Assembly: GCF_000212735.1 (NCBI RefSeq)
Contig: NC_015510.1
Location: 3,436,315 to 3,500,314 of the forward strand
Reading direction: 5' to 3'
Source of the DNA: Haliscomenobacter hydrossis DSM 1100
Lineage (GTDB): Bacteria; Bacteroidota; Bacteroidia; Chitinophagales; Saprospiraceae
Length of the DNA: 64,000 nucleotides
Shown here: in pieces, positions 1 to 64,000 of the stretch
How positions within the stretch are numbered: position 1 is the stretch's first letter
How the letters are laid out: every line of letters starts with the position of its first letter
Notes under the pieces: model-generated
What the model was told of the DNA's origin: nothing
Databases searched by the model: none
The model's input: only the letters and a program-made list of their open reading frames with translations
Made by a program: the position numbers and the translations under genes

Positions 1-3000
1 CCCCCACCACAACCCTTTCAATCCGATCCACGCCCCCTTCCCGTTTCACGAAATTGCACCATGCACAATTCGCCTTCCCACAACCCTCGTAAAACTCATG
101 CTTGCGGATTTTTGCATACGCCTCCCGGATCATTTGCCGCATAAAAGCCGTGTCTTCGGGCGTAAAACTCAGGCGCACTTCCGGGAATTGCCCATCCGGG
201 GTAGGATCCAGATAGGCGATTTCACCAAACGTTACGCGGCGTGAAGAACGGTCAAAATGCTCGTACAGCAATTTGTAAAACAACAATTGCCGCCAATACG
301 TGCCGCCGTATGGATTGGTGTCGGTGGGGCGACGCAATTTCGTCCCGTCGTGGCTCCCGGTTTTGTAGTCGATGATGCCTACGCGGAGCTGGTCGTAAAA
401 TTCAATCTTGTCGATGGTACCCGTCAGGGGTACGCCATCCACTTCGATTTGCCGAATGGTGTATTCCACCCGTACCCGCTTGTGCCAACGGCCATAGTAA
501 TATTGGTAATAACGCCCCAGTTGGCGTTTGCCCAATTCCAGGCGGCGTTCAAAAGAAGGCAGAGAAAGTTGTTGCCGCTGGCGGTTCAGCTCTTGCTCAA
601 AAAAGTACAGCAATTCTTTTTCCGAAGGAAACAAACGCTGAGGCGACAGCAACATGCGGTCGAACAACCGTTGTAGTGCATTGTGTACCGCAGTGCCATA
701 AGCCGTAGCCTCGTTGTGCAGGCCGGGCACTTTCAGGATGTATTCGTAATAAAAAGCCAGGGGGCAATTGAGGAAAGTATTCAGCGCCGAAATGCTCATC
801 CGGAAATTGCGCAGAATGGCCTCGATCATGCTCCGATCCTGGGGCGCAACGCTGGGTTTTTGTTGCTCTTGCAGGCGCAGCAATTGGGTACTGAGCACCA
901 GCGGGGCGGGCAGCACCTTTTGTTCAAGGGCCAGGGTTTGGGTGCTCAATAGCTCATCAATATATAGGGCGCGTTGCAGTTCTTTTTCCGAATCATCTTG
1001 CCGGGCATAAGACAAGTGTAAAAAAGTCTTCGCTCGGGTGAGCGCTACATAAAACAAACGGCGCCGCGCTTCGGTAGCGTCTTCTTCACCCGAATAAGTG
1101 AGGGTTTCGGGCAACGTGAACCGATAGCTGTTGCGCCCCGAAGCAGGCTCCCAATAATCCTTGACACAGTCCAGCATAAACACCGCCGTAAACTCCAGGC
1201 CTTTGGCGGCATGCGCTGTAAGCAAATGTACGCCCACCTGGTCATCACTCAGGCGACTGAGGGCCAGCGGCAGGCGGTTGGCCTCCATGCGGTGCAGGTT
1301 GTGCAGGAGTTCAGCCAGGGAATAATGCGGTCGCCGCTGGCACTCTTCACGCACGTACTGAAAAAAAGTATGCAGCACCTGGATTTGCCAGGCGTGGTTG
1401 GGCTGTTCCAGGATGTATTGCAAAAAGCCCGAGCGGTTCAACAGCTTTTCCAGCAGGGTAGGCAGGGGTTCGTTGAGGCAATCGGCAATCAGCTCCTCCA
1501 GCAAGATGGCAAAATTGGTCAGTACTGCGGGTTTTTCCAGGTTCAGTTCACCCAAGGCAGCGTGGTCCAAAAGCAATTCCCGCCAGGGCGGACGCACATC
1601 CGCAGGAAAACGCGCCAGATGAGTGCTCAATCGCGCCAGGTCAAGCGGAGAAATGCCCAGAAAATGGGCGTGCAATATTTGAAACAAACGCAACTCGCCG
1701 GAATGTGGCTGCAAGGTTTCGTGGTGCAAGTAATCCAACAAGCTGCGCAAGCGCTGGATGAGCGGCAACTCCAGGATGTTTACATCGCGACGGGTTTGGT
1801 AGGGAATGCCTTTTTTTTCTAAAAGTCCGAGTAGGTTGCGCACCTGGCGGTGTTGGGCGTAAATGATGGCGATCTCTTGTAGTGGAATGCCCTTTTGTTG
1901 TAGCGCCTCAATTTGCTGCACAATATCCGTCTCTTCACTGATGCGGTTGGGGTACTCGCTAATCAGGGGTGTAGCTTTACCTTTAACTGCTGCGGCCACC
2001 AGGTTTTTGTTCAATCCCAGGGCTTGCAAATGGGAAATGATGCGCAGTTGGTTGTTTTGGATCAATTGACCGGCGGCATCCAAAAACCCTTGTACCGAGC
2101 GGTAGTTTTCCGTGAGCACTACCGTATGCAGGTTGTGCTGGTATTTGGCATAAAAGTCCGTCAGGTTTTTGAGGCGCGCACCCTGAAATTCAAAAATTGA
2201 TTGGTCATCATCGCCTACCAAAAACACGTTGGGGGTCTCCCAATAATTGATCAATTGCAGCAGGATTTCGTTTTGGGAGCCATTGGTATCCTGGTACTCG
2301 TCCACCAACACGTAGAGGTATTGCTCCTGATAGCTGCGCAAAAGGTAATCGTGGGTTTCAAAAGCACGCAACACCCACAAAATCATGTCCTGATAATCGT
2401 AGCGGCGAGCGGCTTGTTTGGCGGCTTCGTAGCGCGGGTAGAGTGCGGCGGCGGCCCGCAGGCGTTGCATGCGGATTTGCTCTTCTTTGATTTTGGCTTC
2501 CTTGAGGTCGCCCTTTTGTTGAGCGCCCTGCTTGCGTTGGTAGCGGTATTCGGGGCGGTCGGGCAAACTGGCCAGCCAGGCGTCGATTTGCTGAATGACG
2601 TACTCCGCTGTCCAGTCTTCCATTTTGCAACGCTGGAAAAAATCCTGGAGGTGCGTTTCATAAAAATACACGTCACTTTGCCCGCGTTTGAGTGGGTGTT
2701 CTACATCCAATTCATCAATCAGGGCGCGGATGAGGTCGACCTTTTCCAAATCGCCCAGGGGTTCCAAATCCTGGCGACCAAAAAGCTCCAAGTTGTCTTG
2801 AATAACCGCGTTGCAAAAGGAGTGAAAGGTATAAATGTGTACCCGATGACCATCCGGTCCGATAAGTTGCAGCAAGCGCTCGCGCATGGCCGTCACTCCG
2901 GCATCGGTGAAGGTAAGGCAAAGGATGTTTTGGGCCTGGGTATCGGTTTCGAGCAGAATTTTTCCAATACGCGCTGCTAGAATATGTGTTTTCCCGGTGC

Positions 3001-3106
3001 CCGGCCCCGCAATCACCATCACCGGCCCTTCAATCTGCTCAACGGCGGAGCGCTGGGCGGGATTGAGTTTTGCTAACTCGCGAAGGAACGACTCGGTGTA
3101 CTGCAT
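1..3106 (-). CDS. UvrD/PcrA-type DNA helicase fused to a PD-(D/E)XK nuclease domain (3' end beyond window)
   Basis: ATP-dependent 3'-5' DNA translocase of helicase superfamily 1A, probably acting in DNA repair or break processing in the cytoplasm. Translating the minus strand from the ATG at 3106 gives an open frame of about 1035 codons with no stop before the window edge. The helicase motifs appear in order: Walker A GPGTGKTHIL (K39), LVDEYQDTN, VGDDDQSIF, ENYRS, LLTAHAAKGLEF and FYVALTRAK. The C-terminal third carries a RecB/AddB-like nuclease: GTAVHNAL, LTGTIDKIE, GIIDYKTGS and a QLLFYKLL helix. Near the visible end, CGKANCAWC resembles the C-terminal cysteines that hold an iron-sulfur cluster in AddB-like nucleases. 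It stands alone, divergent from the toxin-antitoxin pair. It could be called UvrD, PcrA or an AddA-like helicase; the fusion architecture is clear, the exact cellular role is not. Confidence 0.9.
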   Translation of the reverse strand, partial: MQYTESFLRELAKLNPAQRSAVEQIEGPVMVIAGPGTGKTHILAARIGKILLETDTQAQNILCLTFTDAGVTAMRERLLQLIGPDGHRVHIYTFHSFCNAVIQDNLELFGRQDLEPLGDLEKVDLIRALIDELDVEHPLKRGQSDVYFYETHLQDFFQRCKMEDWTAEYVIQQIDAWLASLPDRPEYRYQRKQGAQQKGDLKEAKIKEEQIRMQRLRAAAALYPRYEAAKQAARRYDYQDMILWVLRAFETHDYLLRSYQEQYLYVLVDEYQDTNGSQNEILLQLINYWETPNVFLVGDDDQSIFEFQGARLKNLTDFYAKYQHNLHTVVLTENYRSVQGFLDAAGQLIQNNQLRIISHLQALGLNKNLVAAAVKGKATPLISEYPNRISEETDIVQQIEALQQKGIPLQEIAIIYAQHRQVRNLLGLLEKKGIPYQTRRDVNILELPLIQRLRSLLDYLHHETLQPHSGELRLFQILHAHFLGISPLDLARLSTHLARFPADVRPPWRELLLDHAALGELNLEKPAVLTNFAILLEELIADCLNEPLPTLLEKLLNRSGFLQYILEQPNHAWQIQVLHTFFQYVREECQRRPHYSLAELLHNLHRMEANRLPLALSRLSDDQVGVHLLTAHAAKGLEFTAVFMLDCVKDYWEPASGRNSYRFTLPETLTYSGEEDATEARRRLFYVALTRAKTFLHLSYARQDDSEKELQRALYIDELLSTQTLALEQKVLPAPLVLSTQLLRLQEQQKPSVAPQDRSMIEAILRNFRMSISALNTFLNCPLAFYYEYILKVPGLHNEATAYGTAVHNALQRLFDRMLLSPQRLFPSEKELLYFFEQELNRQRQQLSLPSFERRLELGKRQLGRYYQYYYGRWHKRVRVEYTIRQIEVDGVPLTGTIDKIEFYDQLRVGIIDYKTGSHDGTKLRRPTDTNPYGGTYWRQLLFYKLLYEHFDRSSRRVTFGEIAYLDPTPDGQFPEVRLSFTPEDTAFMRQMIREAYAKIRKHEFYEGCGKANCAWCNFVKREGGVDRIERVVVG

Positions 3107-3111
3107 TAAGG

Positions 3112-3142
<31 letters not shown>

Positions 3143-3244
3143 TGGGTAGGTCCATCATTTTCGGGTGGTAAGTTAAGGATTTTGGGGATTTTGGGGAAAT
3201 TTGGGTGTTGCGCGATAACTGTGGCTTTTTTGCACGTAAATGCT

Positions 3245-3252
3245 TACATTTG
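3245..3252 (+). promoter_or_regulatory. Bacteroidota -7 box upstream of the toxin-antitoxin genes
   Basis: TACATTTG matches the Bacteroidota consensus TAnnTTTG. It predicts a transcript starting near 3257, which supports the ATG at 3274 rather than the in-frame GTG at 3205. No good TTG at the -33 spacing was found. Confidence 0.5.
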
Positions 3253-3273
3253 TTTTGTAAAAAATTGATTCAA

Positions 3274-3546
3274 ATGACAGAGGTACAAATCAGAACAGAG
3301 GTACATAAAATGGTTGATCGTTTGGATGAAACATTGTTGGCCGCCATCCATTCAATGCTGCAAACTTATGAGCAAAAGAAAGAAGATGACCCGATCGTGG
3401 GATATGATTTGAATGGTCTGCCTTTGCGAGCCAGTTTGTTGAAAGAAGAACTGCTTCAGGAACTCGAAGGAGTTGAAAAAGGACACTTTATTACGATTGA
3501 AGACCTGGAAAAAAAATCGGAACAATGGCTAACAGCTACCAGATAG
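3274..3546 (+). CDS. Antitoxin-like small protein of a type II toxin-antitoxin pair
   Basis: A 90-aa acidic protein beginning MTEVQIRTEVHKMVD. Its reading frame overlaps the start of the downstream RelE/ParE-type toxin by 22 bp, the usual antitoxin-then-toxin order. The segment DDPIVGYDLNGLPLRA resembles the toxin-wrapping tail of small antitoxins found beside RelE/ParE toxins in Bacteroidota. I see no clear DNA-binding domain such as ribbon-helix-helix, although the N-terminal helix could dimerise. The call rests mainly on gene order and size. The ATG at 3274 is preferred because a TAnnTTTG promoter box lies at 3245; an upstream GTG at 3205 would add 23 unconvincing residues. Confidence 0.7.
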   Translation: MTEVQIRTEVHKMVDRLDETLLAAIHSMLQTYEQKKEDDPIVGYDLNGLPLRASLLKEELLQELEGVEKGHFITIEDLEKKSEQWLTATR

Positions 3547-3851
3547 TTGTAACTCCGCGAGCAGAACAAAAATTAGAGGATATCGTTTTTTACGTCAAAG
3601 AGAATGCCTCTGAAGAGACGGCTGAAAAAGTTCGAAAAGGTATTTTGGAGACCATAAAAAGTTTGGCCAAAATGCCTACTGCCCATCCGCTAGTTCCTGA
3701 AATTTCTACGGAACAAGTTGTTTTTCGTCGGATCATGAAGTGGTCGTATCGCATCATTTATACAATCAAAGAAAATGAACTTACTGTGGTTGTGGTGGAA
3801 ATCAACCATGAGAAAGAGGATTTGGAGAAACTTAAGGGGGTGATTTTGTAG
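3525..3851 (+). CDS. RelE/ParE-family toxin
   Basis: A 108-aa basic protein with the RelE/ParE fold signature: an N-terminal strand YQIVVTPRAEQKLEDIVFYV, a helical hairpin, then a C-terminal sheet with FRRIMKWSYRIIYTIKENE and VVVVEINHEKED. RelE members cut mRNA on the ribosome and ParE members poison DNA gyrase; the sequence alone does not separate the two. The conserved R-x-I-Y-x-I and terminal H positions are present, so it looks intact. It is translationally coupled to the antitoxin (22-bp overlap). Such pairs stabilise DNA regions or respond to stress or phage; no mobile element boundaries were seen around it. Confidence 0.82.
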   Translation: MANSYQIVVTPRAEQKLEDIVFYVKENASEETAEKVRKGILETIKSLAKMPTAHPLVPEISTEQVVFRRIMKWSYRIIYTIKENELTVVVVEINHEKEDLEKLKGVIL

Positions 3852-3962
3852 ATATTCCTTGAAAATGACTACTGACTTTTTGTGCAGAGAGCAACCTCCG
3901 CAAGTTTCGGATTTTATCCCTCCCCCATTCCCGCGATCTTTGTAGCGTAAAAAGTAACAACG

Positions 3963-4808
3963 ATGAACACACAAGATCAACTCAATTACACCCGCATTGC
4001 CGAGGCAATCGAGTACATCCGCAGCCATTTCAAGGAGCAACCCAATCTGGATGAGGTCGCCGAAAAGGTACATTTAAGCCCTTTTCATTTTCAACGCCTG
4101 TTTAGTGAATGGGCAGGGACGAGCCCGAAAAAGTTTTTGCAATACATCAGTGTAGAGCACGCCAAAAAGCTCTTGAAAGAGGAGCAAGCTACCCTTTTTG
4201 ACACGGCTTACGAAACCGGGCTTTCGGGCACCAGTAGGCTGCACGACCTCTTCATCAACATTGAGGGCATGACGCCAGCGGAATACAAAAACGGCGCAAA
4301 AAACCTGGACATCAATTACAGCTTTGCCGAAAGTCCCTTTGGCAACCTGATCGTGGCTTCCACCCTCAAAGGGGTTTGTTTTATGGGTTTTTATGAAGAT
4401 GAATCTACTGCGTTTGCAGCGCTCCAGGCGCATTTCTCCCATGCCGAATTCAGCCGCAAGTTGGACATGATTCAGCAAAATGCCTTGTTCATTTTCCAAA
4501 ATGACTGGAGCAAACTGCATGAAATCAAGTTGCACTTGAAAGGCACCGATTTTCAACTCAAAGTTTGGGAAACGCTGCTCAAAATCCCCATGGGTCAACT
4601 GGCAACCTATGGCGCCATCGCCCAAAAAATTGGCAATCCCAATGCTTCACGCGCTGTTGGTACTGCCATTGGCAGCAATCCCGTGGCCTTTTTGATTCCT
4701 TGTCACCGGGTGATTCAGTCTACCGGAACCTTTGGGGGCTATATGTGGGGTCCCACGCGGAAAACGGCCATGATTGGTTGGGAAGGAGCTAAAACGCAAA
4801 CAAATTAA
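3963..4808 (+). CDS. AraC-type regulator fused to O6-alkylguanine-DNA alkyltransferase (Ada/Ogt-like)
   Basis: A 281-aa fusion. Residues 1-105 form an AraC-type double helix-turn-helix (LSPFHFQRLFSEWAG and GLSGTSRLHDLF). Residues 115-280 form the alkyltransferase, with the acceptor cysteine in IPCHRVI (C247). The enzyme removes alkyl groups from O6-guanine by transferring them to that cysteine. Unlike E. coli Ada it lacks the N-terminal zinc/Cys domain that senses methylphosphotriesters, so how the DNA-binding half is switched is unclear. It lies 36 bp upstream of an alkB homologue, forming an alkylation-repair operon. A near-consensus -7 box (GATCTTTG) sits at 3935-3942. Family identity is firm; the gene name (ada or ogt) is a matter of convention. 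Confidence 0.92.
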   Translation: MNTQDQLNYTRIAEAIEYIRSHFKEQPNLDEVAEKVHLSPFHFQRLFSEWAGTSPKKFLQYISVEHAKKLLKEEQATLFDTAYETGLSGTSRLHDLFINIEGMTPAEYKNGAKNLDINYSFAESPFGNLIVASTLKGVCFMGFYEDESTAFAALQAHFSHAEFSRKLDMIQQNALFIFQNDWSKLHEIKLHLKGTDFQLKVWETLLKIPMGQLATYGAIAQKIGNPNASRAVGTAIGSNPVAFLIPCHRVIQSTGTFGGYMWGPTRKTAMIGWEGAKTQTN

Positions 4809-4844
4809 GGCCGATGCTGTTTCAGCAATATCAAATCTGGAAAC

Positions 4845-5459
4845 ATGGACTTGTTCAGTAAGCTTGCAGATGCTACCCTTAATCTCCTACCAAAAGACGG
4901 GATTGTTAACTACTATGGTCAAATCTTCACACAAGAGGAAGCAGATCATTACTACCAACAATTGCTGCACAAGATCGAATGGCGGAACGACGAAGCCCTG
5001 ATGTTTGGGAAACTGATCACTACCAAGCGCAAAGTAGCCTGGTATGCCGAAACGAACTTTGAATACACCTACTCCAAAATCACCAAACGCGCCTTGCCCT
5101 GGACGGCAGAGTTGCTGGAACTTAAAAAAATCACCGAAGAAAAAACGGGTGAAACTTACAATTCCTGCCTGCTCAACCTCTACCACAGCGGTGAAGAAGG
5201 CATGGCCTGGCACAGCGATGGGGAAAAGGATTTAAAAAAGGACGGAGCGATTGGTTCGCTGAGTTTTGGCGCAGAGCGCAAGTTTGCGTTCAAACACAAA
5301 GTAAGTAAAGAAACCGTGAGTGTTCTACTGGAGCACGGCAGCTTGTTGGTAATGAAAGGAACGACGCAGACGTTTTGGTTGCATCGTTTGCCGCCAACTA
5401 AAACGGTGGGGACTCCTCGGGTAAATTTGACGTTTCGGACGATTGAGGAAGCGGGGTGA
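4845..5459 (+). CDS. alkB: AlkB-type 2-oxoglutarate/Fe(II)-dependent DNA dealkylase
   Basis: A 204-aa enzyme that oxidatively removes methyl groups from 1-methyladenine and 3-methylcytosine in DNA. The iron ligands are visible as H123 and D125 (MAWHSDGEKD) and H180 (FWLHRLPP). The 2-oxoglutarate-binding arginines follow in PRVNLTFRT (R192, R198). Length and motif spacing fit the bacterial AlkB/ALKBH2-like group. It follows the Ada/Ogt fusion by 36 bp on the same strand, so both branches of direct alkylation reversal are likely co-transcribed. No terminator was seen directly after the gene. Confidence 0.92.
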   Translation: MDLFSKLADATLNLLPKDGIVNYYGQIFTQEEADHYYQQLLHKIEWRNDEALMFGKLITTKRKVAWYAETNFEYTYSKITKRALPWTAELLELKKITEEKTGETYNSCLLNLYHSGEEGMAWHSDGEKDLKKDGAIGSLSFGAERKFAFKHKVSKETVSVLLEHGSLLVMKGTTQTFWLHRLPPTKTVGTPRVNLTFRTIEEAG

Positions 5460-5726
5460 TGCTTTTTTATCGAAAATGACTTCATTCATCAAGATCATTT
5501 TAAAAGACACTTAAAAACAACCCGTTTTTACAACAAATCCAAGTTAACCTGTGCGAAACCTGAAAAACAGGTACCCTAGATGAAGGATTTAAAACTGGTT
5601 GATGTAGAGTTTATGATCCTCACTTCCATCTTATCCCAGTAAGCATCAACTTTAGCCGTTCGAAATTCATCCTCATTTCAATATTTTTCACCAATTTTGC
5701 AGCTTTGAACAAAAGCCATCCGACTG
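5460..5726. other. Spacer before the Bat operon
   Basis: 267 bp of AT-rich sequence between alkB and the MoxR gene. No convincing ORF, repeat or hairpin was seen. CAATTTTG at 5691-5698 is one base off the TAnnTTTG box and may belong to the operon promoter. Confidence 0.3.
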
Positions 5727-6725
5727 ATGCACCACGTGGATATTGAAGCGCTAAACCAACAGATCTACATCGACAGCGCCTTTGTAGAAAAATTACATGC
5801 GGAAACGGCCAAAGTGATCGTTGGGCAGGAGCGCATGATTGAACGCCTGATGCTGGGTTTGCTCAGTAGAGGACACGTCCTGCTGGAAGGCTTGCCCGGC
5901 TTGGCCAAAACGCTGGCCATCAAGACCCTTTCTCAGGCCATTGATGCCCGTTTTAGCCGCATCCAGTTCACCCCCGACCTTTTGCCTGCCGACATTATTG
6001 GCACCATGATTTACAATCCGGCGCAAAACGAATTCACCGTCCGCAAAGGGCCCATTTTTGCCAACTTCATCCTGGCCGATGAGATCAACCGCGCACCCGC
6101 CAAAGTACAAAGTGCCCTGCTCGAAGCCATGCAAGAGCGCCAGGTCACCATCGGTACGGATACGTTCAAACTGGAAGAACCTTTTTTGGTGTTGGCTACC
6201 CAAAACCCCATCGAACAGGAAGGCACCTATCCACTTCCCGAAGCCCAGGTGGACCGTTTTATGCTCAAAGTAAAAATCGGTTACCCCAGCAAAGAGGAAG
6301 AACGCGAAATCATGCGCCGCAACCTCAACGATGAAACTTTCGGTCAACTTATTCAACCGGTAGTTTCTCCGGAAGAAATCATGCGCGCCCGCAAATCCGT
6401 CCGCAACGTGTACATGGACGAAAAAATCGAGCGTTACATCCTCGATATCGTTTTTGCTACCCGTAACCCGGCGGAATATGGCCTGCGCAATTTGCAGCCC
6501 CTGATTAGCTACGGAGCATCGCCGCGCGCCAGCATCAACCTGGCATTGGCCGCCAAAGCCTACGCCTTCCTCAAGCGCCGTGGTTACGTGATCCCCGAAG
6601 ACGTACGCAACATTTGTATGGATGTGCTGCGCCACCGCATGGGCCTCACCTACGAAGCGGAAGCGGAGAATACCACCCAAGAAGACATCGTGAATAAGAT
6701 TTTGAATACTGTTGAAGTACCGTAA
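5727..6725 (+). CDS. MoxR-family AAA+ ATPase, first gene of the Bat operon
   Basis: A 332-aa AAA+ chaperone-like ATPase. Walker A is GLPGLAKT, Walker B is ILADEINRAP, sensor 1 is LATQNPIEQEG, and the C-terminal lid domain is of the MoxR type. MoxR ATPases work with von Willebrand A (VWA) proteins to mature or remodel partner complexes. It heads a same-strand run of DUF58, BatA, BatB, BatC and BatD genes, the usual order of Bat (Bacteroides aerotolerance) loci, which supports envelope or oxidative-stress tolerance. The exact substrate of these complexes is not established. Length is normal for the family. Confidence 0.95.
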   Translation: MHHVDIEALNQQIYIDSAFVEKLHAETAKVIVGQERMIERLMLGLLSRGHVLLEGLPGLAKTLAIKTLSQAIDARFSRIQFTPDLLPADIIGTMIYNPAQNEFTVRKGPIFANFILADEINRAPAKVQSALLEAMQERQVTIGTDTFKLEEPFLVLATQNPIEQEGTYPLPEAQVDRFMLKVKIGYPSKEEEREIMRRNLNDETFGQLIQPVVSPEEIMRARKSVRNVYMDEKIERYILDIVFATRNPAEYGLRNLQPLISYGASPRASINLALAAKAYAFLKRRGYVIPEDVRNICMDVLRHRMGLTYEAEAENTTQEDIVNKILNTVEVP

Positions 6726-6727
6726 CT

Positions 6728-6827
6728 AGGTTCGAAGGTTCGTGAGTTCCAATCGGTCGCCGAGCGAAGCCGAGGTGCCCGATTGGAACTCACGAACTCT
6801 CGAACCCCCGAACCCTCGAACCCTCTT
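6728..6827. repeat. Intergenic palindrome with conserved core (copy 1)
   Basis: An inverted repeat fills the space between the MoxR and DUF58 genes. A 19-bp perfect stem (6738-6756 with 6779-6797) flanks a GC-rich core at 6757-6778 containing GAGCGAAGCCGAGG. Outer arms consist of repeated words such as GGTTCG on the left and CGAACC on the right. The same core occurs at 9865, 53776 and 63466 inside different arms. Confidence 0.85.
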
Positions 6828-6829
6828 CC

Positions 6830-7702
6830 ATGGAGACCAGCGAATTGCTCAAAAAAGTCCGCAAGATCGAAATCAAGATGAAAGGCTTGAGTAAACACCT
6901 GTTTTCGGGTGAATACCACAGCGCTTTCAAGGGCCGGGGCATGTCGTTCAGTGAGGTACGCAACTATCAATATGGCGACGATGTGCGCAACATCGACTGG
7001 AACGTGACAGCGCGCACCGGAGAACCCCACATCAAGATCTTCGAGGAGGAGCGTGAGCTTACGGTGATCCTGCTGGTCGACATCAGCCGTTCGGCGCATT
7101 TTGGCACGGTGCAGCAATTCAAATCAGAAATCATTACCGAAATCAGTGCACTCGTGGCATTTTCGGCCATCACCAACAACGATAAAGTAGGCTTGATCCT
7201 TTTTACCGACCAAATCGAGTTGTTCATTCCGGCCAAAAAAGGCAAACAACACATCCTGCGCATCATCCGCGAGTTGATTGACTTTCAACCCAAAGGAAAA
7301 GGCACTCAAATCGGTAAAGCTTTACAGTATTTTCAAAGCATCATCAAAAAACGCAGCATCTGTTTTTTGATCAGCGACTTCATGGGAGAGGGGTACGAAG
7401 AACCACTGCGGATCGCTTCGCGCAAGCACGATTTGGTAGGGGTCCGCATCGCCGATCCGGCGGAGGCAGCTTTGCCCAATATTGGTTTGGTGCACGCGCT
7501 CGATGCAGAAACCGGAGCGCTCAATTGGCTGGATACCTCCTCGGCACGAGTAAGAGATACTTATGCCGACTGGTACGAACGCAATTACCAATACTACCGC
7601 AATGCTTTCCTGAAATGTGGTGCGGACAATCTGGACATCCTCACAACCGAGTCTTACACCACTGCTTTGCATCAGTTTTTCAAAAAACGTTCTGGCTCAT
7701 GA
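6830..7702 (+). CDS. DUF58 protein (degenerate VWA fold) of the Bat operon
   Basis: A 290-aa protein with the DUF58 hallmark FSEVRNYQYGDDVRNIDWN near residue 45 and a VWA-like core (VILLVDISRSAHFG, then FLISDFMG). DUF58 proteins accompany MoxR ATPases and are thought to form a complex with them at the membrane. It lacks membrane segments, so it is probably cytoplasmic. The stop codon overlaps the start of the next gene (ATGA at 7699-7702), suggesting translational coupling. It is separated from the MoxR gene only by a palindromic spacer. Confidence 0.92.
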   Translation: METSELLKKVRKIEIKMKGLSKHLFSGEYHSAFKGRGMSFSEVRNYQYGDDVRNIDWNVTARTGEPHIKIFEEERELTVILLVDISRSAHFGTVQQFKSEIITEISALVAFSAITNNDKVGLILFTDQIELFIPAKKGKQHILRIIRELIDFQPKGKGTQIGKALQYFQSIIKKRSICFLISDFMGEGYEEPLRIASRKHDLVGVRIADPAEAALPNIGLVHALDAETGALNWLDTSSARVRDTYADWYERNYQYYRNAFLKCGADNLDILTTESYTTALHQFFKKRSGS

Positions 7703-8655
7703 GTGCAAAGTGGTTTAAAATCTTCTCCTTTTGCCTGGTCATCCTGGTTGTTGTCCGTACAGGGTTGTTGGCGCAAGTCAACGTCACTGCACAGCTCAAA
7801 AGCCATGAAATCCTGATTGGCGATCAAGTGCGCCTGACGGTGCAAATCAGCCTGCCGAGCAACCTGAAATTCAAGGAAGTCAAACTAAAAGAAGCATTAC
7901 AGGCGGTTCCCAAAGTGGAGTTGGTTGATCGTGGCTCGGTGCTCAGCATCGCCCAATCTCCCCAACAAATCCTGGAGCAGCAGTTTGTGCTCACCAGTTT
8001 TGAAGCTGGAGAGTACAACATCCCCATCATTGCCATAGACTATGAAGAGGACGGGTTGATCAAGAGTGCCAATACCCATGCACCCCTCCAACTCAGGGTC
8101 ACTTCCATCCCGGTCAACCCGGAAAGAGATACCCTGCGCGCCATCAAAAACATCAACCGGGAAGAGGTAAAAATGAGTGATTTCATCTTTCCACTACTGA
8201 TTGTATTGGTTTTGCTTACGCTCGTGGGATTGAGTATTTATTACATCGTGCGCAAAAAACGCAGACAACAGCCAGCGATCGCATTACCACCGCCTCCACC
8301 CCCTCCGGCCCATGAAACGGCGTTGGCCAAATTGGCGGAGTTGGAGCGCTCTGACCTACTCGACCGTGGTGAAATAAATACCTTCCAAACCGAACTCACT
8401 TATATTTTGCGCGAGTACCTGGAAGGGCGTTATGGCGTTCCTGCATTGGAGTCCACCACCGATGACATTTTGGAATCCCTGCGCAGCATTCAGGTACCTG
8501 AAGACTGGCGTTTGCAATTGCGGCAAATGTTACAAACCGCCGATTTGGTAAAATTTGCCAAGGCGGAGCCACCGCTGAGCTTTCACCTGGAAGCGCTGCA
8601 AAGTGTAAAAACGTTTGTAGAACAGACGCAAGAACGTATTGATAACCTGTCTTAA
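7699..8655 (+). CDS. DUF4381-like membrane protein of the Bat operon
   Basis: A 318-aa protein. Residues 1-30 are a signal peptide or anchor (FKIFSFCLVILVVVRTGLLA). A periplasmic beta-rich domain of BatD flavour follows (VTAQLKSHEILIGDQVRLTV). A transmembrane helix lies near residues 165-190 (FPLLIVLVLLTLVGL), then a proline-rich linker (PPPPPPPA) and a cytoplasmic helical domain with LREYLEGRYGVPALESTTDD, typical of DUF4381-type proteins. It overlaps the DUF58 gene by four bases. The ATG at 7699 is chosen over in-frame starts inside the DUF58 gene because the signal peptide begins there. It likely links the periplasmic Bat proteins to the MoxR/DUF58 pair; that is inference from order and topology. 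Confidence 0.78.
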   Translation: MSAKWFKIFSFCLVILVVVRTGLLAQVNVTAQLKSHEILIGDQVRLTVQISLPSNLKFKEVKLKEALQAVPKVELVDRGSVLSIAQSPQQILEQQFVLTSFEAGEYNIPIIAIDYEEDGLIKSANTHAPLQLRVTSIPVNPERDTLRAIKNINREEVKMSDFIFPLLIVLVLLTLVGLSIYYIVRKKRRQQPAIALPPPPPPPAHETALAKLAELERSDLLDRGEINTFQTELTYILREYLEGRYGVPALESTTDDILESLRSIQVPEDWRLQLRQMLQTADLVKFAKAEPPLSFHLEALQSVKTFVEQTQERIDNLS

Positions 8656-8685
8656 AGTTGGTCAGGTTCGCAAAATATAGAACGC

Positions 8686-8714
8686 CTTTTCGAAAGGTTC
8701 ACCCTTTCGAAAAG
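8686..8714. terminator. Hairpin within the Bat operon (first of two)
   Basis: A perfect 12-bp stem, CTTTTCGAAAGG at 8686-8697 pairing with 8703-8714, and a 5-base loop. No long T-tract follows, so it may attenuate transcription or stabilise mRNA rather than terminate fully. Confidence 0.6.
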
Positions 8715-8744
8715 TTCCTTAGCGCAAAATTGTGCAGACTTAAA

Positions 8745-8773
8745 CCCTCCGAAAGTCTAAAACTTTCGGAGGG
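8745..8773. terminator. Hairpin within the Bat operon (second of two)
   Basis: A perfect 12-bp stem, CCCTCCGAAAGT at 8745-8756 pairing with 8762-8773, and a 5-base loop. It follows the first hairpin after 30 bases and precedes a new promoter, so the pair probably marks the end of a transcript. Confidence 0.6.
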
Positions 8774-8786
8774 GGAACTTGGTCTT

Positions 8787-8818
8787 TTGCGTACATCTAA
8801 GGGCAAAAGCTATTTTTG
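8787..8818 (+). promoter_or_regulatory. Internal Bat operon promoter before batA
   Basis: TTG at 8787-8789, a 21-base gap and TATTTTTG at 8811-8818 match the Bacteroidota -33/-7 consensus. The predicted start lies about 25 bases before the batA ATG at 8846. Confidence 0.6.
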
Positions 8819-8845
8819 AGTTATTTTAAAATCATCATTCGAAAT

Positions 8846-9832
8846 ATGAAATTTCTACATCCTTATTTCTTATTGCTGCTTTTGTTGCTGCCCATCCTGG
8901 CCCGATGGTATTGGCAACAACAAAAGCAAAGGCACGCCGCAGTGACCCTGCCGAGCCTGCAAGGGATCGCCGGAGTAGAAACAATAAAAGCAAAGCTGCG
9001 CCGCTGGTTGCCAATCTTTCGTGCCTTGGGATTTGCGGCCCTGGTGATTGCCCTGGCACGCCCCCAACTGGTGCTCAAAGAGGAAAAAATCAAGGCCAAC
9101 GGCATCGACATCATGCTGTCGATGGACTTGTCGAGTAGTATGCTGGCCCAGGATTTTGAACCCAATCGCCTGGAGGTCAGCAAAAAAATGGCCATTGAGT
9201 TCGTTAAGGGGCGACCACACGACCGCATTGGCCTGGTGGTTTTTGCCGGAGAAGCTTTTACCCAATGCCCGCTGACAACCGACCACAAGATTCTGGAAAC
9301 CTTCCTGGAACAACTCGAATGTGGCAACCTGGAAGATGGTACTGCCATCGGGATGGGGCTGGCCGGAGCGGTCAACCGCTTGAAAAAAAGCCCCGCCAAA
9401 AGTAAAGTCATCATTTTGCTCACCGACGGGGTCAACAACGTGGGCTATTTCAAACCCCTCACGGCGGGTGAATTGGCCAAAGAATTGGGCATCAAAGTGT
9501 ATTCCATTGGCGTTGGAACCATTGGCGAAGCCCTCACTCCGGTGAGCCGCCTCAGCGATGGCAGTTTCTTTTTGGACTATGCCCAGGTGGAAATTGATGA
9601 GGAACTCTTGCGCGAAATCGCCCGCATGACTGGTGGACAATATTTTCGGGCCAAAAACAACCAGGATTTGCGGCAAATTTACAATACCATCGACCGCTTG
9701 GAAAAAACCGAAATCCAGGTAACCCGCATCAAAAAATACAGCGAGGAGTTTCATCGTTGGGTATTTTTAGGATTGATCTTTTTACTTGCCGAGTTTGTTT
9801 TGCGACAAACCTGGCTGAGGAGTTTGCCATAA
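8846..9832 (+). CDS. batA: BatA-like VWA-domain membrane protein
   Basis: A 328-aa protein anchored by an N-terminal helix (FLLLLLLLPILARWYW), a second helix near residues 55-75, and a C-terminal helix (WVFLGLIFLLAEFVL). Between them lies a VWA domain with an intact metal-ion site (MDLSSSMLAQDF, with later conserved T and D residues in TTDHK and LLTDGVN). This is the standard BatA/BatB topology, placing the VWA domain in the cytoplasm or periplasm next to the membrane. The ATG at 8846 is chosen because a promoter -7 box lies at 8811-8818, making a start at 8816 impossible. Paralogous to the next gene. Confidence 0.88.
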   Translation: MKFLHPYFLLLLLLLPILARWYWQQQKQRHAAVTLPSLQGIAGVETIKAKLRRWLPIFRALGFAALVIALARPQLVLKEEKIKANGIDIMLSMDLSSSMLAQDFEPNRLEVSKKMAIEFVKGRPHDRIGLVVFAGEAFTQCPLTTDHKILETFLEQLECGNLEDGTAIGMGLAGAVNRLKKSPAKSKVIILLTDGVNNVGYFKPLTAGELAKELGIKVYSIGVGTIGEALTPVSRLSDGSFFLDYAQVEIDEELLREIARMTGGQYFRAKNNQDLRQIYNTIDRLEKTEIQVTRIKKYSEEFHRWVFLGLIFLLAEFVLRQTWLRSLP

Positions 9833-9835
9833 GAT

Positions 9836-9922
9836 AGTTGAGCAGTTGATGAGTTGAGAAACGGTCACTGAGCGGAGCCGAAGTGCCGTTTCTCAACTCA
9901 TCAACTACTCAACTACTCAACT
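9836..9922. repeat. Intergenic palindrome with conserved core (copy 2)
   Basis: Inverted repeat between batA and batB. The left arm (9836-9864) is built of GTTGA-type words and pairs with 9886-9922. The core at 9865-9885 (TCACTGAGCGGAGCCGAAGTG) is a diverged version of the core in the 6728 copy, although the arms are different in sequence. Confidence 0.85.
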
Positions 9923-9930
9923 TTCACATT

Positions 9931-10968
9931 ATGTTTCGTTTTGAGCACCCGGTTTATTTGTACGCATTGGCCTTGCTGCCCATCCTGATTTTGCTGATGG
10001 TGGGGGCCTCCTATGCACGCAAAAAAGCCTTGGCGCGCATGGGTAACCCTGAGCTGATTCAACGACTGATGCCCGACCGATCGCCGGAAAGACTACGCAG
10101 CAAAAACATCCTGTTCCTCATTGGCTTGTTTTTCATCGCCATCGCCCTGGCCAATCCACAATGGGGAACCAAAACCCAGGCCGTTCGGCGGCAAAGCATT
10201 GACATCATTTTTGCCCTGGATATTTCGCAGAGTATGTTGTGCCAGGACATTGCCCCCAGTCGACTGATTCAGGGGCAGCGCTTGTGCCAGCAGTTGATTG
10301 AAAAATTGAGCGGAAACCGTTTGGGCGTGATTCTTTTTGCAGGCGAAGCGTATATGCAAGTGCCACTCACCACCGATTACGAAGCCGTGAGCCTCTTGCT
10401 GCAAAGTGCCAATCCCGACATGATCAGTAGCCAAGGCACCTCGATTGGTGAGGCCTTGGCCATTGCACAAACAAATACCAGCAAAAGCAACGGTAACCGG
10501 GTGGTATTGGTCATTACCGATGGCGAAGACCACGAAGCCCGGGCAGAAGCCCAAGCACGCCAGGCTGCCCGCGCAGGGATGAAAATTTTCACCATCGGCA
10601 TTGGTAGTGAAGAGGGTGGTTTTGTGCCCTTCATGGATGAGAATGGCATGGCCGATTACAAACGCGACATCAGTGGTAAACCCGTATTGTCCAAGTTAAA
10701 CGCAGGGGTATTGCGCAAACTGGCAACCTTGGGTGGTGGCAGTTTTTTTCGCTTGAGTGCAGAGCCTGATGTCTTGGTAGATGCCTTGCTTGACAAATTG
10801 GACAAGGTAGAAAAACGAGAGTACGAACAACGGGTTGTATCAGAATACCGCAGCCATTTTCAGCTTTTTTTGCTCATTGGTCTTGTTTTTTTGCTGGGCG
10901 AGTTTTTGATGCATTATCGCCAACGCGAAAAAACTACATCCAAGAGTATCTTGTTTAAAAAAGAGTAA
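9931..10968 (+). CDS. batB: BatB-like VWA-domain membrane protein
   Basis: A 345-aa paralogue of BatA. It has N-terminal helices (YLYALALLPILILLMVGA; ILFLIGLFFIAIALA), a VWA domain with the metal site ALDISQSMLCQD, and a C-terminal helix (FLLIGLVFLLGEFLM). BatA and BatB are thought to form a membrane complex handled by the MoxR ATPase. The start at 9931 gives the expected N-terminus; an in-frame upstream start at 9883 would lie inside the palindromic spacer. Ten bases separate it from batC. Confidence 0.88.
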   Translation: MFRFEHPVYLYALALLPILILLMVGASYARKKALARMGNPELIQRLMPDRSPERLRSKNILFLIGLFFIAIALANPQWGTKTQAVRRQSIDIIFALDISQSMLCQDIAPSRLIQGQRLCQQLIEKLSGNRLGVILFAGEAYMQVPLTTDYEAVSLLLQSANPDMISSQGTSIGEALAIAQTNTSKSNGNRVVLVITDGEDHEARAEAQARQAARAGMKIFTIGIGSEEGGFVPFMDENGMADYKRDISGKPVLSKLNAGVLRKLATLGGGSFFRLSAEPDVLVDALLDKLDKVEKREYEQRVVSEYRSHFQLFLLIGLVFLLGEFLMHYRQREKTTSKSILFKKE

Positions 10969-10978
10969 AGATTGGTTT

Positions 10979-11710
10979 ATGAAAACGATGCGCAATGTTT
11001 TTTCTATCTTGATGTTGGGCTTAGGGATACTCGAAGCCCAAAGTCTGGCTGCCCAAACGGCTCACTCCTTGCTGCGTCGAGGAGATAAGGAATACCTGGA
11101 AAAACAATACGCCGACTCGGAAAGTAATTACCGTAAAGCGCTGGAGCGCAAAAATAGCCCCAAAGGACAGTACAACCTGGGCAACGCCATCTACCAACAA
11201 AAGCGCTACCAGGAAGCCATTACCCGTTATGAAAATGCCGCCAAAAAAGCCACGACGCCCAGTGACAAAGCGGCAGCTTACCACAACCTGGGCAATACCC
11301 ATTTTCAGTTGAACGATTTGGAAAAAAGTGTTGCTTCCTACAAACAAGCCTTGCGATTGAACCCCGCCGATAAAGAAACCAAGTTCAACCTCGCACTGGC
11401 GCAACAACGCAAAAAACAAGAAGAACAAAAAAAGCAACGTTCTTCCAGTGAGGAGCAAAAACAAAACCAGAATCAACCCCCACCGCAGTCTAACCAGGGA
11501 CAAAAACCCAACCAGGATCCCCAGCAAGGAAAAAATCCCCAGCAAAATCAAGGTCAACCCCAAGACCAACAACAGAAACAAGCACCGCCCCCCAACCTCA
11601 GCCAAAAAGAAGCCGAAAACCTGCTGAAAATTATGGATGAGGAGGAACGAAAGGTACAGGGGAAAATGAAAAAAGCTCAAGGAAAACCAAAATCAGGGAA
11701 AGACTGGTAA
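10979..11710 (+). CDS. batC: BatC-like TPR protein
   Basis: A 243-aa exported protein: signal peptide to about residue 22 (ILEAQSLAAQ), then three tetratricopeptide repeats (for example KGQYNLGNAIYQQKRYQEAI and AAYHNLGNTHFQLNDLEKSV). The tail is rich in glutamine, asparagine and proline (residues 150-205), followed by a charged C-terminus. This matches BatC, a periplasmic scaffold in Bat loci. The low-complexity tail is compositionally odd but common in this family. It follows batB by 10 bp. Confidence 0.87.
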   Translation: MKTMRNVFSILMLGLGILEAQSLAAQTAHSLLRRGDKEYLEKQYADSESNYRKALERKNSPKGQYNLGNAIYQQKRYQEAITRYENAAKKATTPSDKAAAYHNLGNTHFQLNDLEKSVASYKQALRLNPADKETKFNLALAQQRKKQEEQKKQRSSSEEQKQNQNQPPPQSNQGQKPNQDPQQGKNPQQNQGQPQDQQQKQAPPPNLSQKEAENLLKIMDEEERKVQGKMKKAQGKPKSGKDW

Positions 11711-11714
11711 ATTA

Positions 11715-11801
11715 GAGGGTTCGGGGGTTCGTGAGTTCGTGGGTTGCATACAATTAAGGGCTTAACCCTCGAACTCCCGAATCCTCGACCCCACGAACCC
11801 T
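11715..11801. repeat. Intergenic imperfect palindrome, TTCG-word type
   Basis: The left arm is built of GGTTCG words and the right arm of CGAACC-like words, between batC and the short BatD-like gene. The arms pair imperfectly. It lacks the conserved core seen in the 6728 copy. Confidence 0.65.
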
Positions 11802-11816
11802 AAAAATCTTCTACTC

Positions 11817-12395
11817 ATGCAAAAGCTGATCTTGTTCTCCCTCGCACTGCTGTTCAGCACTGCAATGATGGCCCAGAAGAATGCTACCTTTACCGTGAAG
11901 GTAAGCAGCGACTCGATCCTTTTGGGCAATGATGTCAAGGTGAGTTTCACTTTGGAAAATGGCGAAGGGCGCAATTTTGAAGCCCCCAAATTCGAGCCAC
12001 ATTTCATGGTAGTCAGCGGGCCCAATACTTTCTCCAGTGTCTCGATGTCCAATGGGGAAATCAACCAAACCGTTGAATACAGTTTTTACATTCAACCCAA
12101 AGAAACCGGGTCTTTTTTCATTCCCATAGCGTCCATCGATGTCAATGGAAAAACCCTGGAAACCAAACCTTTGGAAGTGCAGGTATGGCCAAATCCAGAG
12201 GGCATTAAAATAGACCCTCGGGCCGTGGAAGGACAAGATGATTTTTTTGGTTTAGACCGCAATTTTCCCTCGTTCCGCGATTTTCCTTCTTTGCGTGATT
12301 TTCCTTCTTTGCGTGATTTCCAGTTTCCCGGAGCAGAACCAGCACCAAAACCCGGTGAAGAACCCAAGAAAAAACGCAAAACGTACAAGCTATAA
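11817..12395 (+). CDS. Short BatD-like protein with a hexapeptide repeat tail
   Basis: A 192-aa exported protein: signal peptide to about residue 20 (LLFSTAMMAQ), then a beta-sandwich domain (VKVSSDSILLGNDVKVSFTL, FMVVSGPNTFSSVSM) closely resembling the first domain of the full BatD encoded next. It stops after one domain. The tail contains three tandem hexapeptides (RNFPSF, RDFPSL, RDFPSL) and a basic end (KKKRKTYKL) with no membrane helix. It looks like a partial duplication of batD that became an independent secreted protein. Five bases separate it from batD. Function unknown; a soluble partner or competitor of BatD is possible. Confidence 0.75.
   Translation: MQKLILFSLALLFSTAMMAQKNATFTVKVSSDSILLGNDVKVSFTLENGEGRNFEAPKFEPHFMVVSGPNTFSSVSMSNGEINQTVEYSFYIQPKETGSFFIPIASIDVNGKTLETKPLEVQVWPNPEGIKIDPRAVEGQDDFFGLDRNFPSFRDFPSLRDFPSLRDFQFPGAEPAPKPGEEPKKKRKTYKL
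12258..12311 (+). repeat. Three in-frame 18-bp repeats in the short BatD-like gene
   Basis: Units at 12258-12275, 12276-12293 and 12294-12311 each encode six residues of the form R-N/D-F-P-S-F/L. The last two differ at one base. Such close identity suggests recent slippage. Confidence 0.85.
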
Positions 12396-12400
12396 CTGTG

Positions 12401-14155
12401 ATGAGCCCGTTAAGACCTTTTTTTATCATTTTTGGATTGCTCTTTTGTGCCAACCTGTCCTGGGCTCAGCGCGACAAACCTGATTTTCGCGCCTTCGCAG
12501 ATGCCAAACAAGTGCTCGAAGGGAGTTTCTTCGAGGTAACTTTTGCCTTGAGCAACGCCGAAGGCACCAATTTTAAAGCCCCTACTTTTGGCACGGCCTT
12601 TACCCTGGTATCCGGCCCTTCGCGCAGCGCCAGCACGACCATTGTCAACGGACGGATGTCGAGCGAAATGGCTTTTTCTTATGCGCTGCAAGCTAAAAAA
12701 ATTGGAACGTATAGTTTTGGACCCGCCACTGTCGAGGTAAATGGCAAAATCCTGCGCAGCAACAGCGTGACCGTAGAGGTGGTAAAAAATGAAAATGTAG
12801 GCCGTACAGGCAAAACCCAAAAAGGAGAAGACCTATTTGTCAAAGCCATCCTCAATGCCCGCGAAGCTTATCTGGGGCAACAAGTTCGACTCGATTATAA
12901 AGTCTACACCCGGGTTGATTTGGAAAATTTCAACTTCGTGGAAGAGTCCGATTACGTGGGTTTTTATGTGGAAGAAATTCAGCACCCCGACTCCCGGATG
13001 GAGGAGGAAATTGTAGCCGGAGTGCGCTACAATACCCGCATTTTGCGCAGTATTGCCCTGTATCCCCAAAAAGTAGGCCAGCTCAACATCGATGCGGCTA
13101 CTTTGCAAGTGGCAGTTGTTGACGGAGGCAACCCCGATCCTTTGACTGGATTGACTTTTGGTGCCGAAATTCGCCGGGTTCCGCTGCGCACTGAAGCCGT
13201 TGCTCTTTTGGTAAAGCCGCTGCCCCCCAACCCTCCGGCCAGTTTCAGTGGCGGTGTAGGGATTTTCAACATGAACAGCGCCATCAACCGCACCGAAGTC
13301 ACCACCGATGACGCCCTGACCTTGCGCCTCACCCTCACTGGGGATGGAGACATGAAGCGTGTACGGGCACCAAACCTGAACCTGGGCGAAAACTTTGAAG
13401 TATACGATCCGCGTACGCTGGATGAAGAGGCCAGTGAAACCGGGGGCTTGCGGGTGTCGCGTAAAACAGTGGAATACCTGATTATGCCCAAAAAAGCTGG
13501 ACAGTATACCATCCAGCCGGAGTTTTCCTTTTTCAACTCCGAATCAAAACAATACGAGACGCTTAAGGACTACTCTTACCAACTGCGCATACGCAAAGGC
13601 AGCGGTAAGGGTATCAGTTCCCGCCGAGATGGTTTGGAAGGACTGGGAGACCTGCGTCCACTCAAGTCTATTACCCACTTGAGCAAGGGCAATGCACCTT
13701 TGTTCAACAATCCACTGTTTTGGTTCATCGCCTTGGCACCCTTTTTGGCCTGGAGCGGTACTTGGGCTTATCAATATTTGCGCGCCTTTGGAAAGGAACG
13801 CCGCGATCAGATGCGGCTGCAAAAAAGTGCCCGCAAAGTTGCCCTCAATCACCTTAATCATGCCGAACAACACCTGCAAGCGAAACAGAGTCGCGATTTT
13901 TACGATGCGGTTTCAAAAGCCATTTTGGGGTATTTGGGCGATAAGCTGAACATTCCTAAGGCCGATTGGTCCAAAGAAAAAATCAGTGCGGGAATGGCCC
14001 AATTGAATGTGCAGCCTGAATTGGTGGAACGCCTGCAAAAACTACTGCAAAACTGTGAAATGGCGCTTTTTGCAGGCCAAGCCAATGCCACGGCCATGCA
14101 AGAAACGTACACCAATGCGCTGGAAATTTTAACGGCAGTAGAAGACAATAATTAG
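12401..14155 (+). CDS. batD: BatD-like protein
   Basis: A 584-aa membrane protein: signal peptide (FFIIFGLLFCANLSWAQ), several oxygen-tolerance (BatD) beta domains up to about residue 430, a transmembrane helix near residues 436-460 (FWFIALAPFLAWSGTW) and a cytoplasmic helical domain (HLQAKQSRDFYDAVSKAILG). It is the last Bat gene and probably presents the periplasmic part of the complex. The ATG at 12401 is preferred to the GTG at 12398. The N-terminal domain is shared with the preceding short gene. Confidence 0.9.
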   Translation: MSPLRPFFIIFGLLFCANLSWAQRDKPDFRAFADAKQVLEGSFFEVTFALSNAEGTNFKAPTFGTAFTLVSGPSRSASTTIVNGRMSSEMAFSYALQAKKIGTYSFGPATVEVNGKILRSNSVTVEVVKNENVGRTGKTQKGEDLFVKAILNAREAYLGQQVRLDYKVYTRVDLENFNFVEESDYVGFYVEEIQHPDSRMEEEIVAGVRYNTRILRSIALYPQKVGQLNIDAATLQVAVVDGGNPDPLTGLTFGAEIRRVPLRTEAVALLVKPLPPNPPASFSGGVGIFNMNSAINRTEVTTDDALTLRLTLTGDGDMKRVRAPNLNLGENFEVYDPRTLDEEASETGGLRVSRKTVEYLIMPKKAGQYTIQPEFSFFNSESKQYETLKDYSYQLRIRKGSGKGISSRRDGLEGLGDLRPLKSITHLSKGNAPLFNNPLFWFIALAPFLAWSGTWAYQYLRAFGKERRDQMRLQKSARKVALNHLNHAEQHLQAKQSRDFYDAVSKAILGYLGDKLNIPKADWSKEKISAGMAQLNVQPELVERLQKLLQNCEMALFAGQANATAMQETYTNALEILTAVEDNN

Positions 14156-14198
14156 TATATTGCAGCGAATATTCGCTAATTTTTTAACAATAACCATC

Positions 14199-14495
14199 AT
14201 GACGCTCGACGCAATTACCGAACAATTCAAAACACTGGCCAGCAAGGCTCCTTCCATTGGCAAAACCCTCAAATTCGCTTTTGATGAAGGCACTGTTTTT
14301 GTAGACCTCAGTGGCGATACCCCAAACATAAGCAACGAAGACAAAGACGCAGATTGCACCATTATCACCAGCGTGGAAACCCTGATGAAGCTACGCAGTG
14401 GTGACCTGAATCCCATGATGGCGGTAATGAGTGGCAAGGTAAAGATCAAAGGAGACATGGGCGTGGCGATGAAGTTGCAGTCCTTGTTTAGTTGA
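14199..14495 (+). CDS. SCP2 sterol-carrier-like domain protein
   Basis: A 98-aa cytoplasmic protein consisting of one SCP2 domain: ADCTIITSVETLMKLRSGDL, then PMMAVMSGKVKIKGDMGVA. SCP2 domains bind fatty acids or other lipids in a hydrophobic tunnel; bacterial single-domain forms have no settled role. It begins 43 bp after batD on the same strand and may be co-transcribed. An upstream in-frame TTG at 14160 is less likely than the ATG at 14199. Confidence 0.88.
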   Translation: MTLDAITEQFKTLASKAPSIGKTLKFAFDEGTVFVDLSGDTPNISNEDKDADCTIITSVETLMKLRSGDLNPMMAVMSGKVKIKGDMGVAMKLQSLFS

Positions 14496-14614
14496 TAAAA
14501 TACGGATGAGGGGCATTGAACTCAAGTGCCCCTCATTCGTATATACAACTTTCTTCTTCTTTTCATCAACATTCTTCCATCAATCGCTTATTTTCATGCT
14601 TATAAACTATAAAC

Positions 14615-16372
14615 ATGAAAAAACTGATTGCAAGCCTATTCCTGAGCTATGCCTTCCTGGCATTTGCCCAAACGCCTACCGAAACCTATCCAGGCGATCC
14701 TGCCTCTACCGAACAAGCCGGAGTACCCAAGGGTGAAATCCTGAAATTTACTTTCGAGGACTCCAAAATTTTCCCCGGCACCTCGCGCGAAGTTTCCATC
14801 TACATCCCCGCACAATACCGTGCCGACAAACCTGCTTGTGTGTACGTTAACCAAGACGGCATCCAGTGGAAAGCCCCCACGGTATTCGACAATTTGATCC
14901 ATGCCAAAGAAATGCCCATCACGATTGGGGTGTTCATCACGCCGGGACAAGTTAAAGCCGCCAATCCCGATGCTGCGCTCAATCGCTTCAACCGCAGTTT
15001 TGAATACGATGGTTTGGGGGATGCCTACGCCCGCCTGGTTTTGGAAGAAATTTTGCCCGAAGTAGAAAAAAGAAAAACCAGCGATGGCCGGGCCATCAAA
15101 CTATCGCAAAGTGGCAACGACCGCGCCATTGGTGGCTCCAGCAGCGGTGCAGTGTGTGCCTTTACTGCGGCCTGGGAGCGCCCCGATGCCTTTTCGCGGG
15201 TGTTCAGCGCCATTGGCACTTATGTCAACCTGCGCGGTGCCGATCGTTACCCTTCCCTGATTCGGAAATACGAGCCCAAACCCATCCGGATTTTCCTGCA
15301 AGATGGCAGCAACGACCTCAACATCTACGCCGGAGATTGGTGGAAAGCCAACGAAACCATGGAGCGGGCTTTGTCTTTTGCGGGTTATGAAGTCAATCAC
15401 GTGTGGGGTGAAGGGGGCCACAATGGTCAACATGGCACCGCCATTTTCCCGCAAGCCATGCGCTGGTTGTGGAAAGATTATCCCAAACCGGTGGCGAAAG
15501 GGATTTCCAAAAACCAGTTTTTGAACGATATTTTGGTAGAAAATACCGAGTGGGAACTGGTAGGTGAAGGGTACACCTTCACCGAAGGAACGGCCACCAA
15601 TGCCCAAGGTGAGGTGTTTTTCCAGGATATTCCTACCTCTAAAACCTACAAAATTGACCTAAGTGGGAAATTGACAACCCTGCCCCTCGACGCCAAACGA
15701 GCCAGTGGAACAGCCTTTGGACCCGATGGCAAACGGTATACGGTAGCCGGGGGCAGCAAACAAATCCTGAGTTACGATGCGAATGGCAAGGAGTCTGTAG
15801 TGGCCGACAGTATTACGGGCAATGACATTACGGTGGCCAAAAATGGCAACATCTACATTACCTCGCCCGATGGCCGGGAAAAACCGAGTAAGTTGCATTT
15901 GATCCGCCCCAATGGGGAAAAAGTAGTGGTAGATGAAGGCTTGAAATTTGCCAATGGCTTGTGTTTATCGCCTGACCAAACCCAATTGTACGTCACCGAA
16001 TCGGCTTCACACTGGGTCTGGGTTTACCAAATCCAGGCCGACGGCAAACTGGCCCACAAACAACGCTTCGGCTGGCTCCACGTGCGCGACATCGACGAAA
16101 ATGCCTGGTCAGATGGCCTGAAATGTGATCGGAATGGGCGCATTTATGTCACTTCACTTACGGGCATTCAGGTACTCGACCAGTTAGGCCGCGTCAATGC
16201 CATTTTGCCGACACCCAAAACCAAAGGGCAGGTCTCCAATTTGTGCTTTGGAGGCAAGGATTTTGATACCATGTACATTACTTGTCACGATAAAGTGTTC
16301 AAGCGGAAATTCAAGGTGCCGGGGGTGAATGCGTTTGAGGTGCCGCTGAAGCCGAAGGCGCCGAGGTTGTAG
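14615..16372 (+). CDS. Exported esterase (Fes/EsteraseD-like) fused to an SMP-30/gluconolactonase-type beta-propeller
   Basis: A 585-aa secreted protein. After a signal peptide (to about residue 19) comes an alpha/beta-hydrolase of the putative-esterase type with the nucleophile elbow GGSSSGAV and a catalytic histidine candidate in GEGGHNGQHG. From about residue 300 follows an SMP-30/gluconolactonase-like propeller (FTEGTATNAQGEVFFQD, FANGLCLSPDQTQLYVTES, WSDGLKCDRNGRIYVTS). The first half may hydrolyse sugar or aromatic esters and the second may open lactones, consistent with plant polysaccharide breakdown. The fusion is seen directly; the substrate is inference. No neighbouring glycoside hydrolase supports a wider locus. 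Confidence 0.85.
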   Translation: MKKLIASLFLSYAFLAFAQTPTETYPGDPASTEQAGVPKGEILKFTFEDSKIFPGTSREVSIYIPAQYRADKPACVYVNQDGIQWKAPTVFDNLIHAKEMPITIGVFITPGQVKAANPDAALNRFNRSFEYDGLGDAYARLVLEEILPEVEKRKTSDGRAIKLSQSGNDRAIGGSSSGAVCAFTAAWERPDAFSRVFSAIGTYVNLRGADRYPSLIRKYEPKPIRIFLQDGSNDLNIYAGDWWKANETMERALSFAGYEVNHVWGEGGHNGQHGTAIFPQAMRWLWKDYPKPVAKGISKNQFLNDILVENTEWELVGEGYTFTEGTATNAQGEVFFQDIPTSKTYKIDLSGKLTTLPLDAKRASGTAFGPDGKRYTVAGGSKQILSYDANGKESVVADSITGNDITVAKNGNIYITSPDGREKPSKLHLIRPNGEKVVVDEGLKFANGLCLSPDQTQLYVTESASHWVWVYQIQADGKLAHKQRFGWLHVRDIDENAWSDGLKCDRNGRIYVTSLTGIQVLDQLGRVNAILPTPKTKGQVSNLCFGGKDFDTMYITCHDKVFKRKFKVPGVNAFEVPLKPKAPRL

Positions 16373-16398
16373 GAGCTTGACAGTAAAATCAATAAAAT

Positions 16399-17331
16399 AT
16401 GTCGGGGCTATTTTCGAAAAAGAATAAAAATATCGACAGGAAAAGACCAGATTTTTATGATGGTATTGTAAACCAGCAAGAGTATGAGACCATACTTGAG
16501 CATGCCATCTCTTGTGCAGAACAAATTGGAGAATTGGTAATGGTGGCAAATGGAACGATAACCATTACTAATTCGGACAATCAAAATGGAAAAACCGAAT
16601 TTCATCTAGATAACCTGGTTCGTAGATGCAGCAAAAATGAGGCTGACGATTGGGAAGAGCTGATCATCAATCATTTTCGAAGGTTTTTTTCTGATTCTAA
16701 TAAAGAGAAATACATTTACAAAGACTTCGATTTCGCAAGTCAAATGCTCAAATTTTTAGTCCGAACGTACGATATTGTTGAAGGAAAAGATGATTTTGTT
16801 TGTAGGGTGGATCTGCCTGAAACCAGTACTTTTTTAATTTTGGACTATGACGAAACCTTTCATTTTGTTCGAAAAGATAGAATTAAGGAATGGGACAAGA
16901 CTCCAGAAGAACTTTTTGAAGTTGCGCTTGAAAACGTTGCCGCAGAAGAAGTGGAAGTAAAAGAATTTCTATGGATGGAGGAGTTTGAAATGTATACTTT
17001 TTTCAGTGATGATTTTTCAGCTTCTTTTATTGTTGATTTATCACACAATGCCAATTTTACGATTGGTCAATACGGCGCGGTAGTGACCATCCCGGCTAAA
17101 GGTTCGGCATTTGTTCATCCCTTGCATGAGAATACTGCTTTAAACTTTATTGCTTCATTTCATGAGGTACAACAAGAGATTATGAAAGAAGATGAAGTTC
17201 CCATAACCGATAAATTCTACTGGTATTATCAAGGTAAGTTTGTACAATTTACAGAACAAGAAGAAAGTGGGAAGGTCCATATTTCTCTGCCTCCCGATCT
17301 CAAAAAACTTTTCAAAGATTCTAGTTTGTGA
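16399..17331 (+). CDS. Uncharacterised 310-aa protein, possibly DUF1444-related
   Basis: No family is recognised with confidence. The protein is acidic, lacks a signal peptide and membrane helices, and starts with a lysine-rich stretch. Segments such as FHFVRKDRIKEWDKTPEELF and GAVVTIPAKGSAFVHPL weakly recall DUF1444 (YtpQ-like) proteins, in which a similar helix follows a central sheet. It is AT-richer than its upstream neighbours. It lies 4 bp before an ACT-domain gene, so the two are probably co-transcribed. Function unknown. Confidence 0.6.
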   Translation: MSGLFSKKNKNIDRKRPDFYDGIVNQQEYETILEHAISCAEQIGELVMVANGTITITNSDNQNGKTEFHLDNLVRRCSKNEADDWEELIINHFRRFFSDSNKEKYIYKDFDFASQMLKFLVRTYDIVEGKDDFVCRVDLPETSTFLILDYDETFHFVRKDRIKEWDKTPEELFEVALENVAAEEVEVKEFLWMEEFEMYTFFSDDFSASFIVDLSHNANFTIGQYGAVVTIPAKGSAFVHPLHENTALNFIASFHEVQQEIMKEDEVPITDKFYWYYQGKFVQFTEQEESGKVHISLPPDLKKLFKDSSL

Positions 17332-17335
17332 CGCT

Positions 17336-17731
17336 ATGCCTGGAGAAAAAGACCTCAACACCTTACTTCGAACCATGCGCCCCGCCCTCAACCCCGGCGA
17401 CTACGTTTTTTGTGTCATCCCTAGCCTCAACGCCATCAACCTCGGTGAGGTGCTGCTGCTCTTCAAAGAGGCAGAAGGGTACACCGTAATCGTCAGCAAG
17501 GAACTGGCCGACGACTTGAAGTTGGAGTATTCGTTTGTAGCGGCATGGATCACACTAAGTGTCCATTCTGCCCTAGATGCGGTTGGACTGACTGCGGCCT
17601 TTTCAAATGCACTCGCTGCAGGAGGAATCAGTTGCAATGTGGTGGCTGCTTTTTACCACGACCATATTTTTGTGGACAAAAGAGATGCAGAAAGGGCGAT
17701 GAAAATCCTTGAACAACTATCAGAAAATTAA
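17336..17731 (+). CDS. ACT-domain protein
   Basis: A 131-aa protein made of two ACT-like halves: GDYVFCVIPSLNAINLGEVL and FVAAWITLSVHSALDAVGLT, ending with ISCNVVAAFYHDHIFVDKRD. This pattern is typical of small stand-alone ACT proteins, which bind amino acids or similar small ligands as sensors. The ATG at 17336, four bases after the previous stop, is chosen; a longer frame starting at 17240 would overlap the upstream gene. No partner enzyme is adjacent, so the ligand is unknown. Confidence 0.8.
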   Translation: MPGEKDLNTLLRTMRPALNPGDYVFCVIPSLNAINLGEVLLLFKEAEGYTVIVSKELADDLKLEYSFVAAWITLSVHSALDAVGLTAAFSNALAAGGISCNVVAAFYHDHIFVDKRDAERAMKILEQLSEN

Positions 17732-17848
17732 TTCGTAGGGAACTTGGTCATTCGTGCAACTTTTCCCCAAACATGCCGTCCATTAATAATGGGAAATAAA
17801 AGTGGCTCAACCTGTTGCCACCTCGCTCTGTCGTAAAAATTTAGATCA

Positions 17849-19363
17849 ATGAGCACCTACCTGATCGCAGGTACCTTGCTGTGTGCAGCAACGGCATTTT
17901 CCCAAATTTCGCCGGATCCCCGGCACCTCGAAGAAATTGCTTACGACTCGAAAAGAAACAAAATTGTTCTTTTTGGCGGAGGTGGCAATGTGATTGGCAA
18001 AGGACTTACCTTCCCCGATCACCTTAGTGAATGGGATGCATCCATCTGGAAAGACTTTCAACTTCAGGGGCCGGGTAATCGTTCCGGACATGCGCTTGTT
18101 TATGACGCGTACGAAAGGGCCACTTTGTTGATTGGAGGAATCAGCCAGGTGCAGCATGTTTTTTCTGTTAAACTGGATGTTTGGAAATGGGATGGGAAAG
18201 CCTGGAGTCTCTACAATACCAACGCTCCGGTGAAGTCGCCCGAAGCTACCTACGATCCCATAGACAAAAGAGTTTTGGTCTATGGCGATGTATTCAACAA
18301 GACCCAACTCAAGCAGAATGGTGATCCTGATGTCTTCCAACTTTGGGAATTGAAATACAATCGCTGGAAAAAACTTTCGGCAGATGGCCCGAATCCCAAT
18401 TCGGCCTACGAAATAGCCTATGATATGGCCAGGAACGCACTGGTTATCCCGACTTGGGAGAAAGGGAAATCAATAGTATGGGAGTGGAAAAATGAAAAAT
18501 GGGATAAAACCGTAGCGCGCGGTGAAGCCCCCAGCGAAAGAAACCGCTTTTCTTTAGCTTATCATCCAGAGGAAAAAGCGACCTATCTCTTTGGTGGCCG
18601 CAACAGTGCAAATCCTTTTTGTAATGATTTTTGGAAATGGAATGGCCGCTCATGGACAAAAGTGGAATCCCCCCAGACCCCAGCAATCCGGGCCGCGGCA
18701 ACCATGGAATACGGTAAAGGTGCTTTGTACCTGTACGGTGGAGTTGTAGAATGGGGGCTTTCCAATGAAATCTGGCAATGGCAAAATGGGGTGTGGAAAC
18801 TCATGAATGCGCAGGACGCCATGGACGCCACCAGAACGCTCAACCGGTTAGAAGAATGGGTAAGTAATCATCCTGATAATGGGGATGCACATCAACAATA
18901 TGGCGATCTGTTGCGCAACCTGAAGCGAAATGAAGCTGCCGAAGAAGTGTTAAAAAAAGCGCACGCATTAAAACCTCGCGATCACAATTGTTTATTTAGC
19001 CTGCTCCAGGTTTTATATGTGCTCAATAAAACGACGGAAGCAGAAATCTTTCTTTCCAATGCCATTTCTGCTGGTGCTTTGGAATCCTTTGGAAGGCTTG
19101 GCACACTACTTTTTTCCCTCAATAAAAATCAGCAAGGCATCAAGTGTTACGAAAAGGCCGTGCAGTTACAACCCAATGGAGACAATTATTACAACCTCGC
19201 CTGCGGCTATGCCCTCTCTGGGCAGAAAGACAATGCCTTTAATGCCCTGAATAAAGCCATCGAAAATGGATTTAAGGACAAAGGACAATTCGAAGGGGAC
19301 ACCGATTTGGAATCGCTCAAGGCTGATGCCAGATGGAAGGCATTGCTGGAGAAATTACAATAA
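17849..19363 (+). CDS. Exported Kelch-type beta-propeller with C-terminal TPRs
   Basis: A 504-aa protein: a signal peptide (LIAGTLLCAATAFS), then repeated Kelch blades (KIVLFGGGGNV, ATLLIGGIS, KATYLFGGRN, ALYLYGGVVEW) to about residue 320, then tetratricopeptide repeats (GDAHQQYGDLLRNLKRNEAA, NYYNLACGYALSGQKDNAF). Both halves are protein-interaction scaffolds and no catalytic site is visible. The fusion suggests a periplasmic or surface assembly role. It stands alone with 117 bp of plain spacer upstream. Confidence 0.82.
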   Translation: MSTYLIAGTLLCAATAFSQISPDPRHLEEIAYDSKRNKIVLFGGGGNVIGKGLTFPDHLSEWDASIWKDFQLQGPGNRSGHALVYDAYERATLLIGGISQVQHVFSVKLDVWKWDGKAWSLYNTNAPVKSPEATYDPIDKRVLVYGDVFNKTQLKQNGDPDVFQLWELKYNRWKKLSADGPNPNSAYEIAYDMARNALVIPTWEKGKSIVWEWKNEKWDKTVARGEAPSERNRFSLAYHPEEKATYLFGGRNSANPFCNDFWKWNGRSWTKVESPQTPAIRAAATMEYGKGALYLYGGVVEWGLSNEIWQWQNGVWKLMNAQDAMDATRTLNRLEEWVSNHPDNGDAHQQYGDLLRNLKRNEAAEEVLKKAHALKPRDHNCLFSLLQVLYVLNKTTEAEIFLSNAISAGALESFGRLGTLLFSLNKNQQGIKCYEKAVQLQPNGDNYYNLACGYALSGQKDNAFNALNKAIENGFKDKGQFEGDTDLESLKADARWKALLEKLQ

Positions 19364-19475
19364 CGACGTATGGGTGTTTAAAAATCGAGCGTGGAAGATT
19401 AACACTACGACCTGATGAAAAATCAATTTTTCTATTGTTCACCTTCTTTTTTAACCTTCTCATTGCATCGGCTTC

Positions 19476-20144
19476 ATGAATCCAACAAAATCATTTATCC
19501 GCTTTACGGCCATCTGTGGATTACTCAGTGTAATCACCACGCTTGGCATCCACTTGTTTTTTCCTGAATTTTCGCCTAATTTTAATGAACGGCTCTTACT
19601 TTACAAAAACAGTATCTATCTCCTAAACCGGTGGTGGGTGATTGTTCATTGTCTCTTGGTTTTGTTTTCCATGTGGGGGTTTTATCTGATACAACGGTAT
19701 AAATCACCGGGTTTTACCGGATTGGGATTGATGTTTTTTGCAGTATTCTCTTTCACAGAAATTGCCAGGCAGCTATTGGTATTGTTTTATGTGAACGGCC
19801 TGCGGGTGAAATACCTGAGTACTGAAGATCCGATTTTGCACACTATCCTAAAAACAGACATTGAAAATTTTAATCTCATTAGCAACTCACTTTTTGGATT
19901 GTTTATTCTTGCTACTGCTTTGGGTAATTTATTCTACAGCTTAAGTCTTTGGAAGGAAACTGGATTTGGAAAAGTCCTGAGCTGGCTATTGGTAGTATGG
20001 TCGTTGGGGAATTTTACGGCTTTGACAATCGAATTTTATCCCAGTAATACACTCGAAAAAATGCTTGCTGTTTACAGTTATACCTATCAACCATTAATGA
20101 GGTTGTTGATTTCACGGTGGTTGTGGAGAAAGTCAAATGAATGA
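19476..20144 (+). CDS. Integral membrane protein of unknown function
   Basis: A 222-aa protein with about five to six hydrophobic helices (for example FTAICGLLSVITTLGIHLFF, VIVHCLLVLFSMWGFYLI, LSWLLVVWSLGNFTALTI). The topology recalls small DUF4386-type membrane proteins, but no diagnostic motif is seen. The gene is AT-rich. A second small membrane protein gene follows after 12 bp, so they may form an operon. Confidence 0.65.
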   Translation: MNPTKSFIRFTAICGLLSVITTLGIHLFFPEFSPNFNERLLLYKNSIYLLNRWWVIVHCLLVLFSMWGFYLIQRYKSPGFTGLGLMFFAVFSFTEIARQLLVLFYVNGLRVKYLSTEDPILHTILKTDIENFNLISNSLFGLFILATALGNLFYSLSLWKETGFGKVLSWLLVVWSLGNFTALTIEFYPSNTLEKMLAVYSYTYQPLMRLLISRWLWRKSNE

Positions 20145-20156
20145 AAAAATAAAAAC

Positions 20157-20432
20157 ATGAAGACCCTATATGTCATTTATATTTTCATGTTCATCAGCCA
20201 ACTCCTGCTGGCGCTCATCTGCGGCCCTTATTCATGCGAGTGGGGCAACACCGTTTACTTTTGGTACGGCTTGATCGGTTTGATCCTCATTTTTCTCCTA
20301 CCCTTTTTGGGGGTTGAACGCACTATGCAGCAGCGGTTTGGCTATGCTTTTGGGTTTTCCATTTTATGGCTCCTGATGTGGGTGCTCGGGTTTATCGTGG
20401 GTGATTTACGCCTCATGTGCAGGTTGTTTTGA
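20157..20432 (+). CDS. Small membrane protein
   Basis: A 91-aa protein with three hydrophobic segments (IYIFMFISQLLLALI, FWYGLIGLILIFLLPFLG, FGFSILWLLMWVLGFIVG). It is not recognised. It starts 12 bp after the preceding membrane protein gene. Two cysteines near residues 22 and 26 face the same loop. Confidence 0.55.
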   Translation: MKTLYVIYIFMFISQLLLALICGPYSCEWGNTVYFWYGLIGLILIFLLPFLGVERTMQQRFGYAFGFSILWLLMWVLGFIVGDLRLMCRLF

Positions 20433-20535
20433 GCGAAAAGTATACCTGCGGACCAGCCGTTCATTTTACAGTCCAAATCCCCAAAAACACCTATCTTGGC
20501 AAGGATTAGTTCACGCAAAAAATTCTTCCAATCAC

Positions 20536-21462
20536 ATGAAACGTCGTGATTTCCTCCATCAGATGGCTTATGCGGCAACCGGTTTGGCCGTAGCTCCATT
20601 GAGCAGTTTTGACCTGGACAGCAGCAAAAAAATGTTTTTTGAGATCTCTCTGGCCGAGTGGTCATTACACAACGCCCTGTTTAAGAAAGAAATGACCAAC
20701 CTCGATTTCCCCGTCATGGCCCGCAAGGAATTTGGTGTCGGGGTAGTTGAGTACGTCAACCAGTTCTTCAAAGACAAAGCTAAAGATACTACCTACCTCA
20801 ACGAGTTGTTGATGCGCTGCAAGGACAACGGCATCAAAAACCACCTGATCATGATTGATGGGGAAGGTGATTTAGGGTCGACGACCAAAGCTGAACTGGA
20901 CAAGGCCATCGACCAACACAAACAGTGGGTAGAATGTGCCAAATACCTGGGCTGCGCCACCATTCGCGTCAACGCTGCGGGTAAAGGTACCGCCGAGGAG
21001 GTAGCCAAAGGTGCGGTGGAAGGCTTGAGTAGACTGGGTGATTTTGCGTCGACCATGGGCATCAATGTCATTGTCGAAAACCACGGTGGCTATTCTTCCA
21101 ATGGAAAATGGTTGTCGGGTGTAATGAAGCAAGTCAACAAGAAAAACGTTGGTACGCTGCCCGACTTCGGCAACTTCTGCATCACTCGCAAACAAGGCTC
21201 TTATGATTGTGCCGAAGAATACGACCGCTACATGGGCGTAGAAGAATTGATGCCTTTTGCCAAGGGAGTCAGCGCCAAAAGCCACGATTTTGATGCTCAA
21301 GGCAACGAAACCCATACCGATTACGTCAAAATGTTGAAAATCGTGAAAAAAGCGAAGTTCAAAGGATATGTCGGTATTGAATTTGAAGGAGGTAAAATTG
21401 GTGAAAAAGAGGGCATCAAATTGACCAAAGCGCTACTGGAAAAGGTAGGCAAAATGGTGTAA
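20536..21462 (+). CDS. Tat-exported sugar phosphate isomerase/epimerase-like TIM barrel
   Basis: A 308-aa xylose isomerase-like (AP endonuclease 2 fold) protein. The N-terminus MKRRDFLHQMAYAATGLAVA is a twin-arginine signal, implying export of a folded, probably metal-loaded enzyme. Candidate metal ligands at the barrel mouth are E in VENHGG, D in LPDFGNF, H in KSHDFD and E in IEFEGG. Such exported members in Bacteroidota are linked to sugar or inositol metabolism; the substrate is not evident. The ATG at 20536 is fixed by the Tat motif; upstream codons in frame lack one. Confidence 0.85.
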   Translation: MKRRDFLHQMAYAATGLAVAPLSSFDLDSSKKMFFEISLAEWSLHNALFKKEMTNLDFPVMARKEFGVGVVEYVNQFFKDKAKDTTYLNELLMRCKDNGIKNHLIMIDGEGDLGSTTKAELDKAIDQHKQWVECAKYLGCATIRVNAAGKGTAEEVAKGAVEGLSRLGDFASTMGINVIVENHGGYSSNGKWLSGVMKQVNKKNVGTLPDFGNFCITRKQGSYDCAEEYDRYMGVEELMPFAKGVSAKSHDFDAQGNETHTDYVKMLKIVKKAKFKGYVGIEFEGGKIGEKEGIKLTKALLEKVGKMV

Positions 21463-21463
21463 T

Positions 21464-21756
21464 TTAACCACCTTAGACACCTTAGGCCTGTCAATTACCT
21501 GCAAACCCGAACAATCGATTTAATTGTTGATATTGAACACTTTACTTAGCTTAAGAACCCCCGACCCCTAAAGGGGAGTACATTTCAGGTAACTAAACGA
21601 CCTGACTTTTTTCAAAAAGAGGTAAAATATTACGATTACCGCAAATGTACTCCCCTTTAGGGGTCGGGGGTTCTGAGACCACAGTAAAACACTCAATATC
21701 AACCACAAATCTAATGGAGGGGATTTGTAGCCAATTGACAGGTCTAAGGTGGTTAA
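21464..21756. repeat. 293-bp imperfect palindrome, MITE-like
   Basis: The termini are complementary: 21464-21478 plus 21488-21496 pair with 21733-21756, with a 9-base insertion in the left arm. An inner perfect stem of 32 bp (21554-21585 with 21643-21674) surrounds a 57-base loop. Further matches such as GTTGATATTGA lie between. It fills nearly all the space before nadC. No ORF lies within. Confidence 0.85.
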
Positions 21757-21766
21757 AAAATAACCC

Positions 21767-22615
21767 ATGCACAGTGATCAAATTGATGCATTCATTGCCG
21801 CTGGCCTTAAAGAAGATGTAGGCACTGGCGATGTTACCTGTTTAGCCTGTATTCCCCCTGCTGCCCGCAACCGCGCCCGGTTGTTGGTGAAAGATGAAGG
21901 GATATTGGCGGGAATGGAAATTGCCGAGCGCATTTTTAAAACCGTAGACCCCAATTGCCACTTTGAAAAAATATTGGATGACGGTGTCAACATTAAATAC
22001 GGCGACCTTGCCTTTATTGTAGAATGCCAAACCCAAGCCTTACTGCAAGCCGAACGCCTGGTACTCAATACCATGCAGCGCATGAGTGGCATCGCCACCC
22101 TGAGCAGGCAGTACCGCGATGCTGTGGCGGATCTTCCCGTTAAAATTTTGGATACCCGCAAAACCACTCCCTTGATCCGTTTTTTGGAAAAATGGGCAGT
22201 ACGTATTGGGGGTTGCCATAACTACCGCGATGGATTGTACGATTGGTTCATGATCAAAGACAACCATACCGATGCCTGTGGAGGCATTCAGCCGGCCATT
22301 GAGCGCGTGGACGCTTATCAACGTGCGCATGGACTCAACCTGAATGTAACGGTGGAAGTCCGCAACCTGCATGAACTACAGCAGGTATTGAATACGGGAA
22401 AAGTCACCCGCATCATGCTGGATAATTTCCAACTGGATGCCATGCAAACAGCGGTGAAAATGGTCAACAAACGCTTCGAGACCGAGGCTTCGGGCGGAGT
22501 AACATTGGAAACCCTACGCAATATTGCACTTACGGGAGTAGACTACATCTCCGTTGGGGCATTGACGCACTCCGCCCAAAGTCTGGACTTGAGTTTAAAG
22601 GTGTTGAAAGATTGA
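21767..22615 (+). CDS. nadC: Quinolinate phosphoribosyltransferase (nicotinate-nucleotide pyrophosphorylase)
   Basis: A 282-aa cytoplasmic enzyme converting quinolinate and PRPP to nicotinate mononucleotide in de novo NAD synthesis. The diagnostic segments are intact: DTRKTTPLIRFLEKWAV, GGCHNYRDGLYDWFMIKDNH, then VEVRNLHELQ, IMLDNFQLD and the phosphate-binding end YISVGALTHSAQSLDLSL. Length is standard. nadA and nadB are not in this window. A long palindrome lies just upstream and may influence expression. Confidence 0.96.
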   Translation: MHSDQIDAFIAAGLKEDVGTGDVTCLACIPPAARNRARLLVKDEGILAGMEIAERIFKTVDPNCHFEKILDDGVNIKYGDLAFIVECQTQALLQAERLVLNTMQRMSGIATLSRQYRDAVADLPVKILDTRKTTPLIRFLEKWAVRIGGCHNYRDGLYDWFMIKDNHTDACGGIQPAIERVDAYQRAHGLNLNVTVEVRNLHELQQVLNTGKVTRIMLDNFQLDAMQTAVKMVNKRFETEASGGVTLETLRNIALTGVDYISVGALTHSAQSLDLSLKVLKD

Positions 22616-22640
22616 TGGGTGCAGGTTGATCAGAAAATAA

Positions 22641-22886
22641 TCAGATCGGCGAAGCTTTTATTTTGTCTTTTATCGAAGCGATCAGGGCAGGAGAAGGTTT
22701 TCGTCGGTCAATTTTTGTCTTTATAAACTCTCTAAATGTTTGCTCTTCTTTGAGAATGTGCATGAATGCCGGATTCGTTTGAATCTCCTTAAGCAGGTCG
22801 CGGCTTTCTTTTTCATTGAGTTCATTGTCCAGGAATAATCCCACTTTTTTGATGAACTCATCATAGGTGATTGGACTCTTTACCAT
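22641..22886 (-). CDS. Putative zinc-less anti-sigma factor
   Basis: An 81-aa acidic helical protein downstream of an ECF sigma gene on the same strand. The central part, FLDNELNEKESRDLLKEIQ, matches the helical layout of ZAS-type anti-sigma domains (zf-HC2), but the usual zinc-binding His and Cys residues are absent. ECF sigma genes are often followed by their inhibitor, so an anti-sigma role is inferred. The ATG at 22886 is preferred over a TTG at 22928. It has no membrane helix, so any signal would be sensed in the cytoplasm. Confidence 0.65.
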   Translation of the reverse strand: MVKSPITYDEFIKKVGLFLDNELNEKESRDLLKEIQTNPAFMHILKEEQTFREFIKTKIDRRKPSPALIASIKDKIKASPI

Positions 22887-23024
22887 AGCTTTGTTTTTTT
22901 TTGGTTGTCCTTGCTTCGTTTCATCCAACCCACGATTGAAATTGTGGGCTGTGACCGTTGGCCAAGATTTCCCGGTAGCATTTTTAAATTAAGGTTAACA
23001 AAACGTCGCCAGCCCTCGAAACAG

Positions 23025-23044
23025 CCCATGAATGAATTCATGGG
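23025..23044. repeat. 20-bp palindrome between sigma and anti-sigma genes
   Basis: CCCATGAAT and ATTCATGGG form 9-bp complementary arms around GA. A similar but imperfect palindrome, with CCCAC and GTGGG ends, lies at 22929-22948. They could be protein-binding sites or part of an RNA stem in the sigma/anti-sigma transcript. Confidence 0.5.
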
Positions 23045-23139
23045 TTAACACGTGGGCATAAAAAAAGGCCCCTTCCTCGCACCTTCCCAGGTATGGAGCA
23101 GAAGAAAAGGCCTTGCCCCAAGACAGTAGTAGTCATGGG

Positions 23140-23721
23140 TTAACGATTATCTTTGAAGCCCATGGACTGGGCGTACAATCTCAATTCTGCTTTTACGCTG
23201 TTCCGTGCCCGGTTCAAGCGTGAACGCACCGTTCCGATGGGAATATCCAAAATTTTGGAGATTTCTTCGTAAGAAAATTCTTCCACATCGCTCAACAACA
23301 GTACAACCCGAAAATTGACCGAAAGTTTATTGATGGCGTGAGTAACCTCATCACCCATCATCGACTCATAGGTTTCTTCGGCCAAACCCGCGTGTGCACT
23401 GGTGTAGGGGGTGTTTTCCCGGTTTTGGAAAGCAATGACTTCGTCCAATTCTTTCATCGCGGGGCCACGGCTTTTACGGCGGTACTCGTTGATGAAGGTG
23501 TTTTTTAGAATTTTGAAAAGCCAGGCCTTAGCGTTAGTACCCTCGATGTATTTGTCGATGGCCTTATACGCTTTCATATACGTTTCCTGCACCAAATCCT
23601 CAGCATCCTGCTGATTATAGGTCAGATGGTAGGCAAAAGTAAGCAGCGCCTCCGCCTGAGGCAGCAACTCCTCCTCCAGGATACGATCGTAATTCATGCT
23701 TTGCGTTGCTTGTGCTACCAT
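23140..23721 (-). CDS. ECF-type RNA polymerase sigma factor
   Basis: A 193-aa sigma-70 family protein. Region 2 contains LTYNQQDAEDLVQETYMKAY and FKILKNTFINEYRR, which bind core polymerase and the -10 element. Region 4 contains SYEEISKILDIPIGTVRSRL, the helix-turn-helix reading the -35 element. Length and layout fit ECF factors. A small zinc-less anti-sigma-like gene lies downstream on the same strand after an unusually long 253-bp gap holding two palindromes. Targets are unknown. Confidence 0.93.
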   Translation of the reverse strand: MVAQATQSMNYDRILEEELLPQAEALLTFAYHLTYNQQDAEDLVQETYMKAYKAIDKYIEGTNAKAWLFKILKNTFINEYRRKSRGPAMKELDEVIAFQNRENTPYTSAHAGLAEETYESMMGDEVTHAINKLSVNFRVVLLLSDVEEFSYEEISKILDIPIGTVRSRLNRARNSVKAELRLYAQSMGFKDNR

Positions 23722-23793
23722 AAAGTTAGGATTTTTTGGGTTTCAATGCATCAACCACATCCTAAATTTAAAAGTTCCCGGTTTTGGAAAAAA

Positions 23794-23889
23794 AGTTGAG
23801 CAGGTTGAGGAGTTGAGAAAGTTGAGGCTACCGCAAGCGTCATTATTCAAGTCGCTCGCGGTAGCCTCAACTTCTCAACCTCCTCAACT
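23794..23889. repeat. Intergenic palindrome, GTTGA-word type with its own core
   Basis: GTTGAG-rich left arm from 23794 and CTCAAC-rich right arm to 23889. The inner stem (GAGGCTACCGC... pairing with GCGGTAGCCTC) encloses a loop around 23840-23850. The right end overlaps the rlmN stop codon, so the structure is transcribed with rlmN and could act as its terminator. Confidence 0.8.
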
Positions 23890-24937
23890 ATTCTTTATTT
23901 GCCAATTGCCCGCAGGCCGCATCAATGTCTTTCCCGCGGCTGCGCCGGACCGTCACCGTGATTTCGCGTTCGCGTAAGTAGCGCGCAAAAGCATCGATCC
24001 GGTCTTCTTCGGATTTGAGATAAGGTACATCACCGATGGGGTTGTATTCAATGATGTTGACCCGCACTGGAAAACGTCGACAAAGTTTGGCCAGATTGGC
24101 TGCATCATCGAGTCCATCATTGACGTTTTGGAACGTAATGTACTCGTAGCTGATGCGGTTGTGGGTTTTGCGGTAAAAATATTCCAGGGCATCCATCAAT
24201 ACGGCCAGGTTGTTCTGCTCGTTGATGGGCATCAGTTCGTCGCGTTTGAGGTCGTCGGCGGCGTGCAAGGAAAGAGCGAGATTGGTTTTACACCCATCGT
24301 CGGCCAGTTTTTTGATCATTTTGGCAATGCCTGCCGTACTGATGGTAATGCGCCGGGGCGACATATGGAGGCCATCGGGCGCGGTGAGTCGCTCAATACT
24401 TTCCATCACGTTGTTGTACGCCAGCAGGGGTTCGCCCATGCCCATGTACACGATATTGCTCAAGGGGTGGCCAAAGGTTTCCAAGCATTGTTGGTTGACC
24501 ATCACCACCTGGTCGTAAATTTCAGCGGCGTCGAGGTTGCGCACCCTGTTCATGCGCCCGGTAGCACAAAATTTGCAAGTGAGGCTACAACCGACCTGGC
24601 AGGATACACAAACGGTAAAACGTTTGTCATCGGGTACGGGAATCAATACCGACTCGATCATGTGTCCATCGTGCAGCCGAAAACGCGATTTGATGGTGCC
24701 ATCGGCGCTGCGTTGTACCTTATCTTCTACAATTCCATTGATCACAAAGGATGCTGCCAACTTTTCGCGCAGGCTTTTAGAAAGGTTGGTCATGGCATCA
24801 AAGGAACGCACTCCTTTTTGCCAGAGCCACTCGTACACCTGTTTGGCCCGAAATTTGGCCTCCCCCATTTCCTTGAACAACTCCTCCAGCTCTGCCAAGG
24901 AGCGCTGCCGGATGTCCATACGTTCTTTCCCATTCAT
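23888..24937 (-). CDS. rlmN: 23S rRNA (adenine-2503-C2)-methyltransferase
   Basis: A 349-aa radical SAM enzyme that methylates A2503 of 23S rRNA and A37 of some tRNAs, affecting ribosome accuracy and antibiotic susceptibility. The radical SAM cysteines are in CSLTCKFCATG; MGEPLLAYNNV binds SAM; the resolving cysteine is in KDIDAACGQL near the C-terminus. Two starts are possible: ATG 24937 and ATG 24919 (MDIRQRSLAELEE). A consensus -7 box at 24942-24949 sits only five bases upstream of the first, so the true start may be the second, or translation may be leaderless. Confidence 0.95.
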   Translation of the reverse strand: MNGKERMDIRQRSLAELEELFKEMGEAKFRAKQVYEWLWQKGVRSFDAMTNLSKSLREKLAASFVINGIVEDKVQRSADGTIKSRFRLHDGHMIESVLIPVPDDKRFTVCVSCQVGCSLTCKFCATGRMNRVRNLDAAEIYDQVVMVNQQCLETFGHPLSNIVYMGMGEPLLAYNNVMESIERLTAPDGLHMSPRRITISTAGIAKMIKKLADDGCKTNLALSLHAADDLKRDELMPINEQNNLAVLMDALEYFYRKTHNRISYEYITFQNVNDGLDDAANLAKLCRRFPVRVNIIEYNPIGDVPYLKSEEDRIDAFARYLREREITVTVRRSRGKDIDAACGQLANKE

Positions 24938-24941
24938 GGTG

Positions 24942-24949
24942 CAAAGATA
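24942..24949 (-). promoter_or_regulatory. -7 box directly upstream of rlmN
   Basis: On the minus strand this reads TATCTTTG, a full match to TAnnTTTG. It predicts a transcript start at about 24936-24938, at the first rlmN ATG. Confidence 0.5.
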
Positions 24950-24962
24950 AGGAAGTTATTTT

Positions 24963-24999
24963 TATCGTAACCGTGGTTACCGTAACCGCTGTTACGATA
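24963..24999. terminator. Nested hairpin upstream of rlmN and after the prenyl synthase
   Basis: TATCGTAAC at 24963-24971 pairs with GTTACGATA at 24991-24999, with a nested GGTTAC/GTAACC stem in between. It lies between two minus-strand genes and may end the upstream transcript. Confidence 0.5.
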
Positions 25000-25004
25000 C
25001 GAAT

Positions 25005-25973
25005 CTACTTCTTCCGTTCGGTCACAAACGTCACCAAATCCCGTAGCGCCGTCCTCGACTCCGACTCCGGGAAAGTTTCCAAGATATCAAAAGCCTCTTG
25101 CCGGAAGCGCAACATCACCGCTTCGGTATATTGAATACCGCCACTGTTGCGCACAAAATCAATCACCTCTTTTACTTTTTCGGGATTCTCGTTGTGCCGG
25201 CGTACCAGGCCGATGATGTGGCGGCGGGTAGCGGAATCGGATTTGTTGAGGGCGTAAATCAGTGGCAGGGTCATCTTTTTTTCTTTGATGTCGATGCCGA
25301 GAGGTTTACCTACGTCGTCGGTACCAAAGTCGAAGAGGTCGTCTTTGATTTGGAAGGCGAGACCAATTTTTTCCCCAAACAGGCGCATGCGCTCGATGGC
25401 GTCCTCGTCGGTAGTGGCCGAAGCTGCACCAGCCTGGCAGGCGGAGGAAATGAGCGAGGCGGTTTTTTGGCGAATGATTTCGTAATACACTTCTTCTTTG
25501 ATGTCGAGACGGCGGGCTTTTTCAATTTGCAGTAGCTCTCCTTCGCTCATTGCTTTTACCGCATCGGAAACAATTTCCAAAATTCGGAATTGCTTGTTGC
25601 GCACCGCCAAAAGCAGGCCCTGCGACAGCAAAAAATCACCAACCAGCACCGCAATTTTATTTTTCCACAGCGCATTGACCGAAAAAAAGCCCCGGCGCTC
25701 CATCGAGTCATCCACCACGTCGTCGTGTACCAGCGTAGCGGTGTGCAACAGTTCGATCAAAGAGGCGGCTACATAGGTGGCCTCCACCACGCCACCACAG
25801 ACCTGGGCGGCGAGAAACACAAACATTGGCCGCACCTGCTTGCCCTTGCGGCGCACGATGTAATAGGTAATTTTGTCCAGCAGCGGAACCGAGCTGCGCA
25901 TGGATTGTTTGAAGTGCTGTTCAAACTTGATCAATTCTTGATCGATTGGCTTCTTAATGGTATCCAGCGACAT
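25005..25973 (-). CDS. Polyprenyl diphosphate synthase (IspB-like)
   Basis: A 322-aa trans-prenyltransferase that elongates farnesyl or geranylgeranyl diphosphate with isopentenyl diphosphate, most likely making the menaquinone side chain. The first aspartate-rich motif is LVHDDVVDDSMERRG and the second is IKDDLFDFG. GKQVRP binds IPP. The residues before the first motif, which set chain length, are small/medium (TYVAASLIELLHTA), which fits a medium or long product. Stand-alone in this window; the name IspB is by family only. Confidence 0.93.
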   Translation of the reverse strand: MSLDTIKKPIDQELIKFEQHFKQSMRSSVPLLDKITYYIVRRKGKQVRPMFVFLAAQVCGGVVEATYVAASLIELLHTATLVHDDVVDDSMERRGFFSVNALWKNKIAVLVGDFLLSQGLLLAVRNKQFRILEIVSDAVKAMSEGELLQIEKARRLDIKEEVYYEIIRQKTASLISSACQAGAASATTDEDAIERMRLFGEKIGLAFQIKDDLFDFGTDDVGKPLGIDIKEKKMTLPLIYALNKSDSATRRHIIGLVRRHNENPEKVKEVIDFVRNSGGIQYTEAVMLRFRQEAFDILETFPESESRTALRDLVTFVTERKK

Positions 25974-25992
25974 ATCCCAGTATACAGAGGTA

Positions 25993-26158
25993 AAAGTTGA
26001 AAAGTTGAAAAGTTGAAAGGTTGAAAAGTAAGATAAGCCTAAATAAAGAGCTTATTGCTACTCATTTATTCTTGAACCAGGTAAGCTGTTGATGACAATC
26101 CAGCAAAATTCGCGCTGCCGACCTCTTTTCAACGCTTCAACTTTCAACATTTCAACTT
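25993..26158. repeat. Intergenic palindrome with GTTGAA-word arms and long loop
   Basis: Left arm 25993-26028 repeats GTTGAAAA; right arm 26125-26158 repeats TTCAAC. About 96 bases of plain sequence lie between. It separates the prenyl synthase promoter from the end of the phosphatase gene. Confidence 0.65.
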
Positions 26159-26198
26159 CTCCAAGTAAAGGTAAAGAAAACCACGAAGAGTACAAGTT

Positions 26199-27788
26199 TC
26201 ATTCTTTTCTGAAAAATTGATAAAAAATCACCGCTTTACCTCCTGAACGCACCACCACCAAATATCTTCCGGCTACCAACTGGTTCAGATTTATTTTTTT
26301 AACATGTTTTCCAGCCAGTAAACCAGGGAAATCTTGCTTGACCATTTCTTTTTTCAAGGTATTGTACACACAAATTTGTACCTCTCCAGCCTGAGTAAGG
26401 TTAAAAGGAATACTCGCCTCATTGCTGAATGGATCTACCGAACAAGGAGCCAGTTTAGCCCATTCCTTGTCATTGGTAGCCGATTCAGCCACTTCTGCTG
26501 GACTCAGCGTAGGCGCTGCCGGACGGTTGTTTGTGGCGTTTTGGGCCAGCAAAGTTGTTTTTTTGTTGATGATCGTCAATACACTGCCATTGCTGGGTTC
26601 CCAAAGTTTGAGACCAATGGGCAATACAAAAGGGCTTTTGCTTTCCATGACGCCCTGATATTGATCGGAAATAACGGTACGCACTTCAATTTTTCCCTGT
26701 TCAACATAAATAAGGTTGAAGTGATTGAAGCTGCCACTGTTGCGGGTCCACTTTTTATTGTCATCGCTGTTCCGCAGGGGTGCTCCCCAACAACCTTCTC
26801 CCACATACACCGTGCCGCGTTCATCATCACGAATGAAGCCCTCCGCACTACCTATTTCTCTGGAGACCCGAATGGGGTATGTCCATTTGGCTACATGGCT
26901 ATCCGATTCCAGGGCGAGTTGTACCTGATGGTACAAAAACAATGGTGCCCAGTTTTGTACCAGGTCATCGCGTTCCGGTTTGCCAGTAGTATGAGGGCGC
27001 ATGGCATGGTGGTACTGGGCAAAACGCCAGGTGAAACCTTTGGCGCCATTCAATTCCCGTTCCAGCCAGGTTTTTTGGTCTCCACCGCTGGCCGCCATGG
27101 TATTGAGCGTAAGCAGCCGGAGTAAATTTCCGCCAAAACTCAAGGCGTAGTAGGCATCGGGATAAGGGATGTCAAAAATCTCTTGCAAACTGCGGTTGTC
27201 CATTTCATGGTTGCCCCGAGCCACTACGACTGGCGTAATGCGTCCATCACTACCGATGGTGTATTGCCAATCGTCGAGCCAAAGTAGCCATTCCGGGCCC
27301 GTATCGGTTGCAGTCATGTCGCCATTGAACAACACGAAATGAGGGCGTATTTTTGACACCAGCGTATTGGCGCTGATGCGGGCTTCGCGGTTGTTGCGAG
27401 AATCTCCCCCAGAGATGATCGACAAACGTTCGGTAGGAACGTTGGGAACGGTGCGAAAAGAATAACGCCTGCTGGATCCTTCGCTGTCTTTGACCACGAA
27501 AAAATAGACCGTATTGGGTTTGAGTCCACTGAGTCGGGCAAAATGATTGTTGAGTCCACGAGCCGTTACGACCTGATCGGGTTTACGCTTGAGTCTGTAG
27601 AGTTCCGTTTTTTGACCATTGTCGACTTCATCGTAGTAGATCATGGGGGTGGTTCCACTAAGCTGATCCCAGGCAATCACCATCGAAGTTGCAGGATCAT
27701 CGCGCCACATCGCACGAAAACGGGCAGTTTTAGCCTCCAGGGCAACAGCATTCAACAGTGCCAAAAAACAAACAACCAATCGGGTCAT
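26199..27788 (-). CDS. Exported purple-acid-phosphatase-like metallophosphoesterase with a C-terminal sorting domain
   Basis: A 529-aa secreted protein. The signal peptide MTRLVVCFLALLNAVALEA is followed by a fibronectin-like N-terminal domain (to about residue 115), as in purple acid phosphatases. The metallophosphoesterase core follows, with metal-binding motifs GGDSRNN, FNGDMTATD, RGNHEMDN, YHHAMR and a later SDSH. The last 85 residues (FNLTQAGEVQICVYN, LVAGRYLVVVRSGG) resemble a type A T9SS sorting domain, implying export through the type IX system. Likely releases phosphate from organic esters at the cell surface. The ATG at 27788 is chosen over an upstream TTG. Confidence 0.85.
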   Translation of the reverse strand: MTRLVVCFLALLNAVALEAKTARFRAMWRDDPATSMVIAWDQLSGTTPMIYYDEVDNGQKTELYRLKRKPDQVVTARGLNNHFARLSGLKPNTVYFFVVKDSEGSSRRYSFRTVPNVPTERLSIISGGDSRNNREARISANTLVSKIRPHFVLFNGDMTATDTGPEWLLWLDDWQYTIGSDGRITPVVVARGNHEMDNRSLQEIFDIPYPDAYYALSFGGNLLRLLTLNTMAASGGDQKTWLERELNGAKGFTWRFAQYHHAMRPHTTGKPERDDLVQNWAPLFLYHQVQLALESDSHVAKWTYPIRVSREIGSAEGFIRDDERGTVYVGEGCWGAPLRNSDDNKKWTRNSGSFNHFNLIYVEQGKIEVRTVISDQYQGVMESKSPFVLPIGLKLWEPSNGSVLTIINKKTTLLAQNATNNRPAAPTLSPAEVAESATNDKEWAKLAPCSVDPFSNEASIPFNLTQAGEVQICVYNTLKKEMVKQDFPGLLAGKHVKKINLNQLVAGRYLVVVRSGGKAVIFYQFFRKE

Positions 27789-27841
27789 AGACAATTATTT
27801 AAACAACACTACATTTCATCGCAATCAAAAGCGAAGATATT

Positions 27842-27849
27842 GTACTTTT
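27842..27849 (+). promoter_or_regulatory. -7 box upstream of glyA
   Basis: TACTTTTG matches TAnnTTTG and predicts a leader of about 30 bases before the glyA ATG at 27885. No TTG at the -33 spacing. Confidence 0.5.
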
Positions 27850-27884
27850 GCGCCTGAATATTCAAAGCGACAATTTATTGTACC

Positions 27885-29171
27885 ATGAAGGATACGGTAA
27901 TTTTTGATTTGATTCACGAAGAGTTGGATCGCCAACGGAAGGGAATAGAACTGATTGCTTCCGAAAACTTCACCAGCCAAGCAGTGCTCGATGCGATGGG
28001 TACCTGCCTTACCAACAAGTATGCTGAGGGTTACCCAGGCAAACGTTATTATGGTGGCTGTGAAGTTGTGGACAAAATTGAACAAATTGCCATCGACCGT
28101 TTGTGCACTTTGTTCGGGGCAGAATACGCCAACGTACAACCCCACTCTGGAGCACAGGCCAATGCAGCCGTTTTTCTGGCTTGCTTAACCCCTGGTGATC
28201 GGATACTGGGTTTCAACCTCGCACACGGCGGACACCTTTCGCACGGCTCTCCAGTGAACTATTCCGGGAAAGTGTACGAAGCCCATTTTTATGGGGTAGA
28301 GCAGGAAACTGGCCTAATTGACATGGACAAGGTAGAAGCTACCGCCTTGGAGGTGAATCCTAAACTGATCGTTTGTGGTGCTTCGGCGTATGCCCGCGAT
28401 TGGGATTACGCCCGCTTCCGCGCCATAGCCGATAAAGTTGGCGCACTGTTGTTGGCAGACATCGCGCACCCGGCAGGTTTGATTGCGGCAGGATTGCTCA
28501 ACAACCCGATGGATCATTGCCATATCGTTACGTCTACTACCCACAAAACCTTGCGTGGACCACGTGGAGGGATCATCATGATGGGTAAAAACTTTGATAA
28601 TCCTTGGGGTCGTGCGACCAAAAATGGTGAAAAAATCAAAATGTCGGCCATCCTCAACAGTGGGGTATTCCCAGGGATGCAAGGTGGCCCATTGGAGCAC
28701 GTCATTGCGGCCAAAGCCGTGGCTTTCCAGGAAGCCCTGCAACCCGAATTCAAGGAATATGGCATTCAAGTCATGAAAAATGCCCAGGTAATGGCCGATG
28801 CTTTTGTACAAAAAGGCTACAAAGTCATCTCTGGTGGTACCGACAACCACTTGATGTTGCTCGACCTGCGTTCGAAAAATGTAACGGGCAGAGATGCTGA
28901 AAATGCACTGGTCCGTGCCGACATCACCGTGAACAAAAACATGGTGCCCTTCGATACCCAATCACCAATGGTTACGTCGGGCATCCGGGTTGGTACTGCG
29001 GCCATCACCACCCGTGGCTTCAAAGAAGCGGATTGTTTAAAGGTAATTGACTGGATTGATACGATTCTTTCTGACGTTAAAAATGAAGGACTCATCATTG
29101 CTACCCGCAATGAGATCAATGCGTATATGGAAAACTTCCCCTTGTACGCTGAGCAAAACGTAATAGCCTAA
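27885..29171 (+). CDS. glyA: Serine hydroxymethyltransferase
   Basis: A 428-aa PLP enzyme interconverting serine and glycine with transfer of a one-carbon unit to tetrahydrofolate. The PLP lysine is in [13 protein letters not shown]. Other hallmarks are [25 protein letters not shown] and QPHSGAQAN. Full length with the normal C-terminus. It is followed by a palindromic spacer and then ddl on the same strand. Confidence 0.97.
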
Positions 29172-29173
29172 AA

Positions 29174-29281
29174 AGGTTCGAGGGTTCGGGAGATTGAGGG
29201 TTCGAGGGTTGCACAAAATCCTGTCCCGAACCCTCGAACATCGAACCCTCAAACCCTCGAACCCTCAAACCCTCAAACCTT
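29174..29281. repeat. Intergenic palindrome, TTCG-word type
   Basis: Left part (29174-29210) made of GGTTCG-like words and right part (29226-29281) made of CGAACCCT/CAAACCCT words, between glyA and ddl. Several registers of pairing are possible. It lacks the conserved GC-rich core. Confidence 0.7.
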
Positions 29282-29288
29282 AAAAGCC

Positions 29289-30278
29289 ATGTTAAAAGTA
29301 GCCATCCTCACCGGCGGAAACGTCGCCGAGCGCAGTGTATCCCTCAAAAGTGCAGAAACGGTACGCAAACACCTGAACGATCAAAAGTACGAGAAGTACG
29401 TGATCGAACTCAACGGCACGCAGTTTACGGAGCAAGGTACAGGCACGGTGGTCAACCTCAATGATTTCAGCTTGCCAACGCCGAATGGCAACATCAAATT
29501 CGATTTGGTGTACCAGATGTTGCACGGGCATCCGGCTGAAGATGGTTGTTTGCAGGGTTACTTTGAAGTGTTGGGCATTCCCTACACAGGCTGCGATGTG
29601 ATGTCTAGCGCCATTACATTCAACAAACAGGCCTGTAAGGATTTCTTGCGCAGCCATAACATCCCCATGGCACCATCCAAAGTGCTGCGCAAGGGCGAGG
29701 CCATCAACTGGGCCGAGCTGGAAGCCATGGGCGTTCCCGTGTTTGTCAAACCCAACAAAAATGGCAGTAGTTACGGTGCCTCCAAAGTCAACACCCCCGA
29801 TCAATTGGCAGGTGCCATTGAGCACGCTTTTGTCTACGACGATGAAGTAGTGGTAGAAGGTTTCCTCAAAGGAACCGAGTTTTCGAATGGCGTCCTGCGC
29901 CGCAATGGCGAAGTAGTGGTGCTGCCCATCACCGAAATTGTGCCCCACAACGAGTTTTTTGATTTCAAAGCCAAATACGAAAACCAAAGCCAGGAGATCA
30001 CTCCGGCACGATTGACTCCCGAGCAAACCGCCCAGGTACAAGCCCAAACCAAATTGATTTACGAAGCCGTTGGCTGCCGGGGCATTTGTCGCTTTGACTA
30101 CATCCTGGTAGGGGACACCTTCTTCTTCCTCGAAGCCAATACGATTCCGGGCATGTCCGAACAAAGCATTGTGCCCCAACAAGCACGTGCCCACGGTTGG
30201 AGCATCACCGAATTGCTGGATGCAGCGGTGGATGAGGCTTTGGAAAGACAGGCGATGAAGTTGAGTGTGGGGAATTGA
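29289..30278 (+). CDS. ddl: D-alanine--D-alanine ligase
   Basis: A 329-aa ATP-grasp enzyme that makes the D-Ala-D-Ala dipeptide for peptidoglycan. Hallmarks: the N-terminal GGNVAERSVSLKSAE, the glycine/ATP loop KPNKNGSSYGASKV, then GICRFDYILVGD and the metal-binding FLEANTIPGMSEQSIVPQQA. The specificity tyrosine is present in SSYG. Length is normal. It follows glyA after a palindromic spacer. Confidence 0.96.
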   Translation: MLKVAILTGGNVAERSVSLKSAETVRKHLNDQKYEKYVIELNGTQFTEQGTGTVVNLNDFSLPTPNGNIKFDLVYQMLHGHPAEDGCLQGYFEVLGIPYTGCDVMSSAITFNKQACKDFLRSHNIPMAPSKVLRKGEAINWAELEAMGVPVFVKPNKNGSSYGASKVNTPDQLAGAIEHAFVYDDEVVVEGFLKGTEFSNGVLRRNGEVVVLPITEIVPHNEFFDFKAKYENQSQEITPARLTPEQTAQVQAQTKLIYEAVGCRGICRFDYILVGDTFFFLEANTIPGMSEQSIVPQQARAHGWSITELLDAAVDEALERQAMKLSVGN

Positions 30279-30592
30279 GGCAGCCCACCGCCCCTACAAA
30301 ATCCCCTAAATGTAAAATACTTTACTTTTATTTGATCTTTTGTGATCCTTATTTGACTCCTAGTCACTATTTTCACAGCGAGATAACCACGTTGCGTCTT
30401 CAATTTCAGTTGCCAATGGCGACAATCTACCTCTATTTGAGATAATCCCAACATCTCCAAAAAATTCAGCATGGTCTAACAGATGTTAGGTCTGAGTAAT
30501 TCCGCCCTTGGAATCAAGGTATACTTGTTCCAATAGAACCGCTGTATCACATCTGGTTTTGAACCGTTTTACTTACTTCTACATTGCTCAAT
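30279..30592. other. Spacer between ddl and the CHAT gene
   Basis: 314 bp of AT-rich DNA. No credible ORF, hairpin with T-tract or repeat family member was recognised. TACATTGC at 30582-30589 is close to but not a match for the -7 consensus. Confidence 0.4.
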
Positions 30593-33478
30593 ATGAGGAG
30601 GCTACACTTTTTTGGGTTGTGGGTGCTTGTTGGAATTTTGTCGATCTATGGGTGTCGAGAAAAAATACCTTCATGGTCTAATTTGATCAAAGACCATGCT
30701 CATACGTCAGAGCTTAACGCTTCATTTCAAGAAGCATTCTCTCTAAGGTACAAACGCGATTACCCTGCGGCGGCGCGCGCATTTGAAACCGGGTTGAAAG
30801 ACAACACCATTGGGCAAAGCACTCAAATTGATGTCCTGAATCAGTTGGGATTCATTTATTTGGAGATGAGTGATACCACTGCCGCCATACCGCTGTTGGA
30901 TAAACTAGCCAAGCTTGAGTCAGATTTTAATTCGTTTCAACGGGCGGATTATTGGTACAATCTAGGCGTGTTGAATTTGCAGCGGATCAAACCGGATGAA
31001 GCTAAAAAAAACCTGGAGGATGCCTTGCGTATGTATGAAGCCAAATACCCCAGAGGGCATCTGCGCATTGCCTTAACCAACACCAAGTTGGCACTGCATC
31101 AAGTCGATTTTGGGCTCAAAGCACCGGAAGTGAACAATAGCATCAGAACTGCCTTCAGCAGCTTTTATTTTGCCAACGACCAGGACTCTACGCTATTTCC
31201 TTATGCAGAAGAAGTCAATTATCTCATGGCACAATATTATCGGATGGTGCCCAGAGATTATGGTGCAGGCCTCAACCATTGCCAATTAGTTGAAAAGTTA
31301 ATAGCACGGGCTCCTTGGAAAGATACCGCATTATTGGCTAGAAGCCTGGGGGTAAAAGGCTTGTTTTTAAAGAAAAAAGGTAGGTATCATGAGGCAGACT
31401 CTACGATTAAAAAAGGGCTTCAACTTTTACAAAAGCAAGGAAAAAACTCAATTTTTATTCAGGAAATGTACCGTTTTTTGATGGCCAATGCAGCGGGAAG
31501 GGCTAATGTTGATACAGAGACAAAAGCTCAAGGCGAAAAATTATACTTTTTTTATTTGACCGAATTCCGAGCTCATCAAAAAAGTACCAACCAATCTGAG
31601 ATTTATATTCAAACCGATGAATTGTATGCTTATTACTGCTTTTATCGGCTTGATGAAAAGAAGCAGGATTGTTTAGAGGCAACGGAGTTGTTCCTTAAAA
31701 AGATTAAGCGGGATATGCCTATTTACCGCTACTACAATGAAGAGGCCTACAACTTTTTGACCTCTCTTGAAATTAAAAACAAAAATTATGACAAGGCCCT
31801 AACACATCAGCTAACTTCTTTCAAAACCGAAATTGATGCTGTAAAGGCGGGTAAAATAAACAATTGGTCTGATGCCATCAAACCCGCGAATGCAAATCTC
31901 AGGGTAAATCCTTTTTTCGCGTTTAGCGGAGCTGGTAAGATTTATTTGGCAAAATTCAATAAAGAAAATAAGGTCGAGGACCTGGCATTTGCGCTAAAAC
32001 TCTTTGAGATTGCCGATGACATGATGAGTTTAGGGCTAACCATGAATGAAGAAGGTGTGCTATCTTACCATCAGGAAATGGGAGATGATATCTACACAGT
32101 AGCCCTTGAGGCCGCTCATCTTGCCTATACCCTTTCCGATCGCCATCCAGATGTATTGGTTAAAGAAAAAATCTTAGACTTAGCATTCCGTTTTATCGAG
32201 CGCCAAAAATCTTATATTCTTTTTAGAGAAGACCTATTCTTTGACCCTAACACCCAATATTTCATTAGTAAAATAAAAGAAGTAGCAACTGACATAACTA
32301 CACTACGGGAAGACAGCACAAATATGAATAGTATACTGAGCTTGGTTAAAGCCAATTTTGAATATGATAGGCTCTTGAATAAACTTTTTAAGCGTTCAAT
32401 TGAAAATTTCAAGCAGAAAATTCCAAAAGTTACCGAGATTCGTTCTCGATTAAAAAAAGATGAAGTACTGGTACAATATAAAGTGTTTAAAGACCAGGTC
32501 TACGTGCTAAGCATTGGCAAAAAGCAAGTTTATTTTGACACGGTAGGCCACATTGCAAAACTTCAAAAGTATGTCGCTCAATTCGAAAAATTGGTTAGTT
32601 CAGAAAATCAACACCAGTTTAATTACGCTGGATTAGATAGTGCAAGAGTCGTTTATGACCTGCTAATCAAGCCAATTGAAAAGACTTTTCCGTCGAAGAA
32701 TGCAGTGCTGATCGTCATACCTGATCGTTTTTTGACGGACTTACCTTTTGATGCTCTGCCCATTCAATTGGATACAACTGTCAAAGACTGGCGCAATGTC
32801 AAGTATTTACTCCTAAAGCATTATGTTGTTTATGCTCCCTCCTGGAAAATATGGCAACAAAATCGATATGCCCGTGTTTCCAGTTCTGCGTACCGCGCAG
32901 CGTTTTTTTCATATACTACAAAAGAAGGTCAAATTCCTGCATTGGCATTAGAGGGGGCAAAAGCTGAGAAGGATGCATTGGCTGATTTTGCACAGGTCAA
33001 AGTATTTAAGAACGGAACTTGTACGGCTGCAAAATTCCGTCAATGTGCATATCGATTTAAAATATTGCACTTTTGCTTGCATGGCGAGAGCAATCCTTTA
33101 AAGTTAGATGCGAATCAAATTTTCTTCCAGATCAATAATGACCAAAAAATTGACCCGTTGAGTGGGAGCCAAATCTCCAACTTAGATCTAAGAGGTAAGT
33201 GGGCAATCATTTCTGCTTGTGAAACGGGCATCGGACAGACCAATTCCGAGGGAACCTACTCATTATCCCGAGCATTTTTACAAGCAGGTTGCGCCTTTAC
33301 CATCTCGTCATTGTGGGAAATAAACGATAAATCTACCACTGACATTTTGGTTAATTTTTATAAGCAATTAGAACCCAATGATTGTCCATGGATTGAATTG
33401 GCAAAAGCCAAACGCCAATTTGTCGAAATGCACAATTATCCCCCCTACAATTGGTCAGGATTAATCCCCACTATATAA
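30593..33478 (+). CDS. Lipoprotein with TPR array and C-terminal CHAT (caspase-like) protease domain
   Basis: A 961-aa protein. The N-terminus has a lipoprotein signal (VGILSIYGC, lipid cysteine near residue 22), so the protein is probably membrane-tethered outside the cytoplasm. Residues 45-560 are helical with TPR-like repeats (YWYNLGVLNLQRIKPDEA). The CHAT domain spans about residues 610-955, with the catalytic dyad H830 (LHFCLHGES) and C876 (IISACETGIG) intact. The end, NWSGLIPTI, is shorter than the usual W-A-G-F tail. CHAT proteases are caspase relatives; some are activated through TPR partners. It converges on a subtilase gene, the two stops separated by 3 bp. The ATG at 30593 is chosen by the lipobox. 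Confidence 0.88.
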   Translation: MRRLHFFGLWVLVGILSIYGCREKIPSWSNLIKDHAHTSELNASFQEAFSLRYKRDYPAAARAFETGLKDNTIGQSTQIDVLNQLGFIYLEMSDTTAAIPLLDKLAKLESDFNSFQRADYWYNLGVLNLQRIKPDEAKKNLEDALRMYEAKYPRGHLRIALTNTKLALHQVDFGLKAPEVNNSIRTAFSSFYFANDQDSTLFPYAEEVNYLMAQYYRMVPRDYGAGLNHCQLVEKLIARAPWKDTALLARSLGVKGLFLKKKGRYHEADSTIKKGLQLLQKQGKNSIFIQEMYRFLMANAAGRANVDTETKAQGEKLYFFYLTEFRAHQKSTNQSEIYIQTDELYAYYCFYRLDEKKQDCLEATELFLKKIKRDMPIYRYYNEEAYNFLTSLEIKNKNYDKALTHQLTSFKTEIDAVKAGKINNWSDAIKPANANLRVNPFFAFSGAGKIYLAKFNKENKVEDLAFALKLFEIADDMMSLGLTMNEEGVLSYHQEMGDDIYTVALEAAHLAYTLSDRHPDVLVKEKILDLAFRFIERQKSYILFREDLFFDPNTQYFISKIKEVATDITTLREDSTNMNSILSLVKANFEYDRLLNKLFKRSIENFKQKIPKVTEIRSRLKKDEVLVQYKVFKDQVYVLSIGKKQVYFDTVGHIAKLQKYVAQFEKLVSSENQHQFNYAGLDSARVVYDLLIKPIEKTFPSKNAVLIVIPDRFLTDLPFDALPIQLDTTVKDWRNVKYLLLKHYVVYAPSWKIWQQNRYARVSSSAYRAAFFSYTTKEGQIPALALEGAKAEKDALADFAQVKVFKNGTCTAAKFRQCAYRFKILHFCLHGESNPLKLDANQIFFQINNDQKIDPLSGSQISNLDLRGKWAIISACETGIGQTNSEGTYSLSRAFLQAGCAFTISSLWEINDKSTTDILVNFYKQLEPNDCPWIELAKAKRQFVEMHNYPPYNWSGLIPTI

Positions 33479-33481
33479 AAA

Positions 33482-34741
33482 TCACCTAATCAGGTTAAAA
33501 CAATTCAAGCGACCACTACCCAATGGAACTGAAGTTGCAATATAGTCAGCTTTAGATTTAAGGTGATTTTTAATACTGCCAACGGGCGTTTTTCCATGTT
33601 TAGCAAGATATAGTGCAATAGCTCCGGATACGTGGGCGGCGGCCATTGAAGTTCCACTTTGAGTGACTACACCATTGTTTGCACCAATTTGTAGCGATAG
33701 AATCTCAAATCCAGGAGCAGCAACCGTGATCTCATTCCCCCAATTAGAACCTGGGGCTTTGCCGTCATTTTGATCCGTAGAAGCCACAACGATGAGTTCG
33801 GGGTGCAAGGCAATCCAGTAGTTGCGGACATTTTCATTTTTATTTCCAGCTGCAAATACACAAACCACACCTTTTTGCAAAGCATAATTAATGGCTTGTA
33901 GCAGGGTAGTGTCGCTAGGAATACGTTCATCGTAGGCCCAGCTGTTGTTGATGACCTGTGCGCCATGATCTACAGCGAATTTGATGGCGTTGGCAAGGAT
34001 ATTGGAGTTTGACGTACGGCCAGAAAAAGCCTTCACTGGCATTATTTTGGCCTCGGGCGCAACGCCAATTACGCCCTGGCTATTGTTTCCAACTGCGGCA
34101 ATGATCCCAGCAACATGGGTCCCGTGTCCAAAAGTATCACTTAGGTCATTATTGTTGTCTACAAAATTATAGCCAATGATGTCGCGGTTGCTATTTTTGC
34201 GGGCGAGATTGCGCGATACATCCACGTGCTTGGCGTTGATACCTGAATCAACAACCGCTACGATTACCCCTTTACCTTTGGAAATATTCCAGGCTTTTTC
34301 ACATTCAACCTTTTTTAGCCCATACAAACTACTGAATTGAGGTTCGTTGGGTGTCCAACTGAGGCGGTAGGTCTGGTTCAGTTCGGCAAATTCTACATCA
34401 GGATTGCGCTTCAAAGTTTCCAGGATTTTTTCAGTCCCTCCATCTTGAGCATTTATTGTATCCTCCGAAAGTTCCAGTTGCCATATTTCGTAGAGCTTTT
34501 TCTCCTCTTTTTCCATCGCATTGTAAGCATCCAGAAAAAGCTCTTCGTTTGGTTTATCCCCTCGATCAGTAATCTTTTGCTTGTCGAGGTATTCTTCTAC
34601 TGCCTGTTCTTCATTGAGCACTCTTTTGAGTGTTCCTGTATCAGATCGATCGCGGGTTTTGACCGCAGTGTCCACAATGCTTTGGAGTTCCTCTTGTGAC
34701 ACTTGCTTTTTTAGTCCAAAATTGATGGTAGCCATATTCAT
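33482..34741 (-). CDS. Subtilisin-type (S8) serine protease
   Basis: A 419-aa protease with the full catalytic set: D165 (VAVVDSGIN), H206 (FGHGTHVAG), oxyanion N300 (FAAGNKNEN) and S365 (SGTSMAAAHVSG). An N-terminal prodomain-like part ends with VEFAELNQTYRL, as in I9 inhibitors, preceded by an unusual charged helical region (residues 15-90). No signal peptide is seen, so it may be cytoplasmic or leave by another route. It is the last gene of the minus-strand run sigma, anti-sigma, unknown protein, subtilase, and meets the CHAT gene tail to tail. A second ATG at 34735 is possible. Confidence 0.92.
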   Translation of the reverse strand: MNMATINFGLKKQVSQEELQSIVDTAVKTRDRSDTGTLKRVLNEEQAVEEYLDKQKITDRGDKPNEELFLDAYNAMEKEEKKLYEIWQLELSEDTINAQDGGTEKILETLKRNPDVEFAELNQTYRLSWTPNEPQFSSLYGLKKVECEKAWNISKGKGVIVAVVDSGINAKHVDVSRNLARKNSNRDIIGYNFVDNNNDLSDTFGHGTHVAGIIAAVGNNSQGVIGVAPEAKIMPVKAFSGRTSNSNILANAIKFAVDHGAQVINNSWAYDERIPSDTTLLQAINYALQKGVVCVFAAGNKNENVRNYWIALHPELIVVASTDQNDGKAPGSNWGNEITVAAPGFEILSLQIGANNGVVTQSGTSMAAAHVSGAIALYLAKHGKTPVGSIKNHLKSKADYIATSVPLGSGRLNCFNLIR

Positions 34742-34765
34742 TAAGCTTTACAATTTGAAAAACTA

Positions 34766-35686
34766 CTAACTCAAAAGATCAGTTCGCAGCGGTTGATACG
34801 TAACTCCAGAATATTCGAAAATATCGTATTCCAATGGAATAGTATGGTCATTGCCGATACGTGCAAAGTTGGTAAACCTCATTTGCAGCTCATCACAAAA
34901 GTAGGTACGTTGATAAATACCGATGTAGAATTTAGATTCCATACCTGGATTAGCAGTCAATGCATCCAAGTAGAGCTTCCGATCCTGGTGCCAAACTTTC
35001 AACACTTCCTCAGCGGTTTCTCGGGCACACTCATCGCTATCTAAAAAACGATTAGGAATTTTGTACCACCAAATAGACATATCCGCAGAAAGCATCGGAA
35101 TCAGGTAATTATTGAATTTCACCTCATATTGCAGCGACGCATCGGTGCGGTATATTTTGTCTTCATCTTTAAGGTAAAAAAGCAAAAAATTATCGTCTTC
35201 TGGAAAAGTCATTGATTTCAAGCAATTACTTCCAGCTGTTGTTGCGGAAGCATCCGCACCATCGGCATCGGCATCGCAAGGGTGTTCTGTTGCCGGCGAT
35301 AGAGAAGTATTGCCCTCTAATGTGAGGTTGAGTAAAACTTTTTCGAAAACGAAATTGATTTTCTCTGCTCCAGTTTTTGGTATTGCACTGGTAGCAGGAG
35401 GAATAATCGTTATTTCTTGTGTATTCGGATCAATTCGGTATTCAACAAATTCTAAAAGGTCTGGAACAAACCAAAATGCTTCCTCAAAATTGTAGTTGCC
35501 TTGCTGCAATTGCAAGTCTCTGCTTTGGAAGGAATACCGAATGTCTTCAGTGCTGTCTCCAAACTGAATAGGCTGCAAGTAATGAGGTTTCTGATCACGC
35601 AGCGTGATTTCTCTAGAAGCTTCTGGAAAACTAAGGCTTCCCTGTTTTCTTTGCTTCCAAACTCCGGGCTTTGGACTGGATGGCAT
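34766..35686 (-). CDS. Unrecognised 306-aa protein in the protease-sigma operon
   Basis: I recognise no family. The protein lacks a signal peptide and membrane helices, is rich in aromatic residues, and has an alanine/aspartate-rich low-complexity patch (DADADGADASATTAG) flanked by cysteines near the middle. The C-terminal half contains cysteines in SDECARE and RTYFCDELQMR. It lies 24 bp upstream of the subtilase gene on the same strand and 85 bp after the anti-sigma gene. A role as substrate, inhibitor or partner of the neighbouring proteases is only a guess from position. Confidence 0.6.
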   Translation of the reverse strand: MPSSPKPGVWKQRKQGSLSFPEASREITLRDQKPHYLQPIQFGDSTEDIRYSFQSRDLQLQQGNYNFEEAFWFVPDLLEFVEYRIDPNTQEITIIPPATSAIPKTGAEKINFVFEKVLLNLTLEGNTSLSPATEHPCDADADGADASATTAGSNCLKSMTFPEDDNFLLFYLKDEDKIYRTDASLQYEVKFNNYLIPMLSADMSIWWYKIPNRFLDSDECARETAEEVLKVWHQDRKLYLDALTANPGMESKFYIGIYQRTYFCDELQMRFTNFARIGNDHTIPLEYDIFEYSGVTYQPLRTDLLS

Positions 35687-35771
35687 ATTCCTCTTGATTT
35701 ATTCAATGAAATCAAATTACATCTCTGTATGGATGGAATGCTTAAAACGTTAGGGAAAATAGGAGTTTTTT

Positions 35772-36500
35772 TTATTTATTTTCAATTTTATTTAACAAGA
35801 TTCGGGCATTCTTTTGCTCCAAATGGTCTTCTTCCTCAAGAATAGCCAGCAATATTTCTTTGCTCTCCTCCCTATTCCCAGCTAAAAACAAGCTTGCCGC
35901 AAGGTACAATTCTGCTCTTTGATAATCATTGTACCCTAAGGTGATAAGTTCTTTAAAAACGATTTGTGCTTCTTTTAACTCTCCTGCTTTTAATGAAGCT
36001 ACTGCATAGTTATAGCGCAGTTGCAAATCTGTTTTATTCTGTTGATATTCAGCATTGAATAGTTCAGCGGACGAAAGGAATTCTCCGGCAAAAAACATTT
36101 GTTCGGCTTTTGATCGCAGTGCGCCTTTAGATCCTTTCGGATTGAGTTCTATTTCAAAACCTAAGTTGAGGGCTTCTTTTGATTGGTGTGTTTGCCAATT
36201 AAGCGTCACCCAAACCAAAGTCACAATCAGTATTGCCAGAGTAGCCGCAATAGACAGAATAGTCCGAAAAAATAGCTTTTTAGAAGGCGCAGGTACAGCC
36301 TCTACCAATGCTTTGACCCTTGCCCTATTTGGGTCAGCTTGTTCAAGCACACGAATCAACTTGGCATATGATTTGGCTTCTGCATAAAAAGCCTGATCTT
36401 CTTTTAATTTGCGTTTCAAGGCTTTTGCCTCTGCTCCGGTTAAAGTTCCTTTGAGGAACGATTCCAGGTTTTCTAGTTCTTGTGGTTCAATTGCCATCAT
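35772..36500 (-). CDS. Anti-sigma-like membrane protein with C-terminal TPRs
   Basis: A 242-aa single-pass protein. Residues 1-70 are helical and acidic (ELENLESFLKGTLTGAEAKA), like the cytoplasmic sigma-binding part of anti-sigma factors but without zinc ligands. A transmembrane helix spans about 77-100 (FFRTILSIAATLAILIVTLV). The remainder forms TPR-like repeats (LRYNYAVASLKAGELKEAQI), placed outside the cytoplasm. It starts 9 bp after the sigma gene on the same strand, strongly suggesting it controls that sigma factor. The external TPRs would be natural docking sites for a TPR-CHAT protease. Confidence 0.78.
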   Translation of the reverse strand: MMAIEPQELENLESFLKGTLTGAEAKALKRKLKEDQAFYAEAKSYAKLIRVLEQADPNRARVKALVEAVPAPSKKLFFRTILSIAATLAILIVTLVWVTLNWQTHQSKEALNLGFEIELNPKGSKGALRSKAEQMFFAGEFLSSAELFNAEYQQNKTDLQLRYNYAVASLKAGELKEAQIVFKELITLGYNDYQRAELYLAASLFLAGNREESKEILLAILEEEDHLEQKNARILLNKIENK

Positions 36501-36509
36501 TTTTGTTTT

Positions 36510-37061
36510 TTAAAGTCCCATTAATTTCCTCAGCTTTTCGATGCAGGCAAATTTTCGTTGCCGACAGTTGCCTTCGTTACGTAAGTCTGGCATTATTTCT
36601 AATATTTCTAAACAGCTTAAATCTTCCCAATAATATAGTTTCAGCAATTTTTGACACACTGGTGATAAGTCATGAAGGTTATTTGATAATTGTTGGATCA
36701 AGACCAATTTTTCATCATCTGGCTCATCACTATCTTCTTCTGCAAGATCAAACAAATCTGAAAATTCCTTGCATGCTTCTCTTTTTCGAAAAAACTCTAA
36801 CCATTTATTAGCACCAATACCAGCAATATAGGCACTGATGGTTGAGGTCAGTATTTTAGTTCCCCCATTTTTCATCTTTCGAGAGAACACAATCATGGTT
36901 TCCTGAAATACATCATTAATGTCCTCATGATTAACCTCTCCCCTTTTTTTCGCATTTGAGAAGAAAGGCCCAATGTTTTCCACTATAATAATCTCCAAAG
37001 CTCTATTAAATTGCTCGTCGTCACCAGAATCCAGCATTCGAATGAGGTCATCTTGCTCCAT
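36510..37061 (-). CDS. ECF-like sigma factor of the protease island
   Basis: A 183-aa sigma-70 family protein. Region 2 is recognisable (HEDINDVFQETMIVFSRKM, then AYIAGIGANKWLEFFRKRE). Region 4 is divergent but still carries the helix-turn-helix pattern (PVCQKLLKLYYWEDLSCLEI). It differs strongly from the other ECF factor in this window. It has its own -7 box (TATATTTG at 37104-37111) overlapped by a 27-bp palindrome, and leads the run anti-sigma, unknown, subtilase. Likely autoregulated; targets unknown. Confidence 0.85.
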   Translation of the reverse strand: MEQDDLIRMLDSGDDEQFNRALEIIIVENIGPFFSNAKKRGEVNHEDINDVFQETMIVFSRKMKNGGTKILTSTISAYIAGIGANKWLEFFRKREACKEFSDLFDLAEEDSDEPDDEKLVLIQQLSNNLHDLSPVCQKLLKLYYWEDLSCLEILEIMPDLRNEGNCRQRKFACIEKLRKLMGL

Positions 37062-37089
37062 ATACCTAACTGATTATTGGGCGAAACTT

Positions 37090-37116
37090 AAATGTATACT
37101 TTGCAAATATACATTT
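37090..37116. promoter_or_regulatory. Operator-like palindrome over the sigma promoter
   Basis: AAATGTATA (37090-37098) and TATACATTT (37108-37116) are perfect 9-bp arms around CTTTGCAAA. A further related half-site, TGTACATTT, follows at 37122-37130. The minus-strand -7 box lies inside, so a bound protein would block or position RNA polymerase. Confidence 0.65.
37104..37111 (-). promoter_or_regulatory. -7 box of the protease-island sigma gene
   Basis: Minus strand reads TATATTTG, a full TAnnTTTG match, about 43 bases before the sigma ATG at 37061. A TTG lies 23 bases further upstream, slightly beyond the usual spacing. Confidence 0.6.
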
Positions 37117-37129
37117 ACACATGTACATT

Positions 37130-37489
37130 TCACCCAATTGAATCAGAATTCTGCTGGCGTTTAGTTTTAGGTGGGGGGTAAATGTTGAACAGCCCTTCAG
37201 TGGCATCTGTTCCAGCGTAACCAATGGCGATTATGGCGACGATGTTGTTGCCGATCAACGGTTCATCGGGGGCTTGTTGGATCAGGAGTAAGCTCAAACA
37301 ACCGATCACCAACCCAATGAAGAGACCAATCAATAATCGACGGAAATCTAGTTCTTTGCTCAGGGTAGATTCTTTCGAGGCGGCGATCTGAACGGTTTTG
37401 CGCAAACCAATTAACGTTCTAATGGATTGACCCAATAGCCCCAATATACCACCCATTGCGATCAGGGGTAAATAATCCAATGCTATCAT
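37130..37489 (-). CDS. Small membrane protein upstream of the sigma gene
   Basis: A 119-aa protein with about three hydrophobic stretches (LPLIAMGGILGLLGQSI, LLIGLFIGLVIGCLSLLLI, NIVAIIAIGYAGTDATEG) and a polar tail with IYPPPKTKRQ. It is not a recognised family, although similar small membrane proteins seem to sit near CHAT genes (recollection, not checked). The ATG at 37489 is chosen because a -7 box at 37577-37584 puts the transcript start near 37571, downstream of an in-frame start at 37579. Its stop lies 68 bp before the sigma ATG. Confidence 0.6.
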   Translation of the reverse strand: MIALDYLPLIAMGGILGLLGQSIRTLIGLRKTVQIAASKESTLSKELDFRRLLIGLFIGLVIGCLSLLLIQQAPDEPLIGNNIVAIIAIGYAGTDATEGLFNIYPPPKTKRQQNSDSIG

Positions 37490-37576
37490 TCTTTTGCTAT
37501 TTAAATTCTGGCCACGGCTTGGACGATATACTGGTTCACTAATTATAGGTTGTTTGTTAAGGATGCAATTAAAACC

Positions 37577-37584
37577 CAAAAGTA
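37577..37584 (-). promoter_or_regulatory. -7 box upstream of the small membrane protein
   Basis: Minus strand reads TACTTTTG. It predicts a leader of about 80 bases before the ATG at 37489 and excludes the longer frame. Confidence 0.45.
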
Positions 37585-37813
37585 TCTCTGCACGTAATTT
37601 AAGGGTAATAATATTGCATCCAAGCCAATGGTCAGCAAAAATGAATAAATAATTCAGGGTTCAGTCTACTTAGGACCGGAGTACACAATTTTTCTGGACA
37701 CATACTGACGTGTTCATTCCCTCTGTGATTATTAAGTGAAAAAGTTGAACTGTCAAGTATATATGACGGAAGTGGAGAAAACGTTAGGAGAAAATTCAAA
37801 AAATATTTTGTTT

Positions 37814-38824
37814 CTAATCATTCTTATCTTTTTCTTCATCAAACACCTCCCCCTCAAACTCCGTCTTCACCGCCTGCGCATTGTACCCCTGCTCTGTCAA
37901 CCACTTGCTAAATTGCTCCGTGTACCCATGCGTGGCGATGATATTTTCAGCGCCTGTAGCGGCAATCGCCCGATTCAATTCGTCCCAATCGGCGTGGTCG
38001 CTGAGGATGAAGCCCCGATCGGCCTTGCGCTGGAGGTATGCATCTCTAATGGCCATCCAACCCGAGGCAATGCCCAACGATGAAGGGGTAAAACGCCGCA
38101 CCCAGGGTGCATCCACAGCTGAAGGTGGCGCAATGATGATGCCTCCGGCAATTTGATTTTTTTTGGTGTTTTGCGCCAGGCGACTTGATTTGGGCAGGGG
38201 TATGCCTTGGGCACGCAATACTTCATTGACGTTTTCTACCGCCCCGTGGGTAAAGATGGGACCTATATCAGGGTTCAATCCCTGCATGATGCGCTGGGCT
38301 TTGCCAAGGGCATAACCAGTTAGTACCGTGATTTTTCCTTCCGACTGGTTTTGAATCCACCAGGCATTGATGTCGGTAAAAACCTGTGCCTGGGGTTGCC
38401 ATTTGTACAGGGGCAAGCCAAAAGTGCATTCCGTGATAAAAGTATGGCAAGGAATGGATTCGAAAGCTTCAGCCAGTCCGTCGTTTTCGAGTTTGTAATC
38501 GCCGGAAGCCACCCAGATTTCGCCCTGGTATTCTACCCGAATTTGGGCCGAGCCGACGATGTGTCCGGCGGGATGGAAGGAAAAGCGCACCCCGTTGATC
38601 AGGCGGGATTCACCGTAGTCTACAGTTTCAATGTTGATGGGGCCTAAACGATGGCGAATGACGGGTCGAGCGCTGCGGGTACACAAATAATAATCGTGTC
38701 CTGGGCGAGCGTGGTCGCCGTGCCCATGGGTGATTAAAGCACGTTTGACGGGTTTCCATGGGTCGATGTAAACGTCGGCCTGGGCACAATAGATTCCACG
38801 ATCGGTAAATTCGAGCAGGGCCAC
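37814..38824 (-). CDS. Ligase-associated DNA exonuclease (metallo-beta-lactamase fold)
   Basis: A 336-aa metal-dependent nuclease of the MBL/beta-CASP-like type usually encoded beside ATP-dependent DNA ligase and an Lhr-type helicase. Metal ligands are in THGHGDHARPGH, then HPAGHIVGS, SGDYK and SDHADWDEL. It starts with GTG, whose G is the last base of the porD stop, so translation is coupled. The ligase and helicase partners are not adjacent in this window, which is unusual for this family. Confidence 0.88.
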   Translation of the reverse strand: MALLEFTDRGIYCAQADVYIDPWKPVKRALITHGHGDHARPGHDYYLCTRSARPVIRHRLGPINIETVDYGESRLINGVRFSFHPAGHIVGSAQIRVEYQGEIWVASGDYKLENDGLAEAFESIPCHTFITECTFGLPLYKWQPQAQVFTDINAWWIQNQSEGKITVLTGYALGKAQRIMQGLNPDIGPIFTHGAVENVNEVLRAQGIPLPKSSRLAQNTKKNQIAGGIIIAPPSAVDAPWVRRFTPSSLGIASGWMAIRDAYLQRKADRGFILSDHADWDELNRAIAATGAENIIATHGYTEQFSKWLTEQGYNAQAVKTEFEGEVFDEEKDKND

Positions 38825-39753
38825 TATTGCCGCAATTGCCGATAATTGTTGGCGTTGGTAGGGTCAATCCGCGACATCACGTCGGCCACCCGGTCTTTTT
38901 CATCGGGCGTACCCATGCGGAAAATCTCCATAATTTCCTTCGATTTTGCCGAAAGAAACAATTGCATTAGAATGGTATTCGGGTAGGTATCAAAGGACTT
39001 GCGGGCGTTTTCGAGGGTCTTGGAGATGATCGAACGCCCTTTGGCCGGGTCTTGCGACATTTGGTCCAACCCCAAACGGTGATACACGTATTGGAGTTCA
39101 CGCATGGGTTTCATTCTTGGGGACAGCCAGTTTTCAACGATCCAGAAGCGGTTGCGGTTGTTGCCTTCGATGGAGCTCCAGCCGCGGCCTTGTACTGCTG
39201 CGGCACTTTGGGCAACGTTGACGATGTTTTGGGCTGCCTGAAAATGGTCAGACCCACCATTCAAGGCAAAAGAATCGTAATCCATGCCCAAAATGATGTG
39301 GATGTAAAAAGCCACGACCTGCGAGAGGTTATCGTTAAAAAGGGTTTTGCTGAACTGGAGGGGTTGAAACTGCTCGTATTTAAAAGTGATTTCGCGGTCA
39401 ATAAAGTTGAACAAGGTTGTTTCCTTACTGCTGCCGAAAATCGGACGAGACGCCTGAATGGCCAATTCCGCCGTGTAAACGTTGGGGATGGTTTTTTGGC
39501 TTTTATCGGTTGCCTCTCCATTGATGGTCAGCAGGATATTGCCTTTGATGCGCTCTTCAGGGCGAAACTCGTCTTCCGTCCACTTGCTGCTGTTGACAAA
39601 TTCTTTGAGCGATTGTTCCAGGCCATTGAATACAGCTGGATCAGCGGTAAGCAAACGTTGAATGTTGACTTTAACCGTAAAATTGAGTTCTTGAGCAGAG
39701 AGCACAGATAGCCCGGAAACCAGCAAGATGATGAGGATAAAAAACTTTCGCAT
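38824..39753 (-). CDS. porD: PorD-like T9SS-associated protein (DUF4835)
   Basis: A 309-aa exported protein with a signal peptide (FFILIILLVSGLSVLSA) and the DUF4835 pattern (ELNFTVKVNIQRLL at the mature start, FIDREITFKYEQFQPLQF, MDYDSFALNGGSDHFQ). PorD is required for type IX secretion in Porphyromonas, with an unclear mechanical role. The gene order bamD, rpoZ, coaBC, porD is widespread in Bacteroidota. The ATG at 39753 is preferred to a TTG at 39765. Confidence 0.88.
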   Translation of the reverse strand: MRKFFILIILLVSGLSVLSAQELNFTVKVNIQRLLTADPAVFNGLEQSLKEFVNSSKWTEDEFRPEERIKGNILLTINGEATDKSQKTIPNVYTAELAIQASRPIFGSSKETTLFNFIDREITFKYEQFQPLQFSKTLFNDNLSQVVAFYIHIILGMDYDSFALNGGSDHFQAAQNIVNVAQSAAAVQGRGWSSIEGNNRNRFWIVENWLSPRMKPMRELQYVYHRLGLDQMSQDPAKGRSIISKTLENARKSFDTYPNTILMQLFLSAKSKEIMEIFRMGTPDEKDRVADVMSRIDPTNANNYRQLRQ

Positions 39754-39765
39754 AGCATTAGCCAA

Positions 39766-40959
39766 TTAAACCTTGAACAAATCGATCATTGCCTGGAGAA
39801 TGTCCTCCGCTACGGCATGTTTTGACTTTAACTCAAAATCGCGTTTCTTATTGTCCCTGAAAAGGATACTGATTTTATTGGTATCGTGGTTAAAACCGGC
39901 ACCCGAATCGCGCAGGGAATTCAATACGATGAAGTCGAAGTTCTTTCTTTCCAGTTTGCCCTGGGCGTGTTGTTCTTCATCGTTGGTTTCCAGGGCAAAC
40001 CCGATCAAGAACTGCCCCGGTTTCTTCATTTGACCCAAATCCGCAGCGATGTCCGGGTTTTTGACCAAATCGAGCTGCAACTCCTCCCCTTTTTTCTTGA
40101 TCTTTTCGGTGGCGACTGTTTTGGGGCGGTAATCAGCTACCGCAGCAGCCAAAATGGCCGCATCAAACTGGGGATAGTGCAGCAAAGCTGCCTCATGCAT
40201 TTCACGAGCCGTTTCTACGTTGATGACCCGTACATTTTTTTCTTGCGGGCTTAGTTTTGAGGGACCGAGTACAAGCGTCACTTCAGCTCCACGGCGTGCG
40301 GCGGCATCGGCCAGCGCTATGCCCATTTTGCCCGATGAGCGATTGCCGATAAAGCGCACTGGATCGATGGGTTCGTAAGTGGGGCCAGCGGTGAGCAGGA
40401 TTTTTTTACCCTTGAGGTCTTGACTTTGGGTGAAAAATTGCTCCAGGTAGGCCACAATTTCTTCGGGTTCGGCCATACGCCCTTCACCGGAAAGCCCACT
40501 GGCCAGTTCGCCTACGCCCACGGGGATCAAATGATTGCCATATCCTTGCAAACGTTGCACATTGTTGCGGCTGGCCGGATGGTGCCACATATCGAGATCC
40601 ATCGCTGGCGCAAAAAATACCGGGCAGCGCGCCGAAAGGTAGGCGGCCACCAGAATATTGTCACAAATGCCGTTGGCCAGCTTGGCGAGCGTAGTTGCGG
40701 TTACAGGAGCAATCACCATAACATCGGCCCATAAGCCTAGCTCAACGTGGTTGTTCCAGCCCGATTCCGAACTCACTTCACTGAAAACTGGCCGCTTGGA
40801 AAGGGTAGAAAGGGTAAGTGGCGTGATAAAGGACTGCGCCGAAGGCGTCATCAGAATTTGTACCTCTGCTCCAGCTTTGATGAGAAGGCGGGTGAGTATC
40901 GCCGATTTGTAAGCAGCAATACTGCCGGAGATGCCGAGGATGATTTTTTTGCCTTGCAT
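39766..40959 (-). CDS. coaBC: Bifunctional phosphopantothenoylcysteine decarboxylase / phosphopantothenate-cysteine ligase
   Basis: A 397-aa two-domain enzyme of coenzyme A synthesis. The CoaC half (residues 1-185) binds FMN: GISGSIAAYKSAIL, PATATTLAKLANG-like APVTATTLAKLANG, and PAMDLDMWHHPASRNN with the active His. The CoaB half contains LLTAGPTYEPIDPVRFIGN, SGKMGIALADAAARRG, AAVADYRPK and KIKKKG. Length and motifs are standard. It lies between rpoZ and porD. Confidence 0.95.
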   Translation of the reverse strand: MQGKKIILGISGSIAAYKSAILTRLLIKAGAEVQILMTPSAQSFITPLTLSTLSKRPVFSEVSSESGWNNHVELGLWADVMVIAPVTATTLAKLANGICDNILVAAYLSARCPVFFAPAMDLDMWHHPASRNNVQRLQGYGNHLIPVGVGELASGLSGEGRMAEPEEIVAYLEQFFTQSQDLKGKKILLTAGPTYEPIDPVRFIGNRSSGKMGIALADAAARRGAEVTLVLGPSKLSPQEKNVRVINVETAREMHEAALLHYPQFDAAILAAAVADYRPKTVATEKIKKKGEELQLDLVKNPDIAADLGQMKKPGQFLIGFALETNDEEQHAQGKLERKNFDFIVLNSLRDSGAGFNHDTNKISILFRDNKKRDFELKSKHAVAEDILQAMIDLFKV

Positions 40960-40963
40960 TTAA

Positions 40964-41077
40964 ATTAAAAGTGAAAAATGAAAAATGAAAAATAGCATAC
41001 CATTGTTCGCTAAGCGTATAATTACGCAAATGCAACATGGTGTATTATTTTTCATTTTTCACTTTTAATTTTTCATT
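40964..41077. repeat. Intergenic palindrome, TGAAAAA-word type
   Basis: Left arm 40964-40994 and right arm 41043-41077 share a 23-bp inverted match made of TGAAAAA words. The 48-base middle contains a smaller CCAT/ATGG stem. It separates rpoZ from coaBC and overlaps the rpoZ stop. Confidence 0.75.
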
Positions 41078-41417
41078 CTTGAGGGCGTTTTTTCCGCTCT
41101 ACATAACGGAAAGCAATTTCATTGTTCAGGAATTCCTCCGTAGCAATGATGGCGGGGTTGGGCAAACGCTCATAAAACTTGGAGATTTCGATTTGCTCCT
41201 TGTTTTCGCTGATTTCCTCGATGGTATCAGAATTTACCGCAAACTCTTCCAGTTTGTTGTGCAATTCGTGCTTGAGGTCTACACTCAATTGACGAGCACG
41301 TTTGGTGATGATCGCCAGGGATTCGTATACATTAGCCGATTTGCGGGCTATTGCGTCCATGTTGCGCGCACGCACGTTAGGATCCAGACCCTGCACTTTG
41401 GTTTTGATATCGGACAT
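41073..41417 (-). CDS. rpoZ: RNA polymerase omega subunit (Rpb6-like)
   Basis: A 114-aa protein that helps assemble and stabilise RNA polymerase. The Rpb6/omega signature is seen in ARNMDAIARKSANVYESLAI and ITKRARQL, followed by a helical tail ending LNNEIAFRYVERKKR, typical of Bacteroidota omega. Its start lies 41 bp inside the 3' end of bamD, so translation of the two is coupled. Confidence 0.88.
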   Translation of the reverse strand: MSDIKTKVQGLDPNVRARNMDAIARKSANVYESLAIITKRARQLSVDLKHELHNKLEEFAVNSDTIEEISENKEQIEISKFYERLPNPAIIATEEFLNNEIAFRYVERKKRPQE

Positions 41418-42231
41418 TGGTCAACAATTTTAACTGTTTATTGGAATTGTCCTGAATGCTTTGTACTTCACGCAAGCTGACCGATTTGGGGTAGCGCTCC
41501 AAAAACTCTGCGGCCAAACGGCGGCATTCTTTGAAACGTTCCTCCCTTTTGTCCAGGATGCTATTGACCGCTAGGTCATAGTACGAACGCAGGATCATTA
41601 AACGCACTTCTTCGGCGTTTTTGGTTTCAGGAAAATCTTTCAGCAGGTTTTCGAATGAACTAACTGCCGATTGGTAGTACCGCAAATTGAAGTACAGTTT
41701 TCCTTCCTCAAAAGCCTTGGTTTCTAGTTTTGACCGCAATTGATCAATCAATTTATTGCATTCCGCCACCCGCTTGCTATCAGGATAGGAATTGACAAAA
41801 AATTCGAACTCCTCGATGGCCTGACCAGTATTGCCCTGATCCAAACGAAAAGTAGGCGACTCCTGGTATTGGGCGTAAGCAGACATGAATTCTGATTCCT
41901 CCCGCAAGGGGCTGGCACCATAGGTGTTGGCAAAGGTTTTGAAGTGATAAGAAGCAGACGTATAGCTCTGTAAATTGTAGAACGTATAAGCATACTTGAA
42001 GAACACATCCTCGGCCTCCTTTGTTCCCCTTACGTTGGGGATGATCATTTCCAAGAGGGTTTGAGACTTTTGCCACTCTTCCGCCTGGTAATATTCCAGG
42101 GCTTTGGCGTAAATATTTTTTACATCGCCACTGGTACGAATCTGTTCAAATTCACTTTTGCAGCCATTCAACAGCAAAAAGCTCATCAAACTCAAGACCA
42201 AAAAAGGTAAAATGGTGGTTTTCTTCTCCAT
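41377..42231 (-). CDS. bamD: Outer membrane assembly lipoprotein BamD
   Basis: A 284-aa lipoprotein (LMSFLLLNGC, lipid Cys at about residue 24) with five TPR-like repeats (KALEYYQAEEWQKSQTLLEM, FFKYAYTFYNLQSYTSASYH, GQAIEEFEFFVNSYPDSKRV). BamD is the essential partner of BamA in inserting outer-membrane beta-barrels. It heads the run bamD, rpoZ, coaBC, porD and is divergent from rplM. Confidence 0.93.
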   Translation of the reverse strand: MEKKTTILPFLVLSLMSFLLLNGCKSEFEQIRTSGDVKNIYAKALEYYQAEEWQKSQTLLEMIIPNVRGTKEAEDVFFKYAYTFYNLQSYTSASYHFKTFANTYGASPLREESEFMSAYAQYQESPTFRLDQGNTGQAIEEFEFFVNSYPDSKRVAECNKLIDQLRSKLETKAFEEGKLYFNLRYYQSAVSSFENLLKDFPETKNAEEVRLMILRSYYDLAVNSILDKREERFKECRRLAAEFLERYPKSVSLREVQSIQDNSNKQLKLLTNVRYQNQSAGSGS

Positions 42232-42397
42232 AGGGCTGCAAAATTACTGTATTCTCGTGAATTGCGCAATTCATTTTGATAAAGAATCAACTTGTGCTCA
42301 TCCGGTTGGTTGGTGATGAATAAAAAAGCAGTTCAAAAATTTTACTGTTTTTCAAGCACTTATGTTTTAATAGTTGATAATTTTTTTTGAAAAAAGC

Positions 42398-42428
42398 TTG
42401 CAAGAAGAAAAAAAGCAATTTACATTTG
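42398..42428 (+). promoter_or_regulatory. Ribosomal-protein operon promoter before rplM
   Basis: TTG at 42398-42400, a 20-base gap and TACATTTG at 42421-42428: a full Bacteroidota -33/-7 promoter. The leader to the GTG start at 42516 is about 80 bases and contains GCCAGCTGAGC, which could form a regulatory stem. Confidence 0.75.
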
Positions 42429-42515
42429 CACCGCTTTAAGGGGAGGCGTGATGCCAGCTGAGCTAGAAAGCACCAGAAATCAGCATTTTAATTGACTTTA
42501 CAAAAACATCGTTAA

Positions 42516-42968
42516 GTGGATACGTTAAGTTATAGAACGGTTCATGCGAAGAAAGAAAACTTGGAGCGCAAGTGGTATGTAATCGACGCGGAAGGCGAAG
42601 TTACAGCGGGCCGTTTGTTCTCTCAGGTTGCCCATATTTTGCGTGGCAAGAACAAACCGAATTTCACCCCTCACGTTGATACGGGTGATTATGTGATCAT
42701 CTTGAATGCAGGTAAAGTGCGCTTTACTGGCAACAAGATCAACCAAAAAGAGTACCAAACTTACTCTGGTTTCCAGGGTGGTCAGAAGCGCATGGTGGCT
42801 AAAGACCTCTTGTCTCGCAAACCCATCTATGTGGTAGAGCGTGGCATCAAGGGTATGCTGCCGAAGAACCGCTTGGGTCGTGCCATGGTGAAAAAATTGT
42901 TCGTGTACGAAGGTGCCGAGCATCCACATCAGGCGCAACAACCGATTGAGCTGACTTTCAAGAAGTAA
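42516..42968 (+). CDS. rplM: 50S ribosomal protein L13
   Basis: A 150-aa ribosomal protein needed early in 50S assembly. It carries the L13 signature ([55 protein letters not shown]). The start codon is GTG; the N-terminus [12 protein letters not shown] matches the usual Bacteroidota L13 start, so this start is well supported. It leads rplM-rpsI-rpsB-tsf. Confidence 0.96.
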
Positions 42969-43062
42969 AAATCTTCCCCCGCGAAAGCCTACGTCTTAGC
43001 ACGTGGGGTGGTTCGTGGGATTAACCAACCCGAGGTGATTGCCTTGGGATCATTAAGTCAAC

Positions 43063-43455
43063 ATGACGACTGAACAAATTAATGCCACCGGGAGGAGAAA
43101 AGCATCTGTAGCCCGGATTTATCTTAAAAAAGGCGAAGGCAAGATTGAGGTAAATGGCCGTGACTACAAGGAATACTTCCCACAAACGCACGTACAAATT
43201 GCGGTTATGGCTCCGTTGCAAGAAGTAGCGGTAGTTAACCTGTACGACATCAAAGTTAACGTTAATGGCGGCGGCTTTAAAGGCCAGGCTGAAGCAGTGC
43301 GCATGGCCATTTCCCGTGCCCTGATCCAGTTGAACGAAGACTTCCGCAAGCCATTGAAAGACCGTAAGTTCCTTACTCGCGATGCCCGCGAAGTGGAACG
43401 CAAGAAATACGGTAAGCCAAAGGCGCGCAAGAGCTTCCAGTTCTCCAAGCGTTAA
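43063..43455 (+). CDS. rpsI: 30S ribosomal protein S9
   Basis: A 130-aa ribosomal protein whose C-terminal tail reaches the P-site tRNA. Diagnostic features: ATGRRKASVARIYLKKGEG at the start, GGGFKGQAEAVRMAISRAL, and the conserved end RKSFQFSKR. It lies 94 bp after rplM; together they form the standard L13-S9 pair. Confidence 0.97.
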   Translation: MTTEQINATGRRKASVARIYLKKGEGKIEVNGRDYKEYFPQTHVQIAVMAPLQEVAVVNLYDIKVNVNGGGFKGQAEAVRMAISRALIQLNEDFRKPLKDRKFLTRDAREVERKKYGKPKARKSFQFSKR

Positions 43456-43508
43456 TGGAACTTTTATTTGTGGAAAAGTTTTCTTTCTAATTTTTTCAAT
43501 CCGGAATA

Positions 43509-44228
43509 ATGGACAAGCCTACTTATAAGGAACTTTTGGATGCCGGCGTTCACTTCGGCCACCTCAAGAAAAAGTGGAACCCCAAAATGTCTCCATACAT
43601 CTTCATGGAGCGCAAAGGTATCCACATCATTGATTTGAACCGTACCCTTGATGCACTGGATCGTGCAGCCAACGCCATGCGTCAAATGGCCAAGAGCGGT
43701 AAAAAAATCATGTTTGTTGCCACCAAAAAACAAGCTCGCGATATCGTATCTGAAGCAGCAAAAACGGTAGGAATGCCCTTCATCGCCGACCGTTGGTTGG
43801 GGGGTATGATGACCAACTTTGCAACCATTCGCCGTTCGGTGAAGAAAATGCAAAACATCGACCGCATGCTGGCGGATGGTACATTGACCAGTGTGACCAA
43901 AAAAGAACGTTTGACGCTAACCCGCGAACGGGACAAACTGGACAAAGTATTGGGTGGTATTGCCAACCTGAATCGTTTGCCTGCGGCCATTTTTGTGGTT
44001 GACATCTCTCACGAACACATTGCCATCGCAGAAGCGCATAAACTGGGTATCCGTACTTTCGGTATCGTAGACACCAACTCTGACCCAAATCAGGTTGACT
44101 ACGCCATCCCTGGTAACGACGATGCTTCTAAATCCGTAAAAATCATCACTGATTATATGGTAGAAGCCATCCGCCAAGGTTTGGAAGAACGCAAAGCGGT
44201 TAAAGCTGAAAAGGAAGCGGTACGCTAG
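43509..44228 (+). CDS. rpsB: 30S ribosomal protein S2
   Basis: A 239-aa ribosomal protein of the 30S head-body junction. Signature segments: AGVHFGHLKKKWNPKMSPYI, FVATKKQARDIV, DRWLGGMMTNFATIRRSVKK and VVDISHEHIAIAEAHKLGI, then the nucleotide-like IPGNDDASKSV. Length is typical. It is followed by a palindromic spacer and tsf, the classic S2-EF-Ts order. Confidence 0.97.
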   Translation: MDKPTYKELLDAGVHFGHLKKKWNPKMSPYIFMERKGIHIIDLNRTLDALDRAANAMRQMAKSGKKIMFVATKKQARDIVSEAAKTVGMPFIADRWLGGMMTNFATIRRSVKKMQNIDRMLADGTLTSVTKKERLTLTRERDKLDKVLGGIANLNRLPAAIFVVDISHEHIAIAEAHKLGIRTFGIVDTNSDPNQVDYAIPGNDDASKSVKIITDYMVEAIRQGLEERKAVKAEKEAVR

Positions 44229-44329
44229 GAGGGTTCGAAGGTTTGAGGGTTCGTGAGTTCAAAGGTTCGAGGGTTTTGCCCGCACCATCAAACTTACGAA
44301 CCCCCGAACTCACGAACCCCCGAACCCTA
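44229..44329. repeat. Intergenic palindrome, TTCG-word type, between rpsB and tsf
   Basis: Left half is built of GGTTCG/GGTTTG words, right half of CGAACCCC words; matches include GTTCGTGAGTTC against GAACTCACGAAC. It starts right at the rpsB stop and could attenuate or terminate part of the transcription into tsf. Confidence 0.75.
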
Positions 44330-44367
44330 TCTCCAACCATTCTTCAACATATAAATTAACATTTACG

Positions 44368-45198
44368 ATGAGCGTTACCATCACTGCCGCTGATGTAAAA
44401 AAATTGCGCGACATGACCGGTGCCGGTATGTCTGACTGCAAAAATGCATTGACCGAGGCTGAAGGGGATTTCGATAAAGCGATCGAAAATTTGCGCAAAA
44501 AAGGACAAAAATTGTCCCTCAAGCGTGCAGATCGCGAGACTACGGAAGGTTGTGTACTGGCCCTGGTGTCAGCAGACAAAACCCGTGGTGTCATCGTTAA
44601 ACTGGGTTGTGAAACTGACTTCGTTGCCAAAAACGAAGATTTTATCGCACTGACTCGCAGTTTTGCCGAGCTCGCTTTGGCAAAATTTCCAGAAAATCTG
44701 GAAGCGCTGTTGGCGTTGCCATACGAAGACATTACCATCGGTGAAAAAGCCATCGAGCAAGTTGGTGTCATTGGCGAAAAAATTGACGTCGTATACGAGC
44801 GCCTTGAAGCAGCCATGGTATGTCCTTACATCCACATGGGCAACAAAGCCGGTGTTCTAGTAGGTTTGAGCAAAGCTGGCGACAACTTCTATGATGCCGG
44901 TCGTGATGTAGCCATGCAAGTTGCGGCGATGCACCCCATCGCTTTGGACAAAGATGATGTGGATGCTACGGTTGTCGAAAAAGAAATTGAAATCGGCAAA
45001 GAATTGGCGCGCAACGAAGGCAAACCTGAAGAAATGCTTGAAAAAATCGCCTTGGGCCGTTTGAATAAGTTCTACAAAGAAAGCACCCTGGTTAACCAGG
45101 ACTTCGTGAAGGACAACAAACTGACCATCGCGGCTTACCTCAAGTCCATTGATAAAGACTTGGCCGCTACCGGCTTCAAGCACGTGAAACTGGGCTAA
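44368..45198 (+). CDS. tsf: Translation elongation factor Ts
   Basis: A 276-aa guanine-nucleotide exchange factor for EF-Tu. The N-terminal UBA-like part (VKKLRDMTGAGMSDCKNALT) and the nucleotide-exchange contacts (TDFVAKNEDF, HMGNKAGVLVGL) are intact. The core also has AMHPIALDKDDV. A clear intrinsic terminator follows at 45206-45240, closing the rplM-rpsI-rpsB-tsf unit. Confidence 0.97.
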   Translation: MSVTITAADVKKLRDMTGAGMSDCKNALTEAEGDFDKAIENLRKKGQKLSLKRADRETTEGCVLALVSADKTRGVIVKLGCETDFVAKNEDFIALTRSFAELALAKFPENLEALLALPYEDITIGEKAIEQVGVIGEKIDVVYERLEAAMVCPYIHMGNKAGVLVGLSKAGDNFYDAGRDVAMQVAAMHPIALDKDDVDATVVEKEIEIGKELARNEGKPEEMLEKIALGRLNKFYKESTLVNQDFVKDNKLTIAAYLKSIDKDLAATGFKHVKLG

Positions 45199-45205
45199 TC
45201 CAGAA

Positions 45206-45240
45206 AGGCGAATCGGAAAACTTTCCGGTTCGCCTTTTTT
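45206..45240 (+). terminator. Intrinsic terminator after tsf
   Basis: A 14-bp stem (45206-45219 with 45222-45235, one G-T pair) with a 2-base loop is followed by a run of T. This is the clearest rho-independent terminator in the window. Confidence 0.88.
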
Positions 45241-45361
45241 GTTTTTAGCAAGTGTAAGATTTTGGTCATTATGAGTTATCGGCCAAAACCTATATCTTCA
45301 ACCCTGACTTTAGATCATCCCTGGAAAAGGGCTAATCAAACCAAAAAACCAGCTTCGGCGC

Positions 45362-46075
45362 ATGCAGCTCAAATACAAACGCATCCTGCTTAAACTCAGT
45401 GGAGAATCCTTAATGGGCGAACAGCAATTTGGCATCGACGCATCGATGTTGCACCATTACGCCAACCAAATCAAGGTTCTTGTCGACGTTGGGGTACAAG
45501 TGGCCGTAGTCATCGGTGGTGGCAACATCTTTCGGGGATTATCGGCTAGCAAATCGGGGATTGAGCGCGTACAAGGTGATTACATGGGCATGTTGGCTAC
45601 TGTAATCAACGGGATGGCCCTACAAAGCGCCTTGGAAGGAAACGGTATTTATACCCGCCTCATCTCGGCGATTGAGATGAAACAAATCGCCGAGCCGTAC
45701 ATCCGCCGCCGGGCGATTCGCCACCTTGAAAAAGGTCGGGTGGTCATTTTTTCAGCGGGCACGGGTAGCCCTTATTTCACCACCGACTCGGCTGCCGCAC
45801 TCCGCGCCAACGAAATCAACGCCGACGTCATTCTCAAAGGTACTCGGGTGGATGGCATCTATTCTGCCGATCCCGAAAAAGATCCCACCGCCACCAAATT
45901 TGATACCCTCACTTACACCAAAGTCATTAGCCTCGGCCTCGGGGTTATGGACATGACAGCTTTTACGCTTTGCCAGGAAAACAACATCCCGATTGTGGTT
46001 TTTGACATCAATGTGCACGAGAATTTAATGCGGATTGTGAGAGGGGAGAGTATTGGGACGCTGGTGGAAGGGTAG
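45362..46075 (+). CDS. pyrH: UMP kinase
   Basis: A 237-aa bacterial-type UMP kinase (amino acid kinase fold) that phosphorylates UMP to UDP. Motifs: [66 protein letters not shown] and the end [13 protein letters not shown]. It lies after the tsf terminator, as in many bacteria, but frr, often next, is absent here. A short GGCAAGC/GCTTGCC stem lies just after the gene (46080-46098). Confidence 0.96.
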
Positions 46076-46118
46076 TAGCGGCAAGCCTTGCGCTTGCCCA
46101 ATCCACGTTTTAGCCCAT

Positions 46119-46372
46119 TAGACTTGAGGTAGGTTGATTATCAAGAAATTGATACAATATCTGATGATTTTGACTTAAGGCTTTTTTGAGTTCAGCGTTC
46201 CGAATACATGAGAACATGATTTTTGAAGTGAGCTACCGCAGCGACTTAGGCCAAGGTTGTGTCTAAGTCGCTGCGGTAGCTCACTTCAAAAATCGTAAGT
46301 CATGTATTCGGAACTCGGCACTCAAAAAAAGAAAATCATCAATTGTTTGATCATCAACTCGCCTCAAGTCTA
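46119..46372. repeat. 254-bp palindrome, MITE-like
   Basis: Ends TAGACTTGAGG (46119-46129) and CCTCAAGTCTA (46362-46372) are perfect inverted repeats. An inner 32-bp perfect stem (46218-46249 with 46263-46294) has a 13-base loop, and a 14-bp stem lies outside it (46197-46210 with 46301-46314). The 46076-46464 spacer contains little else. No ORF lies within. Confidence 0.88.
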
Positions 46373-46464
46373 TTAAAGAAAGGAAAATTCCCCAGGCCCA
46401 TATCAACTTATAGGTTGATTTTAGAAGAGATAATGTATACCTTGCTCTTCTAATCTCCTTGCTT

Positions 46465-46806
46465 ATGGATGCCATTCAAAATACTAAAGAAAAAGATACC
46501 ACTTGGCTAGAAGACGCAAAGTGGCGTCAGGCCAATGCAGAGTGGTTGGATTTGTCAGCGGCGATAGCTATAAAAATTTTGCGCTACCTGCGGGAGCATA
46601 AAACAACCCAGAAAGAATTGGCTGATCGGCTGGGGTTTTCTCCTCAATATGTGAATAAAATTGTCAAAGGCTCCGAAAATTTGACATTGGAGACGATTTG
46701 TAAAATTCAAAAAGCCCTCGGCATAATAATTATCGAAGTACCCGGCTTTATGCACAAGGATGAGCTTGAACCTGAGCTACCACTGTCTGACAATTATACT
46801 TTGTAA
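46465..46806 (+). CDS. XRE-type helix-turn-helix regulator
   Basis: A 113-aa protein with a Cro/C1-type HTH (TTQKELADRLGFSPQYVNKI, then LTLETICKIQKALGI). The preceding helix contains DLSAAIAIKILRYLREH. Such proteins are often antitoxins or small repressors; no toxin gene is next to it on either side, so it may be an orphan. It lies just after a long palindrome. The ATG at 46465 is preferred over a TTG at 46459. Confidence 0.85.
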   Translation: MDAIQNTKEKDTTWLEDAKWRQANAEWLDLSAAIAIKILRYLREHKTTQKELADRLGFSPQYVNKIVKGSENLTLETICKIQKALGIIIIEVPGFMHKDELEPELPLSDNYTL

Positions 46807-46894
46807 AGTTGTACTTTCGCGGAAAGAATTGGGATAATTGTTTAGCTCAACACCCTACTTTCGAAACAGTTTCATCTGCACCAGGCATAAGAAA

Positions 46895-46920
46895 GCCCCC
46901 CGCAGTGCACTGCGGGAGGC
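46895..46920 (-). terminator. Strong hairpin after the exonuclease-like gene
   Basis: The 18-bp palindrome CCCGCAGTGCACTGCGGG is extended by GCC/GGC on both sides. On the minus strand it is followed by CTTTCTTAT, so it probably terminates the 46954-47676 gene, and perhaps also the + strand regulator. Confidence 0.65.
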
Positions 46921-46953
46921 TCCTCGATAACACTATCATTCAAGAATCAAAAA

Positions 46954-47676
46954 TTACTTCGTGGTTTGAATACGATTGAGCACCAGTTGTGCTTTAATCA
47001 AAAAGTCACTGTGGTGGAACATGTATTCATTGTGGATCATCATCAAACGAGCAGCATCATAAGCTGCTGATTTGGGAACGATCTGGCGTGCAGCGATGGG
47101 GTGCAGCCAATATTCAAGGTTGTTAGAGCGCAGATAAGATTGATCCATCTCAAAGTTACAAACTACGGCGAGTTTGTTCAATGAGAACAGATAATCCGTT
47201 TCCTTGTTAAGGTCTTTTTGAATGTCCACTACGTTGTAGCGCATGAAGTTGGCTCCAGAGCGCTCACACAAAAACACATCCCGACGGCCATCAAAAACGA
47301 TAACATCGCGGAATTTGTACTTGCGGAAGTTTTTAATCAAAAAGTTCTTAATCGGTAGTTTGGAGGGCCGGAGTTTTTTAAACTCCTCTTTCAACTGTTC
47401 TTCATCCAGTTTGAATTCTTCATCGTAGGGTTTGCGGCGTTTGGTTTTCATGTTGATAACCTCTTTGGCGCGACCCACAGTATGGCCCAGTTCGTTCGTT
47501 TTGGAATAAACATTTACGATGTCTACATGGGCTCCGTTCATCCAGCTTTCTAGAAAAATCTTGTTGGTACCCGTTTCAAATACCAGTAGTGCGATTTCGC
47601 TAATAGCGTAAAAATTAGGATAACCCCCATAGATGTTGCCATACTTCAGTTCCAGGAATGCTATACTTCTGTTCAC
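46954..47676 (-). CDS. Uncharacterised protein, possibly a degenerate DEDDh-exonuclease fold
   Basis: A 240-aa protein without signal or membrane segments. It starts RSIAFLELKYGNIYGGYPNF, where a DEDD exonuclease would have D-x-E, and continues with EIALLVFE. Later VFDGRRDVFLCE sits where exo motif II would be and PKSAAYDAARLMMIHNEY resembles exo motif III. The first catalytic aspartate appears to be lost (L-E in place of D-x-E). This resemblance is weak and should be treated as a hypothesis. It stands alone with its own hairpin terminator. Confidence 0.55.
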   Translation of the reverse strand: MNRSIAFLELKYGNIYGGYPNFYAISEIALLVFETGTNKIFLESWMNGAHVDIVNVYSKTNELGHTVGRAKEVINMKTKRRKPYDEEFKLDEEQLKEEFKKLRPSKLPIKNFLIKNFRKYKFRDVIVFDGRRDVFLCERSGANFMRYNVVDIQKDLNKETDYLFSLNKLAVVCNFEMDQSYLRSNNLEYWLHPIAARQIVPKSAAYDAARLMMIHNEYMFHHSDFLIKAQLVLNRIQTTK

Positions 47677-47828
47677 GGTTTCAGTTTAAGTTTGTTAAGT
47701 GATCTCGAATGATGTTTTCAGCGTTATGTGTTCCTTAACGGAATGATAGTGTTCGTGCTTTGTTTTTGCAATTTAACCCGAAAATAGTACAAAAATTGCT
47801 ATCCGGGAAGGCAAAGATAAAATTCCCC

Positions 47829-48926
47829 TCAAATTATGAAATTACCGTCCTCATAAATTTTTTCACCGTCGGTGAAAATTTCTCCTCCGTTGCGCATATC
47901 GGTGATCATGTCCCAGTGTACAGCGGATTGATTTTTGCCTCCGGTTTGGAGGTAAGACTGCCCTACGGCGAGGTGTACCGTGCCCCCAATTTTTTCATCA
48001 AAGAGAATATTTTTGGTCATTCGATCAATGTCGTAGTTGGTGCCAATCGCGGCTTCGCCAAAGCGCCGGGTGCCTTCCACTTTGAATACCCGATCCAGTA
48101 CCTCAATGCCTTTGCTGGCTTCCCATTTTTCTATAAACCCGTCTTTGACGTGTAAGGTTGCACCTTCTACCTCTTCATTGCCGTACAAAGCGGGTAGAGA
48201 AAACCGCACGACCCCGTTGACCGAGTCTTCCACGGGTGAGGTATACACTTCTCCGGAAGGCATATTGGTTTGACCATCAGAATTGATCCAGGTGCGACCA
48301 GCGGTCGAAAAATGCAGATCAATCCCTTCTCCGCGGTAATGGATTTCGGAACTTTTGTTGAGATGATCCACAATGCGCTGCTGGTTTTTGCGCACTTTGA
48401 TCCAACTTTCGATGGGGTCCTCATCGTAAAGTTTGCAGGCATTAAACACAAAATGCTCATATTCTTCCAGCGACAAACCCGCTTTTTGGGCACTGGCCTG
48501 GGTAGGAAACTGACAGAGATTGCGCTTGAGTTCACGCGTTGCTGTACGCCGGAAATAAGTATCCGAGGCTTTTTGATGCGCTTGCTGGTAAATTTTGGTT
48601 TTTTCCGGGGTACTGCCGTTACTTTCCCCCAGATTGAACGGTGCTCGGATGTGCAAGTAAGCATCGTAAGTTTCCATCGCCAATTGATACAGAGGCGATA
48701 CCCTGCTCAGTTGAGCCGACTGGGCCTCGGTATAAAAAATCCGGTTTTGCTCGCGGAACTCCAGATCGGTATCTACGGTTGCCCCCGCCCGAATGGCCGA
48801 GCGAAACACTTCCCGCAACAATGGCTCAGCCAATACGGTAGTTTTGATAAAGAGTTTATCACCGGGCTTTATCTCCAGGCAGTAATGCACCAACAGATCG
48901 GCGTATTTTTCTAAAATCGTCTTCAT
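47829..48926 (-). CDS. M29-family aminopeptidase
   Basis: A 365-aa metallo-aminopeptidase of the thermophilic aminopeptidase (AmpS/PepS) type, releasing N-terminal amino acids from peptides in the cytoplasm. Metal and catalytic positions fall in NMPSGEVYTSP, GEAAIGTNYDI, GGTVHLAVGQSY and HWDMITDM. Length is close to the family norm of about 370-410. Divergently transcribed from the lipoprotein gene. Confidence 0.9.
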   Translation of the reverse strand: MKTILEKYADLLVHYCLEIKPGDKLFIKTTVLAEPLLREVFRSAIRAGATVDTDLEFREQNRIFYTEAQSAQLSRVSPLYQLAMETYDAYLHIRAPFNLGESNGSTPEKTKIYQQAHQKASDTYFRRTATRELKRNLCQFPTQASAQKAGLSLEEYEHFVFNACKLYDEDPIESWIKVRKNQQRIVDHLNKSSEIHYRGEGIDLHFSTAGRTWINSDGQTNMPSGEVYTSPVEDSVNGVVRFSLPALYGNEEVEGATLHVKDGFIEKWEASKGIEVLDRVFKVEGTRRFGEAAIGTNYDIDRMTKNILFDEKIGGTVHLAVGQSYLQTGGKNQSAVHWDMITDMRNGGEIFTDGEKIYEDGNFII

Positions 48927-49028
48927 GTTTTTCTTAACGTTTCTTTAAGAATTTTTGCTGAGTACAAGATACAAATACCCGGCTTCTTCTTGCAAAGACA
49001 TTAATCAACGCTTAAAATTTGTTGTTCC

Positions 49029-49709
49029 ATGATCAAATTAATGAAGAATTTCGCTGGTGTTGCATTTATCCTGGCGATGATTGGACTGGCCTCCTGTGAC
49101 AAAAGTAGCCTTGACGTTACCTCAGAAGATTATTTTACCCTGGGTGCGATGGATTCGCTGCACCGTGATGGTGGCTGTGGCCGCGGTAGTTGTTTTGAAT
49201 TTGTATACCCGATCAGCATCAAATTTGCCGACGGTACTACTGCTGAAGTGACCTCCAATGAAAACATGCGGGAAACCATCCGTACCTGGAAAGAGAACAA
49301 TCCAAGTGCAACCGAACGGCCTACTTTGGTATTCCCATTGGAAGTGTTGGCAAAGGATGGCACGGTTAGCAGTGTAGCTAGTGAGGAAGAATTCAAAACC
49401 TTATTGGCTACTTGTCCACCAAAGCGTGGCAAAGGACACGGCAGGGGCCACAAACCCGGTGACCGTGGGCAAAACTGCTTTACCCTGGCTTTCCCGGTGA
49501 ATGTTCAATTGCCAGACAGTACGGTAGTAGCTGCAGCTGATCGCGATGCCTTGCACACCATTCTGCACACCTGGAAGAAGAACAACCCAACGTCTAGAGT
49601 ACGTCCAACCTTGGTTTTCCCAATCAAGGTAACTTTGACCGACGGTACCGAAAAGACGGTTGCTTCGAAGGAAGAACTGACGGCGCTGAAGGATAGCTGT
49701 GGGAACTAA
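49029..49709 (+). CDS. Lipoprotein made of repeated DGT-motif units
   Basis: A 226-aa predicted lipoprotein (AMIGLASC, lipid Cys near residue 24). The mature part has four related units, each with a Y/F-P strand, a short turn with D-G/S-T and a helix: YPISIKFADGTTAEV, VFPLEVLAKDGTVSSVAS, FPVNVQLPDSTVVAAA, FPIKVTLTDGTEKTVAS. They are paired as two copies of about 95 residues joined by a glycine/histidine/lysine linker (GKGHGRGHKPGDRG). Cysteines flank each pair. Function unknown; a surface-exposed binding protein is plausible. Confidence 0.7.
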   Translation: MIKLMKNFAGVAFILAMIGLASCDKSSLDVTSEDYFTLGAMDSLHRDGGCGRGSCFEFVYPISIKFADGTTAEVTSNENMRETIRTWKENNPSATERPTLVFPLEVLAKDGTVSSVASEEEFKTLLATCPPKRGKGHGRGHKPGDRGQNCFTLAFPVNVQLPDSTVVAAADRDALHTILHTWKKNNPTSRVRPTLVFPIKVTLTDGTEKTVASKEELTALKDSCGN

Positions 49710-49713
49710 AACC

Positions 49714-49824
49714 TAGAGGGTTTGGGGGTTCGTAGTTCGGGGGTTCGAGGGACAATGCATCCTTCGAACCCCCGAATTTTTAACCAAACCTACGAACCCC
49801 CGAACTTCGAACTCCCGAACCCTA
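49714..49824. repeat. Intergenic palindrome, TTCG-word type
   Basis: Left half made of GGTTCG/GGTTTG words and right half of CGAACCCC words, with pairings such as TTCGGGGGTTCGAGGG against CCTTCGAACCCCCGAA. It lies between convergent genes (lipoprotein and gyrB) and ends one base before the gyrB stop. Confidence 0.75.
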
Positions 49825-51885
<2,061 letters not shown>

Positions 51886-51969
51886 TTAGATGTTAAAATA
51901 ATAAAAAATACATAGTGTCTGGGTTTATCCCGCATTTAAGTTAGCCAAATGGCGTATTTAAGATTTGCT

Positions 51970-51977
51970 TATTTTTG
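51970..51977 (+). promoter_or_regulatory. -7 box upstream of tsaE
   Basis: TATTTTTG matches TAnnTTTG and gives a leader of about 20 bases to the ATG at 52001, excluding an in-frame start at 51965. Confidence 0.5.
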
Positions 51978-52000
51978 CCCATACCCAAAAAACAGCGTCG

Positions 52001-52429
52001 ATGGAGTGGCAGATTGAGCGTTTAGAATCTCTTCCCCAATGCAGTAAAAAACTGCTGGAAACCTTCCCCAATGCCCGTGTTTTTGCGTTTACGGGCGAAG
52101 TTGGAGCGGGCAAAACCACGTTTATCCAAAACTTGTGCAAGCGGCTAGGTGTTACTTCAGCGGTAACCAGTCCGACATTCGCACTGGTCAACGAATATCC
52201 CTATACGGACCTTGCCAGTGGCTTGCCTCAGTCGGTTTACCACCTGGATCTGTATCGTTTACGGAGCATTGAAGAAGCCTTGGAAATAGGGATTGAAGAC
52301 TACTTGTACAGCCAGAAATACTGTTTTGTAGAGTGGCCCGAACTGGTAGAACCGCTGCTGCCAGCAGACACCGTGCGGATTCATTTTGAAATTCTGTCTG
52401 ATTCACAGCGAAAAATGCTATTTTTGTAA
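52001..52429 (+). CDS. tsaE: tRNA threonylcarbamoyladenosine biosynthesis ATPase TsaE
   Basis: A 142-aa P-loop ATPase that works with TsaB and TsaD to form t6A37 on ANN-decoding tRNAs. The Walker A is GEVGAGKTTF; switch and Walker-B-like positions are in TSPTFALVNEY and YHLDLYRL; the conserved end includes FVEWPELVEPLLP. The length is typical. It shares an operon with the alanine dehydrogenase gene, starting 73 bp later. Confidence 0.94.
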   Translation: MEWQIERLESLPQCSKKLLETFPNARVFAFTGEVGAGKTTFIQNLCKRLGVTSAVTSPTFALVNEYPYTDLASGLPQSVYHLDLYRLRSIEEALEIGIEDYLYSQKYCFVEWPELVEPLLPADTVRIHFEILSDSQRKMLFL

Positions 52430-52502
52430 AAATTCAATAGGGAGAATAGTAAGCCGTCGTTTCAGTGTTGGCCTGCTGTTGGCCCGAATTACCTCCTGCA
52501 AT

Positions 52503-53747
52503 ATGAGTGGTGGAAAAGAAGGAAATGGGGGATCAGCAATTGCGATACCCAAGTCTTTAACAGACTTCCAATATCAAACTCAACCGGAAACGCTGGATGT
52601 GCGGCAACCCCAGGAAAACTTGTACATTGGCATTTCCAAAGAGAGTACCCTGCAAGAAAACCGAGTGGCACTGGTGCCCTCCTCAATCGCGATTCTGACG
52701 GGCTACGGCCACCGGGTCGTGGTAGAGACTGGTGCGGGCGATAAATCTCATTTTAGCGATCATCAATTTTCAGAGGCGGGTGCAGAAATTGCCCAAAGCA
52801 AAGAAGAAGTTTTTCGTGCTAAAGTGCTGCTCAAGGTGGCACCACCTACTTTGGCGGAAATCGAGTTGATGCATCCCAATCAAATCCTGATCTCTCCGCT
52901 ACATTTGCCCATCATTTCCGGAGAATACATCAATAAATTGCGCCAAAAGCGGGTAATCGCCCTGGCGATGGAATACATCAAGGATGACCTGGACAACTTC
53001 CCCGTGGTACGCACCATGAGTGAAATGGCGGGTATTCGCGCCATGTTGACAGCGGCTGAGTTGTTGACGAGTACCGGTGGAGGTAAGGGAATCTTGCTGG
53101 GCGGTATTTCCGGGGTGCCGAGTGCCAAAGTGGTCATTCTGGGCGCTGGAATTGTAGCTGAAAATGCGACCCGGGTTGCCCTGGGGCTGGGTGCTGAAGT
53201 GCGCATTTTTGACAACAACATCTATAAACTCAAACGCCTGCAAAATCAGGTAGGTCGACAATTGTATACCTCTTCCATCGACCCTTATTACCTCAATGAA
53301 GAATTGTTGACGGCAGACGTAGCCATTGGCGCCATTCACTCCAAAAGTGGCCGTGCCCCAGTGATTGTAAGTGAAGAAATGGTATCACGCATGCGGCCGG
53401 GAGCGGTTATTGTAGACGTGAGCATTGATCAGGGTGGCTGCTTTGAAACCTCGCAGGTCACTTCTCTGGATAAACCCACCTTCATCCGGCATGGCATCAT
53501 TCATTATTGTGTACCCAACATTGCTTCTCAGGTGCCACGTACCTCTTCAATGGCCATCAGCAACATCTTGACGTCCATTTTGCTGCGCTCTGGCAATACC
53601 GGCAACATTGAGCATTTGTTATTCAGTAATCCCGGCCTGCGGCATGGCGTGTATACGTACAAGGGCTGCTTGTGTAATGAATACCTTAGCGAAAGGTTTC
53701 AAATCAAATATACCAACCTGGATTTATTGATGACTTCGCATTTGTAG
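52503..53747 (+). CDS. ald: Alanine dehydrogenase
   Basis: A 414-aa NAD-dependent enzyme converting alanine to pyruvate and ammonia. Key features: KESTLQENRVALVPSSIAIL, with substrate-binding R and K; the Rossmann loop VVILGAGIVAENATRVALGL; DVSIDQGGCFETS; and HYCVPNIASQVPRTSSMAIS. It has an N-terminal extension of about 40 residues relative to the classic enzyme, as in other Bacteroidota. The ATG at 52503 is the first credible start. Downstream is a perfect palindrome that begins within the stop codon. Confidence 0.93.
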   Translation: MSGGKEGNGGSAIAIPKSLTDFQYQTQPETLDVRQPQENLYIGISKESTLQENRVALVPSSIAILTGYGHRVVVETGAGDKSHFSDHQFSEAGAEIAQSKEEVFRAKVLLKVAPPTLAEIELMHPNQILISPLHLPIISGEYINKLRQKRVIALAMEYIKDDLDNFPVVRTMSEMAGIRAMLTAAELLTSTGGGKGILLGGISGVPSAKVVILGAGIVAENATRVALGLGAEVRIFDNNIYKLKRLQNQVGRQLYTSSIDPYYLNEELLTADVAIGAIHSKSGRAPVIVSEEMVSRMRPGAVIVDVSIDQGGCFETSQVTSLDKPTFIRHGIIHYCVPNIASQVPRTSSMAISNILTSILLRSGNTGNIEHLLFSNPGLRHGVYTYKGCLCNEYLSERFQIKYTNLDLLMTSHL

Positions 53748-53827
53748 TTGAAAAGTTGAAGAGTTGAAAAGAACGCACCTCGACTTCGCTCGGCGACCGT
53801 TCTTTTCAACTCTTCAACTTTTCAACT
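53746..53827. repeat. Intergenic palindrome with conserved core (copy 3), perfect 30-bp stem
   Basis: Arms 53746-53775 and 53798-53827 are perfect 30-bp inverted repeats made of GTTGAAAA/GTTGAAGA words. The core (53776-53797) reads CACCTCGACTTCGCTCGGCG, the reverse orientation of the 6728 core. It joins two convergent genes and overlaps both stop codons. Confidence 0.92.
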
Positions 53828-55814
53828 AATTCCCTCCCGGCTTCACCTCATACTGGGCCGCCTCATTGATTTTGAGTACTTTCACTTCCGTCCGGCGGTT
53901 AAACTGGTGTTCTTTTTCGGCGCACTCAATTCCTTCTTTGCAATGGTTGCGGATTTGTGTTTCACCAAATCCGGTGGTGCGGATACGATTGGCCGCTACC
54001 CCCTTGCGCACCAAAAACTCTTTGGCCGCTTCAGCCCGCCGAACCGATAGTTGTTGGTTGTATTCCGTGGTACCCCGCGAATCGGTATGGGCACCCAGTT
54101 CTACTTCCATGGTTGGGTACTTGAGCATCAGGCGGGTAAGTGCCTCCAGATCACGGGCGTCGGTGGTGCGGATTGCGGCCTTGTTGAAATCGTAATAAAT
54201 GTTTTCCATCACAATGACTGTACCTTCTGCAAGTGGTTTGCGCATCACCTCTTCGTTAATGGGGGCAAGGCGCATGCTGATGGAAAAGGACCGACTCCCG
54301 CGTACATTTTCAGTGGAAAGCTGGGTCTGGCTGGGTTTGAAGCCATATTTTTCCGCCAAAATGGTATAGGTACACCCCAGGTCGAGACAGTGGTCGAAAC
54401 TGCCATCTAAATTGGAGGTAAGCAAAACCTCCTGGCCATTGCAACTGCTAATCACCCGTACCTTGGTGTTGGGAATGGGTTTTTCATATTTGTCCGTAAG
54501 TGCAATGCCCCGCAAGGGAATACAATTGATGTGGGCCATGCGCACCTCCATGCTGTTTTTCAGGGTTTGGGCTTTTGGAATAAAAGGGAGTTCCTGGGTT
54601 TTAAAACCCGTTTTGGAAATCAGCAGGACGTATTCGCGGTTAGCCGCCAGGTTCAGCGTAACCGAGCCATCTCGGCCCGTTACGCCAGTGGGGCTACCCA
54701 GTTCATCGTCATTTTTGCGGTTGAGCCGCATGATCAAATCTTGGGATTGATCTGTAGCGGGCACCAAAGTCGCCGCATAGGTATTGCCATCCTTAATCAA
54801 ACCATCATTGGCGCGCTCAAATACCCTGACGTTGACATTGGGCTCGCTGGCATTGTTTTCTTCATCAATGGCGGTAATGCGCAGCGAAACTTGCACAACC
54901 GGCTTTAAACCTTGCAAACCAGCCGGAGCGTCAAAAGCATAAATATCGTCTTTGCCCAGGCCTCCGCTGCGGTTTGAGGAAAAGAACCCACGGGTGCTTT
55001 CTTTGTCCAAAATCAATCCAAAATCGTCGGCTTTGGTGTTATAAGGCTGGCCCAGGTTGATTACTTTGCCCCATTCGTCCCCACTGAGATCGATCATATA
55101 GATGTCCAATCCGCCCAATCCACGGTGCCCGGTGGATGCAAAAAACAGTGCGCCATTGTCGTGGGCGTAAGGAAATACTTCATTGCCTGAAGTGTTGACT
55201 TCTGGCCCCAGATTGATCGGGTCAGTCCATTTGGTGCCATCCCAGTCCACAAAATAGATGTCCATTTTGCCGTATCCACCTGGCATATTGGACGCAAAAA
55301 ACAAACGTGAACCGTCGTAATTGAGTGAAGGGTGCATGCATGAGTAATTCAGGTTGTTAAAAGGCAAAGGACGTACTCGTTCCCAATCATAGGATCCTTT
55401 AAATGCCTCGTATACCCGCATGCGCACTGTATCGTCTTTGCCCGCCTGTGGCACGCCCTTGCTGATGCTGTTGCGACTAAAGTACATCTTGTCGGAGCTT
55501 TTCGTAAAGCTTACTTGCCCTTCGTGTCGATCAGAGTTGATTTCGGCTGAAAAAGGTGCCGGATGGATGGGCATGCCATCTTCGTCAAAATCTGCATAAA
55601 AAAGTTCAAAGTAGGTTTCGCCAGTTATTTTGTCGACCTCCCCGCTGCGTTTTCGTGAAGATACAAACACCATTCCATTGCCGTAAAATGAAGGAGAAAA
55701 CTCAAGTGCCGAGCTGTTGATGCGGGTGCAGTTGCGGATGGAGACCGTACTTTGAGCCCTAAGGTTAGCAAAGCCAATGCATAAAAGTGGAAACAGGATG
55801 TAGAAACGGTACAT
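53826..55814 (-). CDS. OmpA-family outer-membrane protein with PD40 propeller (T9SS-associated)
   Basis: A 662-aa exported protein: signal peptide (FYILFPLLCIGFANLRAQ), WD40-like/PD40 blades (LNYDGSRLFFASNMPGGYGK, GALFFASTGHRGLGGLDIYM), carboxypeptidase-regulatory-like beta domains, and a C-terminal OmpA peptidoglycan-binding domain (YYDFNKAAIR, LGAHTDSRGTTEYNQQLSVR). This layout is like PorE or the OmpA partners of PorP/SprF. It is the last gene of the adhesin, PorP/SprF, OmpA run. The start at 55814 is set by the signal peptide; earlier starts at 55847 and 55838 are less likely. Confidence 0.9.
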   Translation of the reverse strand: MYRFYILFPLLCIGFANLRAQSTVSIRNCTRINSSALEFSPSFYGNGMVFVSSRKRSGEVDKITGETYFELFYADFDEDGMPIHPAPFSAEINSDRHEGQVSFTKSSDKMYFSRNSISKGVPQAGKDDTVRMRVYEAFKGSYDWERVRPLPFNNLNYSCMHPSLNYDGSRLFFASNMPGGYGKMDIYFVDWDGTKWTDPINLGPEVNTSGNEVFPYAHDNGALFFASTGHRGLGGLDIYMIDLSGDEWGKVINLGQPYNTKADDFGLILDKESTRGFFSSNRSGGLGKDDIYAFDAPAGLQGLKPVVQVSLRITAIDEENNASEPNVNVRVFERANDGLIKDGNTYAATLVPATDQSQDLIMRLNRKNDDELGSPTGVTGRDGSVTLNLAANREYVLLISKTGFKTQELPFIPKAQTLKNSMEVRMAHINCIPLRGIALTDKYEKPIPNTKVRVISSCNGQEVLLTSNLDGSFDHCLDLGCTYTILAEKYGFKPSQTQLSTENVRGSRSFSISMRLAPINEEVMRKPLAEGTVIVMENIYYDFNKAAIRTTDARDLEALTRLMLKYPTMEVELGAHTDSRGTTEYNQQLSVRRAEAAKEFLVRKGVAANRIRTTGFGETQIRNHCKEGIECAEKEHQFNRRTEVKVLKINEAAQYEVKPGGN

Positions 55815-55861
55815 AGTAGTTTTATTGAAAGGAGTCATAAGAGGCACAGAAAAGAAATAGC

Positions 55862-56818
55862 CTAAAAAAAGAACCGCGGATTGTCATAAATCACATCACC
55901 AGAACTCCGACCATTGATAAAATACCGCAGCACTACTTCAGCACTGCCGTTGTTGAACTTGCGCAACTCCGATAAAGTGGCATCGTAGGACATGCCAATC
56001 AAAAGATTTTTGCCCATCTGCACGCTGAACAATCCCGATACAGCTTCACCCAGGCCCGTAGCCCGGGAGCCCCCCAAGCGGTAAGATACCCCCATGGTCA
56101 CCCGTTCGTTAAAAATCAGGCTAACGTTGGCATCCGCATCAAAGGGGGCGCCTTTGACGTATTTGAGCAAGGTTTGGGGCTGGAGTTTTATATTGTCTCC
56201 CAGTGGAATCAGCACACCCGTCATCAGGAAAAAGTGGGGTGTTTCCCGCGAAATGGTGCCGCTACCATCAGACAAGTCGATGTTGACATTCAACAAACGA
56301 GGGGAAGACAAGCCGATGTAAAAATTTTGGGCGTTGTAATAGATCCCCGCTCCGAAATTGGGAACGTATTTGCTTTGCAAACCCGCTGGAATGGCTCCGT
56401 CGTTGGCAATGGGTTGTGAGCCTTCAAGTTCCGAAAAATTCATTTGAAAATTGCGGATCGAGGTCATCAAACCCAGGTTGAGGTGGCCACGAGGAGCCGG
56501 AATGCGGTAGGCATAAGCCAATTCAGCAGTATACTGATTGGTGACTCCAATCGAAGCCCGGGCAAAATTGGCACCAATCCCCACCCGATTGTTGAGTACT
56601 GGCATATTCAGGGATACCAACTGGACTTGTGGAGCACCTTTGATGCCCAACCATTGTTGGCGCACCAGGGCAGCAATAGAAATACCCTCGGCATTGCCCG
56701 CGTAAGCAGGATTAAACCCCAGTTTATAGTGTTGAAACTGGGTGAACTGGTTTTCTTGCTGGGCTTTGGCGACTACAGAAAGCCCTAAAAGGATCAATAA
56801 TGTGTACATTTTTCTCAT
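55862..56818 (-). CDS. PorP/SprF-family T9SS outer-membrane protein
   Basis: A 318-aa predicted outer-membrane beta-barrel with a signal peptide (MRKMYTLLILLGLSVVAKA). Typical PorP/SprF features: QFTQFQHYKLGFNPAYAG, RQQWLGIKGAPQ and NPRFFF-like C-terminus (IYDNPRFFF). PorP/SprF proteins help attach or export partner proteins with type B sorting domains. It lies between such a partner (9 bp downstream of its stop) and the OmpA/PD40 gene. Specificity for the giant protein is inferred from position. Confidence 0.93.
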   Translation of the reverse strand: MRKMYTLLILLGLSVVAKAQQENQFTQFQHYKLGFNPAYAGNAEGISIAALVRQQWLGIKGAPQVQLVSLNMPVLNNRVGIGANFARASIGVTNQYTAELAYAYRIPAPRGHLNLGLMTSIRNFQMNFSELEGSQPIANDGAIPAGLQSKYVPNFGAGIYYNAQNFYIGLSSPRLLNVNIDLSDGSGTISRETPHFFLMTGVLIPLGDNIKLQPQTLLKYVKGAPFDADANVSLIFNERVTMGVSYRLGGSRATGLGEAVSGLFSVQMGKNLLIGMSYDATLSELRKFNNGSAEVVLRYFINGRSSGDVIYDNPRFFF

Positions 56819-56827
56819 AGACCACCA

Positions 56828-59800
56828 TTATCTTACAATAACTAAAAATCCATTTTTGGGTTTTTCCCCTTTTCCAAAATCGACTAGGTAGAAATAGGTA
56901 TCCGCAGGCAAATCTTCGCCATTGTAGGTACCCGACCAGGTGTTCTTGTAAGGTTTGCCAGATCGATACACCTCATCACCCCAGCGGTTGAAGATGATCA
57001 CCTGGCTTTCGGGATACGCTGTCGCATCCAATAAACAGGGAACGGTAAATACATCGTTGACCAAATCGTTGTTGGGGGTGATGACCGAGGGGATTTTGCA
57101 GATTTCATCTGAGCCAGAACCGATTTCAATGCTGACCTCGGCTTGAGAACAGGCACAACCAACACTACAGAGTTCGTACAAAAATTTATCTTCTCCGACA
57201 AAATTGGTACGCGGCAAAAAGCTGAACAACCCATTGCCTTTGGCGGTAAGAATACCATTGAATGGCGCTCTGATGATGGCGACCTGGGTATTGGCCGGAA
57301 CCGTATCATTCAGTAAAACGTTGATGGGAAGTTCAACCCCAAAATTTCCATTCACTTCATCATTCACGGCTTTGGGCGAACGCTTGTAAGTGACGACGAC
57401 CGTATCGCGGGAGTCCCGGCCACAAATGCCATTGTCCACTTCCCATACAAATACATTTGTGCCAATCCTCAGGTTACGGGCTTGTGCTTTGGGTTCGTCC
57501 GGATTCGGGATGCTCACCCCTTCGGTCAGGCTGGTCCAGCGCCCCCGACTGCCATCGGTTGGGGTATCGGCATTGAGTTGGGTGATGGGTTCGGTATTAC
57601 AGACCGAGTTGTCCATCCCCGCAAAAGGCCCAGGATCGGAAATAAGTACCAGCACTTCATCACTGATGTTGCCACAACCACCCGCTTGTAAAGTCCAGGA
57701 GAAAGCGTACAAATTACCGGGTTGCATACCGGTTACGCCTGTTTGGGGCGAACTTGGATCCAAAATGGTTACCCCCAGCAGGCCTTGCACTTCTGATTGG
57801 GTCCATCTACCTGCTGCGCTGTTCGATGCCCGGGCATCGAGTTTAATTTCTCGGGAAAAACAGGCCAATATGTCGGTGCCTGCAAAAGCAGTGTCCGCTT
57901 TATTGACCGTTATTTTGACCTCATCATTGCCGTAATTCAAGCAGGCTCCATTCGAAAGTGACCAGCGGAAAGTATAATTCTGCCCTCCCTTTAACCCATT
58001 GACTAAAGTTGTAGCGGACGTTGGCCCAACGATGCGCACACCCGTTGTATCCCCTTCAGCGAGGCTCCAAACACCAGTTCCCAAAGCAGGAGCCTGGGCG
58101 CTCAGGGTAATGGAGTTTTTTTCACAAATGAGTTGATCCGTCCCGGCGAAGGCCTGCCCTGGAGGTATTTTGCTGAATGAAATGGGGAATGGCTCTGAAA
58201 CTGGCGAATTGCAGACGCCGAGTTTTGCGCTCACGTTAAACGTATTGATGCCTTCGACGTAATTGCTGAAATCTGTGACATCAAAATCAGTCGTGGAGCT
58301 GTTGCCCAATACCACACCATTGGGTCCTGACCAGGTGTATATCGCTCCCGGCGTAGTCGTACCCGGCCGCAAGGATAAGCGCAGGCGAGTATCGGTTCCG
58401 CTGATACAAACGGGGCTGTTGGCCACCAGAGAAGGCCGACGGGCACTGGGCAGCACTTCCACTTTGGTGGTCATGATTTCGGATTTACAACCATTGAGCG
58501 TCGCAAAAACTGAATAATTACCAGCGTGTTGTGCGGAATCCGCTTCAGGGATAACTGGATTGGCCTGTGAGGAGCTAAAATTTGGTCCACTCCAATTGTA
58601 TTGTGCACCGGGGATAAAAGTAGATTTGAGTTCAATGGGTAAACCTTGGCAAACTGGACCGCTGGTCGAAGCACTGATGCTGGGTTTTGGGGTAATCTGC
58701 AACAACACTTCCCCCGATTCACGGGAGTTACAACCATCAATACTCACAAATACCGAATAAATTCCCGAATCGTCTACAGTGGTTTGTGGGATGGTCAAAC
58801 AAGGGTTACTTGATAAGACGACTCCCTTGTTTGGCGTGATCCAGTTGTAGGTAACCGTACTGCCTTGGTATGCATTGGTACATAACGTGATTGCGCCACC
58901 AACACAAAGCGGTTGTACAGTGGTTTCCGAGAGTCTGGGTATCGTGGGTGTAAGCGGAGGATCACTGACATTGACCAGTGTACTCACCACATCCGAGGTA
59001 CAACCTCCAGCTGTTGTGATGACCACCGAATAGTTGCCATTGTTGGCTTGGGTTGCGTTTGGAATGATGGCTTGGGCGGTATTGGCGGCATATCCGTTAG
59101 GGCCTGTCCAACTGTAGCGAAAATTGCCATCGTCCAGCGGGAAAAAGTTAGCGGATAAAATGATGTCTGTTGGTCCGGCTAAACAACGGGGCGCGTTGTT
59201 GCTGACATTAATAATGCGAATGCTGTTGATGACGCCAACTTCTACCGAATCGCTACCTACGCAGCCCTCGATATTGGTCACCTTCAGCAGATAGCGACCC
59301 GCATTGACTTGGCGAACGTTGTCGATGGCTACACTAGTTCCCACCGAACTATATCCGTTCGGACCAGACCACTGAAAAGACGCGTTGGGTGTAGCCGGAG
59401 TAACCCTTAATTCAAGGCGACTGCCTTCACAAACATTGGGTGGATTGGCAGATACTTTGGGTTGGGGGCGATCAAAAACAACGATTTCCAGGGCTTGAGA
59501 ACGATCTGAGCTACATTCCTGATTGGTCACGTATAAGCGCCAGGGGCCTTCCTGGGCGCTGCTTACATTGTTGAGGTCAAAACTGTTGACGCTGGTGCGA
59601 AATTCTTCCAACGCTGGACTGATCCAGGTATAAAATGCAGCAGTAGCATTGGTGCGCAAGGTGATTTTCCCACCCTCACAAACGGCACCAGTGTAGGTCA
59701 ACTGTGGTTGTTGTGGACGAGGTAGAACACTTACCGGAATAAAAGTTTGATCCGATGCACAACCAAAACGAGAAATTACCAGGGAATATACCCCTGAGCT

Positions 59801-62800
59801 GGCGGCGGTAGCCGCATTGATGGCAGGTGGAAATTGACTGGTGGAATTGTACCCATTAGGCCCCATCCATTGATAAGTGATTCCGGGGCCAGCAACCTCC
59901 GTACCAAATACAATGGGCTGTCCTTCACAAACCGAATAACTGGTTGTTTTGGGAATCGCCAAAGGTTTTTTAAAAATGCGGATTACTTTGGGTGCCGAAG
60001 GCAGAGACTCGCAGCCGCCTGATTCAATACTCAGGTAATAATTGTCCTGGCTTTCGGCATGAGGAGCGCGCAAAGTCAAACTGGGTACGATGGTTTGACC
60101 GATCAGCATGCCGGAAGGTGCTTCTCCTTTGTACCAGCGGTAAATGACGTTTGAACCGGAGGGAGCAATTGAGGAACTGAGTACGATGTCTTCTTCGGCA
60201 CAATAATTTTCTTTGGTCAACAATAAAGCAGGGGTTATCGGCAGATCTTCGATGGAGACTTCTACCGTTCCTGTCGATTTACACCCGGTGATGCCCGTAA
60301 TTTCCACCGAATAAGACCCGGCATTGCGGGAGCTTACTTTTGGAATAGTGGGGTTTCGTAAATTGGAAGTAAATCCATTGGGTCCCATCCATCGAAAAGT
60401 AAATACCGTACCACCATTGGCCAAGGGAGGATTGGCAAAAAGGGAAAGGGTATCATTTCCACACAAACCGGAGTTGGCTGCGGGTGCTGGGCGTTCGTTC
60501 TCAATGCGTACGATGGTGGAGCACCTGGCTACGTTGCCTGCCCGGTCCGTAACGGTCAAAGTTACGTTTTGGACGGTTCCTGCTTGAGCGCAGGTAAAAG
60601 TGCTGGGGGCCAGGGTCAAGCTCGGCATGCCACAATTGTCGGAACTGCCTGCATCAATCTCGGTAGCGTTTACCTGTTCTGTTTCCAAACCGGAAGGATT
60701 GATAAATAAGGTCGTCGCCTTGCAAAGTGCAACAGGGAGTTCGGTATCGCGTACCACTACTTTAAAGGTACAGGTATCGGCATTGCCACTGGCATCCTGG
60801 ATGAGGTAGGATACCCGGGTTTCTCCCAACGCAAACTGCACCCGAACACTATCAGGAAGGAGCGGCATCCGGGTTGGTGTAATTACCGTAGCACCTTGGG
60901 CAAAATAAGTGGGCAATACACTGGGGTAAGACAAATTGGCAAAAATATATCCTTTGCGGTCGGTATCGCCATCATTGACAATTGCGGACGGGTTGCAGGG
61001 ATTTACGCCTTCTCCCGGTTGTCCAGAAGGGGTGCTGATCCGTCGTGGCGCCACGCGCAGGTTGATGATGCCGTCTACGGCCCAACGATTGAAGGTATCC
61101 CGGGAGATTTTTACATTCAATTGTCCGGCTTGACTACAGCTGGCGTCTCCTGGGTTTGAACTGCCCAGGAAGCGCCCATTTTCTCCAAAAACCTCCAGGA
61201 TCGCATTGGGTGAGTCAAAATCTCCTTTATAATTTACAATGATATCGGCATCTCCGGTAGCATTCGGTGCAACGCCATCAAACAGCAAGATTTTGCCACC
61301 AGCGATGTAACTGTTCAAGGCAGCAGTAAAGGTATAGGTCAAAAATGCAGCGGCACTATCCAAAGGCAGTGTCCTGCTGTAACTTCCCGCTAAACTACAA
61401 TTGTCCATAGCCGCCGGGCGCGGTAAGGTCAGGGGGGCAACGCAGGCACCTTGAGCCAGGATGAGTTCAAAATCAGGGGGGCATACTATTTCGGGCCGTT
61501 CGCGGTCACGTACCGTTACCGTATAGGAACAAGAGTCAATGTTGCCAGCACAATCTTGTACGTAATAAGTGATGAGATTAGCGCCAATGTTTAAGGTCAC
61601 TTGCACGGGTACAAATCCGGCAACAGGCTTAAGCGGCCCATTATTTATGGTGTATCCGTACAACAAATCTTCATCGTTGGGCGCGGCCAAAGTACACACT
61701 TCATCTACTTGTGGCGCTTGCAGGGTATAATTTACGGTACATTGCCCCGGATCGGTATTGACCTCAACATCAGCGGGGCAATTGCTTAGTTCAGGAGCCT
61801 GATCGTCGATTACCTGGAAGATCGCAATTGCCGTATCGCGGTTTCCACATTCATCCTCTACAATGAAGCGTACGCGGCGTTCTAGTATGATGCTGTCACC
61901 AGTAAGACAGCGCAGTGCAGGAAAAGTTACCGCAGCGCCAGTTACCGCGTCCTGGAGAATCCAGCGCAACGCCGACGCAGGCGTGGTACAATTGTCGACA
62001 GCCAGCGCGTTGCCTAAACTATTGATCCAGGAATTGAAGCGCGCTTCTGCATCCAGAGTGGCATCACAATTCAAAATGAGGTTGATCGGTGCCCGGGTAA
62101 TTTCTGGTGCGCTACGGTCTACGACCTCAATGCGCTGTTGATGGGTGGTGAAATTGCCGCAGCTATCGCTTAATCGCCAGGTGCGCAAGACGATGTAATT
62201 GTTGTCACAAGCGCCATTTTGCAATACATCGTTATAGCTGAGGTTGGCCTCAGTAAGGTTGTTGCAATTGTCTTGGAGCTTGCTGGGTTTGCCCGAAAAT
62301 TGTGGATCATCGCCAAAACGACAATCGATAACGGTATCGCGGGGAGGTGTAAAAGATGGTTTTACATTGTCGGTCACTTCAATGATCTGTCTGCGTACGG
62401 CACTATTGCCACATACGTCTTCACTTTTCCACAAACGCTGCAATTCATACGTTTTTTTGCAATTGGGATCGCCCGTGATCACCACCTCATCGGTAAAACT
62501 CAAGACCGGACTGGGGTCACAATTGTCTTTCAAGATTGGAACGCCCAGCAGTTCGGGTACAAGGGGTCTATCGCAAGCGATCGTGGTATCATTTGGAAAT
62601 TGCTCAAATTCTGGCGCGTCATCGTCGGTCAAAATGATCACCTGTCGATAGCTGCTGCGATTGCCACAGGCGTCAATGGCCACCCAGGTGCGGACGAATT
62701 TACGGCGGTAGATGCAATTGCCGCTGCCTTGCTCGGTTTGGTTGTAAGTTACCGTTTCCAGAGCACAATTGTCGGTAATGCTAACCACCGAAGAATCGGG

Positions 62801-63226
62801 TATGGGGTCTTTACAGCCCAGAATCAGTGAATCGGCAATAGTTGAAACAATGCGGGGTGCTGCGGTATCCTGAACGATAAAAACATACGTATCATTGGAC
62901 ACTACCCCTCCGCCGGAATTGGTTACGCGAAAAGTCAGGCGCAATGTATCCGTGCAAGGCCCATTGAATACCAATGCTTCGGGAGGCATCGGAGTAATGG
63001 CTACAGTATGACCGTTCAACTGAGCGGGCAATACCACCTGCAATTGTAAAGTGTTGAACCAGGTGCTGTAAGCGGTATCTACATCCTCACACGCCACGAT
63101 GGTCGTATCTCCAACCAAACGAAATGATGGATGACTGATGGCGAGTTTTGCTGTTTTGCCCTGCAAAAAAGTCATGCTCAGAAGGCACAGCGCCAATATT
63201 GGAATGGAGTAAACCAAATGCTTCAT
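56828..63226 (-). CDS. Giant secreted adhesin-like protein with type B T9SS sorting domain
   Basis: A 2132-aa exported protein. After a signal peptide come about seven HYR-like segments each starting D-x-x-A/x-P (for example DDDAPEFEQFPNDTTIACD). A long array of Ig-like domains follows, with repeated W-x-GPNG turns (FRWMGPNGFTSN, YQWMGPNGYNST, FQWSGPNGYSSV, YSWTGPNGYAAN), then three AGTD/AGMD-type repeats (FAGTDQLICEKNSITLSAQ). The last 90 residues form the gliding-motility-associated sorting domain (VITPNNDLVNDVFTVP, IIFNRWGDEVYRS, DTYFYLVDFG). It should be exported by T9SS and held by the PorP/SprF protein encoded next. Binding target unknown. Confidence 0.9.
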   Translation of the reverse strand: MKHLVYSIPILALCLLSMTFLQGKTAKLAISHPSFRLVGDTTIVACEDVDTAYSTWFNTLQLQVVLPAQLNGHTVAITPMPPEALVFNGPCTDTLRLTFRVTNSGGGVVSNDTYVFIVQDTAAPRIVSTIADSLILGCKDPIPDSSVVSITDNCALETVTYNQTEQGSGNCIYRRKFVRTWVAIDACGNRSSYRQVIILTDDDAPEFEQFPNDTTIACDRPLVPELLGVPILKDNCDPSPVLSFTDEVVITGDPNCKKTYELQRLWKSEDVCGNSAVRRQIIEVTDNVKPSFTPPRDTVIDCRFGDDPQFSGKPSKLQDNCNNLTEANLSYNDVLQNGACDNNYIVLRTWRLSDSCGNFTTHQQRIEVVDRSAPEITRAPINLILNCDATLDAEARFNSWINSLGNALAVDNCTTPASALRWILQDAVTGAAVTFPALRCLTGDSIILERRVRFIVEDECGNRDTAIAIFQVIDDQAPELSNCPADVEVNTDPGQCTVNYTLQAPQVDEVCTLAAPNDEDLLYGYTINNGPLKPVAGFVPVQVTLNIGANLITYYVQDCAGNIDSCSYTVTVRDRERPEIVCPPDFELILAQGACVAPLTLPRPAAMDNCSLAGSYSRTLPLDSAAAFLTYTFTAALNSYIAGGKILLFDGVAPNATGDADIIVNYKGDFDSPNAILEVFGENGRFLGSSNPGDASCSQAGQLNVKISRDTFNRWAVDGIINLRVAPRRISTPSGQPGEGVNPCNPSAIVNDGDTDRKGYIFANLSYPSVLPTYFAQGATVITPTRMPLLPDSVRVQFALGETRVSYLIQDASGNADTCTFKVVVRDTELPVALCKATTLFINPSGLETEQVNATEIDAGSSDNCGMPSLTLAPSTFTCAQAGTVQNVTLTVTDRAGNVARCSTIVRIENERPAPAANSGLCGNDTLSLFANPPLANGGTVFTFRWMGPNGFTSNLRNPTIPKVSSRNAGSYSVEITGITGCKSTGTVEVSIEDLPITPALLLTKENYCAEEDIVLSSSIAPSGSNVIYRWYKGEAPSGMLIGQTIVPSLTLRAPHAESQDNYYLSIESGGCESLPSAPKVIRIFKKPLAIPKTTSYSVCEGQPIVFGTEVAGPGITYQWMGPNGYNSTSQFPPAINAATAASSGVYSLVISRFGCASDQTFIPVSVLPRPQQPQLTYTGAVCEGGKITLRTNATAAFYTWISPALEEFRTSVNSFDLNNVSSAQEGPWRLYVTNQECSSDRSQALEIVVFDRPQPKVSANPPNVCEGSRLELRVTPATPNASFQWSGPNGYSSVGTSVAIDNVRQVNAGRYLLKVTNIEGCVGSDSVEVGVINSIRIINVSNNAPRCLAGPTDIILSANFFPLDDGNFRYSWTGPNGYAANTAQAIIPNATQANNGNYSVVITTAGGCTSDVVSTLVNVSDPPLTPTIPRLSETTVQPLCVGGAITLCTNAYQGSTVTYNWITPNKGVVLSSNPCLTIPQTTVDDSGIYSVFVSIDGCNSRESGEVLLQITPKPSISASTSGPVCQGLPIELKSTFIPGAQYNWSGPNFSSSQANPVIPEADSAQHAGNYSVFATLNGCKSEIMTTKVEVLPSARRPSLVANSPVCISGTDTRLRLSLRPGTTTPGAIYTWSGPNGVVLGNSSTTDFDVTDFSNYVEGINTFNVSAKLGVCNSPVSEPFPISFSKIPPGQAFAGTDQLICEKNSITLSAQAPALGTGVWSLAEGDTTGVRIVGPTSATTLVNGLKGGQNYTFRWSLSNGACLNYGNDEVKITVNKADTAFAGTDILACFSREIKLDARASNSAAGRWTQSEVQGLLGVTILDPSSPQTGVTGMQPGNLYAFSWTLQAGGCGNISDEVLVLISDPGPFAGMDNSVCNTEPITQLNADTPTDGSRGRWTSLTEGVSIPNPDEPKAQARNLRIGTNVFVWEVDNGICGRDSRDTVVVTYKRSPKAVNDEVNGNFGVELPINVLLNDTVPANTQVAIIRAPFNGILTAKGNGLFSFLPRTNFVGEDKFLYELCSVGCACSQAEVSIEIGSGSDEICKIPSVITPNNDLVNDVFTVPCLLDATAYPESQVIIFNRWGDEVYRSGKPYKNTWSGTYNGEDLPADTYFYLVDFGKGEKPKNGFLVIVR

Positions 63227-63431
63227 ACCAAAACGGAAGTTATGCGTTTTACGGATACAAAAAGGATCTTGTACGCAGTGATTACAATATAGACAAAACG
63301 GTGGGATTTCTTCCGGTTCAGGGTAGAACGAATAGCATTCTGTTGGACAAAGTACATTTGGTCCATGAGATGTAATCGGTTTTTGGTCAATGCTTTTTTA
63401 AGTTGCCCTAAAATAGCGTAATATTTTAACT

Positions 63432-63528
63432 AGTTGAAGAGTTTAGGGTTGAAAAGTTGAAGAGAAGGACACCTCGGCTTCGCTCGGCGACCGATCTCTT
63501 CAACTTTTCAACCCTAAACTCTTCAACT
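63432..63528. repeat. Intergenic palindrome with conserved core (copy 4), perfect 34-bp stem
   Basis: Arms 63432-63465 and 63495-63528 are perfect 34-bp inverted repeats with a GTTGAAGA/GGTTGAAA word pattern. The core (63466-63494) contains ACCTCGGCTTCGCTCGGCGA, matching copies 1 and 3. It lies two bases from the gltX stop. Confidence 0.92.
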
Positions 63529-63529
63529 T

Positions 63530-64000
63530 TTAACTCACTTTATCAAACAAATCAAAAGCTCTTTCCAATCTTCTTCGGCATTCGGCTTTGCCTAAAAGGG
63601 CCATCATGTCAAACACTGCCGGACCCTTCATGGTACCCGTCAGGCCAACGCGCAAAATGGGGAGTACATCGCCAAATTTCAGGCCAGCGTTAGCCGTAAA
63701 TGCCTCTACACAAGTCTGCACGGTTGTTGCGGTGTAATCGCTTAATGCCTCTAATTGCTCCACCAGGGGGGCAAAAATGACCCGACTACCCTCTGCTTTC
63801 CATTTTTTGCGAATGGTCGCCTCATCAAAAACGGTAAAATCTTCAAAGAAGTACGCGCCATTCGTCCAGAAATCGGGGAAAAGAATCACCCGTTCTTTCA
63901 TCATGCCTACAAAACTGCGCAGAAAGTCCTCCGCAGGTTGATGGCCATGTGCTTCGATGATCGGCCGAACGGTTTTTGCCAACGCTGCATCTGGAGTCGC
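63530..64000 (-). CDS. gltX: Glutamyl-tRNA synthetase, C-terminal part (5' end outside window)
   Basis: The visible 156 residues form the C-terminal anticodon-binding part of a class I glutamyl-tRNA synthetase. FFEDFTVFDEATIRKKW, DVLPILRVGLTGTMKGP and a final helix RRRLERAFDLF match the family end. The HIGH and KMSKS motifs lie beyond the window edge. The frame is open to base 64000. A TTG at 63982 is only an internal codon. Confidence 0.88.
   Translation of the reverse strand, partial: ATPDAALAKTVRPIIEAHGHQPAEDFLRSFVGMMKERVILFPDFWTNGAYFFEDFTVFDEATIRKKWKAEGSRVIFAPLVEQLEALSDYTATTVQTCVEAFTANAGLKFGDVLPILRVGLTGTMKGPAVFDMMALLGKAECRRRLERAFDLFDKVS

Follow-up and report, generated by a model that had tools for sequence, protein, structure and literature searches.

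A recurrent module of an ECF-like sigma factor, a membrane anti-sigma-like protein and a TPR-CHAT protease in Haliscomenobacter hydrossis: a candidate envelope-spanning sigma switch with a cargo slot

The window, a stretch of 64,000 nucleotides of the Haliscomenobacter hydrossis DSM 1100 genome, contains a TPR-CHAT gene facing a run of four genes on the minus strand. The TPR-CHAT protein, likely a lipoprotein, is encoded on the plus strand at 30593..33478 (alternative start TTG at 30584). It matches PF12770 (E 4.2e-36; 125.3 bits against a gathering score of 24) as well as TPR models, and the His/Cys dyad of a CHAT peptidase is in place at H833 and C879 (numbering from TTG 30584; His codon at 33080, Cys codon at 33218). 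The gene is convergent with the minus-strand run and ends 3 bp from the stop of a subtilase gene (33482..34741; PF00082, E 2.3e-54; PADLOC 'subtilase', E 1.4e-29), whose triad is D165, H206 and S365 (codons at 34249, 34126 and 33649, respectively). The next gene (34766..35686) encodes X, a fast-evolving protein with no known domain, and we refer to X and the subtilase as cargo. They are followed by an anti-sigma-like protein (35772..36500; TPR_19, E 1e-4), predicted to have an inner N-terminus, one membrane span (36263-36207) and outer TPRs, and, after a spacing of 9 bp, by an ECF-like sigma factor (36510..37061; TIGR02937, E 2.4e-10). A preliminary description of this DNA had drawn these genes as one island; the five genes and their catalytic residues are confirmed, but the CHAT gene, being convergent and on the opposite strand, lies tail to tail with the operon and outside it. 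The same description had included a small membrane protein (37130-37579). No copy of it was found by blastp in the module loci searched. A search of 120 family genomes gave a single relative, on a contig of 12.4 kb in whose ORF list neither a sigma factor nor a CHAT protein was recognised by eye; the six-gene set as drawn is not a unit. No RNA family reached its gathering score. ORFs were called mechanically, and the sigma factor of one locus (L196) that was missed in this way was recovered in six frames.

The window sigma factor scores 40.3 bits with TIGR02937 (cut-off 42.9) and 12.8 and 11.9 bits with the Pfam r2 and r4 models (about 24 for both), and its relatives are present in 213 of 246 family genomes. 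Anti-sigma models match the window anti-sigma-like protein weakly (best E 0.0044, next 0.013; none over its cut-off). Its AF2 model has pLDDT values of 81-94 across most of residues 151-240 and low values elsewhere. By sequence, the solved structures matched it only with designed PPR repeats and did not match the CHAT protein at all. The earlier view of a single-pass protein with outer TPRs agrees with the one span and the TPR match of the window protein. A simple hydropathy rule finds exactly one span in 47 of 54 module anti-sigmas and no span in the other seven; more positive charge lies N-terminal of the span in 35 of 42. The CHAT His and Cys are aligned in all 55 matches that have the domain at the C-terminus, a count that leaves out four more matches because the alignment took only the last 450 residues. 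Among 71 full-length CHAT proteins, simple hydropathy rules identify an N-terminal hydrophobic segment in 66 and a C-terminal span in 28, and CHAT is predicted to sit outside the cytoplasm. The predicted topology fits a protease outside the cytoplasm opposite the outer TPRs of the anti-sigma.

Sigma, anti-sigma and CHAT genes are found together again in the family and in the order, as the preliminary description had expected. Loci were selected by single proteins or Pfam only. Within the family, CHAT adjoins 20 of 29 sigma relatives; these 29, the best by sigma score in each genome, are all that the sigma search returned beyond the own genome. Of the remaining nine, three are on cut contigs, and for one (L104) a weak match to CHAT was left uncounted. 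Starting from CHAT scores, the sigma/anti-sigma pair adjoins 8 of 14 relatives and is lacking beside six; these 14 are the top of the list, excluding three loci already in the set (L114 and L105, both with the pair, and L123, which is cut). In other families of the order, 20 CHAT genes were chosen on CHAT score; nine have the pair beside them, and 5 of the 11 without it are near contig ends. The 20 genomes were hand-picked from the top of the list; G366 was skipped and the lower-ranked G248 added for a further family. The profiles that label neighbours as sigma, anti-sigma or CHAT were seeded from own-genome cassettes selected for adjacency and then iterated over loci, and the sigma profile is bound to pick up ECF sigmas at large. 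In the own genome, 12 CHAT genes count as strong, and six of nine window-type sigmas (window included) have one of them no more than 5 kb away. As a control, only 3 of 51 chromosomal PF04542 sigmas are within 6 kb of a strong CHAT gene, and all three are among those six. Both kinds of gene are abundant in this genome (26 CHAT-like and 55 sigma matches), which would favour a sigma operon lying by chance beside an unrelated CHAT gene, but the linkage counts and the own-genome control contradict this explanation, and we regard it as very unlikely. The association being more than chance, an ECF-like sigma factor, a single-pass anti-sigma with predicted outer TPRs and a predicted exported TPR-CHAT protein are a recurrent module.

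Our sequence data suggest, with about an even chance of being right, that the locus is a sigma switch spanning the envelope, in a form that bears cargo, and that CHAT frees the sigma factor via the anti-sigma. The single-pass anti-sigma would hold the sigma factor at the inner membrane, its inner end binding sigma and its outer end forming a TPR domain. The exported TPR-CHAT cysteine protease would engage this outer domain; a cue from outside would activate CHAT, the anti-sigma would be cut or displaced, and sigma would be freed for its putative targets. X and the subtilase, encoded downstream of the anti-sigma, may be an operon payload that acts inside the cell. An outer juxtamembrane motif was considered as a cut site. 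In its strict pattern it is present in 15 of 54 CHAT-linked anti-sigmas, in 4% of random stretches and in one of six CHAT-less anti-sigmas, two of which had little or no outer stretch; because the window anti-sigma does not carry it, the motif is only a lead.

The signal could run in the reverse order, with the outer TPRs of the anti-sigma sensing the cue and CHAT (with the cargo) being the output of sigma, as an exported effector protease. Control of neighbouring effectors is common among ECF sigmas. In 46 of the 56 CHAT-bearing sigma rows (29 convergent, 17 divergent), CHAT and sigma occupy opposite strands and CHAT thus forms a separate transcription unit, an arrangement that suits the reverse order. 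The regions upstream of sigma and CHAT, however, show no clear excess of a shared promoter motif in 33 modules, although this is a weak test: a bipartite motif matched at 9.94 of 11 bases within the same module and at 9.79 in mismatched pairs, and 133 of 2000 permutations reached the former value. Covariation was calculated on 48 of the 56 rows, after short, duplicate and doubtful ones were dropped. Given sigma, the CHAT domain covaries with the outer anti-sigma part (partial r 0.289; 0 of 1000 shuffles) but hardly with the inner part (0.102; 54 of 1000 shuffles). The inner part covaries with sigma, given the CHAT domain (r 0.244; 0 of 1000). Covariation between CHAT TPRs and anti-sigma TPRs had been suggested as a check in the preliminary description. 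The CHAT TPR region covaries alike with the inner and outer parts (0.258 and 0.255, respectively), and the order of inner and outer is reversed among the 23 non-convergent modules; both results count against the switch. With these exceptions, the way in which the outer anti-sigma part and the CHAT domain covary points to contact and not to regulation alone, and we consider the reverse order unlikely.

The slot between anti-sigma and CHAT is variable. Cargo was counted only where CHAT is downstream, and modules with an empty slot are common. Fifteen CHAT proteins, the window's among them, group together, and all belong to loci with the fixed order sigma, anti-sigma, cargo and convergent CHAT; the tree (FastTree, midpoint root) has long branches and, according to a warning of the program, may join the window falsely with locus L169. 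X has no match in Pfam, PADLOC, NCBIfam or PHROGs. Single-sequence searches gave X in the own genome only (1 of 248) and nothing in a scan of GTDB contigs, and X had been described simply as an unknown protein; profiles overturned its status as an orphan. Relatives, detected by profile only and 16-28% identical, bring X to eight loci, all within the same frame of sigma, anti-sigma, cargo and convergent CHAT; in three of these the profile detection preceded inspection of the surroundings. X is not the family of every slot protein, since those of L169, L114 and L173 gave no significant profile match and that of L175 a marginal one. A single-sequence structure model of X (pLDDT 31.6) was unusable, and solved structures gave weak sequence matches only (E 0.12 or worse). 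The subtilase was likewise proposed as part of the recurring set; three further loci (L167, L169 and L123) have a subtilase at the position beside CHAT, but it is not a fixed part. Only 1 of 14 loci chosen by subtilase similarity has an adjacent CHAT gene, some of the contigs being short, and subtilases of this kind are mostly located elsewhere.

Pairs of the caspase/gasdermin kind are a precedent for a protease that cuts its partner, and X or a pro-subtilase could be the substrate of CHAT, the sigma pair merely regulating the locus. The position of the cargo between anti-sigma and CHAT in 15 of 15 grouped modules and the fast divergence of X would agree with this. However, CHAT proteins carry export signals, whereas X and the three complete subtilases have no N-terminal hydrophobic segment or export signal and are thus unlikely to be in the same compartment as CHAT; together with the many modules that have no gene in the slot, this makes cleavage of the cargo improbable. 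A further proposal is an anti-phage or suicide island, in which an infected cell would be killed or arrested by the subtilase and X. The PADLOC matches of the window subtilase (those to the subtilase model and to IetS, the latter at E 4.3e-9) favour it, as do the GC content of the five genes (0.37-0.44, against 0.49-0.53 in four flanking genes) and the flank genes, which are separated in all four of the genus's other genomes, where the stretches read contain no CHAT gene. The PADLOC matches, however, reflect the peptidase fold: the IetS equivalog scores 28.4 bits against 900, and none of the five genes encodes a partner ATPase of the IetAS type. PADLOC matches among ten other slot proteins scanned were confined to the two subtilases, and the trio is widespread without a subtilase. 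We judge this island distinctly improbable. The X family marks a quickly changing slot, as expected of a conflict or recognition part.

RseA/DegS and RsiW are systems with a single-pass anti-sigma that has an outer part and a protease outside, and the window module resembles them in this. It differs in that the protease is a CHAT cysteine protease, the outer part is made of TPRs and the protease gene is a partner within the module. The sections of the type III-E CRISPR study used here name RseA/DegS and RsiW as regulated proteolysis of membrane anti-sigmas (PMC10028731). The nearest known logic, by analogy, is type III-E CRISPR itself (Csx29, Csx30 and sigma), for which the same sections describe that Csx29 cuts Csx30, which restrains CASP-sigma, and that in Craspase, too, a single locus encodes a TPR-CHAT protease together with a sigma factor of the ECF type and its inhibitor (PMC10028731). 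The window CHAT matches the Csx29 model at E 1.7e-10, but with 40.4 bits against a cut-off of 300, and the window sigma matches the type III-E sigma model at E 4.5e-4, with 20.2 bits against 100. The locus had been described as free of CRISPR, which holds: repeats of at least 20 nt form no spaced array in 22000-46000 and, as regards Cas7-11, the longest ORF listed in 27000-41000 is CHAT itself (964 aa). Here, in contrast to Craspase, CHAT is predicted to be exported and the inhibitor to span the membrane with outer TPRs, with no sign of an RNA trigger. In Myxococcus and others, operons combine metacaspases with sigma-70 genes, a caspase-fold protease again adjoining a sigma gene; these are metacaspases of other groups, and the portions of that work considered here do not describe an outer-TPR anti-sigma or a cargo slot (PMC3501461). 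EACC2-caspase neighbourhoods contain an ECF sigma and a DUF1822 TPR gene and thus also unite a caspase-fold protein, an ECF sigma, a TPR protein and a variable part; there the caspase protein itself carries the variable part as a fusion, and an exported CHAT and a membrane anti-sigma do not appear in the parts of the source considered (PMC8195603).

No account of this sigma, anti-sigma and CHAT module was found in the literature searched. We tentatively propose, as a possibility short of an even chance, that it represents an undescribed CRISPR-free class of switch, spanning the envelope, in which a membrane anti-sigma with TPRs has the exported CHAT as its dedicated partner, with several copies per genome across the order and, in one group, a slot for exchangeable, fast-evolving payload genes; on this view, type III-E CRISPR would be a cytoplasmic variant, triggered by RNA, of a broader CHAT/sigma logic. 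The trio, which recurs in many related bacteria and often comes with an exchangeable extra gene, suggests a little-known route from an outside signal to gene expression. If this is true, a large bacterial group regulates transcription by means of caspase-family proteases acting from outside the cytoplasm, and does so without CRISPR. The module would be an outside-facing counterpart to Csx29, would give the numerous CHAT genes in these genomes one use and would yield defined natural candidate substrates for probing CHAT specificity. A mobile origin was also considered and set aside: X was absent from the phage records searched, and among plasmids two records from cyanobacteria matched CHAT distantly.

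The locus consists of five genes, a minus-strand run of four and a single plus-strand gene for the TPR-CHAT protein (CHAT; 30593-33478), which faces the run. The first gene transcribed in the run is that for an ECF-like sigma factor (36510-37061). It is followed by the gene for an anti-sigma-like protein (35772-36500), which spans the membrane once and carries TPRs on its outer part, and then by those for X, 306 residues long (34766-35686), and a subtilase (33482-34741). Sigma and anti-sigma genes are separated by 9 bp, anti-sigma and X by 85 bp, and X and the subtilase by 24 bp; 3 bp lie between the end of the CHAT gene and the stop codon of the subtilase. The GC content is 0.37-0.44 in the five genes, as compared to 0.49-0.53 in four flanking genes. 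CHAT and the subtilase both retain their catalytic residues. Genes, catalytic residues, order, recurrence and predicted topology are all read from the sequence. Topology was assigned by simple hydropathy rules rather than dedicated signal-peptide prediction. Under these rules, a hydrophobic segment is present at the N-terminus of 66 of 71 full-length CHAT proteins, and 28 of the 71 have a C-terminal span; exactly one span is found in 47 of 54 anti-sigmas of modules (sigma, anti-sigma and CHAT), with the N-terminal side the more positively charged in 35 of 42. The N-terminal segment is absent from all eight X proteins (see below) and from the subtilases of the window and of the module loci L167 and L169. 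Two proteins encoded in the slot between anti-sigma and CHAT, those of L109 and L182, are lipoprotein-like. An outer motif of the LFAxYFEPYP kind, a possible recognition site, lies just after the anti-sigma span in, for example, L101, L106 and L137; its strict pattern occurs in 15 of 54 CHAT-linked anti-sigmas and is absent from that of the window.

The window sigma protein alone was used to search 246 genomes of the family (E≤0.001), and relatives were present in 213. Outside the own genome this search picked 29 loci, one (the best) for each of 29 genomes, and the surroundings of all of them were examined. CHAT lies within 2.8 kb of the sigma relative in 20; no CHAT was counted in six (L100, L103, L104, L113, L116 and L133, the weak match that L104 has in a protein of 1751 residues being left out of the count), and three (L181, L184, L185) are on cut contigs. 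When loci were picked by CHAT, sigma and anti-sigma were present in 8 of 14 (L167, L169-L173, L175, L176) and the pair was not found in the other six (L168, L174, L177-L180). On L123, a 4.8-kb contig, CHAT and a subtilase are tail to tail. In other families of the order, one CHAT gene was taken from each of 20 genomes, following the ranking by Pfam score almost throughout; nine of the 20 adjoin sigma and anti-sigma (L233, L234, L237, L242, L243, L245, L246, L248, L249; family codes f11, f12, f17, f20); 11 are without the pair, five of them at contig ends (L235, L236, L239, L240, L247). The proposed co-occurrence of sigma, anti-sigma and CHAT is seen, in part of the loci, in both the family and the order. 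It fails for the small membrane protein encoded in front of the sigma and also proposed as a member, which has one relative in 120 family genomes, on a short contig with no sigma or CHAT seen.

The own genome served as a control. It has 55 Pfam sigma matches, 51 of them chromosomal; three of the 51 have one of the 12 strongest CHAT matches no more than 6 kb away, and all three are of the window type, i.e. found with the window sigma protein alone. Six of the nine window-type sigmas, the window's included, are within 5 kb of one of these 12, and the Pfam model misses three of the six, the window's sigma among them. Beyond the 12 there are 14 weak CHAT matches (L013-L026), some perhaps caspase-like; 28 metacaspases are reported for Haliscomenobacter hydrossis in a passage of PMC3501461. 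At a further own-genome locus (L034:4203-10593), a sigma and a one-span anti-sigma are on one strand, with CHAT and a subtilase-like gene (578 aa, 26% to the window subtilase) on the other.

A tree was built of 48 module CHAT proteins. Its drawn root sets apart a group of 15 that includes the window's (support 94), within which subsets of 12 and 10 rows have support 99 and 98. All 15 share a layout of sigma, anti-sigma, one to three same-strand slot genes and then a facing CHAT; slot genes occur in 3 of the 33 modules outside the group (L136, L237, L246). Measured by path, the window's CHAT is closest to that of L169, from the same genus, although the program warns that this long-branch join may be false; the slot of L169 holds a 301-residue protein and a subtilase. 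The nearest CHAT by identity (27%) is that of L167, where a subtilase and a protein of 278 residues occupy the slot. A second kind of small slot protein (L108:8209-8917, L105:8147-8608, L115:11213-11815) is beta-barrel- or OB-like by eye only.

Single-sequence searches suggested that X is an orphan, as it matched only itself (1 of 248 genomes) and nothing in a GTDB contig scan; profiles place it in a family of eight loci. A C-terminal pattern is common to X and the slot proteins of L167, L170, L171 and L172, and a profile of these four matches X (P 8.6e-6, probability 83%). The five-member profile, run over 246 genomes, returned the five training loci and three new ones, whose surroundings were opened only after the match (the sigma of L196 by six-frame search). 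All three show the frame sigma, anti-sigma, X, CHAT, which therefore holds for 8 of 8 X loci. Family identity is 16-28%. In leave-one-out profiles over 1212 ORFs, every member ranks directly after the training rows; window X scores E 2e-6, against 0.25 for the best non-member, and best non-members across the eight runs range from 0.0088 to 0.44. The slot proteins of L169, L114 and L173 fall outside this family and that of L175 is marginal, so that the slot is not confined to a single family.

Covariation between CHAT and anti-sigma TPRs had been proposed as a check. The distances of all parts correlate across the 48 modules. Given sigma, the outer anti-sigma part tracks the CHAT domain (r 0.289, 0/1000 shuffles) and the inner part barely does (0.102, 54/1000); with the CHAT domain held constant, sigma is tracked more closely by the inner part (0.244, 0/1000) than by the outer (0.126, 31/1000). 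Both orderings hold together in 88% of 70% subsamples. Two results count against this picture: inner and outer parts covary alike with the CHAT TPR region (0.258, 0.255), and the orderings, strongest in the 25 convergent modules, are both reversed in the 23 non-convergent ones. These data give modest support for a CHAT/anti-sigma contact in the convergent kind of module.

We infer this contact, together with cleavage, signal direction and sigma targets. In the favoured reading, CHAT, outside the cytoplasm, would act on the outer TPRs of the anti-sigma and so release sigma, while X and the subtilase would be the operon's payload inside the cell; on sequence grounds, we judge this proposal evenly balanced. 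The reverse order, with CHAT as an output of sigma, seems rather unlikely; a promoter test that could have supported it, itself weak, gave no clear excess. In type III-E CRISPR, Csx30, which restrains a sigma factor, is cut by Csx29, as described in part of PMC10028731. The window module was rejected as a member of that system: its CHAT and sigma score far below cut-off on the Csx29 and III-E sigma models, there is no CRISPR array near the module, and the inhibitor resides in the membrane. Sigma genes adjoining metacaspase genes (PMC3501461, in part) and ECF sigma and TPR genes adjoining EACC2-caspase genes (PMC8195603, in part) have already been noted in other groups. Among the matches listed, literature pairing CHAT with sigma/anti-sigma concerned Craspase, other CRISPR and unrelated work only, and nothing was found for the family name with ECF; an earlier account of the module may exist, since the literature covered included few subscription papers.

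Both flank genes are present in 4/4 other genomes of the genus (left, 80-92% identity; right, 54-81%), in each case on different contigs and with other neighbours on the module-facing sides, and no CHAT was found in the eight flank-gene stretches examined. The module is therefore an accessory element at a site of rearrangement, which fits gain here or loss elsewhere alike. Near the left flank gene, L267 has another sigma/anti-sigma pair, without CHAT. At 29173-29288 and 44222-44327, 15 kb apart, a unit of 8 bp (GGTTCGAG-like, plus complement) is repeated in arrays that could form hairpins. A perfect 25-nt inverted repeat (40962-40986 and 41047-41071) has 60 nt between its arms.
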